Origin: Nitrospira sp.
GTDB taxonomy: Bacteria; Nitrospirota; Nitrospiria; Nitrospirales; Nitrospiraceae
Assembly: GCA_018242665.1 (NCBI GenBank)
Contig: JAFEBL010000013.1
Location: 62,001 to 126,000, forward strand
Direction: 5' to 3'
Length of the DNA: 64,000 nucleotides
The position numbers and the translations under genes were made by a program. Of this stretch, positions 1 to 64,000 are shown piece by piece. Under the pieces are notes generated by a model. That model saw nothing but the letters and a program-made list of their open reading frames with translations, did no database searches and was not told where the DNA came from. Within the stretch, counting starts at the first letter, position 1. The number at the start of each line of letters is the position of its first letter.

Positions 1-305
1 CCCGCCCCTAACAGGCGCTGCACATGACAGGCCGTGGAGGGAAAGGCGCTGTCGGGAGACGTAGTCGACACCAAAATGGCATCCAGCGAGGCGGGAGCCA
101 AACCCGCTGCCTCACAGGCTTGTTGGCATGCAACCACCGCCAAATCCGAGGAGGCCTGTCCCGGGTCCGCCCAATGCCTGGTCCGGATTCCGGTCAGGGC
201 GAGGATCTGTTCAGCACTCAACCCAAGCGGCTCCCCGACCTCCTCGTTGCCGACCTTTCGAGAGGGCACGAACGAACCGGTTCCGACTATGCGACTGCGC
301 TTCAC
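1..305 (-). CDS. fabH: 3-oxoacyl-ACP synthase III (FabH-like), C-terminus cut by window edge
   Basis: N-terminal 101 residues of a ketoacyl-ACP synthase III, the condensing enzyme that starts fatty-acid synthesis (acyl-CoA plus malonyl-ACP) or a related thiolase-fold enzyme. The reading frame opens at GTG 305 with AGGA just upstream. It shows the family start (RIVGTGSFVPSRKV), the TGIRTRHWA segment typical of FabH, and FPSTACHVQ, in which Cys93 is the expected nucleophile. The remainder lies beyond base 1. It is transcribed away from bamD, from a near-consensus promoter at 375-403. Family assignment is strong; because the His/Asn catalytic residues are outside the window, activity and substrate are inferred. 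Confidence 0.85.
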   Translation of the reverse strand, partial: MKRSRIVGTGSFVPSRKVGNEEVGEPLGLSAEQILALTGIRTRHWADPGQASSDLAVVACQQACEAAGLAPASLDAILVSTTSPDSAFPSTACHVQRLLGA

Positions 306-374
306 GGAGTTCCTACCGAAGTATCTTTGAGGATCGTCGACAACTCTCTCCCACTCCTCTGGAGACGCGGCGCG

Positions 375-403
375 ATTATAGGACCCGGCTCGGGGAGGGT
401 CAA
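375..403 (-). promoter_or_regulatory. sigma-70 type promoter for the fabH-like gene
   Basis: On the minus strand TTGACC (403-398) is followed by a 17 bp spacer and a perfect TATAAT (380-375). The start of transcription would be near 368, giving a leader of roughly 60 bases before GTG 305. On the opposite strand a weaker candidate for bamD is TTGCAT (422-427), 17 bp, TAGAAA (445-450). Confidence 0.7.
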
Positions 404-507
404 CCTCCATGCAGAGATTCATTGCATTTCGCCCGATGATCTGCTAGAAAAATTCTGTAGTTACGATTGATCTCGCCTTTGGGTCTTGAGCTGCAAGGAG
501 TTGCTGG

Positions 508-1428
508 ATGCGCTGGCATTCAAGGGAATTGTGTGTGCAGTTGGTCTTGGTTGTTGGTTTACTCTGCGCGGTGGATGGCTGTTCCAGTAAACCGAAACCC
601 ACGGCCGATGCCAAAGCGGTCAGCGGCACCGACGAGCAAATCTTCCTGGGCGATACGATCGAGAAGAACTACGATCCCAACGTCATTATGAAGCGCGGCG
701 AGGCCTTTTTTGACAAGGAAGAATTCGCCGAGGCGATCATCGAATACCAGCATTTTCTGGAGCTGCATCGTGCCCACCCGCTGGCCGTATATGCACAATT
801 CCGGTTAGCCGAAAGCCATCTCCGGATGGGAAAATCGATCGACCGGGACCCGGACCCCATCCAAAAGTCGATTGCCGCCTTCGAGAAGTTGCGCAAGGAC
901 TTCCCCAACAGCAAATACGAAACCCAGGCTCTTCAACGATTGGCTGATTGCCACGATTGGCTCGCGCAGACCCACTTGTTTGTCGGCCAATTCTACTACC
1001 GCCGTTCCTCCTACCTCGCGGCGGCGCATCGCTTCGACCTGATTATGAAAGACTATCCTGACAAGAAGGTGGCCCCGGAAGCCCTGTACTATCTGGCGAT
1101 GACCTATCAGGAACTTGGCGCGAAGGACTGGGCCGTGGAAAAACTTCAGCTCCTCGCCGAAAAATATCCGCAGAGCGAGGTGGCGGACAGCGGCCGTCGC
1201 CTACTGTCCAAATTGGAGAAACAGGTTGCCTCGCCGCCGCCAGTGGTCGCCGCGAACACCCCGCCTCAACGTGAGCCGAGCGAGCCTGCCAACCGGCTCC
1301 TGGCGGCTTCTGTCCCGGAAGCGAGTCTTGCCGCTCCCATGTCGCCGGCCATTCCTGACCTGAAACCGACTCCGAGTGCATCCCTGCGCCAGCCATTTGT
1401 CGCCTGCCGGCTCGGCGCCTGGTGTTGA
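508..1428 (+). CDS. bamD: BamD-like outer-membrane assembly lipoprotein (TPR protein)
   Basis: 306-residue lipoprotein of the BamD/YfiO family, a part of the complex that inserts beta-barrel proteins in the outer membrane. The N-terminus is a lipoprotein signal ending in VDGC, so Cys is the lipidation site. Residues of about 60-235 form TPR-like helical pairs with the usual BamD spacing (FDKEEFAEAIIEYQHFLELH, FPNSKYETQALQRLADC, YYRRSSYLAAAHRF, YPQSEVADSGRRLLSKLE). The last 65 or so residues are Pro/Ala-rich and unlike the conserved core. AAGGAG at 495-500 sits seven bases before ATG 508. It converges on the flavoprotein gene ending at 1455. Confidence 0.85.
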   Translation: MRWHSRELCVQLVLVVGLLCAVDGCSSKPKPTADAKAVSGTDEQIFLGDTIEKNYDPNVIMKRGEAFFDKEEFAEAIIEYQHFLELHRAHPLAVYAQFRLAESHLRMGKSIDRDPDPIQKSIAAFEKLRKDFPNSKYETQALQRLADCHDWLAQTHLFVGQFYYRRSSYLAAAHRFDLIMKDYPDKKVAPEALYYLAMTYQELGAKDWAVEKLQLLAEKYPQSEVADSGRRLLSKLEKQVASPPPVVAANTPPQREPSEPANRLLAASVPEASLAAPMSPAIPDLKPTPSASLRQPFVACRLGAWC

Positions 1429-1454
1429 GTCTCGGCTGCTGACCGATCCCTCGT

Positions 1455-2663
1455 TCACCGCATCTGCAACGCTTCGAGAAGGAGGTCATTGACCGACGCC
1501 TTCAGCCGCTGTTTCGCTTCAGGCAGAAACTGCGCGGCGGTCGTGTGCCCCTGCAATACCTTGAAATAGGCCTGCACCACCTCCTGATAGCGACGCAGCA
1601 ATGTAAAGGCGAGACGGGGAAAGGTGTAGACAACTCTCGCAATACGACCTGTCACACGAAAGTCCGGAAGAATCTCTCGCTCCAACGCCGCCTCATAGGC
1701 AAGCAGTGATTCCGCACCGATCCGCTTCTCTTCCAGAATCGCTCGAGCGACCATCTGCCCGGACCGGACCGCGTAGTAGATGCCCTCCCCGAACAACGGA
1801 TCGACCAAATGCCCCGCATCACCGATCAACGCCGCACGTCCGCGGACAAAGAGGGAGTGGCCATTCTTTGCGTCCCACCCTTCTGGTTCTGAGTAGGCGG
1901 GAATCGGGTGCCCAAGCGGGCGTGGAACGTCCCACCCCCTCAGGTTCGCCCCTTCCTGCACGAACCGATCGAAGGTTGCGCGAAGACTCGTCGCTTTCCG
2001 ACGAAATTCTCCCACGCCCACTGAGAGACAGTCTCGCTTCGGAAAAATCCATCCATAGCCATGCCGAGCCGCGCCCACATCCACGAGAATCGTCCCCGCG
2101 CCGGGGAAATCTCGCCCATCACGGATCTGCACTTCGCTTTCCAGCGCAGGAGCCCGATACTGCGAGCGGTTCGGAAACAGGTGTCGTGCGACCAGACTAT
2201 TGGCCCCGTCCGCACCGATCACCAGCTGCGCGCGAAATCGCCCATGCCCGGTGACCACCTCCACGCCACTGCTATCCTGAGAAATCTCGTCTACACCGGC
2301 ATCGGTACGAATGTCGGCTCCCGCTTCTATCGCCTGTTGCACCAGATAGTGATCGAACCGATCGCGCATGACCATATAGGCGATGGGCTCTGAGGCATGA
2401 ATCACCAGCGGATCCCGGCCTCGATGGACAAACTGCACACCCGTGATGGTCTGCTCAACAACTGACCGAAAACCTGGGTCCAACAATTGTTCGATACGCG
2501 CCGAGAGGCCGCCGCCGCATACTTTGTAACGCGGATGAGTATCCCTCTCCAAACCGAGCACCGCCAGGCCACCACGACTGAGCACCGCCGCAGCGGTGGC
2601 GCCTGCAGGCCCCAGGCCGACAACCACCACATCATACGCTGTACACATCTCGCCACCAGTCAT
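1455..2663 (-). CDS. Geranylgeranyl-reductase-family FAD-dependent oxidoreductase
   Basis: About 402-residue flavoprotein of the geranylgeranyl reductase / ChlP-like family, which saturates isoprenoid double bonds or acts on related lipids. It has the Rossmann FAD motif VVVGLGPAGATAAAVLSRGG near the N-terminus, RYKVCGGGLS (a family hallmark), a second FAD motif VIGADGANSLVARHL, and GDAGHLVDPLFGEGIYYA near residue 300. The open frame runs further upstream to 3083, but that part overlaps ccdA in another frame and is not coding. I start at ATG 2663; ATG 2648, preceded by GGTGGCGAG, is an equally plausible start. It is last in a run of minus-strand genes behind ccdA, with a 110 bp gap. Substrate is unknown; a role in quinone or membrane-lipid side-chain reduction is inference. 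Confidence 0.8.
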   Translation of the reverse strand: MTGGEMCTAYDVVVVGLGPAGATAAAVLSRGGLAVLGLERDTHPRYKVCGGGLSARIEQLLDPGFRSVVEQTITGVQFVHRGRDPLVIHASEPIAYMVMRDRFDHYLVQQAIEAGADIRTDAGVDEISQDSSGVEVVTGHGRFRAQLVIGADGANSLVARHLFPNRSQYRAPALESEVQIRDGRDFPGAGTILVDVGAARHGYGWIFPKRDCLSVGVGEFRRKATSLRATFDRFVQEGANLRGWDVPRPLGHPIPAYSEPEGWDAKNGHSLFVRGRAALIGDAGHLVDPLFGEGIYYAVRSGQMVARAILEEKRIGAESLLAYEAALEREILPDFRVTGRIARVVYTFPRLAFTLLRRYQEVVQAYFKVLQGHTTAAQFLPEAKQRLKASVNDLLLEALQMR

Positions 2664-2773
2664 ATGCGACCGACCATGTGTTGATGTCCTCCGGCAGGGA
2701 GCCTGCGCGAAAAGCCGGCCGTGATACGACGGGAATGTTCGGAAAGAACCAGACGGGAAAACGCAGACCCGGA

Positions 2774-3520
2774 TTACTGCCCGAGATACCAACCGATCCC
2801 GTATCGCTCGAGAAAGCTCGTGATCATGGTCAGCGAATTGGCATAGATCATCACACCCACGACAATGAGGAGGACCCCGCTGACGGTGGAGACGCCCCAA
2901 AGGTAGGTGCGCACTTCTTTGAAGTAACTGAGAAATCGATCCACGCCCAACGCGGTCAGAAACAGCGGCAGCGCCAACCCCAAAGAATAACATGTGAGCA
3001 AGATGATCCCGCTCATCATCGATTCCGTCGTGCTGGCATAGAGCAGAATCGTTCCCAAGACAGGTCCCACACAGGGGGTCCATCCCGCCGCGAACGCGAC
3101 ACCGATCAAGAACGAGCCCAGCAACCCGGCCGGCCGGTTACGAAACTGGTACCGGTGTTCCATCTTCAGAAAATTGAGATTCAGCACGCCCAACAAATAC
3201 AGACCAAACACAATCACCACGATCCCCCCGAAGCGTCGCAGATGCTCCTGGTAGGTGATCAACGCCTGGCCCAACAGGCTTGCCGACGCCCCGAATGCCA
3301 CAAACACCGCGGAGAATCCGGCGATAAACAGAAGAGAATTGACGACGATCGCCTTGCGGAATCGGCTGCGTTCCGAGACATCGGTCAATTGTTCAATCGA
3401 CAGCCCGGTGATGTAGGAAATGTACGAGGGCACGAGGGGCAGCACACAGGGAGACACGAACGATAACAACCCGGCAGAAAACGCAGCCACCAGTGAGATC
3501 GATTGCACCGAGTCAGTCAT
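2774..3520 (-). CDS. ccdA: Cytochrome c biogenesis protein CcdA (thiol-disulfide transporter)
   Basis: 248-residue integral membrane protein carrying reducing equivalents from cytoplasmic thioredoxin to periplasmic thioredoxins, so that apocytochrome c cysteines are reduced for haem attachment. Six hydrophobic segments are visible. The two redox cysteines lie in conserved settings, SFVSPCVLPLVP in the first segment and GWTPCVGPVLG in the fourth. The ATG overlaps the 3' end of the upstream thioredoxin gene by eight bases, so the two are probably translationally coupled. Its place after two ResA-like genes and downstream of resB/ccsA fits its role in System II maturation. Confidence 0.95.
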   Translation of the reverse strand: MTDSVQSISLVAAFSAGLLSFVSPCVLPLVPSYISYITGLSIEQLTDVSERSRFRKAIVVNSLLFIAGFSAVFVAFGASASLLGQALITYQEHLRRFGGIVVIVFGLYLLGVLNLNFLKMEHRYQFRNRPAGLLGSFLIGVAFAAGWTPCVGPVLGTILLYASTTESMMSGIILLTCYSLGLALPLFLTALGVDRFLSYFKEVRTYLWGVSTVSGVLLIVVGVMIYANSLTMITSFLERYGIGWYLGQ

Positions 3521-4085
3521 GCGAGGACTCCTGGACGAGCGCTTCGACTAGACGTTTTCCCGCCGGCGCACTCCAGTCGCGGGCGCCGGGAATCCGGTTG
3601 CGGATGATGCCCTTACGGTCAATCAGGAAGGTCATCGGCAGCTGACGAGCACCATACTGAAGGCCGATTCTGAAATCGGCATCATGCAGCACAGGAAACG
3701 TAAACCCGACCTCTTGCTGAAAAGGACGCGTCACCGCCGTGCCCTGAGCATCGGTTGACACGGCCAGGATCTCAAACTCCTTGCGGCTGAACGATCGGTA
3801 CAACCGCTCCATCGCCGGCATCTCGATTTTACAGGGGCCGCACCAGGTCGCCCAAAAATTGAGCAGGACGACTTTGCCGCGGAATTGATCGAGTGTCACG
3901 TTGAAGCCCTGGGAATCCTTGAGCAGAAAGTTCGGGGCTTCTTCATCGATCTGAGGAGCCCGGCTGGCAACTGGAACGGGCGTGTAACTCCCGGGGGTCG
4001 ACGCTCCCCGGGCATCGGCAAGAATGGCTCCGCCGATCATCAACCCCATCCCAACCATGGAGAGTACGGACCAGCGATTCATCAT
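3513..4085 (-). CDS. resA: ResA/TlpA-family thiol-disulfide oxidoreductase (second copy)
   Basis: About 190 residues, with an N-terminal hydrophobic segment (signal or anchor, residues about 5-25) followed by a periplasmic thioredoxin fold. The active site is FWATWCGPCKIEMP (Cys82, Cys85) and a cis-Pro region LPMTFLIDRKG follows. The family reduces the CXXCH cysteines of apocytochrome c. ATG 4085 was chosen because it lies six bases after the stop of the preceding paralogue; the longer open frame to 4190 overlaps that gene. It differs from the first copy in the cis-Pro loop (LPMTF instead of VPETY), which suggests a different partner. Confidence 0.88.
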   Translation of the reverse strand: MMNRWSVLSMVGMGLMIGGAILADARGASTPGSYTPVPVASRAPQIDEEAPNFLLKDSQGFNVTLDQFRGKVVLLNFWATWCGPCKIEMPAMERLYRSFSRKEFEILAVSTDAQGTAVTRPFQQEVGFTFPVLHDADFRIGLQYGARQLPMTFLIDRKGIIRNRIPGARDWSAPAGKRLVEALVQESSHD

Positions 4086-4090
4086 CACAT

Positions 4091-4714
4091 TCACGAGGCC
4101 GGCGACACCTGAGCAGCGGGCAGGCTCGCCGCCTTTTCGGCCGGTTTTAACAATTGCGTGAGCACCTTGAGATTGTCGAGACGCGTCCAATCCCGAGGCC
4201 CGATCACCTTTTCACGCAACACGCCTTGCTGATCGATAATATAGGTCTCAGGCACGCCCATTAACTTATAGCGCTTATCCGTTTGTCCCCAGGAATCGAC
4301 CAGCACGGGGAAGGTGAGATTCAATCCTTTGACAAAAGGCGGGATCTCTTTCTTCGTCGTCACCCGATCGATGCTGACTGCCAGGATGACCAACCCATCC
4401 TTTTCGAAATTCTTGTACAACACTTCCATGGAAGGCATTTCTTCACGGCAGGGCTTGCACCAGGTCGCCCAAAAATTCAGGAAGACGACTTTGCCCCGAT
4501 AGTCCGACAATCGCAACGGCTTCTCATTCAAATCAGGAAGCTGAAAGTCCGGCGCCTGCTTGCCAACGACGAGAGGTTCGTACTTTGAACTCTGCAGCCA
4601 GACCACCAAAAACATTGCGCCCAAAATGGCAGCGGCGGCAAGCACGACAACCGTTCGACCAGGTCCCTTTCGCCCCGTGGTCTCGGATGATGTCTGATTC
4701 GTCTGGTCACTCAT
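4091..4714 (-). CDS. resA: ResA/TlpA-family thiol-disulfide oxidoreductase (first copy)
   Basis: 207-residue membrane-anchored thioredoxin. The cytoplasmic N-terminus (about 20 residues) is followed by one transmembrane helix (VVVLAAAAILGAMFLVVWL), a ResA-type start (GKQAPDFQLPDLN) and the redox site FWATWCKPCREEMP (Cys86, Cys89). GVPETYIIDQQG near residue 160 is the ResA-type cis-Pro loop. It is expected to reduce apocytochrome c haem-binding cysteines outside the membrane, itself reduced by CcdA. It starts four bases after the ccsA stop codon, within a tightly packed operon. Having two ResA-like genes in tandem is unusual; one could serve other periplasmic thiol proteins. Confidence 0.92.
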   Translation of the reverse strand: MSDQTNQTSSETTGRKGPGRTVVVLAAAAILGAMFLVVWLQSSKYEPLVVGKQAPDFQLPDLNEKPLRLSDYRGKVVFLNFWATWCKPCREEMPSMEVLYKNFEKDGLVILAVSIDRVTTKKEIPPFVKGLNLTFPVLVDSWGQTDKRYKLMGVPETYIIDQQGVLREKVIGPRDWTRLDNLKVLTQLLKPAEKAASLPAAQVSPAS

Positions 4715-4717
4715 GGT

Positions 4718-5632
4718 CTACGCGTACGCATGAAGACCGGAGAGCAGGAAATTCACTCCCCAGAAGCAGAAAATCACCATCAAAAATCCGAAGATCGCGT
4801 AGATGGCCGCCTTATGCCCTTCCCATCCCCGCGTCATCCGGGCGTGGATGTAGGCCCCATAGATCAACCATACGATCAGCGACCAGGTTTCCTTGGGGTC
4901 CCAACTCCAGTACCCGCCCCACGCATAGTTGGCCCACATCGCTCCCAGGATGATCCCGAAGGCCAGCAGCGGGAATCCCAACATGATCGCCTTATACCCC
5001 AGCTCATCGATCGTTTCGAGATCGGGGAAGGCCGCATAAAATCTTGACTGGATGCCACGATTCACCGCCCGCTCCTTGAACAGATACATCAGCCCCAACC
5101 CGCCGGCCATGGCAAAGGCCGCATAACTCGTCAGCGTGACGGAGACGTGGATATAAATCCAATAACTGTTCAATGCCGGGACGAGTGGCTCAGCGGTTTG
5201 ATATCGATAGGGCAGCAGCGACGCCGCGCCCATGGCAATGAACCCAATACCCACCACAAATGCGCCGACCGCTTTGATTCGGTATCGGAATTCCAGAAGC
5301 ACGTATCCCAGAATAATGGCCCAGGATACGTAGGCCATGGCCTCGAACTGATTCGACCACGGAGCGAAGGTCCCCGAATGCTCCATTCGCTCAAACGCGC
5401 GGGTGGTCAACGCGAGGGTATTTAGTACCCATCCGAATACGGTGACTAACGTCGCGACTTGCCCTAACTGGGTGGCCCAGGCGCCATCACGGTCTTCCAG
5501 GTTGTCGATCGGATGCCCCGCCGGAGCCATCTGCATGGCGGGACGCTTGGCGAAAAGATACGCGACATAGAGGCTCAGGGCGGCCAGGTAGAGCCAGAAT
5601 GTCATATCGAAGAGAAATAGTGATCGCATCAT
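4718..5632 (-). CDS. ccsA: System II cytochrome c haem-handling protein CcsA/ResC
   Basis: 304-residue polytopic membrane protein of the haem handling family. With ResB it moves haem across the membrane and joins it to CXXCH cysteines. About eight hydrophobic segments are visible. The signature WWD-type motif is present as WGGYWSWDPKETWSLIVW near residue 235, with conserved flanking histidines (YIHV, LHAY). GGAGG five bases ahead of ATG 5632 decides the start; the open frame up to 5665 lacks such a site. It lies between resB and the first resA gene in the same direction. Confidence 0.93.
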   Translation of the reverse strand: MMRSLFLFDMTFWLYLAALSLYVAYLFAKRPAMQMAPAGHPIDNLEDRDGAWATQLGQVATLVTVFGWVLNTLALTTRAFERMEHSGTFAPWSNQFEAMAYVSWAIILGYVLLEFRYRIKAVGAFVVGIGFIAMGAASLLPYRYQTAEPLVPALNSYWIYIHVSVTLTSYAAFAMAGGLGLMYLFKERAVNRGIQSRFYAAFPDLETIDELGYKAIMLGFPLLAFGIILGAMWANYAWGGYWSWDPKETWSLIVWLIYGAYIHARMTRGWEGHKAAIYAIFGFLMVIFCFWGVNFLLSGLHAYA

Positions 5633-5715
5633 ACGGGCCTCCGTCTCTTGTATCCTAGCGGGCATCCCGGCGCAAAGAAGGTGCCTTCGGCTTGGAGTGC
5701 CTGGATCTTCCGAAA

Positions 5716-7146
5716 TCAGGTCTGTGCTTGAATCTTTTCCGTCAGCTTTTTGAACTCTTTTTGAAAATCGATTTGACTCTTATGCGTGGTGCCCCCGAGG
5801 TGCAGCGTCACCCCGGACTCGCCAGGGATAATCTTCGCCCACAGCCGCCGGTGATAAATCAGCGACGACAGCGTCATGCCCACGACCAACATCGTACACC
5901 CAATCCACACCATGTTGATGCCGGGATTCCTCGCAATCTGCAGTCCGGTGAACTTCTTGGGCTGATATCCGATAAATTCGAACTGATAGGCCGAATCCTT
6001 GATCTCAAACAGATCCGGGTAATGATAAAACACCCAGGGCGTGGATTGCACGGAGCTGCGCTCATCCACCGTCAACCGAATGGCAGGGTTAGCGTGTTCA
6101 GCCGTCTTGGAGAAGACCTTTTTCTCGGTCGAATTAAAGGCAAAATCCGCCACGAAATCGGTCATTTTCATTTTTAACGGCAGTCCGTCCACAGCCTTTT
6201 CCTTATTCCACTCCAGATCGACCGTCGCCAGGATTTTCTCGCTCGCCTTCTCCTTGATATTGATGCGCGCCGCTTCAATTTGGTCCCAAGCATCGCCATA
6301 ACTGGACTGATAGAACCAAATGCCCTTATAGACCAACGGATCGTTGACGGTGATGGTCTTCGTCATGGTCGGCGTCCCCTGATCGATGACCGTCAGGGTG
6401 CTGTTATAGGACTTCACCGACCCGTTTTCATGGTAGTCGATCCAGAACTTGTCGACGCGTAAATCAAAGTTGCCCCGCGGGATATGATAGGTCTGTCCCT
6501 CGAGACAGACTCCGAACTCCTGAAATCCATAATAGCTGCCCAAGAGCCCGCCCAAGACGATGACCGTCGCGCTCAAATGGGCGACATGCGCCCCGATCCG
6601 GCCCATGATGCCTTTGGTCGCATAGACGGTGATTTCCCCAGGATCGCTTTTCGCCAGCACCCGGTAACCTTTTTCAGCAAACAGCCTCACCAGGCGCTCA
6701 GCAACAGTTTCCTTGGGTTGGCCGAGCGCAAGGGTGGTCTGCTGCTTCATCCCCTGGATAAAGGACAGCGAGACACTGACCTTATCCTGGCGCATCGAGC
6801 GCCAGACGCCAGGAAATCGTTTGTAAAAACAGGTGAGCGAATTGACGCAGAGCAGTCCGAGCAGCCCCGTAAACCACCAGGTATGATAGACATCCGTAAA
6901 CCCCAGGCGAAGAAACCAGCGATAGGCCTCCTCTCCGTATTCCTGCACATAGGTTTCCGGGCGTTCGCCTTGCTGGATGACCGTACCGATGGTCGCGGTC
7001 ATGGCGAGGACAATGAACAAGAACATCGCCAACTTGATCGAGGCGAAAAAGTCGACGACTTCGCGGGAAAATTCATCCCATCCCAGTCCGGACGTGGAAG
7101 GCCGCGGCGCGCTTACATCGGATGCTGCATCGAATTTATCGTTCAT
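5716..7146 (-). CDS. resB: System II cytochrome c biogenesis protein ResB/Ccs1
   Basis: 476-residue ResB-family membrane protein, the partner of CcsA in the cytochrome c synthase complex. It has three N-terminal hydrophobic segments (SIKLAMFLFIVLAMTATIGTV, a segment near residue 90, and HLSATVIVLGGLLGSYYG), then a large extracytoplasmic domain of about 200 residues, and a last helix (GINMVWIGCTMLVVGMTLSSLIYH). It leads the maturation operon. A good promoter lies at 7320-7349. The operon supplies haem attachment for the multi- and monohaem cytochromes expected in such a chemolithotroph, including those encoded at 35-37 kb. Confidence 0.93.
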   Translation of the reverse strand: MNDKFDAASDVSAPRPSTSGLGWDEFSREVVDFFASIKLAMFLFIVLAMTATIGTVIQQGERPETYVQEYGEEAYRWFLRLGFTDVYHTWWFTGLLGLLCVNSLTCFYKRFPGVWRSMRQDKVSVSLSFIQGMKQQTTLALGQPKETVAERLVRLFAEKGYRVLAKSDPGEITVYATKGIMGRIGAHVAHLSATVIVLGGLLGSYYGFQEFGVCLEGQTYHIPRGNFDLRVDKFWIDYHENGSVKSYNSTLTVIDQGTPTMTKTITVNDPLVYKGIWFYQSSYGDAWDQIEAARINIKEKASEKILATVDLEWNKEKAVDGLPLKMKMTDFVADFAFNSTEKKVFSKTAEHANPAIRLTVDERSSVQSTPWVFYHYPDLFEIKDSAYQFEFIGYQPKKFTGLQIARNPGINMVWIGCTMLVVGMTLSSLIYHRRLWAKIIPGESGVTLHLGGTTHKSQIDFQKEFKKLTEKIQAQT

Positions 7147-7319
7147 GAATCAACAGGCCTCGTTGCTTCGACCTGGCCGCCATACAGACCCCATCATCAT
7201 ACCCACTGACGAGCGACGTGTGGGATCCTGCGGCCAATTTCAGGCCGGGACTACGAGGTTGGACGTGTTGGGGCAGAGCGTCTATGATGAAAATGTTCCA
7301 AATGCGCGAAAAGAAAGCC

Positions 7320-7349
7320 ATCTTACAAGTCGTCTCAAAGGGCTGTCAA
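7320..7349 (-). promoter_or_regulatory. sigma-70 type promoter for the resB-ccsA-resA-resA-ccdA operon
   Basis: Minus-strand TTGACA (7349-7344), 18 bp spacer, TAAGAT (7325-7320). It predicts a start near 7313 and a leader of about 165 bases before ATG 7146. Confidence 0.65.
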
Positions 7350-7397
7350 GCAAGCGCCACGCGCGATGCCACGCTGCACCAATTCCAGAGAGAACGG

Positions 7398-7426
7398 TGG
7401 ACAAAAATTCTCGAGTCGGCTACTAT
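7398..7426 (+). promoter_or_regulatory. Candidate promoter for metK
   Basis: TGGACA (7398-7403), 17 bp, TACTAT (7421-7426). The start would be near 7433, about 110 bases before the metK ATG. A second, more distant candidate is at 7259-7288. Confidence 0.45.
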
Positions 7427-7545
7427 TGCTTTAGTTTTTTGCGGAGTTGCCGTATCTGTGCACGTGCAGAGTCTTCCCGTTCGTTCGTCGTGCTGCCTAA
7501 CTCTAACCGCCGCATCCTCGAATCACTTCACTTCCAGGGGGAACA

Positions 7546-8694
7546 ATGAGACATAACTATTTGTTTACGTCTGAGTCGGTCACCGAAGGGCACCCCGACA
7601 AGATCGCCGATCAAATTTCCGATGGAATTCTCGATGCCATTATCGCCCAGGACAAACTTTCCCGCGTGGCCTGCGAGACGATTCTCACAACCGGTATCGC
7701 CTTCGTCGCCGGAGAAATTTCCACCAAAGCCTATGTCGAGATCCCGGATATCATCCGTGACGTGATCAAGGACGTCGGCTATACCGATGCCTCCTGGGGC
7801 TTTGACTCCAACACGTGTTCCGTCCTGACCTCCATCCACCAGCAGTCCAGCGATATCGCCATGGGAGTCGATTCCGGCGGCGCGGGAGACCAGGGTCTCA
7901 TGTTTGGATACGCCACCAACGAAACGACCGAGCTCATGCCGATGCCGATCGTGCTGGCGCATCGTCTCACCAAACGCCTGGCCGAAGTGCGGAAGAAGAA
8001 AATTCTGAAGTGGGTTCGCCCCGACGGCAAATCGCAAGTCACGGTCGAGTACAAGGACGGCAAGCCCTTCCGGGTCGATACCATCGTCGTCTCCACTCAG
8101 CATAGCCCCGATGTGACGAACAAGCAGATCGAAAAGGATCTGATGGAGCACGTGATTCGCCCGGTGATGCCGAAGGGCCTCTATGACCCCACCAGCGTGA
8201 AACATCACATCAATCCGACCGGCCGCTTCGTGGTCGGCGGGCCGATGGGCGATACCGGCCTGACCGGCCGCAAGATTATCGTCGACACCTACGGCGGCCA
8301 CGGCAGCCATGGCGGCGGCGCGTTCTCGGGAAAAGATCCATCCAAGGTAGACCGCTCCGCATCCTATATGGCTCGCTACATCGCGAAAAACATCGTGGCG
8401 GCAGGCTTGGCCGCAAAATGCGAAGTCCAGCTGGCCTATGCGATCGGAGTCGCCGATCCCGTCTCCGTACTGGTTGACACGAAGGATACGGAGAAGGTCG
8501 CCCCTGAAAGTTTGGACAAGCTGGTGCGGAAACATTTCCCGCTCACCCCGCGCGGGATTATTGACCACCTCAAGCTCCGCCGGCCGATTTTCCGGAAGAC
8601 GGCTGCCTATGGACATTTCGGCCGCAACGAACCCGAATTCACGTGGGAGAAGACCGACAAGGCGAAGGCTCTGCGGAAGGATGCAGGGCTCTAA
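7546..8694 (+). CDS. metK: S-adenosylmethionine synthetase MetK
   Basis: 382-residue methionine adenosyltransferase making SAM from methionine and ATP. The sequence shows [18 protein letters not shown] at the N-terminus, [12 protein letters not shown] near residue 110, the methionine-site/P-loop-like [16 protein letters not shown] near residue 255, and the C-terminal [14 protein letters not shown]. Length and motif order are normal for the bacterial enzyme. GGGGG lies a few bases before ATG 7546. With ahcY immediately downstream it covers formation of SAM and removal of SAH. Confidence 0.97.
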
Positions 8695-10056
<1,362 letters not shown>

Positions 10057-10408
10057 CAGATTCATGACGTGCCGGAGCCTCGCTCATCGAGGTTCCGGCC
10101 GGTCGTTCCTCAGGATCTCGGCCCAAGCCTCCAACCCCATTCCACCTTTCCCCGCGTACGTCACTGCACTCCCCGCAGTTCTTTTCACAAGCCCAGTCCC
10201 TGAAGATCATGGCAGCCATGCGCAACAAGGTCCTGTGAACATCCCTTCTTTGACACAGCGCGACATGACTATATGGAAGGGAATGAGTGGGGAGCACACG
10301 CCGGAGCGTTGCCGCTCTTAGCCTGAGAGAGACATCTTACTAGGGATGCGCGTGCTGAGAAGGATTCGGGAGTTCAGCGGATGAGTCTCAGCCATGTAGG
10401 CCTGGCCC
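10057..10408. other. Intergenic region between ahcY and the radical SAM gene
   Basis: 352 bases between two convergent genes. A hairpin (10071-10099) follows ahcY. No frame in the rest has a ribosome binding site or recognisable protein features, and I see no RNA gene. Confidence 0.5.
10071..10099 (+). terminator. Terminator-like hairpin after ahcY
   Basis: A 12-bp stem with one G-T pair (10071-10082 with 10088-10099) and a five-base loop starts 15 bases after the ahcY stop codon. There is no clear T run, so it may be a weak terminator or an mRNA 3' end protector. Confidence 0.5.
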
Positions 10409-12043
10409 CTAACGCGAATTGACCATCGGCAGCTCACGAGTCCCTTCGGCTTCGTGTTGAATCCGTTGGCGTTCTGCTCTCGATTCTTCCATCACATTGT
10501 GCAACAACTCGTCGCTCAATTGAGTGAGCTGAGCGGCCGCATCCTTCATCTCGGCGTGCTCCACCGCGCGCGACAGCACTTCAGCCTTGGTGGCGCCCTT
10601 CTTTTGTCCGAGGAAGGGTTTCATGATGAGATAGGCGACATCACGGAAAGGCATGTACCGAAGGAATCGGCGGAGTAACTTGAAGGTTTGAATAGGGTAG
10701 CGGGTTAACTTATAGAGAAACAGCTTCTTCAACCCCTCCTGCCGCACGTGATTGATCATTTCGCCGGGAAGGCAGGTGGGATCGATTTCGGAACATTTGA
10801 AATACTTGTACCAATCCTTGGCGTCACTCACCAAGCCCCGTTTGACATATTCCTGCCAGAGGGGAGTGCCTCGGTAGACACACAGCCGATTGAAACCAAA
10901 CGTGTCTAATGGCAACCGTGATGCGAACTCGAAGGTCTTTTGCATGTCCTCGACGGTTTCATCGGGATTCCCGACCGTGAAGAAGCCGTGGACGATTTCG
11001 ATCCCCGCCTTCTTCGCGTTCTTGACCGCAGTCTCCACTTCCTCCAACGTCTGCTCTTTCTGCAACCGGTCCAGAATCTTTTGACTCCCGCTTTCGATGC
11101 CAAACATCACGGTCCGGCAGTGTGCCTGCGCCATAATGGGAAACAAGTGCTGTGCAACTGAATCCACCCGTCCTTCGATTCCCCACTGAATCGAGAGCTT
11201 CGCTTCAATGACGCCTTTGCAGATCGCCTCGATGCGTTTCGGCTGGAGCAAGAAATGGTCGTCGACGAAATAGACGGACCCGTATCCGTTGGCTTCAAGA
11301 TGCTTCAACTCCGCCACGACGTGATCGGCGGTTCGAGCTCGCCATTTTCCTTCATTGAAGATCGGGATATCGCAAAAGACACAGGGCCAAGGACAGCCTC
11401 GTGAAGTCTGCATCGTGGTAAATCGTTCCATGGAGAGGACGGCCGGCACGTCCAATGGCATGGATTCCACAAAATCCAATTCCAGGCTTTCCCGGTCAGG
11501 AAACGCCCATTGATCGAGATGACGTTCCACAAGACGATTCGGGTTGTTGACCACACGTCCATCCTTGGCCCAGGTCACCCCACCCACACCACTGGGATCG
11601 TTCATATTCTTAAGCAGGTCCAACAAAAGCTGCTCTCCGTCTCCGCGGCAGACAAAATCCACCTCCGGACACTGCAACTTCACCAACCCCGCATTCAAAC
11701 TGGCGAATACGCCTCCAAACGCCAATTTCACCTGGGCATCGGCGGCCCGGATCTGCCTGGCGAGGATCTTGGCGTAGGGGTAACTCGTGGTACTGAGAAA
11801 ACTTAAGCCGACGAGTGCCGGCTTGCGATGTTTGATCTGCTCAATGATGAAGTCATTCGGGGTTTCCGGGTTGGCTTGGTCAAACATCACACAGTCGTGG
11901 CCCGCCTGTTTCAACACAGCAGAGAGCGACATGATGCCGATCGGAGGAAAGCCCATCACTCGAATACGGCCGTTCTTGGCCCGAGTCTTGGCTGGCAAAG
12001 CGTAAAATTGGGGATCGCGAACGTGTATCAGAAACACCAACAT
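10409..12043 (-). CDS. B12-binding-domain radical SAM protein
   Basis: 544 residues. The N-terminal part (about 1-165) has the cobalamin-binding Rossmann-like fold seen in class B radical SAM enzymes (VMGFPPIGIMSLSAVLKQAG, VGLSFLSTTSYPYAKILARQI, FGGVFASLN, FVCRGDGEQLLLDLL). The radical SAM core carries the cluster motif CPWPCVFCD with Cys217, Cys221 and Cys224, followed by YFVDDHF and MFGIESGSQKILDRLQK. The C-terminal 100 residues are rich in charged helices. Such enzymes methylate or rearrange unreactive carbons of lipids, cofactors or antibiotics. Nothing nearby fixes the substrate; proximity to metK/ahcY fits heavy SAM use but may be chance. Confidence 0.85.
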   Translation of the reverse strand: MLVFLIHVRDPQFYALPAKTRAKNGRIRVMGFPPIGIMSLSAVLKQAGHDCVMFDQANPETPNDFIIEQIKHRKPALVGLSFLSTTSYPYAKILARQIRAADAQVKLAFGGVFASLNAGLVKLQCPEVDFVCRGDGEQLLLDLLKNMNDPSGVGGVTWAKDGRVVNNPNRLVERHLDQWAFPDRESLELDFVESMPLDVPAVLSMERFTTMQTSRGCPWPCVFCDIPIFNEGKWRARTADHVVAELKHLEANGYGSVYFVDDHFLLQPKRIEAICKGVIEAKLSIQWGIEGRVDSVAQHLFPIMAQAHCRTVMFGIESGSQKILDRLQKEQTLEEVETAVKNAKKAGIEIVHGFFTVGNPDETVEDMQKTFEFASRLPLDTFGFNRLCVYRGTPLWQEYVKRGLVSDAKDWYKYFKCSEIDPTCLPGEMINHVRQEGLKKLFLYKLTRYPIQTFKLLRRFLRYMPFRDVAYLIMKPFLGQKKGATKAEVLSRAVEHAEMKDAAAQLTQLSDELLHNVMEESRAERQRIQHEAEGTRELPMVNSR

Positions 12044-12171
12044 GTCAGCGTCCCTATTCTGGGAAAGGGGTGGATGAGCCCAAGCTGCATGGGCTCGAAA
12101 CCGAATATCTCGCGTCGAGCCTGCAACCTATCACGACTGGCCCACAGGGGAAAGGGAAGAATCTCAGCCAC

Positions 12172-13029
12172 TCAGTGCTGCGGCGGACGAGGTCGAGCCC
12201 CCTCGAACAACAGCGTTTCACCGGGCTGCATGGGCAGAAATCCGATCTGCCGACTTTGTACCGCCTCACCGAAGCCACGCGCATCCGGCGTCAGCACAGG
12301 AAAGGTGGCATAGTGATGCGGAACTGCATACTTTGCCTTGACACTGGCTGCGGCTCTCGCTGCCATGTCCGCTTCCATCCCGAAGTGCCCTCCGATATTC
12401 AACAGCGCCACGTCAGGCGTATAGTGCTCGCCGATGATCTCCATATCCTTGAAATAGGCGGTATCGCCGGAGTGGTAGAGTGTCGGGCCGTTTTGAATCT
12501 TCAATACGAAACCAGCCGGATTTCCTCCATAAACAAAATCTGACTCCTGTTCCTTCGCAAAGGGATTGCCGAGACCGCTTGAGTGAACCGCGGGGGTCAT
12601 CGCCACGAGCACCTCGCCATCGGCGATGCGTATTTCCCCGCCAGGATTCATGAACGTAGGAAACCCGACTTGCTCTTTCGGATACCCGTGGAGCTTGACC
12701 AGTGTTGAGGCCAACTCGAAGTTGGCCACCAGTGTCGCCCCGGTTTTCTTGGCGATCGCCACCGCATCGCCCACATGGTCGAAATGTCCGTGGGTGATGA
12801 GAATATAGTCCGCCTTCGTGATGTGATCGACTGGGTTTTGCTTATGTTTGACTAACGGATTCAGCGGATTCTGCAGCCAGGGATCGATCAGAATAATCTT
12901 TCCCTTGGGCGTGGTGATCTCGAACGCCGCGTGTCCGTGCCAGGTCAGGGCCGTCCCCTGGTCGGCAGCCATCGCACCGGAGCCCCACAATGCTACTGCT
13001 AGCAATGCCGCGACAATCCCTCTCCTCAT
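12172..13029 (-). CDS. Exported metallo-beta-lactamase-fold hydrolase (UPF0173-like)
   Basis: 285 residues starting with a signal peptide (MRRGIVAALLAVALWGSGAMAA). The mature part is the UPF0173 type of metal-dependent hydrolase: LTWHGHAAFEI at the N-terminus, the metal motif ITHGHFDHVGDA near residue 80, TPAVHSSG, LYHSGDTAYF and VPHHYATFPVL. All expected metal ligands (HxHxDH, later His, Asp, His) are present. Most UPF0173 proteins are cytoplasmic, so the signal peptide is a notable difference. It lies between the radical SAM gene and the sucD end of the rTCA cluster, which has its own terminator. Substrate unknown. Confidence 0.85.
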   Translation of the reverse strand: MRRGIVAALLAVALWGSGAMAADQGTALTWHGHAAFEITTPKGKIILIDPWLQNPLNPLVKHKQNPVDHITKADYILITHGHFDHVGDAVAIAKKTGATLVANFELASTLVKLHGYPKEQVGFPTFMNPGGEIRIADGEVLVAMTPAVHSSGLGNPFAKEQESDFVYGGNPAGFVLKIQNGPTLYHSGDTAYFKDMEIIGEHYTPDVALLNIGGHFGMEADMAARAAASVKAKYAVPHHYATFPVLTPDARGFGEAVQSRQIGFLPMQPGETLLFEGARPRPPQH

Positions 13030-13101
13030 ACTCCCTCCACGATGGTCGATGATGCTACCCCTGGCTGCAGCATGCCCAAGCAGCGAAAGAAACTCAACCC
13101 C

Positions 13102-13141
13102 GAAAATGCAACGGGGGCACCGGATTTTCCGGCGCCCCCGT
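13102..13141 (-). terminator. Intrinsic terminator at the end of the rTCA gene cluster
   Basis: On the minus strand a long GC-rich hairpin (13141-13111, a stem of about 14 bp with one mismatch, closing on a short A/T loop) is followed by TGCATTTTC (13110-13102). It begins 22 bases after the sucD stop. Confidence 0.75.
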
Positions 13142-13163
13142 CGATCTACGATCTGAAATACCG

Positions 13164-14036
13164 TTATCGCCCCAACGCAGCCTTGACGGCGTGGCCGATC
13201 TCCGCAGGGTTCTTGACGACGCGGACACCCGCACCTTCAAGAGCCTTCATTTTTTCGGTCGCTGTCCCCTTGCCGCCGGAGATAATGGCTCCAGCATGGC
13301 CCATTCGGCGCCCAGGAGGCGCCGTAATGCCAGCGATAAAACTCACCACAGGCTTTTTGACCTTCGTCTTGATAAATTCTGCCGCCTTCTCCTCCGCATC
13401 GCCCCCAATCTCGCCGATCATGACAATGGCCTGCGTTTCTGGATCCTTTTCAAAGAGCGGCAACACATCCACAAACCCCGTCCCATTGACAGGGTCACCG
13501 CCAATGCCGACACAGGTTGTTTCGCCAAGCCCCAAGGTCGACAGCTGATGAACGGCCTCATACGTGAGGGTGCCGCTGCGGGAGACCACGCCAACGACCC
13601 CTTTCTTGTGAATGAATCCCGGCATGATTCCGATTTTGGCTTCATCGACGGTAATGACACCTGGACAGTTTGGCCCGACGAGCCGGACATCCCGCCCATG
13701 TAAGGCCCGCTTGACCCTGACCATGTCGTTGACGGGAATTCCTTCAGTAATGCAAATCACGAGCTTGATTCCCGCGTCAGCAGCCTCAAGGATCGCATCT
13801 GCACAGAACGGGGGCGGCACAAAAATCAGCGAGGTGTCACAGTCGGTCTTTTTCACCGCATCGCGCACGGTATTGAAGACGGGGATGCCCTCGACTTCCT
13901 GGCCGGCCTTACCGGGCGTCACGCCCGCCACCATCTGAGTGCCATAGGCCTTGCACTGAGTCGCATGGAAGGAACCCTCTTTCCCCGTGATTCCCTGTAC
14001 GACCACCCGCGTGTTCTTATTGACCAAAATGCTCAC
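13164..14036 (-). CDS. sucD: Succinyl-CoA synthetase alpha subunit SucD
   Basis: 290 residues. With SucC it interconverts succinate, CoA and ATP with succinyl-CoA, ADP and phosphate; in the rTCA direction it makes succinyl-CoA for 2-oxoglutarate synthase. Visible are the CoA-binding start ([18 protein letters not shown]), [11 protein letters not shown], and the phosphohistidine loop [12 protein letters not shown] with His247. GTG 14036 is chosen: GAGGG lies just ahead and SucD proteins begin [10 protein letters not shown]. It is the last gene of the cluster, followed by a terminator. Confidence 0.96.
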
Positions 14037-14185
14037 GATACCCTCTTCTCTTTCCCGCCTCCCCCGGAGCACCGGGCAGGCGTGCAATCAATCGCTTGCG
14101 GCACTGCGGACGCTGAACAGCCTGCATCCAACCCGGTCTGCCGCCGACTCGAGCGAGGCAGGAGGCTCATCCCAGATGGCGAGCC

Positions 14186-15364
14186 TTATGCCGCCTTTCC
14201 CGTCAACTTCACAATCTTTTGCGCGGCCTCCCACAGGTCATCAGCCACGTCGACTTTCAGCCCGGATTCCGCCAGGAGCTTCCGGCCTTCAGGCGCATTC
14301 GTGCCTTGCAGCCGCACCACAAGGGGCACATTAATCTTCACCTCTTTGGCTGCCTCAATCACGCCGTGAGCGATGCGTTCGCAACGAACGATGCCACCAA
14401 AAATGTTGATGAAGATGCCTTTGACGTTTGGATCCTTCAGCAGAATTCTGAAACCAGCCGCGACAGTATCCTTCGTGGCGCCACCGCCCACATCAAGAAA
14501 GTTCGCGGGCTCGCTGCCGGCGAGCTTGATGACGTCCATGGTCGCCATGGCCAACCCGGCGCCATTCACCATACAGCCGATGTTGCCATCCAGCTTGACG
14601 TAATTGAGATTGCTCGCCGTCGCTTCAATCTCCAGCGGATCTTCTTCGTTCAAATCGCGCATCTTCTGCACATCCTCGTGCTTGAAGAGGCCGTTGTCAT
14701 CGAAAGACACCTTACCGTCGAGTGCGACCAAGGTTTTTTCTTTCGTGATGATCAGAGGATTGATCTCGACCAGCGCAGCGTTTTTCTCAATAAACAGGCG
14801 GTAGAGGTTTCCGAGCAGCTGCACGAAAGGATTGATGACGGCCGGTTCGATGTGCTGCAACCCCAGCGCAAACGCGACATTCCGCCCATTGTGCCCCTGG
14901 AATCCAACAGCGGGATCAATGGCTTCCTTGATGATCTTTTCCGGTGTTTTTTCTGCGACTTCCTCGATTTCCATACCGCCTTCGGTACTCGCGATAAAGG
15001 TCGCCCAGCCCGTATCTCGATCGACCAGGATACTGAGATACAGCTCTTTGGCGATATTCGCCCCTTCTTCCATAAGCAGGCGATGCACCGTGCGTCCCTT
15101 CGGACCTGTCTGGTGAGTGACCAGCGTTTTGCCGATGAGTTCCTTGGCCAGGCCGGAAACCGCCGTCTTGTCCTTCGTGATCTTGACGCCGCCGGCCTTG
15201 CCGCGACCACCAGCATGAATCTGCGCCTTGACGACAAACACCGGGGTGTTCAACTCATTGGCCCAGGCAGTTGCCGCTTCAGGGGACGTGATCTCTTTTC
15301 CACGCGGAACAGGCACGCCGAATTGCGCGAACAACGACTTAGCTTGAAATTCATGAACGTTCAT
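14186..15364 (-). CDS. sucC: Succinyl-CoA synthetase beta subunit SucC
   Basis: 392 residues, normal length. It has an ATP-grasp domain from the N-terminus ([59 protein letters not shown]) and the C-terminal ligase domain ([33 protein letters not shown]). It forms the heterotetramer with SucD, encoded about 150 bases downstream. Upstream is frdA, so the order frdB-frdA-sucC-sucD follows the pathway from fumarate to succinyl-CoA. Confidence 0.96.
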
Positions 15365-15448
15365 TGAATCCTCTTAAGAGCTAGTGGCTCATGACAAATG
15401 ACGTAATCCATGCAGACGAGAACTTGCTGGCGACAATACCTATCGTCA

Positions 15449-17050
15449 TCAAGTCGTCACGACACGTTCCGGTTCTTTGCGCGTATAGGCAGGAAGAATC
15501 ATGGGGGAAATCACGCCGCTGGAATTGCCGTGCTTCTTGGCTTCGGCTCGAAATCGCTGTAGATGATTGAGCGTCAGTTTTCCTTGCTTCATGGAGCCGG
15601 CCCGCGTGGCGGCCGTCAAGCCTGAACGCTTGCCGAACACCATCAAATCGAGGAGCGAATTTCCCATGAGCCGATTCCGGCCGTGAAGACCTCCAGACGC
15701 TTCGCCCGCAACAAATAAATTCTTCACGTTGGTTTCTGAATTCGCGTCGATCTTGACGCCACCATTTTGATAGTGCAACGTCGGGTAGATCAACACCGGG
15801 TCTTTGCTGATGTCGATGCCGAATCGTTCAAATTGCATCATCATTGCGGGGAAATGCTTTTCCACCGTTCCCGGACCATGTTCGGCATCCAGCAGCGGAG
15901 TATCCAGCCACACCCCTACACGACCGGACATCGTGCGAATCCCTCGTCCTTCTTCACACTCTCGAATAATTGAGGAGGACACGACGTCACGCGTATCCAG
16001 CTCATTGACGAACCGTTCGCCCTTGGCATTCACTAGATGCCCCCCCTCAGACCGGATACCTTCGGTCACCAGAGCGCCGATCAATTGCTCAGGATAGACA
16101 GCACCGGACGGGTGGTATTGAAATGTATCGATATGGTCGAGCGTGGCACCCATTCGGTATGACAAGCACAAGCCATCACCGGTTGCACCATAGTGATTGC
16201 TCGTCGGGAACCCTTGAATGTGCAGCCGCCCGATTCCGCCGGTCGCGAGGATGACGGCCTTTGCCGCAACTATCACATGTCGCTGGTTGTCGAGATCTTT
16301 GAATATCGCACCGCTACAATGGCCGTTGTCGTCGCTCAGCAGTTCGACAGCGGCGCAAAATTCCAGCAGCGGAACCTTTTGATTCAGGACCTCGTCTTTC
16401 AAGACACGCATAATTTCGAGGCCGGTATAGTCGGAACAGGTCAGCAATCGCGGCTTGGAACTTCCCCCGCCCTTTTTCACATGCAAATTACCGTCGGCCT
16501 GCCGGTCGAAGAGCACGCCAAGTTCAATGAGCCACTTGGCAATGGATGGGCCTTCCTCGACCATGACCTTCAGCAGCTCATGGTCGTTCTGCATGTGACC
16601 GCCCTTGAGGGTGTCCAGGAAGTGGGTGACCGGTGAATCTTCCGGTGCCACAGAGATTTGCATACCACCCTGGGCCATCACGCTATTGGAATCGCCGAGA
16701 CGAAGCTTCGTGGCAAGAATCACCTTGGCACCGCTTGCATGGGCATGAAGCGCGGCCGCGCACCCAGCTCCTCCACCGCCTATCACCAGGACATCCGTCG
16801 TATACTGCGGAGTGACATCAAGATTCTCAGGGATGGAACTATCCCCTTCGAGCAAGGCGGCCAGCTCCACAACCGTTTTATCGTTAGCGTTCGGTCCAAA
16901 TCGAATCGGTCGATACGCACTGGCCCGATAGTCCGGGTGATATTGATGAATCAGTTGGTCTCGGTCTGCGGGGGAAAACTTTGGGATTGTCTGCTTGCGG
17001 CGAGCATCTCGCGTTTGATGAACAATCTGCTGAAGTGCGTGGATATCCAT
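15449..17050 (-). CDS. frdA: Fumarate reductase / succinate dehydrogenase flavoprotein subunit (non-covalent FAD type)
   Basis: 533-residue flavoprotein catalysing fumarate/succinate interconversion. FAD binding is by VLVIGGGGAGCAAALHAHASG (about residues 87-107). In E. coli-type FrdA/SdhA the FAD is linked to a His in RSHT; here that stretch reads GDSNSVMAQGG with Asn122, so FAD is probably not covalently bound, as in soluble fumarate reductases and L-aspartate oxidase. Catalytic features follow: FQYHPSG, GIRSEGGHLVN, ELDTRDVVS, and GRNRLMGNSLLDLMVFGKRSG. About 80 residues precede the FAD domain. ATG 17050 is preferred; the frame is open to 17113. No membrane-anchor gene (frdC/D, sdhC/D) is adjacent, so a soluble or loosely bound fumarate reductase for the rTCA cycle is the best reading. 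Confidence 0.88.
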   Translation of the reverse strand: MDIHALQQIVHQTRDARRKQTIPKFSPADRDQLIHQYHPDYRASAYRPIRFGPNANDKTVVELAALLEGDSSIPENLDVTPQYTTDVLVIGGGGAGCAAALHAHASGAKVILATKLRLGDSNSVMAQGGMQISVAPEDSPVTHFLDTLKGGHMQNDHELLKVMVEEGPSIAKWLIELGVLFDRQADGNLHVKKGGGSSKPRLLTCSDYTGLEIMRVLKDEVLNQKVPLLEFCAAVELLSDDNGHCSGAIFKDLDNQRHVIVAAKAVILATGGIGRLHIQGFPTSNHYGATGDGLCLSYRMGATLDHIDTFQYHPSGAVYPEQLIGALVTEGIRSEGGHLVNAKGERFVNELDTRDVVSSSIIRECEEGRGIRTMSGRVGVWLDTPLLDAEHGPGTVEKHFPAMMMQFERFGIDISKDPVLIYPTLHYQNGGVKIDANSETNVKNLFVAGEASGGLHGRNRLMGNSLLDLMVFGKRSGLTAATRAGSMKQGKLTLNHLQRFRAEAKKHGNSSGVISPMILPAYTRKEPERVVTT

Positions 17051-17119
17051 AGTTTCGCTTTCGGTGCAACGCTCAATGCCTGAACAGAGTCGTCCGAGAC
17101 CGACTGACGGCACAATGCG

Positions 17120-17830
17120 TTATTTTACTGTCGCGCAGTGATCGGCTAATTCCTGTTCATTCATCCCGAGTACTTTTTTCCACTCGTCGTTATAGCGGCC
17201 ATCTTGGATTTCCTTGATGCGGCTATCCAGTCCCTGCGGCTTTTCCGTAAAATGCGCGCCCTGAGCCCGGCTGACATACAGAGCCACGAGATTCGGAGCG
17301 ATGTCTGCAATGCAGACGGGTGTGCACATGCCGCACATAACGCAGTCCATGAACATTTCGGAAACGCTCTTGAAATCTCCAAAGACGGCCTTCCACACGC
17401 CTTCACGCACGTCAATCTTCTGGGGACAGGCCTCGGTACAGGCGTTACAGTTCCGACAGAGCGGTGCCTCCGGGTACAAATTGAAGAGATCTTGCTTGGG
17501 GTCTTTGAGCGATTGGATATCATACAGCGCTTTGCGCGCTGGGAAGGGCGGCATGATGGTGAACGACATGCCATCTTCCACGGCCATCTGGCAGGCCAAA
17601 CAAGTTCGAACCTTGGGATCGTCTTTCGTGCGGTAATACGTCGCGCACGCCCCGCAAAATCCTCCCAGGCATCCTGCTCCTCGCACCACCTCTTGCCCGG
17701 TGTGCCACAAGGCCTTGATAACGGTGATCCCTTCCGGCACTTCGTACTTCTTGCCAGAAATTTCGATCGTCACCATTTTGTGACGCATGACTTCCGGCTG
17801 ATCGATCACATTAGTATCTTCTTGTGCCAT
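17120..17830 (-). CDS. frdB: Fumarate reductase / succinate dehydrogenase iron-sulfur subunit
   Basis: About 236 residues. An N-terminal 2Fe-2S ferredoxin domain has GCLGGFCGACATYY plus TCLAC. The C-terminal alpha-helical domain holds a 4Fe-4S/3Fe-4S set, CRNCNACTEACP (about residue 141) and CVMCGMCTPVC (about residue 180). The arrangement matches SdhB/FrdB but is short of a quinone site partner because no anchor subunits follow. It passes electrons to FrdA, encoded about 70 bases downstream. ATG 17830 (AQEDTNV) is chosen over the frame start at 17893. The electron donor (quinol, NADH or ferredoxin) cannot be told from the sequence. Confidence 0.9.
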   Translation of the reverse strand: MAQEDTNVIDQPEVMRHKMVTIEISGKKYEVPEGITVIKALWHTGQEVVRGAGCLGGFCGACATYYRTKDDPKVRTCLACQMAVEDGMSFTIMPPFPARKALYDIQSLKDPKQDLFNLYPEAPLCRNCNACTEACPQKIDVREGVWKAVFGDFKSVSEMFMDCVMCGMCTPVCIADIAPNLVALYVSRAQGAHFTEKPQGLDSRIKEIQDGRYNDEWKKVLGMNEQELADHCATVK

Positions 17831-17913
17831 AGCTTTCTCGTGAATCGTGAAGAGGGGCGGCGTAAGGAGGACGTCGCCCTCCTCACGCTTCACACCTGGT
17901 CAAGCCCTACCCT

Positions 17914-20169
<2,256 letters not shown>

Positions 20170-22413
20170 TTAGTTCAAAGCATTCAACGCTGAGCCGGCC
20201 TTGAACCAGGTGATTTGCTGCGCGGTCATGCTGTGATTTGTTTGAATCTTCACGTCACCGCCAGTCTTATGCACGATCACGGTCACAGGTTTCCCCGGCG
20301 CTAAGTTGGCAAGATCCACGACGCTGATGCGATCGTTCTGTTCGATCTTTTCATAGTCCTTGGGATCGGCAAATGTGAGCGGGAGGATGCCCTGCTTCTT
20401 CAGATTTGTCTCGTGAATGCGGGCAAAACTCTTCGTGATCACCGCCCGCACGTTCAGGAAGCGCGGAGACATTGCGGCATGTTCGCGGCTACTGCCTTCG
20501 CCGTAGTTCTCATCTCCGACGACAATGGACCCGATCCCTTTGGCCTTATACGCCCGTGCGATCTGGGCCATCGTCAGATTGGATTCACCCGTCAGTACGT
20601 TGGTTCCCTTCCCCGGCTCCGACGAAAAACTATTGTTGGCGCCCAGGAACATGTTGTCGCTGATCTTGTCCAAATGGCCCCGGAACTTCAGCCAAGGTCC
20701 GGCCGGAGAAATGTGGTCGGTCGTGGTCTTTCCCTTCGTCTTGATCAGGAGCGGCAATTTCTCGAAATCTTTTCCGTCCCATTTGGGAAAAGGCTGGAGC
20801 AGCTGCAATCGCTCGCTGGTCGGCGGGATATCAACGGTGAGGCTCGAACCATCTTCTGCCGGCGCCACGAAGCCTTCTTCACCCTTAGCAAAACCCTTGG
20901 CGGGCAATTCCTCTCCAACCGGCGGCTGAAGCTTGAACTCCTTCCCATCTGCACCCTTGACCGCCTGGTTGACCGGATCAAAGCCCAGATCTCCCGTGAT
21001 GGCATAGGCCGTCACGACTTCCGGGCTAGCGAGGAACGATAGCGTTTCACTGATACCGTCATTGCGTCCTGGGAAATTGCGATTGAAGGAGCTCACGATA
21101 GAGTCCGCACGCCCCTTCACTCCGTCGGCCCGCTTCCACTGTCCGATGCAGGGACCGCAGGAATTTGACAACACGGTTCCCCCGAGTTTCTCAAACGTAT
21201 CCATGAATCCATCCCGCTTCATCGTGTGATAGATGCGTTCGGATCCCGGGGAGATCAAAAATGAGGCCTTCGCCTTCAAGCCGGCTTTCAACGCCTGCTG
21301 AGCCACGTGGGCTGAACGGCTGATGTCCTCATATGAGGAGTTCGTACAGCTGCCGATCAACGCCGCTTTCAACTCGACCGGGTAGCCCTTCTCCTGAGCC
21401 TCGGCCTTCAATTTGGAAATAGGCCGCGCCAGATCGGGCGTGTGCGGCCCGACGACGTGCGGCTCGAGTTTTGACAGGTCGATTTCGACAATTTGATCAT
21501 AGTATTTTTCTGGAGACTGCGCGACTTCGGGGTCGGCCACCAGCAGGTCCTTGTGGGACTGTGTGAAGCTGGCTAGATCGGCACGGTCGGTAATCTTCAT
21601 GTAGGCCACCATCTTCTCATCGAACGGGAAGACAGAGGTCGTGGCGCCCAATTCGGCGCCCATGTTGCAAATGGTCCCCTTGCCGGTAGCGCTGATGGTT
21701 TCAGCACCCGGACCGAAATACTCAACGATCTTGTTCGTACCACCCTTCACCGTGAGTAGACCGCACAAATAGAGGATCACGTCTTTCGGAGACGCCCACC
21801 CATTGAGCTTTCCGGTCAATCGCACACCGATCAATTTTGGATGAAGCACTTCCCAGGGAAGTCCGGCCATCACTTCACCGGCATCCGCCCCACCAACACC
21901 GATTGCCAACCCACCCAAACCACCGCCATTCGGGGTATGCGAGTCAGTCCCGATAATCAAACAACCGGGGAAGGCATAGTTCTCCAGCACGACCTGGTGG
22001 ATAATACCTGCGCCCGGCTTCCAAAAGCCGATGCCGTACTTTTTCGCGGCAGAGGCCAGAAAGTTATAGACTTCCTTGTTCTCATCAAGCGCTCGAAGCA
22101 GGTCTTTCTGAGAGCCCATTTCGGCACGGATCAAGTGATCACAGTGAATCGTGCTCGGGACCGCAGCCTTTTTCTTGTTGGCTTGCATGAATTGCAACAC
22201 GGCCATCTGAGCTGTGGCATCTTGCATCGCCACACGATCCGGCCGAAGGGCCAGCATGGCCTTTCCACGTTCCCAGTTTTGGCTATCAAAGTTATCTGCG
22301 TGCGAGACAAGAATTTTTTCGGCAAGCGTCAACCCTCTGCCGAACTTCTTTCTGGCCTTGGCAAACACATCCGGCATCTTGGCGTAGAGTGCTTTGGCGA
22401 GATCCATGGACAT
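20170..22413 (-). CDS. acn: Aconitate hydratase (mitochondrial-type, about 747 aa)
   Basis: Aconitase converting isocitrate to citrate by way of cis-aconitate. It contains TIHCDHLI near residue 93, the cluster cysteine motif IGSCTNSS near residue 355 and NSCGPCIGQW (two further cluster cysteines) near residue 420, and the swivel domain motif GSSREHAAMSPR near residue 645. Length and order match the mitochondrial/Bacteroidetes-type enzyme rather than AcnA (about 890 aa) or AcnB. GGAG eight bases ahead of ATG 22413 supports the first Met. Its 5' flank holds three consecutive hairpins (22445-22489). Confidence 0.96.
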   Translation of the reverse strand: MSMDLAKALYAKMPDVFAKARKKFGRGLTLAEKILVSHADNFDSQNWERGKAMLALRPDRVAMQDATAQMAVLQFMQANKKKAAVPSTIHCDHLIRAEMGSQKDLLRALDENKEVYNFLASAAKKYGIGFWKPGAGIIHQVVLENYAFPGCLIIGTDSHTPNGGGLGGLAIGVGGADAGEVMAGLPWEVLHPKLIGVRLTGKLNGWASPKDVILYLCGLLTVKGGTNKIVEYFGPGAETISATGKGTICNMGAELGATTSVFPFDEKMVAYMKITDRADLASFTQSHKDLLVADPEVAQSPEKYYDQIVEIDLSKLEPHVVGPHTPDLARPISKLKAEAQEKGYPVELKAALIGSCTNSSYEDISRSAHVAQQALKAGLKAKASFLISPGSERIYHTMKRDGFMDTFEKLGGTVLSNSCGPCIGQWKRADGVKGRADSIVSSFNRNFPGRNDGISETLSFLASPEVVTAYAITGDLGFDPVNQAVKGADGKEFKLQPPVGEELPAKGFAKGEEGFVAPAEDGSSLTVDIPPTSERLQLLQPFPKWDGKDFEKLPLLIKTKGKTTTDHISPAGPWLKFRGHLDKISDNMFLGANNSFSSEPGKGTNVLTGESNLTMAQIARAYKAKGIGSIVVGDENYGEGSSREHAAMSPRFLNVRAVITKSFARIHETNLKKQGILPLTFADPKDYEKIEQNDRISVVDLANLAPGKPVTVIVHKTGGDVKIQTNHSMTAQQITWFKAGSALNALN

Positions 22414-22444
22414 AGTGGGTTCTCCGTCTGTTAATAGGATCTAT

Positions 22445-22489
22445 GGGTTGCGTAACCCGCCCTTCGCGAGAAGGGTGGCTTCAGGCCAC
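22445..22489 (-). repeat. Three consecutive hairpins between aclA and acn
   Basis: Within 45 bases there are three perfect inverted repeats side by side: 22445-22449 with 22454-22458 (5 bp, 4-base loop), 22460-22465 with 22470-22475 (6 bp, 4-base loop), and 22475-22479 with 22485-22489 (5 bp, 5-base loop). None is followed by a T run in the transcribed direction, so an mRNA processing or stability element is more likely than a terminator. Confidence 0.6.
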
Positions 22490-22520
22490 ACCTCCTCACA
22501 AAAAACGGCTCACGTATATG

Positions 22521-24341
22521 CTACTTCAGCGGCGGCACTTCGCGACGCTTGGGCGCCGCATAATTCACCAGGTAATCGAACAACCGGATGAGGCGGCTGT
22601 CCTGGCGCTTTTGGTCCACCCAATGGCCAATCAAGCCAATCGTTCTGGACAGGATGAAGAAACCGTTCAAACTGTCGACCGGAAATCCAATGTCGACCAA
22701 CACGGCCGCCATCGTCCCGTCCACATTCAGAATCAGGTTATCCTTCTTGACTGCCGTGACTTTCTCGACCTCCAGCGCGAAATCGAGGCAAGGGGTCTTA
22801 ATGTTGAGGCTTTTCACATACCCGACTAGTTCCTTCACACGCTTGTCCGGATTACGCAAGCTCTTTACACGATGACCGATGCCCGGTACCGGGCCGTGAT
22901 TCTTTTTCATGTAGGCCAGAAATTCATCCACGGCCATCTTGTTGTCGACCGCATACTTGAAGAATCGACCCGCATCCGTGACCGCACCGCCGAATCGGGG
23001 ACCGATCATGATCAGGCCAGCGGCCACCGCCTGAGAGAGGCCAATCCCGGCACAGGCGGCAAGGATCGTCGCATAGGCGCCGCTCACGCATGGACCGTGA
23101 TCTGCAGAAAGCATCATGATGCGCTTAATAATTTCAGCTTCCTGCTTGGAGATGAGTCGCTTGTCCCAGAGCAGGCCGATGACATGCGGTATTTCGTAGC
23201 CTTTGTTAATCAGCTCAGAGGCAGGGTACCCGTCATAACAAGGCTCGTCGCCACGGTCGTCGCTGATCGTGGTACGGATGAGCGGCGGCACCATGACTTC
23301 ATCGGCCTTCATGGCTTCTTCTATGGATTTGGGCAGTTTCGGCAGGCTTGCCGGCTCTACCACGGGTTTTACCTGACCCGACTTGAGAAGCCCTTCGTAC
23401 GTTTCCTTGATGGCAGGGCCCAAGGCACCAAACGTCGGCGGAACAAGTGCTCCAGCCTTCTTGAGAGCATCCGATTTCGAACGAGCTGATCCCTCGCCCT
23501 TCATGCCCTCCTTCGCGCCGGCATGGCCGAACTTCATGCCCTTCGGCAAGCTTTCCTGACAGAAGCCGGACACGACCCCGATCAGCTTAACCCGACGCTT
23601 CTTCGCGCCGTACCACTCCGCCGCGCGCTCCTCAAGATCGCCACCCATTTCTCCGACGATGACCACCGCTTTGGTCTGCGGATCGTTTTCAAACATTTCG
23701 AGATAGCTGACGTAATCGGTTCCGGGATAGGCATCACCACCGATCCCGATCGCCGTGGTGATGCCGTCGGCGAACTGAGAGCAAATCCAGATGATTTCAT
23801 TGGAGAGACCACCCGATTTCGTAATGACCCCAAACGACCCTTCGCGATACAGTTTGGAGAGGACGAGGTTGTCGAACGCACCACCGATGACGCCCAAGCG
23901 GCAAGCACCTGCCGAAATGATGCCGATGGAGGAGGGGCCGTTAAACACTTTGCCGAGCTTGCGGGCATGGGCCCCCAACAGCTTGGCATCCTTTTCGGGC
24001 ACACCCTCGGTGATCATTGAAACCACCTTAATATGGGCGTCGTCCAATGCTTCCATTCCGCCCTTCATGGCGCGGTCGGCTCCAATATAGACGAGACTGG
24101 TATTGAGGCTAGGATGATGCTTGGTCGCTTCCGCAATGCTCTTATAGATGGGAATGGCGATCAATCCGCTGCCGTAGGGGATTTCGTTCGTCTTGCCGGC
24201 GTCCGGCGGGTAGACGAAGGCTTCCACATTCAAAGGCCGCTTGATCAGATAGCAAAATTCCGCCATCCGTCGTGCTGCATTGACACCTGCCTGACCACCC
24301 TGAATCACTACGCGGGTGTCCTTGTTTGCCAGAATACTCAT
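22521..24341 (-). CDS. aclA: ATP-citrate lyase large subunit AclA
   Basis: 606 residues. The N-terminal half is a CoA-ligase-like domain with VVIQGGQAGVNAARRMAEF, GPSSIGIISAGACRLG and the phosphohistidine loop KFGHAGAKEG (His273). The C-terminal half is a citrate-synthase-like domain, with MLSADHGPCVSGA, GPRFGGAVTDAGRFF and PGIGHRVKSLRNPDKRV. This is the domain order of AclA from green sulfur bacteria, the key rTCA enzyme that cleaves citrate to acetyl-CoA and oxaloacetate with ATP and CoA. GAGGGAG precedes ATG 24341. It is encoded downstream of aclB, the order known for aclBA. Confidence 0.97.
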   Translation of the reverse strand: MSILANKDTRVVIQGGQAGVNAARRMAEFCYLIKRPLNVEAFVYPPDAGKTNEIPYGSGLIAIPIYKSIAEATKHHPSLNTSLVYIGADRAMKGGMEALDDAHIKVVSMITEGVPEKDAKLLGAHARKLGKVFNGPSSIGIISAGACRLGVIGGAFDNLVLSKLYREGSFGVITKSGGLSNEIIWICSQFADGITTAIGIGGDAYPGTDYVSYLEMFENDPQTKAVVIVGEMGGDLEERAAEWYGAKKRRVKLIGVVSGFCQESLPKGMKFGHAGAKEGMKGEGSARSKSDALKKAGALVPPTFGALGPAIKETYEGLLKSGQVKPVVEPASLPKLPKSIEEAMKADEVMVPPLIRTTISDDRGDEPCYDGYPASELINKGYEIPHVIGLLWDKRLISKQEAEIIKRIMMLSADHGPCVSGAYATILAACAGIGLSQAVAAGLIMIGPRFGGAVTDAGRFFKYAVDNKMAVDEFLAYMKKNHGPVPGIGHRVKSLRNPDKRVKELVGYVKSLNIKTPCLDFALEVEKVTAVKKDNLILNVDGTMAAVLVDIGFPVDSLNGFFILSRTIGLIGHWVDQKRQDSRLIRLFDYLVNYAAPKRREVPPLK

Positions 24342-24418
24342 CGGGATCTCCCTCTTAAAAATCCGTGAAGAGCGACGGGTGACTCGCGATCAGAAGGAGC
24401 CGTGGCCCCTGCAGTCCT

Positions 24419-24437
24419 GTCACGCGTGACGCGTCAC
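24419..24437 (-). repeat. Overlapping 12-bp palindromes in the aclB-aclA gap
   Basis: Two perfect 12-bp palindromes overlap, GTCACGCGTGAC (24419-24430) and GTGACGCGTCAC (24426-24437), in the roughly 100-base gap between aclB and aclA. They can form alternative hairpins in the transcript. Role unknown. Confidence 0.5.
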
Positions 24438-24447
24438 TCGGTACGCA

Positions 24448-25647
24448 TCATTTCGTTTGGAGCGCCTTGTCGACAATGTCTGTCAGCGGCGTGTTCCGGT
24501 CGAAGACATTGATGTCGAAGCCTTCGTCCATCAAGGCCCGCATCGCGTCGAGACCTTCTTTTTCACGCGGCCCGCCACGGCGAACCCAAATCTTTACACC
24601 CTTCAGCTTGCCACCGGCTTTTGCTTTGCGAAAACCGTTAATGATGCCTCCGAAGGTCTTCTTCACATCGGTGAAGTTCGCAATCGCACCGCCGACGATG
24701 ATGTTCTTGATTCCGGGCAACGAACACACTTTTTCCGTCAACACTTCTACCGCCCAGTCTGGTGGATCACCGGAATATTCGGCATAATTGGCCAATTTCC
24801 CCCCACGCGCCACGACCGCGTCGGAATAGTACACACTGGCACCACCACCGGCTGGCAGCATGGCCGTATCACCGCCAGGGATCTCAATGAATTTGACCGA
24901 GCCCTTGATCTTACTGTCCACCGCCATGACTTCAACTTCATCCTTGGAGTAGGCCCGTCCGAATTCTGCCGCGAAGGCGAAATTCCAGTCTGGATGGCGA
25001 AACTTCGCATCACCATCGAGCAGCGTCACCGCGTCGAGTGCGACCAATTGTCCATCGCTTTCCCGTGTGACGACCGGGTTCACTTCAAGGTACTGGGCAT
25101 CTTCGCTATCGAAGCAGGTGAACATCTTACCGGCGAACTCCGCCATCTTCTTGGTCAGAGCCCCGGTGAATCCAGCTTCCTTGGCCAATTTTTCCAATCC
25201 CTCGGCCGTCGGTTGTTGCCCCACATCCAGACAGAGCCGCTTGACGCGCTCCCAGTTCGATTCCACTTCAATCCCGCCGCAGTTAGCGACCAAGATTTCG
25301 GTACCCTCCCGCGTCGACTTCACGGCACAATAGTATTCTTCCTTGTGCGGCACCATTTCGGACACGATGACTTGCGCCACCGTGATGCTTCCGACTTGCC
25401 GTCCGATCATTTCCTTCGTCGCAGCAATAGCACCATTCAAATCCAAGCCGACCTTCACCAAGCCCAGCTTGAACCGCGAACCCAATGCTTCGTGCGCCTT
25501 GGCGACCAACTTGGATGCCTTCATCCAGTCATTGGCCTGTCCAAGCTTGGTAAATTCATCCGCTGAGGTCACTACCACATAATTGGGAACGTGGATTCCC
25601 CACTTCTTCATCAGCCCCATGCCTGGGCCTTCGAGCACTTTCGCCAT
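24448..25647 (-). CDS. aclB: ATP-citrate lyase small subunit AclB
   Basis: 399 residues with an ATP-grasp fold related to SucC: MAKVLEGPGMGLMKKWGIHVPNY at the N-terminus, CFDSEDAQYLEVNPVVTRESDGQLVALDAV near residue 190, and a ligase-type C-terminal half with LPAGGGASVYYSDAV, VGGAIANFTDVKKTFGGIINGF and VRRGGPREKEGLDAM. It is the partner of AclA in citrate cleavage. CAAGGAG precedes ATG 25647. It is the first gene of the eight-gene rTCA run that ends with sucD. The 5' flank (25648-25847) carries a striking A/T palindrome. Confidence 0.97.
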   Translation of the reverse strand: MAKVLEGPGMGLMKKWGIHVPNYVVVTSADEFTKLGQANDWMKASKLVAKAHEALGSRFKLGLVKVGLDLNGAIAATKEMIGRQVGSITVAQVIVSEMVPHKEEYYCAVKSTREGTEILVANCGGIEVESNWERVKRLCLDVGQQPTAEGLEKLAKEAGFTGALTKKMAEFAGKMFTCFDSEDAQYLEVNPVVTRESDGQLVALDAVTLLDGDAKFRHPDWNFAFAAEFGRAYSKDEVEVMAVDSKIKGSVKFIEIPGGDTAMLPAGGGASVYYSDAVVARGGKLANYAEYSGDPPDWAVEVLTEKVCSLPGIKNIIVGGAIANFTDVKKTFGGIINGFRKAKAGGKLKGVKIWVRRGGPREKEGLDAMRALMDEGFDINVFDRNTPLTDIVDKALQTK

Positions 25648-25784
25648 GGTTGACGACTCCTTGTATGTGAACGGGCAGAGAAAAGGATGGACAGAGTACC
25701 GAATTCTGCCGATGAGCTCAATCCGCCAAAGGGCCTACAGTCTGAGCTCAGAAGTCCTACCACAATCGACACCGAAGATTCATC

Positions 25785-25821
25785 ACTATAAATAGTTGAT
25801 AAATTTATCGTGTCGCTGCAA
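25785..25821 (-). promoter_or_regulatory. Putative promoter/operator region of aclB
   Basis: In the fpg-aclB gap an A/T-rich patch stands out. A perfect 12-bp palindrome GATAAATTTATC (25798-25809) fills most of the 18-bp space between TTGCAG (25821-25816) and AACTAT (25797-25792); TATAGT follows at 25790-25785. The promoter match is weak, which with a palindrome in the spacer suggests control by a dimeric regulator. This is inference from sequence shape only. Confidence 0.4.
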
Positions 25822-25847
25822 TTGCCCTCCCTGGAGAGACCATCCGC

Positions 25848-26693
25848 CTATGCGCGAGATTGGCGGCCCATCCGCTGGCAACGAGGACAATAGAAGGAAC
25901 TTCTCTCGCCAATGGAACGTATAATGGTGGCGCCACAACCATTCGAACAGCGTTCACCAGCCTTTCCATAGACTAAATGCCGTTGTTTATACCGCCCCTC
26001 CGTCCCATCCGGCGCGAAATAGTCGCGTACACTTGAGCCGCCCATCTGAATCGCTTCGCGCAAGACTTGTCCCATGACCTCATAAAGACGCGTTATCGCA
26101 GCCTGCCCTATCCGGTCCGCCGGCTGATCGGGATGAAGGCCGGCACGGAAGAGAATCTCATTCGCATAAATATTTCCAATGCCCGCGATCACTTGTTGGT
26201 GCATCAACAATGTCTTCAGTCTGCGTCGCGTCGACCCAAGGACCTGCGCAAATTGGCCCTGACTGATCGTAAGGGGATCGTAACCAAAACGGCGCGATGT
26301 GTACTGATCCAAGCCTGCTTGAGTGAGGAAGGACAGGCGCCCGAATCGACGAGGGTTCCAGTACCGAATTTCCGGTTCCTCTGCCCCCTCAAGCTGCACA
26401 ATACAATGAGTATGTTGAGGATGTCTGGGCTGAGCGCCACGAAAAAGGAGGAGTCCGGTCATGCCCAATTCGGCAGCAAGGAATCTGGCTTGAGAAGCCC
26501 CGGCAAAGGCGAGGATCACACTCTTGCCACGTCGCTCCACGTGGGCAATCTTCGTCCCGCGATAACACTCCACGGACGAAAGCCCCTCACGCACAATATC
26601 TGCGCGTCCAATCCAGCAATCACGTACCGTCGCCCCCATCACCCGGGAACGCAATTGACGAGCAGCGACTTCAGCTTCGGGTAATTCAGGCAT
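25848..26693 (-). CDS. mutM: Formamidopyrimidine-DNA glycosylase (Fpg/MutM)
   Basis: 281 residues, normal length. The DNA glycosylase/AP lyase removes 8-oxoguanine. The essential N-terminal PELPEAE (Pro1 nucleophile, Glu2) is present, as are the H2TH region (HQQVIAGIGNIYANEILFRAGLHP) and SSVRDYFAPDGTEG. The C-terminal zinc finger reads CSNGC...CPRC, so the first knuckle is CX3C instead of the usual CX2C. It lies upstream of aclB in the same direction, with about 200 bases between. In an aerobic nitrifier-type organism with oxygen-sensitive ferredoxin enzymes, oxidative DNA repair is expected, but no regulatory link to its neighbours is visible. Confidence 0.92.
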   Translation of the reverse strand: MPELPEAEVAARQLRSRVMGATVRDCWIGRADIVREGLSSVECYRGTKIAHVERRGKSVILAFAGASQARFLAAELGMTGLLLFRGAQPRHPQHTHCIVQLEGAEEPEIRYWNPRRFGRLSFLTQAGLDQYTSRRFGYDPLTISQGQFAQVLGSTRRRLKTLLMHQQVIAGIGNIYANEILFRAGLHPDQPADRIGQAAITRLYEVMGQVLREAIQMGGSSVRDYFAPDGTEGRYKQRHLVYGKAGERCSNGCGATIIRSIGERSSFYCPRCQRMGRQSRA

Positions 26694-26873
26694 CGAAATA
26701 CATCCCTCAGAACGCAGGTCGACCTACGAAACTCACCGGAATTACGCCATGCGCCTGATACAAAATGCAACTCCGGCGCGGTGCATCGATCATCTCTTGC
26801 TGAACGAACTATGGAAGGAATTTCCGAGAAGGAAGAGGGACCGGCCCAGACCCAGCAGACTCGTCGCGCAGGC

Positions 26874-27311
26874 CTACTCGAGTATATCCGTGGGTGGAAC
26901 AGGGTGCTGCCGGCGGCAACATTTCACCACTTCTATCACTTCTTGGAGATGAGGCAAGGGCATACCACCAGGTCGCCGCGTCAGCACCAGCTTCACCGCA
27001 GCGGCATATGCCATGTCCTCCACGCAACACAAGTAGGCAATCACCACGGAGACCGAACGTCCCATGCCCACCCGGCAACAGACCATTACCCGCTGCTTCG
27101 GCACATTGGTCTCAATCCACGTCACGGCCTGTGCCAGTGCTGCGGGCGAGGGTTCGCCAAATTCCCTCAAGGGGATTTTGGCGAAAAGGATCCGTTCGGG
27201 TACGGTGACATGTTGCTCTTCCGCGACCATCAGGACGGCACCCACCTGCGGCGGCGGATTTCGGGCATCGTCAGCATTGCCAACGAGCAGTCGCTTATTG
27301 ATCAGATGCAT
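26874..27311 (-). CDS. Small dual-specificity protein phosphatase
   Basis: 145 residues of the DSP/PTP superfamily. The signature loop is VCCRVGMGRS, with nucleophile Cys79 and Arg85 in the required C-X5-R spacing; the usual His before the catalytic Cys is replaced by Cys. A loop LREFGEPSP near residue 50 is where the general acid is expected. It may dephosphorylate protein, phosphoinositide-like or RNA substrates; none can be named. The start lies nine bases after a TATACT box and there is no SD, so the mRNA is probably leaderless. It diverges from the zinc-ribbon gene at 27433. Confidence 0.8.
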   Translation of the reverse strand: MHLINKRLLVGNADDARNPPPQVGAVLMVAEEQHVTVPERILFAKIPLREFGEPSPAALAQAVTWIETNVPKQRVMVCCRVGMGRSVSVVIAYLCCVEDMAYAAAVKLVLTRRPGGMPLPHLQEVIEVVKCCRRQHPVPPTDILE

Positions 27312-27320
27312 CGTGTGATT

Positions 27321-27348
27321 AGTATAGAAGGCCGCGATGCTAGGTCAA
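27321..27348 (-). promoter_or_regulatory. Promoter giving a near-leaderless phosphatase mRNA
   Basis: Minus-strand TTGACC (27348-27343), 16 bp, TATACT (27326-27321). The next nine bases lead directly to ATG 27311, so transcription should start at, or within a few bases of, the start codon. Confidence 0.65.
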
Positions 27349-27376
27349 GGAATTCCAAGGATTTCCGGCCCCATGG

Positions 27377-27406
27377 TTGAAGATCGTTTTCAACGCTGCG
27401 TATACT
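27377..27406 (+). promoter_or_regulatory. Promoter for the zinc-ribbon protein gene
   Basis: TTGAAG (27377-27382), 18 bp, TATACT (27401-27406). It gives a leader of about 20 bases containing GGAGGAG before ATG 27433. Confidence 0.6.
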
Positions 27407-27432
27407 CAGCCCGTTCAGCAGAGGGAGGAGAC

Positions 27433-27792
27433 ATGCCTCGTATTGCACTTGAGCAAGTGGAACAACGGTTGTCGAGCGTACAATGCGCTATCTGCAAGGC
27501 CAGCACCTTTGGCATTGATCGGCGGACCTTGCAGAGCGACGGAGAATGTCGCGGAGTGTGCTTGAAATGTCGGTATAACTTTCCAGTCTACACCGATATG
27601 GAATTCTACCTCCGAACCCAGCCGGACGTTCCTTATCGACTACAAGAGATCGCTTGCCCGCACTGTCAGCATCGTGGTGTCACGCTCGACTTCCGTATTA
27701 CCATGTCTGTTCGAGAGGCTGTATACTTTGTCACCTGCACAGCTTGCCATACTCAATTTGCTGAGAGATCCTCGCTAGAAGCATTTGAGTAA
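27433..27792 (+). CDS. Small zinc-ribbon protein of unknown function
   Basis: 119 residues, not assigned to a named family. It has four cysteine pairs in two likely zinc ribbons: CAIC near residue 18 with CLKC (preceded by another Cys) near residue 42, and CPHC near residue 76 with CTAC near residue 101. There is no transmembrane segment or signal. GGAGGAG immediately before ATG 27433 fixes the start; the frame open from 27337 is upstream of or inside the promoter. Zinc ribbons of this kind bind nucleic acid or protein, but nothing more specific can be said. Confidence 0.7.
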   Translation: MPRIALEQVEQRLSSVQCAICKASTFGIDRRTLQSDGECRGVCLKCRYNFPVYTDMEFYLRTQPDVPYRLQEIACPHCQHRGVTLDFRITMSVREAVYFVTCTACHTQFAERSSLEAFE

Positions 27793-27830
27793 GCTTTCCC
27801 CCATCGTCTTAGTGTATACTGATAATTGCT

Positions 27831-28025
27831 ATGAGCGATACGCCACATCCCAAACCATCGCCGGAACAAGCCCCTGCGTCTGAGCCTGCGCCCAAACCAC
27901 GCAAAGAGATCCCGCTGATTTCAGTCCCAAACGATCGGGATATGATCGCAGCGGAGATGGCCGAGCTCTTTGACGAGGATCGGGTGTCCCATCAACATGG
28001 CTCCTCTGAGCCAGAGGCAGACTAG
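27831..28025 (+). CDS. Small Pro-rich protein of unknown function
   Basis: 64 residues. The first third is Pro/Ala/Lys-rich and probably disordered; the rest (IPLISVPNDRDMIAAEMAELFDED) could form one amphipathic helix. No known domain. There is no SD; TATACT at 27815-27820 lies ten bases before the ATG, so this too may be leaderless, though its -35 region is poor. It converges on the Rsm22-like gene with one base between stop codons. It is kept because its frame is closed exactly by the neighbours and its composition is protein-like; confidence is moderate. Confidence 0.5.
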   Translation: MSDTPHPKPSPEQAPASEPAPKPRKEIPLISVPNDRDMIAAEMAELFDEDRVSHQHGSSEPEAD

Positions 28026-28026
28026 C

Positions 28027-29232
28027 CTACGCCGGTCGAATCACTTCCGTAGTGCCTTGGGGAAGAATCCGCCCTACCGTCGAAGGCCTGCCCTTTCGTT
28101 CCTTTCGAACGATCTCGCTGATGTGCACAATTGCACCTCGGTGGTACTGTTCAAACGCAGCGTTTGACGACGAGCGATCTTTGTCTTGGCGCCCTACTTC
28201 CGATCTTCCGTCCGCGTCACACAGCCACACTCGCTTCTCTCCCTTCATGACGCGCAGTTCGCTTACGACACGATGGTAGGACTCGTTCCTGGGGACCAGT
28301 GTCTTGCCATCTTTCCGAAGTACGACATAGGAGAATTTAAGCGCATCCTTGATAAACCCCACGGCCTGGTCAATCTGCGCAATCCAAGCAGGTCGATCCC
28401 AATGTCGTTCTTCGTGGCACCAATCGTCCGGTCGAACTAACGCCGGACAAGATTTGTCATGCAGACATGGGCTATAAATGGAACAGTCGTGTTGTGCGAG
28501 CAGTCTGTCCCGCACCTCGTGAAGACCCCGCGAGGTCGCTCGGAGAGCAGGTTCAATGAGAATCAGACTGCCGCCGGTGGCCAACAAGCTCAGAAAATGA
28601 GCCGCTAGTGCCGTTCTTTTCTCAATGGCATTGATGCTGCCGGCGTAGAGCTCGGACAAGACATTCTGAACAACAATAAGATGAAAGCCTTGCCCATCCG
28701 AACCAGACCGAATCTCCTCGGGCAACGGCCGCTCGAGATGACACTCAATAGTCTGCAACGGTATTGGCGGATTCCTCGGGAGCGCCGCCAGATAACTTTG
28801 CCAAAGCTCCGCGCAGGTTTGTAAGACGGCAGGTGACCGATCCAACACAGTCATGCGAAGGGTTTCAGGAGATAGCACTGAGGCGGAACAGGCCCAATCC
28901 AGGACAGCCAGGGCCCCGGTCCCCGGTCCTCCACCAACGTCGAGCACTCGAAATTCATCTCCCTTGTGCTCCGTGAGCAATGACTCCAACTCTGTTAAGA
29001 GAATCTGTACCTTTGCGAGATTCACGGGTACATAATAGGCCAAATAGGCCTGACGCAATTCCCTCTCGTCTAAGTAGCTCGTTCCGATGCCTGAATCTCC
29101 CCGTGTAAACATGTCCGAAAGCCGAATCACCCCTGTCGTGACCTTGCGCAACGTTTCTGCATCTAGTTCCGATGGCTCGATTCGTATTGCGCGAGCGAGG
29201 ACCTGTTCGATTCGGGAAGAGAGTGTGTACAT
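28027..29232 (-). CDS. Rsm22/METTL17-like ribosomal small-subunit methyltransferase family protein
   Basis: 401 residues. The SAM-binding fold starts at about residue 105 (FRVLDVGGGPGTGALAVLDW). After LILIEPALRATSRGLHEVRDRLL comes a cysteine cluster, CSIYSPCLHDKSCPAL...DWCHEE, which is the Rsm22 hallmark; in the mitochondrial protein these cysteines have been linked to a 4Fe-4S cluster. The family acts in small-subunit ribosome assembly or rRNA methylation. ATG 29232 is chosen because MYTLSSRIEQVLARA is a natural start and the upstream frame overlaps the divergent promoter. AGGGG lies a few bases ahead. Confidence 0.8.
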   Translation of the reverse strand: MYTLSSRIEQVLARAIRIEPSELDAETLRKVTTGVIRLSDMFTRGDSGIGTSYLDERELRQAYLAYYVPVNLAKVQILLTELESLLTEHKGDEFRVLDVGGGPGTGALAVLDWACSASVLSPETLRMTVLDRSPAVLQTCAELWQSYLAALPRNPPIPLQTIECHLERPLPEEIRSGSDGQGFHLIVVQNVLSELYAGSINAIEKRTALAAHFLSLLATGGSLILIEPALRATSRGLHEVRDRLLAQHDCSIYSPCLHDKSCPALVRPDDWCHEERHWDRPAWIAQIDQAVGFIKDALKFSYVVLRKDGKTLVPRNESYHRVVSELRVMKGEKRVWLCDADGRSEVGRQDKDRSSSNAAFEQYHRGAIVHISEIVRKERKGRPSTVGRILPQGTTEVIRPA

Positions 29233-29248
29233 AGCGCTGCCCCTTTTG

Positions 29249-29278
29249 TTGACCCCAAAATCTGAGCTGCGGTATCCT
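29249..29278 (+). promoter_or_regulatory. Promoter for the small gene at 29302
   Basis: TTGACC (29249-29254), 18 bp, TATCCT (29273-29278), leaving a leader of about 17 bases that includes GAGGAG before ATG 29302. Confidence 0.6.
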
Positions 29279-29301
29279 GACCGAAAAGAGGAGTACTTCA
29301 C

Positions 29302-29550
29302 ATGACGGATCATATTTTGCAAGCTTACCGTGAGGTGGAAATGGCCATGGAGCGATACACTATGCTTCTGGAGGAACATGTTGCCGCTCTTCAAACTTCC
29401 GTTCCAGTCGATTTAGATCGCCTGGAACGAATGACCCACGGAGCGAGAGCGATGCGAGATAGCAGCCTTATCTATCTCTCGTATGCAAAGTTCATCGCCT
29501 GCGGAATGCCGGAAAGCCCAGACCTCGTGGAGGACGACCTCCAAGGTTGA
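29302..29550 (+). CDS. Small helical protein of unknown function
   Basis: 82 residues, predicted to be mostly alpha-helical (heptad-like stretch AYREVEMAMERYTMLLEEHVAAL followed by VDLDRLERMTHGARAMRDSSLIYLSYAKFIA). No known domain, signal peptide or cysteine pattern. It has its own promoter, a clear SD (GAGGAG) and a perfect terminator hairpin behind it, so it is very likely a real monocistronic gene. It diverges from the Rsm22-like gene. Confidence 0.75.
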   Translation: MTDHILQAYREVEMAMERYTMLLEEHVAALQTSVPVDLDRLERMTHGARAMRDSSLIYLSYAKFIACGMPESPDLVEDDLQG

Positions 29551-29573
29551 TGATTGCCCATTGCGCCAAATGC

Positions 29574-29608
29574 AGAGGGCCCGTTCGGTATCACCGAACG
29601 GGCCCTCT
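29574..29608. terminator. Bidirectional terminator between convergent genes
   Basis: A perfect 16-bp inverted repeat (29574-29589 with 29593-29608) around a three-base loop lies between the small plus-strand gene and the end of the oxidoreductase operon. T-containing tails on both sides (TCGTTTC on plus, GCATTTGG on minus) suit termination in both directions. Confidence 0.85.
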
Positions 29609-29634
29609 TCGTTTCTGAATATCCTGTCTTGGGT

Positions 29635-30981
29635 CTAGATGCTGCGCATAAAGTGCCCCATGGCATCATGGTCGGCCGTTGAAGCACCCATCACTTGGGA
29701 GATCGCCACATTCGTTGATTTCTTGCCGGTCAAACCAGACTCCACTTCGTCAACAATCAATTCCACCGGCATGGACTGACCACCATACACCCGCGGGCCG
29801 CCGATGATCTTGGCATTGGAAAACCCGTAAATAGCTGTGGCTACTTCTTTGGCCAACCATCCAACATAATTGAATTCAGGCACAACGATCAGCTTAGCCT
29901 TGCCGCAAAGTTGGCGAAGTTCTTGAGTCGGGAAGGGACGCAGGGAACGTACCTTAATGAGACCGACTTTGATTCCCTTCTCAGAGCACAACCGCACGGC
30001 TTCACGAGACTGCGCCGCAGCACTGCCTGAAGCGACAATGATGGCTTCCGCTCCATCAACGTTTTCAGCAGTCAGCAAACCACCCAAATACTGGTTGATG
30101 TACTTTCTCGATCGCTCGACCGCTGCCCACACTTCCTGCTGCCACACGGCATGGATGTTGTAGGCCATAAAGTTCGATTTCTGGACCGGGGCATCGCGCG
30201 AAAGACGAGCGGGAGGATTCTCCGCATCGAGAACCGGAACGGCACCCCGCCAGGGCTCGCGCGGCGGAAGCTTCATACCGCGATCCTGCATCCGCACGTA
30301 ACCGCGGGCATGGGTCACGAAGAAACCGTCGCAACAGACTCCGACGGGCAGAGTCACATCGTTCTTTTCGCTGATCGTAAAGCCAGCCAGAGTAAAATCG
30401 AACATGTCCTGCTGATTTTCAGCGTGGAACACGATCATGCCGCAGTTCAATAGATAGGAGACCTCGATATTGTCCGGCTGAATAGCCAGCGGCGCATTCA
30501 CTACTCGGCAAGTAAACATCGCCACAACCGGGAGTCGATGTCCTGGCCAGGAGGCAATGCCTTCCAGGCCCCGTAAGGTTCCTGGGCCAGCAGTCGCTGT
30601 ATAACAGCGAACACCAGCTCGCGAGCCACCCGCAATAGCTGCCATGACACCAACTTCTTCCTCACCACGGTAATACTCTTTTACATACCCTTCCCCATAC
30701 AGCACACCGACCAACTGCATGGTCTCGCTTTGAGGAGTAATCGGGTATGCAATGGCAAGGTCGACATTTGATCGACGAATAGCTTCTTTGGCTGCTTCGC
30801 TCCCGGTAATAAATTCTTTCGTACGAGGAGCTTCTAAGAAGAGATATTCAGGGGTGACGACCTTCTGTTGCTTGGCCGCCGCATGTGGGTCTTGCTTCAC
30901 TTGTGGTTTCGGGGCCGATACACTCGTGGCAGGTTCAGCCTGGGTACCGGTCTTTTGTTTGGGATCCAATGCTTCGCTCAT
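29635..30981 (-). CDS. porA: 2-oxoacid:ferredoxin oxidoreductase alpha subunit
   Basis: 448 residues. After a Pro/Ala/Lys-rich tail of about 45 residues comes the alpha-subunit fold: FITGSEAAKEAIRRSNVDLAIAYPITPQSE, GEEEVGVMAAIAGGSRAGVRCYTATAGPG, and a C-terminal transketolase-like domain ending in the PELI-type VVPEFNYVGWLAKEV. The complex reductively carboxylates acetyl-CoA (to pyruvate) or succinyl-CoA (to 2-oxoglutarate) with reduced ferredoxin. The sequence alone does not tell pyruvate from 2-oxoglutarate synthase. It is last in the five-gene operon, 36 bases after the epsilon-type gene. Confidence 0.9.
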   Translation of the reverse strand: MSEALDPKQKTGTQAEPATSVSAPKPQVKQDPHAAAKQQKVVTPEYLFLEAPRTKEFITGSEAAKEAIRRSNVDLAIAYPITPQSETMQLVGVLYGEGYVKEYYRGEEEVGVMAAIAGGSRAGVRCYTATAGPGTLRGLEGIASWPGHRLPVVAMFTCRVVNAPLAIQPDNIEVSYLLNCGMIVFHAENQQDMFDFTLAGFTISEKNDVTLPVGVCCDGFFVTHARGYVRMQDRGMKLPPREPWRGAVPVLDAENPPARLSRDAPVQKSNFMAYNIHAVWQQEVWAAVERSRKYINQYLGGLLTAENVDGAEAIIVASGSAAAQSREAVRLCSEKGIKVGLIKVRSLRPFPTQELRQLCGKAKLIVVPEFNYVGWLAKEVATAIYGFSNAKIIGGPRVYGGQSMPVELIVDEVESGLTGKKSTNVAISQVMGASTADHDAMGHFMRSI

Positions 30982-31017
30982 GGTTGCACCTCTTGCTGTA
31001 TCGCCTTAGACTATCCT

Positions 31018-31782
31018 TCAACCTTCGCGCTTCATTTGATCAGCAGAGTGACCAAAACCAGCAGCAGAGCCTATGCCGCCAGCTGAAGGCATGAAAGTCA
31101 TCGGATTAGTATGCGTTTTGCCGTTGTGGACCTTCGATTGAGTGCCGGTGAAGCGGACGTTTTCGCCATTATCAGGCAACTTAATGCCCATCTCTTCACG
31201 GACCTTTTTGAATATCTGAGCGGTCTTCTTCAACTTCAAGGTGTCCGAATCCCGAATCGTCAACATGGCGTCTTCGTGGCCTTGCTCGGCGCAAATGGCC
31301 ATGGTGCAGCAATTGGTCCCCGCACGAATCATTTTAAGGGTGAGATTGGCATAGTGGCAGTGCACACCGATGAAGATGCAGGCTTCGATTTTATTACCCC
31401 AGATCGTCAGATTCGGGTGATTGGGATTGATGACTTCTTCCGGATCAATCTTCGGGTACTTGGGGCGGTAGTCCGGCATGGGAATAATCATCACGTCGGG
31501 AATTTGAGCCGCAATCTCTAATACCGCTTGGGCTTTTTCAACAGCATGGTTGTTCCACGCCCACAGGACGAGAGGCCCCGGGAAGATCGTTGCATTCGGG
31601 CTCGTCAGCATTTTGCGAGCCATTTCTTCGATGACAACGTCTTCATTCGTTTCCAAAAGTCCGTAATACAGACCTTGCCCGGGATCAGGCAGCGACACTC
31701 CCAACTGAGCCGCTGACGGCGGATGGAACCCTGCCGGTCCCGGCACGATAATCCGTTCTCTCGTATCTTGTGTCGTTCCCAC
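31018..31782 (-). CDS. Fifth (epsilon-type) subunit of 2-oxoacid:ferredoxin oxidoreductase
   Basis: About 254 residues, similar to proteins annotated as a carbon monoxide dehydrogenase beta-subunit-like family, and corresponding to the additional subunit of five-subunit oxidoreductases described in Hydrogenobacter. Conserved-looking parts are FPGPLVLWAWN, IPMPDYRPKYPKIDPEEVINPNHPN and IFIGVHCHYANLTLKMIRAGTNCCTM with several Cys/His. No cofactor motif I can name. GTG 31782, preceded by AGGGGA, is preferred; a TTG at 31803 also opens the frame. Its place between the delta and alpha genes, with gaps under 40 bases, supports membership in the complex. Confidence 0.75.
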   Translation of the reverse strand: MGTTQDTRERIIVPGPAGFHPPSAAQLGVSLPDPGQGLYYGLLETNEDVVIEEMARKMLTSPNATIFPGPLVLWAWNNHAVEKAQAVLEIAAQIPDVMIIPMPDYRPKYPKIDPEEVINPNHPNLTIWGNKIEACIFIGVHCHYANLTLKMIRAGTNCCTMAICAEQGHEDAMLTIRDSDTLKLKKTAQIFKKVREEMGIKLPDNGENVRFTGTQSKVHNGKTHTNPMTFMPSAGGIGSAAGFGHSADQMKREG

Positions 31783-31803
31783 GCCCGTTCCCCTTTCGTG
31801 CAA

Positions 31804-32127
31804 TTACCCAACTACAGGGCTGACCAATGTCGCCGTCGTACTCTTTTCCCCATAGGTAATATTGTCTGTCAATGCCGCCATCGGCAGTTGGTCGATCATG
31901 ATCATCTTGATGGCATTATTTTTTGCCATGTTGTCACAGACCCACACGCACTGCGCGCAGCCTTTGCACCGATCTACTGCCACATAGGCCGACCCATACT
32001 TAAAGCCCTTGTCCTTGCCCATTTCATCACTGTAGAGAATGGTATTGGCTTCAGGACAATACTGCGTACACAGCTTGCAGCTTTTCGCAGCGCAAATCTC
32101 AACACTGATATCGGCTACCAAATACAT
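31804..32127 (-). CDS. porD: 2-oxoacid:ferredoxin oxidoreductase delta subunit (two 4Fe-4S ferredoxin)
   Basis: 107 residues with two 4Fe-4S motifs: CAAKSCKLCTQYCP (about residue 12) and CKGCAQCVWVC (about residue 53). The first has a four-residue gap between cysteines 1 and 2 rather than two. It relays electrons between ferredoxin and the catalytic subunits. GGAAGGAG before ATG 32127 sets the start; the frame open to 32415 overlaps the gamma gene and is a shadow. The C-terminal 35 residues after the clusters are an extension whose role is unknown. Confidence 0.9.
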   Translation of the reverse strand: MYLVADISVEICAAKSCKLCTQYCPEANTILYSDEMGKDKGFKYGSAYVAVDRCKGCAQCVWVCDNMAKNNAIKMIMIDQLPMAALTDNITYGEKSTTATLVSPVVG

Positions 32128-32147
32128 GGACGCTCCTTCCGCATTAC

Positions 32148-32867
32148 CTAGTTCGCGGCGGCCGCTGCCACCGGCTCTTCCGCACGCTTCACTTCCGGAG
32201 AAGCCCAACCGTGATCCACCGCGTAGTTCCACCCGGCTCGCATCACCGCGACGTTTTTCTCGATCAATTCTTGCTTCTTCTTGAATTTTCTCTCGACGAC
32301 ACTGTCCAATGCCGCCGTACCACCGGACACCACGAATCCCTTTCCTAGAAAGCGATCCTTCACGGCCTGCTCCAAGCCGACCATGTTCGTCAAACCAGTA
32401 ATGGCGCCAATGCAACCCATGAGCGCCATGTTGGTGGCAAGATCCATCCCGGCGACATCAAGGGAGATCTTCGTGGCGGGAAAATAATAGAGCTTGGCGC
32501 GGCGCTCTTCCAACTCACGGGCCTGATCCTTATGCAATCTCATCGGCCCATCGTTGTTGATCAGCGCAATGCCGTCCTCCTTCAAGCCAAAATAGAACGG
32601 CATCGTGTACGATTTCCCGTGAGTGATGACCTGGGGATGGAAGATGATGATGATGTGCGGAAACGTGATTTCCCCAATTTCATAAATAGGCTCATCCGAA
32701 ACCCGCACATAACTTTCGACCGGAGCCATCCGTTTTTCTGATCCGTAGAACGGAACAATCGTACTCTCTCCGCCCGCATTGATCACGGACGTGCTCAGAA
32801 TGTGTGAGCCGGTGACGACGCCCTGGCCTCCCACGCCGGCCATACGGATGTTGAATCGTTTCGCCAT
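32148..32867 (-). CDS. porG: 2-oxoacid:ferredoxin oxidoreductase gamma subunit
   Basis: 239 residues. It starts with the gamma signature IRMAGVGGQGVVTGSHILSTSVINAGG, then VPFYGSEKRMAPVESYVRVSD, and ends with an Ala-rich tail. In the complex this domain binds CoA. AGGAGGAT lies directly upstream of ATG 32867. The gene sits 27 bases after the beta-subunit gene and 20 bases before the delta gene. Confidence 0.92.
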   Translation of the reverse strand: MAKRFNIRMAGVGGQGVVTGSHILSTSVINAGGESTIVPFYGSEKRMAPVESYVRVSDEPIYEIGEITFPHIIIIFHPQVITHGKSYTMPFYFGLKEDGIALINNDGPMRLHKDQARELEERRAKLYYFPATKISLDVAGMDLATNMALMGCIGAITGLTNMVGLEQAVKDRFLGKGFVVSGGTAALDSVVERKFKKKQELIEKNVAVMRAGWNYAVDHGWASPEVKRAEEPVAAAAAN

Positions 32868-32894
32868 GCTCGATCCTCCTTAAGGAAATCCGCC

Positions 32895-33794
32895 CTATGC
32901 CTTCGGAAGGCTTTGGGTCTGGGCCGCCGGCTTCGGCAAAAACTCTTTGTAGCCGTACCGCTCGGTCAAATACTGCTTCGCTTCGTCGCTGATGTATTCC
33001 GTGAACTGGTACCGGTCGTTTTCCACATTCTTCGCGTCTTCCATGACCTTGTCGGTCGGAATCGCATACTCAATGTTGCAGGAGGTGTACGCCTGAATAT
33101 AAGTCGATCCCACTTCTCTGGCGATCAACACGGCCTTCTTGATTACGCTCTCCACTCGGCGGGGATTGTTCGGAACCACCGTCGCCACATATGCGCAGCC
33201 GGCAACCTTGGCCATCTGCAGCATGTCCATCTTTTCAAACTTCTTGCCCAATGGAGCCATCTTCAACACGGCCCCGCGATTCGTCATGCCGCTTTCCTGC
33301 CCACCGGTGTTGCCATAGACTTCGTTATCCAACATGATCGTCGTGAACCGTTCCTTGCGGAACCAGGAGTGAAGCACCTGCTGGAATCCGATGTCGGCCG
33401 TGCCGCCGTCGCCGGCCATCACGACCACGTCCTTCGGCTTGTCACCGAAGCGGAGCCGTAGCCCACGCGAAAGGCCACTCGCCACGCCATTTTGATCTCC
33501 ATAGTTTCCATAGACGAATGGAATGGCAGCCTGTGAAATCGCCAAGCGCCCGCAACCGGCGGTGCCGACGGTAATGGTATCCTCTGGGTTGGGGAAGGCG
33601 ATCATGGCAAGACGAATGAAGAGAGTCATGGCGCAACCAGCGCACATTGGATGCTCTTCGAGCACTTCTTTGAAAGATCCCATCTGCGAGACAGAGACCT
33701 TTTTCCCGAAGGGGCCGTGCTCGACCATATCCCGATATTCTTTCGGCATAAACTTCTCAAAGCCGTTTGAAAACTTGACGTAATCAAGGCTCAT
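32895..33794 (-). CDS. porB: 2-oxoacid:ferredoxin oxidoreductase beta subunit (TPP-binding)
   Basis: 299 residues. It has the beta-subunit CAGCAMTLF (first cluster-ligand pair), GTAGCGRLA, the thiamine-pyrophosphate motif VVMAGDGGTADIG...LDNEVYGNTGGQ near residues 125-170, and YIQAYTSCNIEYAIPTDK. It is the first gene of the operon beta-gamma-delta-epsilon-alpha. GGGAG precedes ATG 33794, and a consensus promoter lies about 160 bases upstream. Confidence 0.93.
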   Translation of the reverse strand: MSLDYVKFSNGFEKFMPKEYRDMVEHGPFGKKVSVSQMGSFKEVLEEHPMCAGCAMTLFIRLAMIAFPNPEDTITVGTAGCGRLAISQAAIPFVYGNYGDQNGVASGLSRGLRLRFGDKPKDVVVMAGDGGTADIGFQQVLHSWFRKERFTTIMLDNEVYGNTGGQESGMTNRGAVLKMAPLGKKFEKMDMLQMAKVAGCAYVATVVPNNPRRVESVIKKAVLIAREVGSTYIQAYTSCNIEYAIPTDKVMEDAKNVENDRYQFTEYISDEAKQYLTERYGYKEFLPKPAAQTQSLPKA

Positions 33795-33956
33795 AGGACT
33801 CCCTCCCTTTTATGCGCTGATGGCTCTCTTCCGGCTCATGTTCATGACCGGACAAGCCAGGTGCGGATTATATCGACGTTGTTGGGCCTGAGTACTGAAC
33901 TGCGTTTCTGCAACGGAAAGGAATGTTCGAGCGCGTCTGACTCCAAACAGGTGCCG

Positions 33957-33986
33957 AGTGTAACAAAGCGCGAAAAAATCTGTCAA
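33957..33986 (-). promoter_or_regulatory. sigma-70 type promoter of the 2-oxoacid:ferredoxin oxidoreductase operon
   Basis: Minus-strand TTGACA (33986-33981), 18 bp, TACACT (33962-33957). The leader before porB ATG 33794 would be about 155 bases. Confidence 0.7.
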
Positions 33987-34196
33987 TCACAGCAGCACGA
34001 CAAAATCAGAGAGGCTCGTCATTTCCAGTCGATGCCAATCGTAATGGAGTGGGCAAAAGCATTGCAACTTTGCAGAAGGCCCACGCGGGACGAAAGAAGG
34101 CCTACTGCACAGGAGCTGGCTAGGTCCATGGCCCTAAATGCGCTTGAACGCAACGATTTTGCGATCACTGCGTGGTGCAAATTCAATTCAATTCAG

Positions 34197-34225
34197 TTGC
34201 AGTTCCCCGGAGAAGCGGGTAAAAA
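34197..34225 (+). promoter_or_regulatory. Candidate promoter for the MTHFR_C-like gene and queF
   Basis: TTGCAG (34197-34202), 17 bp, TAAAAA (34220-34225), about 35 bases before ATG 34260. Confidence 0.4.
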
Positions 34226-34259
34226 TTATCGCTTACGTCATTAGGATCACTGCGACATT

Positions 34260-34508
34260 ATGCCAATACGAGTCCTTGTCCCGGGCGAAGAACATGGCGA
34301 CCAGCATATGGGAGGTGTCCATAAGCGGCCGCCGATCCCTGATGGCTCCCTGAAGGCCGAATGTCCGAAGTTCATGAGTCACGGTCCATGTGGAGGCGTC
34401 CGCAAGGGAGGCTTTTGCGAAGTGTACCCAGACATGACCTGCCCGTGGGTGACGCTGTTCCATAAACTTGAAGACCTGGGCCAACTGGAATGGATGAAAC
34501 AAGTCTAA
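34260..34508 (+). CDS. Stand-alone methylenetetrahydrofolate reductase C-terminal-domain protein
   Basis: 82 residues. The core CPKFMSHGPCGGVRKGGFCEV...MTCPW has the Cys pattern of the MTHFR_C domain, found in MetV of acetogens and in partner proteins of short MetF enzymes, where it binds zinc. Here it is a very small separate gene, while the MetF catalytic subunit is encoded far away at 52221-53111. Start is uncertain: ATG 34260 has no good SD, and ATG 34308 is possible. It is followed 28 bases later by queF. Its role as a MetF partner is inference from the domain. Confidence 0.65.
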   Translation: MPIRVLVPGEEHGDQHMGGVHKRPPIPDGSLKAECPKFMSHGPCGGVRKGGFCEVYPDMTCPWVTLFHKLEDLGQLEWMKQV

Positions 34509-34536
34509 TCGTGTGGCACCATGAAGAGGTGTGGGT

Positions 34537-34965
34537 GTGAGCGAAACGAGGGGCAGAAAACAGACGCGAAAGCGTTCAACGACCAAGCTTGGCTATAACG
34601 AGCGTCACGCCAAGAGCGGGATTTCTACCGCGCTGCCAGAAATCGAAACCTTCCCCAATCAATACAGGGGATACGAGATTACGATTGTCATCCCCGAATA
34701 CACCGCCATCTGCCCCAAGACCAATCTTCCCGACTTTGGCACGATCACTGTGCACTACAAGCCGGATAAGGCCTGTCTCGAGCTCAAAGCCCTCAAAATG
34801 TATATCCATGCCTATCGAAACGTGGGCATCTTCTATGAAAATGCCGTGAACCGCATGCTTCAAGACATTGTTGCATCCTGCCGACCGACGTGGGCTAAGG
34901 TCACCGGAGAATTCGCCGCGCGTGGCGGCCTTCGCAGCGTGATCGAAGCCAGATATCCAGAGTAG
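34537..34965 (+). CDS. queF: NADPH-dependent 7-cyano-7-deazaguanine reductase QueF (short type)
   Basis: 142 residues of the unimodular, T-fold QueF type, reducing preQ0 to preQ1 in queuosine synthesis. The catalytic Cys59 is in YTAICPKTNLPDFGTITVHY, with Asp66 as proton donor, and the following KPDKACLELKALKMYIHAYRN carries the QueF substrate-binding segment. GTG 34537 is chosen because AAGAGGT lies eight bases ahead; GTG 34531 is in the same frame but too close to the SD. A large hairpin structure follows the stop codon. Confidence 0.92.
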   Translation: MSETRGRKQTRKRSTTKLGYNERHAKSGISTALPEIETFPNQYRGYEITIVIPEYTAICPKTNLPDFGTITVHYKPDKACLELKALKMYIHAYRNVGIFYENAVNRMLQDIVASCRPTWAKVTGEFAARGGLRSVIEARYPE

Positions 34966-35019
34966 GCCGCCCTGTCCCAGCCGAAAAGCCGGGCCAATCA
35001 CAGGGACGGCTTGGGCGGC
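34966..35019 (+). terminator. Structured 3' element after queF
   Basis: Starting at the base after the stop codon, 34966-34972 pairs with 35013-35019 (7 bp) and 34974-34978 with 35003-35007 (5 bp), separated by an asymmetric bulge and closed by a 24-base loop. No T run follows; it may be a factor-assisted terminator or an mRNA end structure. Confidence 0.45.
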
Positions 35020-35210
35020 GCCCCCAGTCCTCACGCATTTCTCTCTCCGCACGCACCGAACTTCCCCTTACGCAATCACCCAAACCCGATCGCAGGGCTC
35101 AAGTCTGACGCCAGTTCCGCCGACATCAGACTGTCGAAGTACATGACCACCGGCCCGGGCTACGTCCGCATGATCACGTGGCTGCGCTCCGGGAAGAAGA
35201 GGATGCTGTT

Positions 35211-36590
35211 TTGGCCAGACAGTCGCGCAGAGCGGCATGTATCCGCATTGCTGTCACAGTACTCGCCCTCGTGTCAGGAACACACGCCGTATCCGTTCCC
35301 GATGCAGAGGCCATTCCTGCCTTCGCAAGGAAATATTCGTTGAATTGCGCCGCCTGCCATACCGCGCCGCCTCGGCTGAATACGTTCGGCGAGCGTTTCC
35401 TGGAAAACGGGTATCAGCTCCCTGGGACGGAAGATGGCGGTGTAACAGGCAAAAAAAACCTCGGCGACCTCAGCTTGGACGATTTCGCCAACTACACCGG
35501 GGCCCGACTGCGAGGCAATGTGCTACGCACTCACACCTTTAAACAGCAAAATCCTCCCGCGGCAGAGCCGGGAACCGTTCACAACAACAGTGAGCTCGGG
35601 TTTCCGGAAGTCTTTAGCCTCTTCACGGCTGGTTCACTGACGAAGAACGTTGGATTCTTTGCCGAGCTGGAATCCAACCTCGAGGAGTCATCAACCGGCA
35701 TTGAGCGGGCCTTCATAACGTTTAACAACCTCGGAGGGAACAATCTCGTCAATATTCGTGTCGGGAGAATCGACCCCTCCGCGGCATTCTCGTTTTCCAC
35801 GCTCCGCCAACAATTGGATTTTGTCGGAGACAGCCTCAACTCCTCGACCAACACAGTCCAACGCGCGGGTTTGTTCCCCCTTGCAGTATCGGCCAAATTT
35901 TACGGCCTGCGGAACCGGTCCGGCACCGTCGTGTCCCCCTATGCCCCGTCGCTGTACAACGCGGTCGCGGAAACAGGAATTGAGGTGCGAGGACGCCCGT
36001 TCGGTGATTGGTTCATGTATCAAGTGGGCATCCTGAACGGAGCCAACGAAGCGTTCGGCGATTCAAATAAGGGCAAGGACATCTACGGTGCCGTGCGGTT
36101 CGATTACGCCCGAGCCGCAAACTTTTCGGCGAGCCTGTCCGGATTTGCCTACCTCGGCAACAGTAACGCCACAGTCCTCACGGGAACCGGGATGGCAGAC
36201 GTGAACTGGCATCGCTACGGCATCGCCGCGCACATCCGCTACAAAATGTTTGACCTGTACGGCATGTACACATTGGACCGTATCGCCCACGTGCCAACCG
36301 CCGCACTGGCTGCCTTCGACCCCAGCGCCAGCGGGCTCTCGGTGGCGTTGGATACATACGTCACCGACCGCACCCTCCTCTCCCTCCGATACGACCATAT
36401 GGATGCCGGCGGCGATCTCAGTCAGCGCACATCGCAAAGCTTCGCCGGAATGCAGATCAAACAATACTTGCGGTCGAATATTGCCCTGTTTGCACGGAAT
36501 GACCTCAACCTGCGACGCGCAGAAGACGGCAATGCGGCGGCCCGTAACTTACGAAACGCCTTCTTCGTAGGAATCGATATCGCATACTAG
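35211..36590 (+). CDS. Cyc2-like outer-membrane fusion of monohaem cytochrome c and beta-barrel
   Basis: About 459 residues. A signal peptide (ARQSRRAACIRIAVTVLALVSGTHA) is followed by one haem motif CAACH (residues 46-50) in the setting PAFARKYSLNCAACH...PPRLNTFGERFLENGYQLPG. The rest looks like a beta-barrel: alternating polar/hydrophobic strands separated by short turns, ending in FFVGIDIAY, a typical outer-membrane C-terminus. This architecture (short N-terminal cytochrome fused to a porin) is that of Cyc2, the outer-membrane iron oxidase of Acidithiobacillus and neutrophilic iron oxidisers. TTG 35211 is preferred (AGAGGA seven bases ahead); GTG 35178 is in frame. It leads a run with a dihaem cytochrome and a cupredoxin. 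Function as an electron conduit is inferred. Confidence 0.7.
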   Translation: MARQSRRAACIRIAVTVLALVSGTHAVSVPDAEAIPAFARKYSLNCAACHTAPPRLNTFGERFLENGYQLPGTEDGGVTGKKNLGDLSLDDFANYTGARLRGNVLRTHTFKQQNPPAAEPGTVHNNSELGFPEVFSLFTAGSLTKNVGFFAELESNLEESSTGIERAFITFNNLGGNNLVNIRVGRIDPSAAFSFSTLRQQLDFVGDSLNSSTNTVQRAGLFPLAVSAKFYGLRNRSGTVVSPYAPSLYNAVAETGIEVRGRPFGDWFMYQVGILNGANEAFGDSNKGKDIYGAVRFDYARAANFSASLSGFAYLGNSNATVLTGTGMADVNWHRYGIAAHIRYKMFDLYGMYTLDRIAHVPTAALAAFDPSASGLSVALDTYVTDRTLLSLRYDHMDAGGDLSQRTSQSFAGMQIKQYLRSNIALFARNDLNLRRAEDGNAAARNLRNAFFVGIDIAY

Positions 36591-36608
36591 CACTCGGGTA
36601 GACACACC

Positions 36609-37382
36609 ATGCACGCCAGGCACCTCACCTACATCACGCTGCTGATCCTCATGGGATTCTACGCATCGATCGCCCAAGCCGTGAAGCCTGCCACCAACCG
36701 GGACACGCTCATGGAGGGACGCCGGATCTACGAGCAAACCTGCGCCTGGTGCCATGGAATCGGCGGTGAAGGAGACGGACCGGCCGGATGGTTCATCGGC
36801 CGCTATTCCAGCCCGCGGCCCCGCAACTTTGTGAAGGACGGCTATAAGTTCCGCAGCACGGCTTCAGGCGAACTCCCGACGGATCAGGACCTCTTCAAAA
36901 TCGTCACGCAGGGCATTCCCGGCGTCATGCCGTCCTACCGCTCATTGAACGAAGAGGCGCGATGGCAGGTCATTGCCTATCTCAAGTCATGGAACCCGGC
37001 ATTCCAGGAGGAAACGCCCGTCCCACTGACCTTCCCGCCTTCTCCCCCCTCCCCGACCGAGACCGGCATACAGAACGGCCGGAATCTCTATGTGAAATAC
37101 GACTGCCGGGTGTGCCACGGAGACAACGGCGAGGGGGACGGACCGGAAACAATCGCCGGTCGCTTGCGCGATGCGAATAATCTCCCCATCCGTGCCACGA
37201 ATCTCACCGACCCGTCGGCATGGAAAAACGGGACGTCCTCGCAGGATATCTTCCGCAGCCTCATGACCGGGCTGGACGGCACGCCGATGCCGTCCTATGC
37301 CAATGAATTTGCCGGCCAAGAGGACGCGCTGTGGGAATTGGTCTGGTATCTCCAATCGCTATCGGGACAACAGGGGAAATAA
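36609..37382 (+). CDS. Periplasmic dihaem cytochrome c
   Basis: 257 residues with a signal peptide (HLTYITLLILMGFYASIAQA) and two cytochrome c domains. The haem motifs are CAWCH (Cys45-His49) and CRVCH (Cys167-His171). Each has a likely distal Met ligand, in GIPGVMPSY and GTPMPSY, both followed by a helix (WQVIAYLKSW, WELVWYLQSL). The two domains are joined by a Pro-rich linker of about 15 residues. It is encoded 18 bases after the Cyc2-like gene and four bases before the cupredoxin gene, so it is a plausible periplasmic electron carrier between them. Similar dihaem proteins act in many respiratory chains, so the partner assignment is contextual. Confidence 0.85.
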   Translation: MHARHLTYITLLILMGFYASIAQAVKPATNRDTLMEGRRIYEQTCAWCHGIGGEGDGPAGWFIGRYSSPRPRNFVKDGYKFRSTASGELPTDQDLFKIVTQGIPGVMPSYRSLNEEARWQVIAYLKSWNPAFQEETPVPLTFPPSPPSPTETGIQNGRNLYVKYDCRVCHGDNGEGDGPETIAGRLRDANNLPIRATNLTDPSAWKNGTSSQDIFRSLMTGLDGTPMPSYANEFAGQEDALWELVWYLQSLSGQQGK

Positions 37383-37385
37383 CTC

Positions 37386-38180
37386 ATGGCACTGATCAGC
37401 CGTCGCACGAAGTCCACCCACAGACTCGGCGAAGACCGCTCCGGAACCGGAACCGACTTCGTCAATGCGCTATTGATCCTTACGGGCTTGCTGCTGGCCG
37501 TTCACGCCCCCCAGGGGTTGCACGCGGAACCATCCACCGCCACGCTGGCCGGACGAGTCCTCTATGGTGGTCCAGCCGTTCCCGACCAGGTAGTCGAGAT
37601 CACTCGCGATTCGGCGTTTTGCGGCACACAGGCCACCCTTCGCACCGTGGCGATCCATCCAAAAACACGAGGACTCGAAGGCGCCGTCGTGAGCATCGAC
37701 GGGAGCGCCGTGCCGGTATCCGATACCGCGGTGCCACCACTCGTGTTGACGAATACTCGCTGCGGCTTTGCTCCTCGCATTGCCGTCGGCATCGTCGGGC
37801 AACAGTTGGAAATCCGCAATACCGACCCCGTCATGCACAACACACATATCTCGATGGGGCCGCGTACCTTCGTGAATGTGGCCATGATTCCCGCCAGTCG
37901 ACCGGTCGGAAAACCACTCAAGCAGCCGGGGATCTACACGGTGAAATGCGACGCCCACAAATTTATGCAGGCGCATGTCCTCGCGTTCACGCATCCCTAC
38001 TTCGGGGTGACGGACGAGACCGGCGCCTTTCGGATCCCGAATCTTCCCGCAGGCGAACATCAAGTGACCATTTGGCATGAGACCTTAGGCACGTTCCAAC
38101 AAACCGTCACGGTGTCGGCACAGCATGACACCAGCATCACCTTCGAATATCCCCATCATGGCGACAGCAGAAAACCATAA
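37386..38180 (+). CDS. Exported cupredoxin-like (type-1 copper) protein with a C-terminal regulatory-like beta domain
   Basis: 264 residues. A long N-terminal segment with a hydrophobic stretch ([23 protein letters not shown]) looks like a signal peptide or anchor. The copper site can be read as His151 ([10 protein letters not shown]; His154 possible), Cys188, His191 and Met194 in [11 protein letters not shown], the normal type-1 spacing. Residues about 205-255 ([27 protein letters not shown]) form a carboxypeptidase regulatory-like beta-sandwich. It is thus a small electron-transfer protein with a possible docking domain. It starts three bases after the dihaem gene, and its end overlaps the start of the first hybrid kinase. 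Confidence 0.75.
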
Positions 38181-41088
38181 CCGGCACTGGTTCAGCCGGC
38201 TCTGGGCCATCTGGCAAGGCAGTCTCCGGCTCCGCCTCAGTGTCGGGATGGCGGTGATCATCACCCTTGGCATGGCCTTGTTTGCGACTTTCCGTCTGGT
38301 TGAAATCCGCCGCTCCGTCGAAGATGCCGCACAGGCCAAGGCGCTGGCGGTCAGTCGTACCTTCGCGATGATGGGAGGCGCTGCTGTTCTGGACAATCTT
38401 TTCCGGATTCAGGAAGCCCTGACTCGATATGCTCAGGGCGCCGACATCGTCAGTATCGTCCTCGTCGATCCCGACAATATGATTGTGGCGGCGACCGACC
38501 CCGGCTCAATCGGTCGACAACTCACAGATCCCACGCTGTTGCAGGCTCAAGCCAGGAGAATGGAAACCCTCACTCACGACCTGCAGCCTGACGGCACGCC
38601 GACGCTGGTGGTCGCCACCCCGTTATTGGAGGAACAAACGGTCGCAGCCTGGGTCCGCCTTGAGTTTTCCCTGGCGGCGATGAAGCAGGAGGTGACGCGA
38701 GAATTCCGCCAGTTGCTGCTGTTCTCCGCATTGTTGATGGCGATGACTATTCTCGTCAGTCAACTGGGAATCCGGCGCATGTCGGCGCTCTTCCGGGACA
38801 CAGCCGGCACACTTCAGAATACGCTTCGGACGCTGCACCGCCCCTCGGAGCAGGATCAGGCCGTGAACGAGGTGCCCGCTCCCTCCGACTCCACCAGAGA
38901 TTCTCGGGAGGGCGAGCTCGAGCAGATGGTGTCTCTCGTAGAAACCACGAGCACGCTTCTCACCACGCAAGCCCAACGACTCCAATCGTTTACACAGTCT
39001 CTGGAACATGCCGTGCAGGAGAGAACCGCCGAACTCTCTGAGGCCAAAGAAGCAGCCGAGACAGCCAATCGAGCTAAATCGCAATTCCTCGCGAACATGA
39101 GCCACGAGATTCGGACCCCGATGAACGGGGTGTTGGGCATGGCCGAACTGCTCCTCACGACCGCACTGACGCCCAAACAGCGCTCCCTCGCGGAAACTCT
39201 TCATCGTTCCGGCACCGGGCTCCTGGATATCATCAATGAGATTTTGGATTTCTCCAAAATCGAAGCCGGGAAACTGCTGCTTGAACGGATTGAATTCGGC
39301 TTGCGGCAAATCATCGAGGACGCCGTCGATCTCCTGGCAGAATCAGCCAATCGCAAGAACCTTGAACTGACCTGCTTCATACCGGACGAGATTCCGGATG
39401 CCGTAATCGGAGACCCGGTGCGACTTCGCCAGATTGTGCTGAATCTGGTCAGCAACGCCATCAAGTTTACCCATGCCGGTGAGGTCTCAGTCTCTTTCTC
39501 GCTCAAAGCACGAGAGTCCGACAACGTGGTGCTGAAATGTGCGGTCCGCGACACCGGTATCGGCATTTCCGAAACCGCACGCGCACGACTCTTTCAGGCA
39601 TTCTCCCAGGCGGACGGCTCCACAACCAGACAGTTCGGCGGGAGCGGGCTTGGCCTGGCGATCGTCAAACAATTAGCACACTTGATGAGAGGTGACGTGG
39701 GGGTCGAGAGCCTTCCTGGCCAAGGCTCAACCTTTTGGTTCACGGCGACGCTAGGGACCGCGACGGAGACGGGGGCAACGGCGGACACCAACCAGGCGAC
39801 ATTAACAGGCATGCCAGTCCTGATCGTCGACGACAACCCAACAAACCGACAAATTCTGGAAGCACACTTAACCAGCTGGGGCGCCATCGTACACTCCGCG
39901 ACTTCAGCCCGTGAAGCCTTGCACTTCCTCGGCGAGGAGCATGCCTCTCATCCCAAGGTACGGCTGGCGATACTGGATATCCATATGCCGGAGGTAGACG
40001 GCATCGATCTCGCCCAGGCCATCAGGAACTCCGCCGGACTGCATGACCTGCTGTTAGTGGCGTTGAGCTCCGTCGGACAACCGGACCAAGATCCCCGACT
40101 CTCCCCCTCGCTGTTCAATGCCTGGTTGAGGAAACCGATCCACCAGTCGTTGTTGAAGGACTGCCTGACGCGTCTCTGTCGACATGCGCCGGAAGACGAA
40201 TCCCCGGTCGCGGTTCAGCCACAGAATGACACGCCAAGGTTCTCCGGCCATGTCCTGCTGGCCGAAGACAATCCCGTGAACCGCGAGGTGGCCTGCAGCA
40301 TGTTGGAGCTGCTGGGCTGTACCACCGCTGTCGCGGAAAATGGCAAGGAAGCGGTGGCCGCCGTCGAGAACGGGTCGTTTGATCTGATCCTCATGGATTG
40401 CCACATGCCGGAAATGGACGGCCTGACCGCCACAGAAACGATCCGCACACATGAGGGGCAGCGACAGCACCCTCGCCACACCACTATCGTCGCCCTTACA
40501 GCCAATGCGCTGGAAGGAGATCGCCAGCGATGTCTCGCCGCAGGCATGGACGATTATCTGACAAAGCCGTTTACCATGAATCAACTCAAGGCCACCCTTC
40601 AACGATGGCTTCCCGACACGTCCGTCCATACGCCGGCTTCGCCTCCTGCAGCGCAGCCGCCGGAACCCGCCTCCCTCCTGAACACACAAACGCCCGCGGC
40701 GCACGCGAGGCCGGCCGCCGAAGATCACCTCGACCTCCACGCCTGGCAGGCTTTCCGTACCCGTCAGCGACCCGGGCAGCCGGACTTCTTGCTCAAAGCC
40801 CTCTCATTGTATGTGCCTCATGCGGAAGCCCAGCTGACGCGGCTCGAACAACATGTGATCAGCGGCGACATCCAGGCCATTGCGATGATCGCCCATACGC
40901 TGAAATCGTCCTCGGCGCAACTTGGCGCGTTCCGCCTCGCAGGGCTGTATGCGGAGGTAGAAGCCGCCGGACGTGCCGGCAAAACCGGCGAGATCCCCGG
41001 CCTCATTCAACGCCTGCGGCCCGAGCACAACATCGTCTGTGCCCTCATGCAGGAAGAGCTCAACCGAACAGGACGGTCGGCAGCGTGA
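38158..41088 (+). CDS. Membrane hybrid sensor histidine kinase with two receivers and HPt
   Basis: 976 residues. Two transmembrane helices (about 25-45 and 180-200) enclose a periplasmic sensor of about 130 residues resembling a single-PAS/Cache domain ([19 protein letters not shown]). A coiled-coil leads to the His-kinase core with phospho-His316 ([15 protein letters not shown]), ATPase boxes ([24 protein letters not shown]), receiver 1 (Asp about 607), receiver 2 ([11 protein letters not shown], Asp about 747) and a C-terminal HPt with His about 912. ATG 38158 overlaps the cupredoxin gene by 23 bases, so expression of the redox module and the sensor is coupled. No output protein is adjacent. 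Confidence 0.88.
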
Positions 41089-41101
41089 CGGAGCAGGCGC
41101 C

Positions 41102-44062
41102 ATGACCATCCACCGGCTTTTCCAACGTCTATTGCCATTTCCGCAGTCAAGTGGATCGGCCCCTGTTCCCATCGGCCGCGAACAGCCTCTTGCACGGCAG
41201 CAGTACGAGTCGAGTTTACGGGAGAGCGAAGAGAAGTACCGGCGGCTCTTCGAGTCGTCGCGCGACGCGATCATGATTTTGTATCCACCCAACTGGAATT
41301 TTATCGCCTGCAACCCAGCCACGGTCCAACTGTTCGGCGCAAGAGACGAAGCGCACTTTACGTCCCTAGGTCCTGGCGACGTATCCCCCGAATATCAGCC
41401 GGACGGCGAGTTGTCCATGGTCAAGGCACCCAAGGCCATCGAAGCCGCCATGCGGGACGGCTTCCACCTCTTCGAATGGATGCACAAACGAGTCGGCGGT
41501 TCGACCTTCTTGGCCACCGTCCAATTGACCCGCATCACTCTCCAAGGCGTCCAAGGATTGCAGGCAACCGTTCGCGACATTACCGAGCAACGCCGGGCCG
41601 AGACCGAACTGCGCGCCTATGCGACGTTTCAACGGGCCATCCTCGACAATGCTGGCTATGCGATCATCTCCTGCCGACCCGACGGCATCATTCAACTGTT
41701 CAATCCCGCCGCTGAGGCCTTGCTGGGCTACAGAACCGACGAACTGATCGGCTGCCAACACCCAGGCATCTTTCACGACCCTGCGGAGGTCGCGGCAAGG
41801 GCCAGACAATTCTCTGACGAATTGGGCCGCATCATTGCACCAGGGTTCGACGTCTTCGTGGAAAAGTGCCGGTGCAATCTGCCTAATGAACATGAGTGGA
41901 CCTACATTCGGAAAGACGGCACCAGGAGAACCGTCCTCCTGAACGTCACGGCACTGCGGGATGCCGACGGCAAGATTACCGGCTACCTCGGCGTCGCTTC
42001 CGACGTCACCCCGCTCAAACGCACCGCCCAGGAATTGTTGCTGGCAAAGGAGGCTGCGGAGGCCGCCAGCCGCACCAAGTCGCAATTCCTCGCCAACATG
42101 AGCCATGAGATCCGGACACCGATGAACGGTGTCCTGGGCATGACCGAGCTGTTGCTCACAACCCCTCTCGACGCCCGGCAGCAGCATCTGACACGCACCA
42201 TCCAACAATCAGGCGAAGCACTTCTGGCCATCATCAATGACATCCTCGACTTTTCCAAAATCGAAGCGGGCAAACTCCAACTCGAACGCCTGGACTTCGA
42301 TCTTCAGGACACCGTCGACAATGCCGTAGAACTCTTCGCCACGCCGGCCCAACGGAAAAGGCTGGAACTCACGTGCCACATGCCGAATTCCGTTCCACGA
42401 GCGCTCCGCGGCGATCCGATCAGACTCCGGCAAGCGCTGCTGAACCTCATCAGCAATGCCCTGAAATTCACAGCCGCCGGGGAGATCAACGTCCGGGTCG
42501 AGGCGGTGACTGAGACCGACACGACCGTCACCCTCCGATTCACAGTGAAAGATTCCGGCGTCGGCATTCCACCAGAAGCCCAGCAGCGTATTTTCGAAGC
42601 CTTTTCCCAAGCCGATGGCACGACGACCCGCCGCTTCGGTGGAACCGGCCTCGGACTCACGATCGTCAAAGAACTCGTGGCCCTCATGCAGGGACAGATC
42701 GGCGTGGAGAGCCAGGTGGGACAGGGCTCCACCTTCTGGTTTACCACCGTCTTTGAACGGCAACCTGCCATCGCCCAGGACCAGCATCCCAAACATGCCT
42801 TGCTCCAACGACGGATTCTGGTCGTCGATGACACCGCCGCCAATCGCGAGATTCTTGACGATCATCTCCGGTCCTGGGGAGCGATTCCCGTGCTGGCCGC
42901 CTCCGCCGCTGAGTCGCTCACGCACCTTCGCGCCGCCGCCGATGCACAGCACCCGTTCGAGTTGGCGATTCTAGATTTCCAAATGCCCGACATGGACGGC
43001 ATGCAACTGGCTCAGGCCATCCGGGCTGACCCGCAATTGGGCACGTTGCCGCTGTTGATGCTCACCTCCGTCGGGTACGACGCAGGAGCCTCCGGTGTAT
43101 CGGCCGTTGATGGATGGGTCACCAAACCTGTACGTAAGCCCCTGCTGCATCAGGCCATTCTCGGCCTGCTTCGGACAGGACATCGGCCTGCTACTCATCG
43201 CCCAGAGCCCGTGGCTTCACCATCCTTGGCGGCGAAGACGCCCTCCGCCCGGCTCCTCCTCGTCGAAGACACGCCGGTCAACCGTGAGGTCGCCACGGGA
43301 ATGCTCGACCTCATGGGATACTCGGTTTGTGCAGTCGAGAACGGCCGTCTTGCCCTTGCGGCGATTGCACAGGAACGGTTTGATCTCGTCTTGATGGATT
43401 GCCAGATGCCGGAAATGGACGGGTTCACCGCCACCGCCGCAATCCGGCAACAGGAGAGCCAGCCCGGTCGTCATCGCCTCCCGATCATCGCCCTGACCGC
43501 CAATGCGATGGAAGGCGATCGCGCCCGCTGTCTCGCCGCCGGCATGGACGACTATCTGGCCAAGCCATTTACCGTGGCGGAACTCAACACCATCCTCACA
43601 CGATGGCTGGCGCCGGGCAGAGCCGACAACAAGGCGGCACCCACGCCGCCATCCACTGCAGCGGATGACTCGACGCATGGGCCGGATCAGCCTGCCGCGG
43701 AGGCCGACATCGACAAGACGGCCTGGGAGGCGATTCGGTCGCTCCAACGGCCAGGGCGCCCCGATATTCTCGCGAAAGTCCTCACCACCTACCTGAATGA
43801 CTCCCGGGTATTGGTCGAGGAAATTCGCGCCGCCGTCGAGGCGCAAGACTCCGGCGCGCTCGCGAACGCTGCGCATCGGTTGAAATCCAGCAGTGCGCAA
43901 CTCGGCGCCTTAGCCACCGCGACCCACTGCAAAGAGTTGGAACAATTGGGACGACTGGCACAACTCGACGACGCCGCCCGCCTGCTGGTTCTACTGATCG
44001 AGACGCACCAGGCCGCCTGCGCGGCGATGGCCGCCGAACTTCGCCATCACCCGGCGACCTGA
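41102..44062 (+). CDS. Cytoplasmic PAS-PAS hybrid histidine kinase with two receivers and HPt
   Basis: 986 residues without transmembrane segments. Two PAS domains occupy about 35-165 and 170-310 (RRLFESSRDAIMILYPPNWN; AILDNAGYAIISCRPDGIIQLF). The kinase core follows with His335 ([15 protein letters not shown]), [15 protein letters not shown] and GGTGLGLTI, then receiver 1 (Asp about 625), receiver 2 ([11 protein letters not shown], Asp about 766) and HPt (His about 925). It begins 13 bases after the preceding kinase, at ATG 41102; the frame open from 40973 overlaps that gene. From the kinase core to the C-terminus it is a close paralogue of the kinase at 47186, including exact DNA matches. 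Input is presumably an intracellular redox or ligand cue. Confidence 0.88.
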   Translation: MTIHRLFQRLLPFPQSSGSAPVPIGREQPLARQQYESSLRESEEKYRRLFESSRDAIMILYPPNWNFIACNPATVQLFGARDEAHFTSLGPGDVSPEYQPDGELSMVKAPKAIEAAMRDGFHLFEWMHKRVGGSTFLATVQLTRITLQGVQGLQATVRDITEQRRAETELRAYATFQRAILDNAGYAIISCRPDGIIQLFNPAAEALLGYRTDELIGCQHPGIFHDPAEVAARARQFSDELGRIIAPGFDVFVEKCRCNLPNEHEWTYIRKDGTRRTVLLNVTALRDADGKITGYLGVASDVTPLKRTAQELLLAKEAAEAASRTKSQFLANMSHEIRTPMNGVLGMTELLLTTPLDARQQHLTRTIQQSGEALLAIINDILDFSKIEAGKLQLERLDFDLQDTVDNAVELFATPAQRKRLELTCHMPNSVPRALRGDPIRLRQALLNLISNALKFTAAGEINVRVEAVTETDTTVTLRFTVKDSGVGIPPEAQQRIFEAFSQADGTTTRRFGGTGLGLTIVKELVALMQGQIGVESQVGQGSTFWFTTVFERQPAIAQDQHPKHALLQRRILVVDDTAANREILDDHLRSWGAIPVLAASAAESLTHLRAAADAQHPFELAILDFQMPDMDGMQLAQAIRADPQLGTLPLLMLTSVGYDAGASGVSAVDGWVTKPVRKPLLHQAILGLLRTGHRPATHRPEPVASPSLAAKTPSARLLLVEDTPVNREVATGMLDLMGYSVCAVENGRLALAAIAQERFDLVLMDCQMPEMDGFTATAAIRQQESQPGRHRLPIIALTANAMEGDRARCLAAGMDDYLAKPFTVAELNTILTRWLAPGRADNKAAPTPPSTAADDSTHGPDQPAAEADIDKTAWEAIRSLQRPGRPDILAKVLTTYLNDSRVLVEEIRAAVEAQDSGALANAAHRLKSSSAQLGALATATHCKELEQLGRLAQLDDAARLLVLLIETHQAACAAMAAELRHHPAT

Positions 44063-44392
44063 CGAACTCCACATCGGGAACTGCTTCCGACTATCTCCCT
44101 ACGTATTCCTCGCCATCTGAAGATCGAACACCCCGCCGGAACAAGTGATGGCCCTCCGGGCATATCCTCTTAGCGGAGGACAATCTTCTCAATCACGAGC
44201 TCATGTGCACCATGCGCGAGATCCTGAGATGCCGGGCTTAACTTCTCTTGCCTGCCCACACATCCTTTCTCAAGTTGAGGTCGTCAGCCGCCGATACTGA
44301 ACCGGAACGGTCACGTATCCGGCGAGTGATTTATGTTGTGCGCTGCCTCGCCCGTGCCTTCATTCACCCTCGGCGGAGATGCTCCACAGTCC
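44063..44392. other. Intergenic region before the TonB-dependent receptor
   Basis: 330 bases. I see a weak 6-bp hairpin (44153-44158 with 44174-44179) but no convincing promoter, gene or cobalamin-type riboswitch core. Confidence 0.4.
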
Positions 44393-46429
44393 ATGAACAC
44401 GAATAAAAAAACGTATAGCGCTATTGTCGTTGCGAGTTACTGCCTGTCGGTCACGCTGGCGCTTGGTGCCAACGTCGATCCGACCTTGGCACCATCAGAA
44501 GACTTGACGGACCTGCCGCTTGAACAACTCATGTCAGTCGAAGTCACCTCTGTCGCCAAGCAAGCACAGCCACTGTCACAAGCCGCCGCGGCTATCTTCG
44601 TCATCTCACAAGAAGACATCCGCCGTTCCGGTGCCACCTCGATCCCAGAAGCGCTCCGAATGGTACCTGGGCTGCAGGTGGCTCGACTCGACGCGAACAA
44701 ATGGGCCATCACTGCACGTGGATTCAATGACCGCTTTGCCAACAAGCTGTTGGTACTGATTGACGGTCGCACTGTCTACACACCGTTGTTTTCGGGAGTG
44801 TACTGGGATGTACAAGACACCTTGCTGGAGGACGTCGATCGCATCGAGGTGATTCGGGGTCCTGGGGCGACACTCTGGGGCGCCAATGCAGTCAATGGGG
44901 TCATCAATATCATCACGAAAAAAGTCAAAGATACACAGGGCGCACTGCTCGTGGCGGGGGCAGGAACTGAAGAGCGCGGGTTCGTCGGCATGCGCTACGG
45001 CACGGAACTCTCACCCAACACCCACATGCGCGTGTATGGAAAATTCTTTGCGCGCGATGATCAGGCGACGCCCACCGGCGATCCGTCGACCGACCATTGG
45101 AATCAGGCCAGAAGCGGCATGCGGATCGACCATACCACCACTCGTGGCGATCAATTCACCCTGCAGGGCGATTATTACAATGGGCGAATCCACGACCGTT
45201 TAACGACCCCCACGCTGACGGCACCGTTTTTCAATACTTCGGACAACAGTGGTCAAGTGAGCGGAGGCAATTTATTAGGCCGCTGGGGCCGCACACTCTC
45301 TCCAACCTCTGGCTATACACTCCAGCTTTACTATGACCGTAGTGAGCGGAACCTGGTGCAATTGGCCGAAAAACGAGACATCGCCGACATCGACTTTCAA
45401 TATAATTTTGCCCTGGGCGATCGGCACCATCTCCTGTGGGGGTTGGGGTATCGATTTACCAATGACCAGATCGTCAGCAGCTCAACCATTGTGGTGACGC
45501 CGTATAGCCGCCTGCTCAACCTATGGAGCGGCTTCGTCCAGGACGAAATGACGCTCTTGCCGAAAACCGTTGCACTCACCCTTGGAACCAAAGTCGAACA
45601 CAACGATTTGACCGGATTCGTCGTCCAGCCGAATGCGCGTCTTCGGTGGACGCCGACGCCTCACCAAACCTTGTGGTGGGCTGTGTCTCGGGCTATCCGT
45701 ACCCCCTCACGGGCTGAAGACGATATGCGCATCAACCAGACGACGCAGCCTCCAAGCTCAGCGACATTGGGGTTGCCGGTCCTTGCGTCCGTGCTCGGCA
45801 ATAGAGGGTATGGCAACGAGAAAACCCTCGCTTATGAAGCAGGCTATCGTACCCAACTGACCGAGAAACTCTCACTCGATATCGCGGCGTACTACAATTC
45901 CATGAAAGATCTCCGAACGTTTGAACAGGGGCCCATCGGGCTTGAAACAAACCCCTCGCCGGTCCATCTACTCGCACCGTTCAACATCGCCAACCGGCTT
46001 CGCGCCGAAACGTACGGCGTTGAGGTAGTCGTGGAATGGCGGCCGCTCGAGTGGTGGCGCATTCAACCGTCCTATACCTATTTGCATATGAGCCTCTATA
46101 CGGATCGCACCACTGATCAGACAGCAAACACGGCCACGGGGCGAAGCCCGGCCCATCAAGCCTCGCTCCGTTCGTTGATGTCGCTCCCCCACAATTTCGA
46201 GCTCGATCTGTGGGGACGCTATGTCGATACGCTGACATCGGCACAAATTCCCTCCTACTTCAACCTCGATGTTCGGATCGGGTGGCGGCCAAGCAAACAA
46301 TTGGAACTGTCATTGGTGGGGCAAACCTTGCTCGATTCCCATCGACCGGAATATCGAGAGGCGCTTATCTCAACCTCTCCGACAGAAATCCAACGATCCA
46401 TCTATGGGAAAGCCACATGGCACTTCTAG
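44393..46429 (+). CDS. TonB-dependent outer-membrane receptor
   Basis: 678 residues. A signal peptide (YSAIVVASYCLSVTLALGA) is followed by the plug domain, with LEQLMSVEVTSVAKQ (TonB-box-like region), IPEALRMVPGLQV, ITARGFNDRFANKLLVLIDGRTVYTPLFSGVYWD and IEVIRGPGATLWGANAVNGVINIITKK. A 22-strand-type barrel follows and ends in TWHF, the aromatic C-terminus expected. The subfamily with ARGFNxRxxNKLLVLIDGR includes receptors often encoded with signalling genes. Substrate is unknown. ATG 44393 gives a proper signal peptide; the frame is open to 44333. It is followed by yfiR-like and kinase genes in the same direction. Confidence 0.9.
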   Translation: MNTNKKTYSAIVVASYCLSVTLALGANVDPTLAPSEDLTDLPLEQLMSVEVTSVAKQAQPLSQAAAAIFVISQEDIRRSGATSIPEALRMVPGLQVARLDANKWAITARGFNDRFANKLLVLIDGRTVYTPLFSGVYWDVQDTLLEDVDRIEVIRGPGATLWGANAVNGVINIITKKVKDTQGALLVAGAGTEERGFVGMRYGTELSPNTHMRVYGKFFARDDQATPTGDPSTDHWNQARSGMRIDHTTTRGDQFTLQGDYYNGRIHDRLTTPTLTAPFFNTSDNSGQVSGGNLLGRWGRTLSPTSGYTLQLYYDRSERNLVQLAEKRDIADIDFQYNFALGDRHHLLWGLGYRFTNDQIVSSSTIVVTPYSRLLNLWSGFVQDEMTLLPKTVALTLGTKVEHNDLTGFVVQPNARLRWTPTPHQTLWWAVSRAIRTPSRAEDDMRINQTTQPPSSATLGLPVLASVLGNRGYGNEKTLAYEAGYRTQLTEKLSLDIAAYYNSMKDLRTFEQGPIGLETNPSPVHLLAPFNIANRLRAETYGVEVVVEWRPLEWWRIQPSYTYLHMSLYTDRTTDQTANTATGRSPAHQASLRSLMSLPHNFELDLWGRYVDTLTSAQIPSYFNLDVRIGWRPSKQLELSLVGQTLLDSHRPEYREALISTSPTEIQRSIYGKATWHF

Positions 46430-46540
46430 CTCGGGCCTGGCCGACTGGCCTGTCCAGCCTGCGCGACGCATCCATCCGGCGCAACACAATTCCCTTATTG
46501 GCTACGTAACCTATACGAACCGATCTCGCATTCATTGCCT

Positions 46541-47164
46541 ATGGATACAGTGCCACCGCGAGCGACAAGACACTCGCTCGAAAGATCACCGCGAATACAA
46601 GGATCTGGCCACGCGCCTATACTCCATACTGTAGGCATGGCCACGCTTGCCTTCGCGCTGCAACTTGCCGCCCTGACTCAGACGGCGCAGAGCGCCGAGA
46701 GCAGCGGAGAATACATACTCAAAGCGGCATTTCTCTATAACTTTTCAAAATTCGTGGTATGGCCTGACGGCGCAGGGCACGACCAGGAAGGCCACTTTGT
46801 CATCTGCGTGGCCGGCGCCGATCCCTTCGGAGAGGCCCTGGATGCGATTGAAAAAAAGACCGCCAACGGCTACCCGATCGCCATCAGGCGCTCGCCCTCC
46901 TCCGAGACGCTTCGCACCTGCAACATCCTATTCATCAGTGCGTCGGAACAGGCGCATCTCCATGCGACCGTCTTGGCATTGAAAGGGCTGCCGACCCTCA
47001 CCGTCTGCGACCTGACATCCTGTATCGAGCAGGGCGCAATGATCGGCCTGCGGGTGGTCGGAAATAAAATACACATGGATGTGAATCTAGACGCCGCACA
47101 GCAGGCCTCACTACAGATCAGTTCCCAGTTATTGCGCCTCGCCACGGTGGTTAAACGCCAATGA
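46541..47164 (+). CDS. YfiR-family periplasmic protein
   Basis: About 207 residues. After an N-terminal extension and a hydrophobic export segment (MATLAFALQLAALTQTAQSA) comes the YfiR/DUF4154 fold: EYILKAAFLYNFSKFVVWPDGA, FVICVAGADPFGEAL, CNILFISASE, TLTVCDLTSCIEQGAMIGLRVVGNKIHMDVNLDAAQ and a C-terminal helix ISSQLLRLATVV. In Pseudomonas YfiR is a periplasmic repressor of the membrane cyclase YfiN. Here the next gene, 21 bases on, is a hybrid kinase with a similar periplasmic sensor, so this protein may control that kinase. Start is uncertain: ATG 46541 or 46637. Confidence 0.85.
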   Translation: MDTVPPRATRHSLERSPRIQGSGHAPILHTVGMATLAFALQLAALTQTAQSAESSGEYILKAAFLYNFSKFVVWPDGAGHDQEGHFVICVAGADPFGEALDAIEKKTANGYPIAIRRSPSSETLRTCNILFISASEQAHLHATVLALKGLPTLTVCDLTSCIEQGAMIGLRVVGNKIHMDVNLDAAQQASLQISSQLLRLATVVKRQ

Positions 47165-47185
47165 CCATCAAAGGAGCTGAGACCT

Positions 47186-50002
<2,817 letters not shown>

Positions 50003-50065
50003 TTCCCGTGGCTCGGCAAAATCCTCCCTTGCGAACCAGGCGCGGCCACGCTAGGCTTGCCGGCG

Positions 50066-50884
50066 ATGGCGACCTATGCAATCGGTGACGTGCAGGGCTG
50101 CTTCGCGTCCCTGACGGAGCTCACACAGACCATTGGGTTCAATGCGAGCCAGGACCGGCTGTGGTTCGCCGGAGATCTCGTCAACCGTGGGCCCGCCTCG
50201 CTTCAGGTGTTACGCTATATTCGCGGACTCGGGTCCGCCGGGGTTATGGTCCTCGGCAATCATGATCTTTTCCTGCTCGCCGTCGCCGCCGGAGTCACGC
50301 CCCTTCGCCCCAAGGATACCCTGGGGCACATCTTAGACGCTCCGGATGGCCAGGCACTCATCGACTGGCTCCGGCAACAACCGCTCCTCCATCGCCAAGA
50401 CGCCTACCTGCTCGTGCATGCGGGGCTGCTGCCGGATTGGACGGCGGACCAGGCCGAACAACTCGCGATCGAAGCCCAAACGGCCCTCCGCGGAGACGAG
50501 TATGTCGCCACGCTGCGCGCGCTGCATCCCAGCAGCCAGTTGCAGTGGAATCCTGATCTCACGGGTCCGACCCGCTTGGCCAGCATCATCAAGGTGCTGA
50601 CACGCATTCGAACCTGTTCACCAGCAGGTGTCATGGAATCGTTCTTTTCCGGACCGCCTGATCTCGCCCCGCAAGGCTTTCACCCGTGGTTTGACATTCC
50701 CGGACGACGTAGCGCGACAGCCACAGTCGTGTTCGGCCACTGGGCCGCCATGGGATTGAGGCTTGCCACGAATCTGTTGGCCTTGGATAGCGGCTGCGTG
50801 TACGGGCGACACTTGACCGCGGTTCGTCTAGAGGATCGCAAGGTCTTTCAGGTACGCTGCCGGGACGCGCGGGGCGGCACCTGA
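50066..50884 (+). CDS. apaH: Symmetrical bis(5'-nucleosyl)-tetraphosphatase ApaH
   Basis: 272 residues of the calcineurin-like phosphoesterase family, cleaving Ap4A to two ADP and also able to remove Np4 caps from RNA in other bacteria. The metal-site motifs are GDVQGC, GDLVNRGPAS, VLGNHD and LVHAGLLPDW, followed by FGHWAAMGL and LALDSGCVYGRHLTAVRL. Length matches E. coli ApaH. ATG 50066 gives MATYAIGDVQGC, the usual family start. It follows the third hybrid kinase by about 60 bases on the same strand but is a housekeeping gene. Confidence 0.95.
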   Translation: MATYAIGDVQGCFASLTELTQTIGFNASQDRLWFAGDLVNRGPASLQVLRYIRGLGSAGVMVLGNHDLFLLAVAAGVTPLRPKDTLGHILDAPDGQALIDWLRQQPLLHRQDAYLLVHAGLLPDWTADQAEQLAIEAQTALRGDEYVATLRALHPSSQLQWNPDLTGPTRLASIIKVLTRIRTCSPAGVMESFFSGPPDLAPQGFHPWFDIPGRRSATATVVFGHWAAMGLRLATNLLALDSGCVYGRHLTAVRLEDRKVFQVRCRDARGGT

Positions 50885-50893
50885 CCTCCTGCC

Positions 50894-51403
50894 ATGACCG
50901 CTTGGCCCCGATATACTTCTCGAGCATTGCCCGCGTCCCGGTATCTCCCCGGGCGCACTCCTCATCCTCGGCACCAGCCACCAGTCCATGGACGCCCGGA
51001 ACCGGATGTTCGCCCTCGCGCGTTCGAACCGGGTCAATGGAGCACCTCTGAGGACTATCTCTATGGCATCGACTTGTACAACTGGGCCTATTGGTGGGAA
51101 TCACACGAAGTGTTCGAAGGATTCTGGCACACCTATGGTCGCTCGACTTCAGCGGGCAACTTCTTCCAAGCACTCATTCAATGCGCAGCCGCCAACCTGA
51201 AACGCGAACTCGGCAACGAGGCCTCCACCCGCAAACTTGCCGCGCACGGCCTCGCCCGCCTGCGAGAGACGCCTAGTTTCTACATGGGCCTGGACACGGC
51301 AACTTTTGCCGAAGAGATCGCAAGCTGGCTGAATGAGCGCGGGCCGGCTGTGCGCATCCGACTGGCATGTCCGGGAGCGCCGGAGGCACCCCGGCTGCCG
51401 TGA
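50894..51403 (+). CDS. DUF309 domain protein
   Basis: 169 residues. An Arg/Pro-rich N-terminus of about 45 residues precedes a DUF309 helical domain with the hallmark LYNWAYWWESHEVFEGFWH, then FFQALIQCAAANLKRELGN and a last helix pair (GLARLRETPSFYMGLDTATFAEEIASWL). The His/Glu pattern in the hallmark suggests a metal or ligand pocket, but no function is established. It begins nine bases after apaH, so co-transcription is likely. It converges with panB. Confidence 0.75.
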   Translation: MTAWPRYTSRALPASRYLPGRTPHPRHQPPVHGRPEPDVRPRAFEPGQWSTSEDYLYGIDLYNWAYWWESHEVFEGFWHTYGRSTSAGNFFQALIQCAAANLKRELGNEASTRKLAAHGLARLRETPSFYMGLDTATFAEEIASWLNERGPAVRIRLACPGAPEAPRLP

Positions 51404-51432
51404 CCGCTGACTGCGAGGGGCGCGTGGATCGA

Positions 51433-52221
51433 CTAGTGGTAGCTTTCGGAATCTGAAGGAAAGGCGCCCTGCTCGACTTCATCCTTGTACCGGCGAAGCG
51501 CATGGATCGCATCGGTCTTGAGATGGCCGTAGGGCTTCACGAATTTGGGGACGAACTCGTCGAACAGGCCCAGGAGATCGTAGATCACCAGCACCTGCCC
51601 GTCACACTGAGGCCCGGCGCCAATGCCTATGGTGGGAATCGTCACAGACCGCGTCACGGTCTCTGCGAGATCGGCGGGAATTGCTTCCAGCACCATCGCG
51701 AAGGCTCCGGCCGCTTCCAACGCCTGCGCATCGGCAATCAGCTGCTGGCCTCGGTCTTTGCCTTTCCCCTGCACTTTGTAGCCGCCATATTGGTGCACCG
51801 ACTGCGGGGTCATCCCGAGATGGCCCATGACAGGGATGCCGACCTTGGTCATGGCGGCAACACGATCGACGACAGCCACACCGCCTTCCAATTTCACAGC
51901 AGCCGCGCCGGCTTGGATAAAACGACCGGCATTACGGAGGGCATCATCCAGGTTGGCCTGGTAGGACATGAACGGCATATCGCCGATGACCAACGCCTTG
52001 CGCACCGACCCGGCCACGAGCCTGGTGTGATACAGCATGTCGTCCATAGTCACGGAGAGCGTATTGGACTTGCCCTGCACGACGACGCCCAACGAATCAC
52101 CGACCAGGAGCACCTCGATCCCCGCCTGCTCCGCCAGGCGGGCGAACAAGGCATCATAGGCCGTGACCACAGTAATCTTGCGCTGCTCCCGCTTGCATTT
52201 CTGCAACTCGGGAATCGTCAT
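51433..52221 (-). CDS. panB: 3-methyl-2-oxobutanoate hydroxymethyltransferase PanB
   Basis: 262 residues, normal length. It transfers a hydroxymethyl group from 5,10-methylene-THF to 2-oxoisovalerate, the first step to pantothenate and CoA. Typical motifs are ITVVTAYDALFARLAEQAGIEVLLVGDSLG, TMDDMLYHTRLV, AVKLEGG, GHLGMTPQSVHQYGGYKVQG and IPTIGIGAGPQCDGQVLVIYDLLGL. Its ATG overlaps the metF stop codon by one base (TGATG), so translation is coupled. The link to metF and folD, which handle the same one-carbon cofactor, is functional sense rather than chance. Confidence 0.96.
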   Translation of the reverse strand: MTIPELQKCKREQRKITVVTAYDALFARLAEQAGIEVLLVGDSLGVVVQGKSNTLSVTMDDMLYHTRLVAGSVRKALVIGDMPFMSYQANLDDALRNAGRFIQAGAAAVKLEGGVAVVDRVAAMTKVGIPVMGHLGMTPQSVHQYGGYKVQGKGKDRGQQLIADAQALEAAGAFAMVLEAIPADLAETVTRSVTIPTIGIGAGPQCDGQVLVIYDLLGLFDEFVPKFVKPYGHLKTDAIHALRRYKDEVEQGAFPSDSESYH

Positions 52222-53111
52222 CAGCTCAACTCCGCCTTGGTGAGAATGTCCGGGATACGATCCGTGGCCTTGATCGCCATGATGTGGACGCCATCACAAT
52301 AGGGGCGCACCGCCTTGATCGTGCGGACGGCAATCTCCACACCCGCGTCGAGCGCGCGCGTATCACCAGCAGCGCGCATTTCGTCGATCATGTCCTGAGG
52401 CACCGATACACCGGGAATGTTGGCGTTCATGAACTCCGCCATTTTGGCGTTGCGCAGCAGCAGAATGCCGGCCAGCACCTTCACCTTGAACGGGCGGACC
52501 GCCTGCATGAACACTTTGAACTGCTCAGGGTTGTAGATCGCCTGAGTTTGGAAGAACTCAACACCCGCCCGCACCTTGGTCTCAAACTTCACCAGCATAG
52601 GACCGAGTGGATCGGCCTCCGGCGTGACGGCCCCGCCTATCGTGAAGTCCGTGGAGCCATCAAGTTTGTTACCGGCATAGTCTTTCCCGGCATTGAGACC
52701 TTTCACCAGTTGCATGACCTGAACTGAATCGAGGTCATACACCGGCTTGGCATCCTTGTGGTCACCGACGGTGGGGTAATCGCCGGTCAAGCAGAGAATG
52801 TTGCGAATCCCGAGGATATGGGCGCCCATCAGATCTGACTGCATGGCGATCCGGTTCCGATCCCGGCAAGTCAGCTGCATGACCGGATCGTGCCCCAACT
52901 CATACAGCACGCGGCACACCGGCAAGGAGCCGGCGCGGACCACTGCCGCCGTATTGTCGGTGACATTCACGCCATGCACGCGGCCGACCAGCGCTTTTGC
53001 GCTGTCGACCACAGACGTCAGGTTGGTGCCCTTGGGAGGATTGTATTCCACCGTGACGGCAAACTGCCCCTGCGCCAATACGTCCTTGAGTCGCCGCGGC
53101 TCCCGGCTCAT
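52221..53111 (-). CDS. metF: 5,10-methylenetetrahydrofolate reductase MetF (short, N-terminal catalytic type)
   Basis: 296 residues of the MTHFR TIM-barrel: FAVTVEYNPPKGTNLTSV at the N-terminus, QLTCRDRNRIAMQSDLMGAHILGIRNILCLTGDYP (flavin/folate region), DFTIGGAVTPEADPL, GVEFFQTQAIYNPEQF and KVLAGILLLRNAKMAEFMN. It reduces methylene-THF to methyl-THF for methionine synthesis. ATG 53111 (SREPRRLKDVL) is chosen; the Arg-rich frame upstream to 53246 is intergenic. There is no C-terminal zinc domain; the separate gene at 34260 could supply one. It is translationally coupled to panB. Confidence 0.92.
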   Translation of the reverse strand: MSREPRRLKDVLAQGQFAVTVEYNPPKGTNLTSVVDSAKALVGRVHGVNVTDNTAAVVRAGSLPVCRVLYELGHDPVMQLTCRDRNRIAMQSDLMGAHILGIRNILCLTGDYPTVGDHKDAKPVYDLDSVQVMQLVKGLNAGKDYAGNKLDGSTDFTIGGAVTPEADPLGPMLVKFETKVRAGVEFFQTQAIYNPEQFKVFMQAVRPFKVKVLAGILLLRNAKMAEFMNANIPGVSVPQDMIDEMRAAGDTRALDAGVEIAVRTIKAVRPYCDGVHIMAIKATDRIPDILTKAELS

Positions 53112-53270
53112 CGAGATTTTCCCTGCATGGTTTGTAGTCTCCCTATCTTCCCGCCCAACCCACTTCACTCGGACTAGGGCGGATCGAGACGTCCCGACTG
53201 CGCGCGTCCAACGAGGGCCTTCCGAGGCCGCGCGTTGCGCGAGCACGAGGAGCCGGTGACCTGACCGCGC

Positions 53271-54131
53271 CTATTTCATCCCTGCCATTCTCTTAGCAGA
53301 TTCAACGGTATTGTCGAGCAACATCGCAATCGTCATCGGCCCGACGCCACCCGGCACCGGACTGATCCACCCGGCCTTTTGGCTGGCCGGCCCAAAATCG
53401 ACGTCGCCGCAGAGCTTCCCATCCGGACCCTTATTCGTGCCTACGTCGATGACCACCGCGCCCTCCCGCACCATGTCCGCCGTGACAAACTTGGCCTTCC
53501 CGATCGCCACCAGCAGAAGATCGGCTTCACGGCAGACCGCTGCGAGATCTTTGGTCTTGGAATGACAAATCGTGACCGTGGCGTTCCGCTGGAGCAACAT
53601 CAACGCCAGCGGTTTGCCCACGATATTGCTCCGCCCGACGACCACGGCGCGCTTGCCCTCGATCGACACGCCGGCCGATTCGATCATCTTGATGACTCCC
53701 TTCGGCGTGCACGCTTCGAAGACCGGGTTGCCTTCGACCAATCGGCCGAAGTTGTACGGATGAAACCCGTCGGCATCTTTGTTGGGCGAGACCGCCTCCA
53801 GCACGACTCGACTTTCGATATGTTTAGGCAGCGGCAGCTGCACCAGAATGCCGTGGATCTTCGGATCGGCATTTTTCTTTTCGATCAGCGCCAGCAGTTC
53901 CGTCTGCGAGGTACTGGCCGGCAGCTTGTGGTCATCGACATAGATCCCCGCCAATTCGCAGGCCTTTTGTTTATTTTTGACGTAGACGTGCGACGCAGGA
54001 TCGTCCCCCACCAAAATCGTCGCCAGCCCCGGCTTCACTCCTGTTTGAGCCAGCACGGCGGCCGACTCGACGGCCAGTCGTTCCCGGACCTGCTGTGCCA
54101 ACGCTTTCCCATCAATGATCCGTGCAGCCAC
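53271..54131 (-). CDS. folD: Bifunctional methylenetetrahydrofolate dehydrogenase/cyclohydrolase FolD
   Basis: 286 residues. It contains the FolD motifs YVKNKQKACELAGI (catalytic Lys), GILVQLPLPKHIE, SPNKDADGFHPYNFGRL, the NAD(P)-binding VVVGRSNIVGKPLALMLL and the C-terminal PVPGGVGPMTIAMLLDN. It interconverts methylene-, methenyl- and formyl-THF. GTG 54131 is chosen: GGGAGG lies six bases ahead and the protein then begins AARIIDGKALA as usual. It is first of the folD-metF-panB one-carbon run and has its own promoter at 54172-54201. Confidence 0.96.
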   Translation of the reverse strand: MAARIIDGKALAQQVRERLAVESAAVLAQTGVKPGLATILVGDDPASHVYVKNKQKACELAGIYVDDHKLPASTSQTELLALIEKKNADPKIHGILVQLPLPKHIESRVVLEAVSPNKDADGFHPYNFGRLVEGNPVFEACTPKGVIKMIESAGVSIEGKRAVVVGRSNIVGKPLALMLLQRNATVTICHSKTKDLAAVCREADLLLVAIGKAKFVTADMVREGAVVIDVGTNKGPDGKLCGDVDFGPASQKAGWISPVPGGVGPMTIAMLLDNTVESAKRMAGMK

Positions 54132-54171
54132 AATATCCTCCCTGGCCTGAATAGAAGCAAAAAGTGTCGGC

Positions 54172-54201
54172 ACCATAGCAGGCAATTTTTCAACAAGTCA
54201 A
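54172..54201 (-). promoter_or_regulatory. sigma-70 type promoter for folD-metF-panB
   Basis: Minus-strand TTGACT (54201-54196), 18 bp, TATGGT (54177-54172), giving a leader of about 35 bases to GTG 54131. Confidence 0.65.
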
Positions 54202-54321
54202 CGCTTGCAGGGCGAGACGGACGCAGGCCATCGCCGGGGGGAGCCAGCCTCCTCGACTGTGCTGCCACCGCCGATGCCGGCGAGCCGATTCACCCCTGAC
54301 TCTCACCGTTCCATCGCTTCC

Positions 54322-54351
54322 TTGACAGTCTTCCAGACCCTTGGCTACGAT
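54322..54351 (+). promoter_or_regulatory. sigma-70 type promoter for the beta-propeller gene
   Basis: TTGACA (54322-54327), 18 bp, TACGAT (54346-54351), about 35 bases before ATG 54387. Confidence 0.65.
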
Positions 54352-54386
54352 GCATCGACAGCATCGACTGTCCGATACCATCGTTC

Positions 54387-55418
54387 ATGAGATCCACCAC
54401 CATGCGTCACAGTTCCTCGTCCCGGCCCTCGCGCCGCTCTAGCCTCGTACTGGCCCTGGCCGGGATCATCGGCATGGTCATGGCTGGCCCTTCGGCCTGG
54501 GCCCTGCAAGTCAGCGGATTGGAGTCCCCGCACAGCTTTCTGGCCGATCCTCCGTCAAGATCCTATTTTATTTCGAATATCAATGGTGAGGCCGAGGCCC
54601 GCGACAATAACGGCTTCATCACCAAACTGAGCGATGATGGACGGATCATCGCGTTCAAATTCATCGAGGGCGGCAGGGACAACGTGACGCTCCATGCCCC
54701 GAAGGGCATGGCTGTCGTGGATCAAGTCCTGTACGTGACGGACTTAGACACCCTCCGCGCCTTCGACAAAACGACGGGAAAACCCTTGTCCACGTTGGTG
54801 CTTCCTCGCCCTGCCGATGGCAAGAGCGCACAGTCACTCATGGACGTCGCCCCCGACGGTCAAGGCCATCTCTACCTGGCCGATCAAGGCGGCAATGCGA
54901 TTTACCGGGTCGATCTCACCCCGACGCCGACTTTGACGCTCTACCTGTCAGGGGCTCACCTGGCTGGCCCCTCGGGAGTCGCCGTGAATCCGAAGACCGG
55001 ACATCTGGCCGTCGTCAGCTATGACTCAGGCAAGATTTTCGACATTACGCCGGAAGGCACGCTGACGGAGCTGGCCTCGAACGGCTTTTTTACCGGACGG
55101 TTCCAAAACCTCAGCGGCGTGGATTTCGACCGCTGGGGAAGCATGTATGTGTCCGATGCGACCAAGGGCAAGATCTGGCGGATGCTGCCGAACAATAAAT
55201 TTCAGGTGATCGCGGAATATCTGCCGGGCCCGTCGGATCTCGGCATCGACCGTGTGAACCATCTAATTCTGGTTCCCTATCAGGACTCGAACGCGGCCGA
55301 AGTCAACGGCCTCGAATCTCCCACCGCGTCAACGGGCGACCGCGCCAAACGCACGCTGGCTGACTACGGGTTCGTGGAGCCGAAAAAAGCCGAGAAGGAA
55401 GGACCACCCCGAAAATGA
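54387..55418 (+). CDS. Secreted NHL/SMP-30-type beta-propeller protein
   Basis: 343 residues with a signal peptide (RRSSLVLALAGIIGMVMAGPSAWA). The mature part has repeated blades of the NHL/SMP-30 type: GLESPHSFLADP, APKGMAVVDQVLYVTDLDTLRAFD, SLMDVAPDGQGHLYLADQGGNAIYRVD, GPSGVAVNPKTGHLAVVSYDSGKIFDI, LSGVDFDRWGSMYVSDATKGKIWRM and GPSDLGIDRVNHLILVPYQDS. Such propellers serve as lactonases or as binding platforms; Asp/Asn residues near the central channel could bind a metal. The last 25 residues are Lys/Glu-rich. Its stop codon overlaps the next start (ATGA), so the two proteins are probably made together. Confidence 0.8.
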   Translation: MRSTTMRHSSSSRPSRRSSLVLALAGIIGMVMAGPSAWALQVSGLESPHSFLADPPSRSYFISNINGEAEARDNNGFITKLSDDGRIIAFKFIEGGRDNVTLHAPKGMAVVDQVLYVTDLDTLRAFDKTTGKPLSTLVLPRPADGKSAQSLMDVAPDGQGHLYLADQGGNAIYRVDLTPTPTLTLYLSGAHLAGPSGVAVNPKTGHLAVVSYDSGKIFDITPEGTLTELASNGFFTGRFQNLSGVDFDRWGSMYVSDATKGKIWRMLPNNKFQVIAEYLPGPSDLGIDRVNHLILVPYQDSNAAEVNGLESPTASTGDRAKRTLADYGFVEPKKAEKEGPPRK

Positions 55419-56113
55419 GTCGATGCGTCTACTGCAACCAGCGCAAGGGAAAACGCTCCTGTCCGGCCCTGACCGGTCTCATCTGTAGTCAATGTTGCGG
55501 GGAACATCGCCTGACACGGATCACCTGCCCGCCCGACTGCGACTACCTCGATACCGGAAGCGACTACCAGCAAAAACGTCTAGGCGAGCAGTTCGCCCCG
55601 GTCCGCCGTGAGCTCTACCGGCAACTGAGCGTGGCCGGAGGCGAGAAGGCTGCGGCCCTGTTCAATCTGATCGAGGTCGTCACGTTCGGCTATTTCCACG
55701 ACCGGCGCGACGGACAGGACGCCGAAGTCTTCGCCGCTATGCAGGCTTTGCGCCGTACCTTGAGCCCGCTCCATGTGCCATCCGCACCCATGCCGGTGTT
55801 CGCCGAACGCCTCAAGAAGGAATACGACACCTTCGTCAAACAGCAACCGCAACAGATTGTGGATGCCGGCTCCGCTCCCGAAATTCTTGATCGCGCCCTG
55901 GCGCTGCTGACCGAATTCTCCGGCAAAGACTTTCAGTCGCGTCGCTTTTTGAACGGCATGATCGGCTATGTCAAAACCTTCCACCCCGAAATCGCCGACC
56001 ACCTGACCAAACAGCACGAAGCCGGCCGGATCGTGCTTCCCGGTCAACTGACCCCGCCGCCCCCGGAGGCGCCCCATGTCCATGGCCCTGAGTGCCACCA
56101 TCATCACCACTAA
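55415..56113 (+). CDS. Cys-rich zinc-ribbon protein with a His-rich C-terminal tail, unknown function
   Basis: 232 residues. The N-terminus holds at least eight cysteines in pairs (CVYC, CPA, CSQCCGEH, CPPDC), likely one or two zinc sites. The middle (about 60-210) is helical, with LFNLIEVVTFGYFHDRRDGQD and FLNGMIGYVKTFHPEIADHLTK. The tail is PHVHGPECHHHHH, a natural metal-binding end. No signal peptide, so it is cytoplasmic, while its coupled partner is exported. I do not recognise a named family with certainty. Metal handling or a role as a metal-dependent regulator is a guess from composition. Confidence 0.65.
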   Translation: MSRCVYCNQRKGKRSCPALTGLICSQCCGEHRLTRITCPPDCDYLDTGSDYQQKRLGEQFAPVRRELYRQLSVAGGEKAAALFNLIEVVTFGYFHDRRDGQDAEVFAAMQALRRTLSPLHVPSAPMPVFAERLKKEYDTFVKQQPQQIVDAGSAPEILDRALALLTEFSGKDFQSRRFLNGMIGYVKTFHPEIADHLTKQHEAGRIVLPGQLTPPPPEAPHVHGPECHHHHH

Positions 56114-56482
56114 GCACCGCTACCGATAGCGCCATGGGAGTGGCCTCGGCCTGAACCCGTTCATCGCTCCTGTCGTCCAGCTCTTGCCGCACTGTTCCCG
56201 TTTTCCCCTTTAGTTGTCCGTTATTTCTACCGATACAGGCGAGTCACCTTCTGTACGTTGTACAGGATGCGGGCGGAGTCTTCCGTCGTAACCGATTGAA
56301 ACGTATGAGCTCACTTGCACCGGGCCTCCTGGCATTCCTGCCGAACGGCGATGCACTCGCAGAAACGGCCTGGGCCCTCAACCGAGGCAAAGCCCGCCGC
56401 CCTGGCGCGATCCATTTCAGAGCCTGTGTCCCCTGTCGCAGAATCGCTATCTGACCGCCGCACTTAACGAGGAGAACTTGCG
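56114..56482. other. Intergenic region before the FIST gene
   Basis: 369 bases without a credible gene. A perfect inverted repeat CTGTACgttGTACAG lies at 56251-56265 and could be a dimeric regulator's site. No clear sigma-70 promoter was found. Confidence 0.45.
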
Positions 56483-57631
56483 ATGCATGTCACCACCACT
56501 CGTTTCCGATCCAATCAGCCCTGGTCTCCAGCACTCCTGACACCGCTCGATTCCGACGCCACGCTCCTGCTGCTGTTCGGCGCACCAAGTCTGATCAATA
56601 CACCGGAACGCCTTCATCAGGTGCTCGAGGCCTGTCCCCGAAGCACTGTGCTGGGCTGCTCCACGGCAGGTGAAATTCACGGGTGCGAGATTTCGGATGA
56701 AAGTCTGGTCGTGGCAGCCGTGCGTTTCGATCATACCGCGCTCCGCACCGCACAAGCCGCCGTGCAGGCGCCCACGGATTCCTATGCGGCCGGGCGCGTG
56801 ATCGCCGAAACGCTCAAGGACGCGTCTCTTCGCGGCGTGCTCGTGCTGTCCGACGGGCTGAACGTCAATGGCAGCGAACTGGTGAAGGGCCTCAACGATA
56901 CACTCGGGGGGGCGGTGGTCGTCACGGGAGGCCTGGCCGGAGACGGGACACAATTTAAACGGACCTGGGTGATCAAGGATCGGACTCCAGTCAGCGGATA
57001 CGTCACCGCACTCGGGTTCTATGGTGATCGCGTGAAGCTCGGACACGGCTCGAAGGGCGGATGGGACAAGTTCGGACCTGAACGGCGGATCACAAAATCT
57101 TTGGGGAATGTGCTGTACGAATTGGACGGGCGTCCGGCGCTGCAACTGTATAAGGAATATCTCGGGGATCGCGCCGCCGGTCTCCCGGCCACGGGTCTCC
57201 TGTTTCCGCTCGCAATCAGAACCTCCACCACTGACGGGAAAGTATTGGTGCGCACCATCTTGGCGGTGGACGAATCGGCGCAATCCATGACGTTCGCGGG
57301 GGACATGCCCGAGGGCATGCTCGCGCAGTTAATGCGGGCCAATTTTGACCGTTTGGTGCAAGGCGCTTCTGAAGCCGCCACCCTGGCCGTCAACCATCAG
57401 GACACGGCCGCGGCACCCTCTCCCTCACTCTCAATTGCCATCAGTTGCGTGGGACGACGATTGGTCCTGGGAGAACGGACGGAAGAAGAAATCGAAGCCA
57501 CGCTCGATATTCTTCCGACTGGGAGTAGTCAGGTTGGATTCTATTCCTACGGGGAGATTTCTCCCTACACCAGCGGGTCCTGTGATCTGCACAATCAGAC
57601 CATGACCCTGACGACCATCTCCGAACGTTAA
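56483..57631 (+). CDS. FIST N- and C-domain sensory protein
   Basis: 382 residues. The N-terminal FIST domain (about 20-210) has DATLLLLFGAP, LGCSTAGEIHG, GVLVLSDGLNVNGSELVKGLN and VTGGLAGDGTQFKRTWV; the FIST_C domain (about 220-365) ends in GFYSYGEISPYTSGSCDLHNQTMTLTTI, a family hallmark. FIST domains are thought to sense small ligands such as amino acids and to feed kinases or cyclases. GAGGAG lies ahead of ATG 56483. Its stop shares a base with the start of the kinase gene (TAATG), which supports a sensor-kinase pair. Confidence 0.9.
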   Translation: MHVTTTRFRSNQPWSPALLTPLDSDATLLLLFGAPSLINTPERLHQVLEACPRSTVLGCSTAGEIHGCEISDESLVVAAVRFDHTALRTAQAAVQAPTDSYAAGRVIAETLKDASLRGVLVLSDGLNVNGSELVKGLNDTLGGAVVVTGGLAGDGTQFKRTWVIKDRTPVSGYVTALGFYGDRVKLGHGSKGGWDKFGPERRITKSLGNVLYELDGRPALQLYKEYLGDRAAGLPATGLLFPLAIRTSTTDGKVLVRTILAVDESAQSMTFAGDMPEGMLAQLMRANFDRLVQGASEAATLAVNHQDTAAAPSPSLSIAISCVGRRLVLGERTEEEIEATLDILPTGSSQVGFYSYGEISPYTSGSCDLHNQTMTLTTISER

Positions 57632-60600
57632 TGCCGATGCATCCGCTGCTGACACGCCAGCTAAAAAGACTGGGACTGGACGACGCGTCGCCCCCTGCTT
57701 CTCCCGAGACGTGGCAACACCTGCTCGAACGGGTGAGCCGAAGCTATCTGGAATCGGATCAGGGACGAGAACTTCTCGAACGCTCGATCGCGCTCTCCGC
57801 TGCGGAAATGCAGGAGTTGAACGAGCAGCTTCGCCGCACCTCCGAGAGCCAGCTGACCGTAGAACGAGATAAACTTCAGACGGTGCTGCGTTCCATGGGT
57901 GACGGATTGTGCGTGGTGGACAACAATTGGGCCATCGTATTGCTCAACCCCGAAGCCGAACGACTGTGGGGCCTTTCCGAAGCGGAGGTCGTTGGTCGGC
58001 GGCTGCAAGACATGATTTCGCTGTCCTACGGCCCACAGGCCAAAGAGACACTCTTCGCTCAGCATGCGCAGGATATGCCGATACAGGAAGACATTTTCCG
58101 GACCGACGATGGACTGCTCACCTCGCTCACCGGGCGATCGTTCCCCGTTTCCTGCGTCCTTGCCCCGATCGTACGAGAACACCACGCCGCCGGCGCGGTC
58201 CTGGTCTTTCGCGATATCACCGAACGCAAACAAATAGAAGACCGTCGCCGCGATACCGAGCACCTGCTTCGGCAACAGCAAACCGCGCTGTTCGAATTGA
58301 CGAGGAACAGCGTCATTCAGAGCGGTGTCCTTGAGCCCGCCCTGCACGAGATCACCCGCGTCGCGGCTGCCACCTTGAAGGTGCAACGATGCAGCATCTG
58401 GCTCCTGAGCAAAGATCACGTCCTCCTGCAGTGCAAAGAGCTCTATGACTCGAGGACCGGCACCCATGCATCAGGCATGGAGATCTCGGCGAACGATTTC
58501 CCGAAGTATTTCCACGAAGTACTCTCCGAGCGCGTCATCGATGCTGCCGACGCGCAACACGATGGCCGCACCTCCGAGTTCACGCAGACCTATCTCACGC
58601 CCCTCGGCATCAGCGCGATGCTCGACATCCCGATCCGTTTCAAGGGACAACTCGTCGGAGTGCTGTGCCACGAACATGTGGGCGCCCTGCGCCCATGGAT
58701 GCTGGAGGAACAGCAGTTCGGCCATGCGGTCGCCTCGCTGGTGTCACTGGCACTCGAAGCCGTCGAACGTCTCCATGCCGAGGGCGAACTGCGGAAGAGC
58801 GAGGGCCGAACCAGGCTCATCATCGATACCGCGCTGAGTGCGGTCATCAGCATGGACGACAGGGGTAACATCATCGCCTGGAATACCAAGGCCGAGCAGA
58901 TCTTCGGTTGGACGCGCCAGGAAGCCATCGGACGCTCTATGGCGGAAACCATCATTCCCCATGCCCACCGTGAGGCCCACCAGCGCGGGCTCGACCGTTT
59001 CCTCAAGACTGGGGAAGGACCGATATTGAACAAGCGGATCGAAGTCACCGCGCTGCGCCGCGATGGCACGGAATTTCCGATCGAGCTGTCACTCACCCCG
59101 CTCCGGCTGGAAAACGCCTACAGCTTCACCGCCTTCGTGGTGGATATTTCGGAGCGCAAACAAGCCGAAGAAGCGTTGCGCACCAGCGAAGCCCGGCTGA
59201 CGATGACGGTCCAGGGCTCACAGATCGGCATTTGGGACTGGAACCTCACCACCGGCGCCACCTATTTTTCCACGCAATGGAAAAGCCAGCTCGGCCACGA
59301 CGACACCTCGCTCCCCAACGCGTTCGATGAATGGCGTCTGCGCATTCATCCGGAAGACCAACCGCTCGTCCACAACACAATCCAATCCTGCCTCGATGGT
59401 GAGCGCTCGCACTTCGAGATCGAACACCGCCTGCAACATCGGGATGGCGACTATCGATGGATTCTGTCCCGCGGGAGCCTCATCCGGGACGTGTATGGCG
59501 TAGCAGCGCGCATGGTCGGCATCCATATCGACACCACCGATCGAAAGCGAAGCGAGGAAGAACTCCGCACGGCGAAAGAAGCGGCCGAAGCAGCCAGCAA
59601 GGCGAAGAGCGAATTCCTGGCAAACATGAGCCATGAAATCCGCACCCCCATGAACGGCGTGCTGGGCACGACCGAACTGCTGCTGAACAGTGTGCTGACG
59701 GACAAACAGCGCCACCTGGCCTCCACGGTCCACCGGTCCGGCCGCACGCTGTTGGCGATCATCAACGACATTTTGGATTTCTCAAAAATCGAGGCGGGCA
59801 AGCTGGACCTCGAATGTGTCGACTTTGACCTGCTACAAGTACTCGAGGAATCTCTCGAACTGTTCATGGAAGCCGGCCGGCGCAAGAAGCTGCATCTCGC
59901 CCAACAGCTCGATGAACAGGTCCCGCGCTATCTGAAAGGGGACCCGGTGCGGTTTCGTCAGATCCTCATGAATCTCCTGAGCAATGCCATCAAATTCACG
60001 GAGCGCGGGGGCATTACCTTGATCGCCGAGTTCTTGAGTGGCACACCCACCCACGTGCGATTGCGCTTTGCAGTCGCCGACACGGGAATCGGTATCCCCC
60101 CAGCGGCGAAATTGCGCATTTTCGACGCGTTTTCCCAGGCCGATGGGTCCACCACTCGGCAGTATGGCGGAACCGGGCTCGGCCTCTCGATCGCCAGGCA
60201 ATTGGTCGGGCTCATGGGTGGCACCATTGCGGTGGACAGCGAGCCGGGACGAGGTTCCACTTTCTCGTTTACCGCGGAATTCGAGCTGCAGCCGCTGGGG
60301 ACGGGATCGGCGTCGCCCCTCGCGCCCTGCGCACCCCTGCCCACTCCATACCTTGTGGCCGATCCTGCCGGCAGCTGGCCTCAAGACCCAGCATTGTCCT
60401 CCGGCGTGGCCGCCGATGAGGAGGAACAGGAACAGACAGCCGGCCACATCCTTCTGGCCGAGGACAGTCCCGTGAACCGGGAAGTGGCAGTCGGCATGCT
60501 CGAACAACTCGGTTACCAGGTCGAGATTGCAGAGAACGGCCGACAGGCGCTCCTGGCGACGGAGCACAATCGTTTCGATCTGGTGCTCATGGATTGCCAG

Positions 60601-61281
60601 ATGCCTGAAATGGATGGACTCACGGCCACCGCAGAAATTCGCCGGCGGGACAGCGGATCGGACCGCGCCGAGTTGCCCATCATTGCGCTGACAGCCAATG
60701 CTATGCGGGGCGATCGCGAACGATGCCTCGCCGCCGGCATGGATGACTATCTGACAAAACCCTATACGCAACTGCAACTGCAGGAGATCATGCAGAAGTG
60801 GCTGAAGAAGCCGACGCCCGTGAGATCGGAGCCGGCTCCTGAGCATGGCGCGGCAGCCGGTTCTCAGGCCGCTTCACCGGTCGCGGCAGCGCCTCTCGAG
60901 CCGGCCGCTGAAGCCCCCGCGACAGCCCTTGACCTCAAAGCCCTGGACGCCATTCGTGCCTTACAACGGCCCAATCGACCAGATGTGCTGGCTTCCGTGC
61001 TCCGGAAGTATCTGGACAATTCACGAGACAGCGTCGACGCGCTCCGCGATGCCCTCCGCGCCAACGACCCCGCAGCGCTGCAAGCCATCGCCCACCGGCT
61101 CAAGTCCAGCAGCGCACAGTTAGGGGCTCTCGCCCTTGCCGCCCGGTGCAAGGAGTTGGAGTTGATGGGAGCCAACAAGAATCTCATCGACGCCGATCGT
61201 GTTCTTGAAGACTTACACAAGGAATATGCCATGGCCTGTGCTGCCTTTCGACATGAGATCGCCAAGGAGAAATCACCATGA
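57631..61281 (+). CDS. Cytoplasmic multi-sensor hybrid histidine kinase (PAS-GAF-PAS-PAS-HK-REC-HPt)
   Basis: 1216 residues, no transmembrane helices. A short coiled-coil leads to PAS1 (about 70-195, VLRSMGDGLCVVDNNWAIVLLN), a GAF domain (about 215-380), PAS2 (about 390-510, IIDTALSAVISMDDRGNI) and PAS3/PAC (about 515-640, IGIWDWNLTTGATYFS). The kinase core has His668, NAIKFTERG, DTGIGI and GGTGLGLSI; a single receiver follows (Asp about 988, [11 protein letters not shown]) and a C-terminal HPt (His about 1155). It starts on the FIST stop codon and its own end overlaps the next kinase gene by four bases (ATGA). Confidence 0.9.
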   Translation: MPMHPLLTRQLKRLGLDDASPPASPETWQHLLERVSRSYLESDQGRELLERSIALSAAEMQELNEQLRRTSESQLTVERDKLQTVLRSMGDGLCVVDNNWAIVLLNPEAERLWGLSEAEVVGRRLQDMISLSYGPQAKETLFAQHAQDMPIQEDIFRTDDGLLTSLTGRSFPVSCVLAPIVREHHAAGAVLVFRDITERKQIEDRRRDTEHLLRQQQTALFELTRNSVIQSGVLEPALHEITRVAAATLKVQRCSIWLLSKDHVLLQCKELYDSRTGTHASGMEISANDFPKYFHEVLSERVIDAADAQHDGRTSEFTQTYLTPLGISAMLDIPIRFKGQLVGVLCHEHVGALRPWMLEEQQFGHAVASLVSLALEAVERLHAEGELRKSEGRTRLIIDTALSAVISMDDRGNIIAWNTKAEQIFGWTRQEAIGRSMAETIIPHAHREAHQRGLDRFLKTGEGPILNKRIEVTALRRDGTEFPIELSLTPLRLENAYSFTAFVVDISERKQAEEALRTSEARLTMTVQGSQIGIWDWNLTTGATYFSTQWKSQLGHDDTSLPNAFDEWRLRIHPEDQPLVHNTIQSCLDGERSHFEIEHRLQHRDGDYRWILSRGSLIRDVYGVAARMVGIHIDTTDRKRSEEELRTAKEAAEAASKAKSEFLANMSHEIRTPMNGVLGTTELLLNSVLTDKQRHLASTVHRSGRTLLAIINDILDFSKIEAGKLDLECVDFDLLQVLEESLELFMEAGRRKKLHLAQQLDEQVPRYLKGDPVRFRQILMNLLSNAIKFTERGGITLIAEFLSGTPTHVRLRFAVADTGIGIPPAAKLRIFDAFSQADGSTTRQYGGTGLGLSIARQLVGLMGGTIAVDSEPGRGSTFSFTAEFELQPLGTGSASPLAPCAPLPTPYLVADPAGSWPQDPALSSGVAADEEEQEQTAGHILLAEDSPVNREVAVGMLEQLGYQVEIAENGRQALLATEHNRFDLVLMDCQMPEMDGLTATAEIRRRDSGSDRAELPIIALTANAMRGDRERCLAAGMDDYLTKPYTQLQLQEIMQKWLKKPTPVRSEPAPEHGAAAGSQAASPVAAAPLEPAAEAPATALDLKALDAIRALQRPNRPDVLASVLRKYLDNSRDSVDALRDALRANDPAALQAIAHRLKSSSAQLGALALAARCKELELMGANKNLIDADRVLEDLHKEYAMACAAFRHEIAKEKSP

Positions 61282-62525
61282 GCTCCCTATTACCCGGCCG
61301 ATCCCCCTACGCCCTGATCACGGATGACGACATCATCATCCGCATGTTCGCCCGCGAGGCCTTGGAACAAGTGGGATGGGAAGTGGAAGAGGCTGAGAAC
61401 GGGCGAGACGCCTGTGTCGCGTTCGAAAAACGCACACCCGACGTGGTGCTGTTGGATGTGATGATGCCGGAAATGGACGGCTTCGCGACCTGCGCCGCAT
61501 TGCGCCGCCTACCGGGCGGTGAACATACACCCATTCTGATCATGACCGGACTCGACGACTTCGAGTCCATCACAAAAGCCTACGATGCGGGTGCGACAGA
61601 TTTTATCGTCAAACCGTTGAACGCGATGCTGCTGACGCACCGCATCCGCTACATGGTCCGCGCGAGCCAGGTACTGCAAGAGCTTCGAGCCAGTCAGGCC
61701 TCCCTGACTCAGGCCCGGGATGCCGCCATCGAAGGCGCCAGACTCAAATCCGAATTCCTGGCGACGATGAGCCACGAAATCCGTACGCCGATGAACGGTG
61801 TGCTGGGTATGACCGATTGGCTCCTGGAGACAGACCTGACACCCGAGCAACTGGATTGCGCCCAAACGATTCGGTCGTCCGGAGATGCGCTGATGGTCAT
61901 CATCAATGACATTTTGGATTTTTCGAAAATCGAATCCGGGAAACTCTCGCTCGAGGTGTTGGATTTCGAGCTCCCGAAGTTTCTCGAGCGAGTCATGGCC
62001 CTATTCGCAGAGCGAGCTCAGCAGAAAGGGCTCATCCTCGATTCCCGCATTGCCGACGAGGTCCCTGCGGCGTTATGTGGAGATCCGACCCGACTGCAAC
62101 AGGTCCTCAGTAATCTGCTGGCAAACGCCATCAAGTTCAGCGAGCAGGGCACGGTGTCGGTGGTTGTGGACCTCGATCAGCCGCCGCCCGAGCAGCGCCT
62201 GGAGTTTCCTGCCGCCAGCGATCACGGAGCGACCGGAACTCAGGCTCACGTGGCCCATGTCCGATTTTCCGTTGTCGATCATGGGATCGGCATCGCGCCA
62301 GCCGCGTTCAGCAAATTGTTTCAACCCTTCGTCCAGGCCGACGGTTCAACGACGAGAAAGTATGGCGGCACAGGCCTGGGATTGGCAATTTGCAAACAGC
62401 TCGTGGAACTGATGGGTGGACACATCGGCGCGGAAAGCGAGCCCGGCGTCGGTTCCGTGTTTCGGTTTACCGTCCCACTCCCACTCCCTCAAACAGACGT
62501 CGGCGGCAACAAACAGGCGGCCTGA
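61278..62525 (+). CDS. Response-regulator/histidine-kinase hybrid (REC-HK)
   Basis: 415 residues. An N-terminal receiver (about 10-130) has the acidic pair DDD, phospho-Asp60 in VVLLDVMMPEMDG and Lys in FIVKPLN. A coiled-coil and kinase core follow: His166 in [30 protein letters not shown] and GGTGLGLAI. There is no DNA-binding or HPt domain. It may receive phosphate from the HPt of the preceding kinase, whose gene it overlaps by four bases, making a FIST, multi-sensor kinase, REC-kinase relay. The final output protein is not encoded nearby. Confidence 0.9.
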   Translation: MSSLLPGRSPYALITDDDIIIRMFAREALEQVGWEVEEAENGRDACVAFEKRTPDVVLLDVMMPEMDGFATCAALRRLPGGEHTPILIMTGLDDFESITKAYDAGATDFIVKPLNAMLLTHRIRYMVRASQVLQELRASQASLTQARDAAIEGARLKSEFLATMSHEIRTPMNGVLGMTDWLLETDLTPEQLDCAQTIRSSGDALMVIINDILDFSKIESGKLSLEVLDFELPKFLERVMALFAERAQQKGLILDSRIADEVPAALCGDPTRLQQVLSNLLANAIKFSEQGTVSVVVDLDQPPPEQRLEFPAASDHGATGTQAHVAHVRFSVVDHGIGIAPAAFSKLFQPFVQADGSTTRKYGGTGLGLAICKQLVELMGGHIGAESEPGVGSVFRFTVPLPLPQTDVGGNKQAA

Positions 62526-62838
62526 TTCAAGCCTTCGTTCACGCTGCTACCGTTCTTCCTACAGCACCAACCCATCCCGACGGGTGTATCCGGCCGGATA
62601 CATTCGCGTGATTTCCCTGATACATCCATCAAAATTTCGCGGCAATTCAGACGCATATCTTATTGATATGTAAATAGAAATGTAATGGCTTAAACTTTGC
62701 TTTACTTCATCGCGCGCTCATAGTATACAAAGCACGTCGAAAGGGGCAGTCGCTGTGAATCCTCTCTCTACCCTCAGCATCCCAACCCTTGATCTTGCGG
62801 CTTTGTAGGACAAACCCTACACAGAAGGAACGCCACCA
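62526..62838. other. Intergenic region before the deacetylase gene
   Basis: 313 bases, unusually A/T-rich for this window in its middle. It holds an inverted repeat CATATC-ttatt-GATATG (62654-62670) and a promoter candidate (62701-62729). No gene seen. Confidence 0.5.
62701..62729 (+). promoter_or_regulatory. Candidate promoter for the polysaccharide deacetylase gene
   Basis: TTTACT (62701-62706), 17 bp, TATACA (62724-62729); an overlapping alternative is TTGCTT (62697-62702), 18 bp, TAGTAT (62721-62726). The leader would be about 100 bases. Confidence 0.45.
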
Positions 62839-63732
62839 TTGCATTGCCTCACATTCGACATTGAAGAACACTTTCAGGTTTCACGATTTGATTCCCCCAT
62901 CCGCCGTCGGCACTGGGGGGCTTTCGAAAGCCGAGTCACCGCCAATACCTGCAAGGTGTTGGAGCTGCTAGCCAGACATCAAACCAAAGCGACGTTTTTC
63001 GTGTTGGGCTGGGTGGCAGAGCGACATCCCGGGCTGGTCAAACAAATCGCCGAGTGTGGTCATGAGATTGCGTCCCACGGCTATGGGCACGAATTAGTGA
63101 CGGCTCAAACGCCGGAACTGTTTCGGGCCGACGTCAGACAATCCAAACAGTTGCTTGAGGATCTCATTGGGTCCCCCATTCAAGGCTATCGCGCGCCAGG
63201 CTTTACCATCACCCGCGAAACATTATGGGCGCTCCCCATCTTGGCGGAGGAAGGGTATACCTACGATTCGAGCGTGGTGCCGATCCGCCATGAACATTGC
63301 GGGCTGCCTGGGTCTGATCCGTGGCATCATCTCAAACAAACTTCATCCGGCCCCATTTGGGAAGTGCCTCCCTCCACGGTCAACCTCGGAGGCGTGCGGA
63401 TTCCGGTCGCGGGCGGAAGCTATTTTCGGCTGCTTCCTTTCGCCGCGCTCTCTGGGCTCTTGCGAGGGATTGCCCGCAAAGGCCGTCCACTGGTGATGTA
63501 CTTCCATCCCTGGGAGTTGGATCCTGAGCAACCGCGAATGGAAGGCCCCTTCTTCTCGCAATTAGCCCACTACCTGAACCTCGACAAAATGGAGCCGCGG
63601 ATCGCCACGCTCCTCCACACCTTTCGTTTTGGCCCTATCTCTGAACAGATCGACTTCTCCTCGATTCTTCCTCTCGAGCCGGCAGCGTTTCCAGTAATTC
63701 CGCCGGCGGAGATCGCTCAAGACGTGGCATGA
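62839..63732 (+). CDS. Polysaccharide deacetylase, XrtA/exopolysaccharide-locus type
   Basis: 297 residues of the NodB-like carbohydrate esterase fold with the C-terminal extension (DUF3473-like) seen in deacetylases of exosortase/exopolysaccharide loci. Motifs are TFDIEEHFQ (first Asp pair), TKATFFVLGWVAERHPGLVKQI, HEIASHGYGHELV (metal His pair), GYRAPGFTI and YDSSVVPI, and LVMYFHPWELDPEQPRM. The start is TTG 62839, preceded by AAGGA; no ATG in this frame retains the first metal-binding Asp. No signal peptide, as is common for this subgroup. It probably opens an exopolysaccharide locus that continues past the window. Confidence 0.85.
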   Translation: MHCLTFDIEEHFQVSRFDSPIRRRHWGAFESRVTANTCKVLELLARHQTKATFFVLGWVAERHPGLVKQIAECGHEIASHGYGHELVTAQTPELFRADVRQSKQLLEDLIGSPIQGYRAPGFTITRETLWALPILAEEGYTYDSSVVPIRHEHCGLPGSDPWHHLKQTSSGPIWEVPPSTVNLGGVRIPVAGGSYFRLLPFAALSGLLRGIARKGRPLVMYFHPWELDPEQPRMEGPFFSQLAHYLNLDKMEPRIATLLHTFRFGPISEQIDFSSILPLEPAAFPVIPPAEIAQDVA

Positions 63733-63882
63733 GCCGATCGTTCCGATCGCTCACCGCGACCTTCCCTTCAGTACATGAACCGAATCCGACGCGACGCTGA
63801 GCGGGGGGATTGCACTGCCTGAGCAGTTTCAGTACGGTACTTCGACCTGAGACCGGAACCACACCTGGGGGATCACGAGACT

Positions 63883-64000
63883 ATGGACAAGGCGCGGACT
63901 CATCATCGGCGGCATTGGTCGTTTTGCGTCGGTTTGGGCTTGGTCGGAATAGTGCTGCTGCTCTTCCCGTTACCTGGGTTTGGCCAGACGCTCGAGGACA
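63883..64000 (+). CDS. Start of an exported protein, cut by the window edge
   Basis: 39 codons of an open frame from ATG 63883. They encode a clear signal peptide: a basic start (MDKARTHHRRHW), a hydrophobic core (FCVGLGLVGIVLLLFPLPG) and a probable cleavage after FGQ, then TLED. GGGGGA lies about ten bases upstream. In exopolysaccharide loci the gene next to an XrtA-type deacetylase is often a Wza-like export protein whose mature part begins in a similar way, but too little is present to assign it. Confidence 0.55.
   Translation, partial: MDKARTHHRRHWSFCVGLGLVGIVLLLFPLPGFGQTLED

Follow-up and report, generated by a model that had tools for sequence, protein, structure and literature searches.

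The window analysed here, a 64,000-nucleotide stretch of a Nitrospira sp. genome (assembly GCA_018242665.1, contig JAFEBL010000013.1, positions 62,001 to 126,000), carries a reverse (reductive) TCA (rTCA) cycle gene cluster in the order aclB-aclA-acn-idh-frdB-frdA-sucC-sucD on the minus strand (Table 1). Within this cluster, frdB precedes frdA with 69 bases between them, and the pair is flanked by idh upstream and sucC downstream. The large lyase subunit is presumably AclA, a name given on the model of the two-subunit ATP-citrate lyase. No anchor gene adjoins frdBA, and a hydropathy scan of frdA, frdB, idh and sucC found no transmembrane window, in agreement with an earlier, sequence-only reading of this locus, which had noted that no frdC/D or sdhC/D genes flank the pair. 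A gene encoding a B12-binding radical SAM protein is located near sucD (window 10409-12043), and an 83% identical homologue is found near sucD in another locus (L109). The window also contains clustered histidine-kinase genes (38125-41088, 47186-50002, 57631-61281 and 61278-62525) and a gene for a TonB-dependent receptor of the TOL_0244 family (44333-46429).

Table 1. Genes and features of the rTCA cluster in the window (window coordinates).
Feature	Product or description	Coordinates	Strand	Basis
aclB	ATP-citrate lyase small subunit, AclB type	24448..25647	minus	ATP-grasp and PF16114 citrate-binding domains
aclA	ATP-citrate lyase large subunit, presumably AclA type	22521..24341	minus	CoA-ligase and citrate-synthase domains
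acn	aconitase, mitochondrial type	20170..22413	minus	TIGR01340
idh	monomeric NADP isocitrate dehydrogenase	17914..20142	minus	TIGR00178
frdB	FrdB iron-sulfur subunit, 236 aa	17120..17830	minus	ATG at 17830; Cys spacing, fold matches
frdA	FrdA flavoprotein, 533 aa	15449..17050	minus	ATG at 17050; PF00890, 5e-85
Asn122 codon	site of the covalent FAD-binding His	16685..16687	minus	alignments
sucC	succinyl-CoA synthetase beta	14186..15364	minus	directly downstream of frdA
sucD	succinyl-CoA synthetase alpha	13164..14087 (start codon approximate)	minus	profile match

In the HMMER alignment with E. coli FrdA, Asn122 occupies the exact column of the FAD-linking histidine (query '..LGDSNSVMAQGG' under E. 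coli FrdA '..PMRSHTVAAQGG'). In a separate MAFFT alignment, all 98 FrdA rows have N in this column, where the SdhA of the same genome has H; this result replaces an earlier regular-expression count of 86 N and one A among 87 matching rows, in which 11 rows were unmatched. The earlier assignment of Asn122 to this position is thereby upheld, and proper alignment reveals no histidine at the flavinylation site. The catalytic residues His314, Glu331, Arg334, His427 and Arg461 are invariant in the 98 sequences, and the Thr330 column contains T or S (numbering of the frame at window 15449-17053). The Succ_DH_flav_C domain (PF02910), present in the genome's own SdhA, is missing from FrdA, which has 70 residues after the NSLL motif compared with 178 in that SdhA. 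FrdA also has an N-terminal extension of ~65-80 aa, with the flavin motif beginning at residue 92 rather than at ~10, and Pro40, Asp41 and Gly53 of this extension are kept in 98/98 rows. The AlphaFold2 model of FrdA (pLDDT 88, pTM 0.90) has E. coli FrdA as its closest fold according to Foldseek and the soluble flavocytochrome c3 as its top match according to VIA-align (Z ~40, residues 66-522 covered); residues 1-65 were unmatched in the structure searches, with no evidence of a new fold. In a tree of 107 rows, built by a quick method without bootstrap and with warnings on long outgroup branches, the 98 FrdA rows fall on one side, apart from the SdhA and NadB rows (SH-aLRT 100).

Could FrdA be an L-aspartate oxidase? 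The nadB and sdhA_frdA models of NCBIfam score it almost equally (308.6 and 308.7 bits, respectively), and the genome's own NadB also has Asn at the FAD-His site. However, the nadB score lies below the cut-off of that model (452.75), and the NadB-specific Glu, which we take to be the aspartate-binding Glu121 of E. coli, is absent in 98/98 FrdA and present in 4/4 NadB-like rows; moreover, a separate NadB is encoded, and FrdA is paired with FrdB. We therefore rejected this identity, the chance of which we regard as negligible. The best NCBIfam match of FrdA was TfrA of the methanogen thiol:fumarate reductase TfrAB (371 bits, far below the cut-off of 718). Because none of the NCBIfam models tested reached its cut-off for FrdA (nor did any for FrdB), this flavoprotein can easily receive a mistaken annotation as SdhA or NadB.

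The 12 cysteines of FrdB are invariant in 25/25 Nitrospirota FrdB and in all 38 rows of a second set, which comprised the window's FrdB and 37 of 76 named FrdB frames. From their spacing, one [2Fe-2S] and two [4Fe-4S] clusters are predicted, in line with the sequence-only reading of a 2Fe-2S cluster accompanied by further clusters. The third Cys motif is a full four-Cys set; quinone-reactive SdhB normally lacks one Cys of this motif. With the dhsB profile, FrdB scored 22.6 bits, short of the cut-off (88), and the pair thus differs from covalent-FAD complex II in the flavinylation His, the Succ_DH_flav_C domain and the dhsB-family SdhB. The CCG domain (PF02754) was not found by Pfam in the 236 residues of FrdB, which, unlike methanogen TfrAB, is without the CCG thiol-oxidising part. 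In the predicted structure (pLDDT 85.7, pTM 0.71), the best match of the dicluster half was methanogen HdrC (Z 11.8, 86 residues, rmsd 2.0) and that of the N-terminal half was NuoG/HydA-type [2Fe-2S] domains, although Z values of such a size are suggestive only for small helical domains. FrdB is single-copy in its own genome, where only one match was obtained. Tandem frdB pairs are located upstream of frdA in three loci of the same class (L103, L104 and L105) and in three f14 loci (L092, L093 and L094); the second FrdB of the tandem is only ~40% identical to that of the window, yet all 12 Cys are kept.

Genome-wide, FAD_binding_2 gave three strong flavoprotein matches, FrdA, NadB and a His-bearing SdhA (contig 4), so that a standard sdhA is encoded elsewhere in this genome. 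Contig 44 encodes, ~10 kb apart, an SdhB of the dhsB type and a CCG protein. The same three genes, for SdhA, SdhB and the CCG protein, stand together in genomes G038 and G027, the latter without FrdA, and those scattered in the window's genome (SdhA, L009:5476-7131; SdhB and CCG protein, L049, 14402-15376 and 3207-4130) therefore most likely encode a type-E complex II (SdhABE). The SdhB of this complex likewise has the full dicluster motif; unlike FrdAB, however, the complex contains a His-bearing SdhA with the C-terminal domain, plus the CCG subunit. The sequence-only reading had recommended a genome-wide search for anchor subunits, and this search gave no Sdh_cyt match above the cut-off; because the same model missed its cut-off in half of 14 control genomes, the scan is an incomplete anchor test.

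We also considered that FrdAB might be quinol-linked through an unlinked or unrecognised anchor, either the type-E CCG protein or a membrane protein resembling orf1, which the available text of Levican 2008 (PMC2607301) proposes as the Leptospirillum anchor. An orf1 homologue is found beside frdB in all four f22 (Leptospirillum-like) loci read, the copy in L098 having four hydrophobic windows, and the CCG protein and SdhB share one contig in the window's genome. However, among 207 sequences (the window and fetched loci), orf1 matched only the f22 loci, and the window's genus gave no match; in G038 and the FrdA-less G027, the CCG gene stands together with those for SdhA and SdhB, and FrdB lies below the dhsB cut-off. 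A quinol link therefore seems a distinctly poor prospect. In the Leptospirillum-like loci, a ~200-aa protein is encoded directly before frdB (L095:6528-7109, L097:10419-11015, L098:10459-11067 and L100:6939-7592), and is probably the orf1 product of the 2008 proposal. A relationship of orf1 (L098) to PsiE was rejected, as no Pfam match was found at 1e-5.

Among 395 Nitrospirota genomes, FrdA was above the cut-off (1e-75) in 186 and AclA (1e-100) in 172. One FrdA match, in G290, proved to be a canonical SDH beside SdhB, and the family is therefore present in 185, not 186, genomes. Both FrdA and AclA were present in 159 genomes; 27 had only FrdA, 13 only AclA and 196 neither. These counts ignore the relatedness of the genomes, so that a Fisher value computed from them does not represent a probability. 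The acl-acn-frdB-frdA-sucCD synteny is kept across most of the loci read in the class. Among the genomes with FrdA only are those of f22, in which citryl-CoA synthetase/lyase genes take the place of ACL and the gene order is that published for L. ferriphilum (PMC2607301). The AclA-only set consists of two f4 genomes, seven f21 genomes (no FrdA at the cut-off used) and four genomes in at least 120 contigs, for which gaps may be responsible. In G027 and G033 (f4; L202 and L203), aclBA-acn-idh-sucCD is kept with no frdBA between idh and sucC, which indicates that FrdAB is not indispensable to the rTCA gene set. Perhaps complex II takes over in the f4 genomes without frdBA, or the cycle runs the other way; G027 retains an SdhABE cluster. 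The third f4 genome of the phylum draw, G030, has neither AclA nor FrdA.

Is it possible, then, that FrdAB serves mainly as the succinate dehydrogenase of an oxidative TCA cycle? The FrdA model shares the family fold, and aconitase, IDH and SucCD are bidirectional. We nevertheless consider this very improbable, because FrdA tracks AclA across the genomes, because a His-bearing SdhA is encoded separately, and because non-covalent FAD disfavours succinate oxidation, as is known from His mutants of E. coli FrdA. By analogy with these mutants, FrdAB would be biased to fumarate reduction.

What accompanies this pair beyond the phylum? Our scan of named genomes covered the best 80 of 581 confirmed relatives, and FrdB was found within the locus in 76 of these 80. 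Of the 50 loci among them that had at least 7 kb upstream, HdrA was present in 34, HdrB in 37, HdrC in 36, FlxA in 29 and a FlpD/MvhD-type subunit in 32; 23 of these loci had a class II and 11 a class I fumarase. The FlpD, NAD-binding and CCG domains were confirmed by Pfam in representative loci. Outside Nitrospirota, frdBA is thus often accompanied by fumarase and/or Flx-Hdr, a NADH/heterodisulfide-reductase module. On the FrdA tree, the presence of Hdr changes 7 times over 78 scorable rows (47 with, 31 without), where all Nitrospirota rows except L096 were set to 'without' on the basis of 20 genomes tested and the loci read. Hdr is missing from the Nitrospirota rTCA rows, from the Dehalococcoidia-like Chloroflexota rows scored and from the L099/L111 group. 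The module is therefore not a trait of all soluble-FrdAB relatives, and HdrA was not found (E<=1e-30) in the window's genome. The single FrdA clade and the short, adjacent 12-Cys FrdB point to a soluble family related to the enzymes of the Flx-Hdr operons, a family that is widespread and poorly characterised. Within Nitrospirota, L096 (G046 contig 34) contains a second FrdBA, which belongs to the Flx-Hdr-associated clade and has HdrB- and HdrA-like genes ~4-7 kb upstream of frdB.

These observations bear on the source of the electrons, for which the sequence-only reading had named NADH or ferredoxin. Given the absence of HdrA from the search results, Flx-Hdr is not supported as the partner of FrdAB in the window's genome, and a supply of NADH electrons by that route, which published work infers for relatives, is unlikely there. 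Hydrogenobacter and Aquifex possess a soluble rTCA fumarate reductase that is NADH-dependent, and FrdAB might similarly form the centre of a larger complex whose NADH-oxidising subunit is encoded apart from the pair. In the part of PMC10052474 available to us, the Aquifex genes for FrdA-E are tabulated as scattered, with FrdD annotated as nox; by this description, the enzyme is set apart by its five subunits and its FrdA of 63.9 kDa, and its FrdB (27 kDa) is similar in size to that of the window. Also compatible with such a complex are the NADH-binding FlxA beside the frd genes of relatives in the 29 loci mentioned above, a stand-alone NuoF encoded in the window's genome, and, in the accessible text of PMC6606698, the high transcription of one N. 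moscoviensis nuoF located apart from the complex I clusters. On the other hand, the cluster is without a NADH-type gene, a search of 20 Nitrospirota genomes gave no HdrA in 19, that of the window among them, and close NuoF relatives occur in f4 genomes without FrdA and, in the three FrdA-positive f14 genomes listed, fall short of the 1e-130 cut-off. NuoF is accordingly not supported as a dedicated diaphorase, its profile across the phylum not following that of FrdA, and we regard the NADH-dependent complex as unlikely. No further complex I gene accompanies the stand-alone NuoF gene (L056:5654-6955; G000 contig 51) in the stretch read; identity to its product is ~70% or higher in f1-f3 genomes and ~60% in two f4 genomes.

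How might FrdAB function? We consider it probable, at about 0.72, that FrdAB serves the reductive TCA cycle as a soluble fumarate reductase of two subunits, with non-covalent FAD and a low-potential donor that is most likely ferredoxin. The catalytic residues, the Asn in place of His, the 12 Cys, the missing anchor gene and the rTCA synteny are read from the sequence; from these we infer the cluster types, solubility, direction and rTCA flux, and the electron donor is the least certain element. First, ferredoxin or, less probably, another low-potential one-electron carrier would deliver electrons to FrdB. Second, the electrons would cross the two predicted [4Fe-4S] clusters and the [2Fe-2S] cluster to the non-covalent FAD of FrdA. 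Third, fumarate would be reduced to succinate at this FAD, and SucCD, encoded next door, would convert succinate to succinyl-CoA for the next carboxylation. Sequence, synteny and co-occurrence together support a soluble enzyme that binds FAD non-covalently and reduces fumarate, and to this extent the sequence-only interpretation holds. Of the two electron sources that it named, ferredoxin is favoured by the FrdB clusters and by the absence of HdrA, and NADH by analogy with Hydrogenobacter/Aquifex.

We speculate, more tentatively, that FrdAB may be a stand-alone ferredoxin:fumarate reductase in which ferredoxin donates directly to the HdrC-like subunit, with Flx-Hdr having become linked to this FrdAB in anaerobes. 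If so, fumarate reduction in the chemolithoautotrophs of this phylum would be uncoupled from the quinone pool and from NADH, and in Flx-Hdr anaerobes it may help to drive electron bifurcation. How much energy nitrite and iron oxidisers spend on the reverse TCA cycle depends in part on what donates the electrons for fumarate reduction, and once this family is defined, the identity of the donor can be tested directly by expression of two subunits.

Several related systems are already in print. The available text of PMC7282089, which cites the 2019 preprint of Koendjbiharie and van Kranenburg, describes a Flx-Hdr-linked fumarate reductase and a 'succinate operon' of Pseudoclostridium thermosuccinogenes, the plan of which (fumarase, Hdr, Flx, frdBA, transporter) is that of many relatives found here. 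By comparison with this published description, the FrdA and FrdB of the window are homologous to Flx-Hdr-linked relatives whose operon plan matches, and differ from the P. thermosuccinogenes pair in being located in an rTCA cluster, in a genome in which HdrA was not found. As described in the accessible parts of PMC2607301, the frdAB of L. ferriphilum, like that of the window, is a pair without a known anchor located between citrate-cleaving genes and sucCD; in contrast, CCS/CCL replaces ACL, the extra orf1 is present, the FAD is described as covalent, and the enzyme is filed under type E. In the available text of Rubin-Blum 2019 (PMC6315080), a putative tfrAB is reported in the rTCA clusters of tubeworm symbionts and Thioflavicoccus; by this description, it is put forward as a thiol-type fumarate reductase and, like the window's pair, lies in an rTCA cluster with aclAB; it differs in being interspersed with flxABCD-hdrABC and korABCD. 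The pair of the window is thus a variant of what has been published, namely the anchorless frdAB of Leptospirillum (2008) and the Flx-Hdr-linked FrdAB (2019-2020). In a literature search from which subscription journals were mostly out of reach, we found no paper in which the Nitrospira pair is described as a soluble fumarate reductase, and the FrdAB family is not among the soluble homologs named in the available part of PMC10238741. The accessible text of PMC6606698 mentions a lone, highly expressed flavoprotein gene of N. moscoviensis, annotated as SdhA or NadB and given no role there; this gene, NITMOv2_0695, could encode the FrdA of this family.
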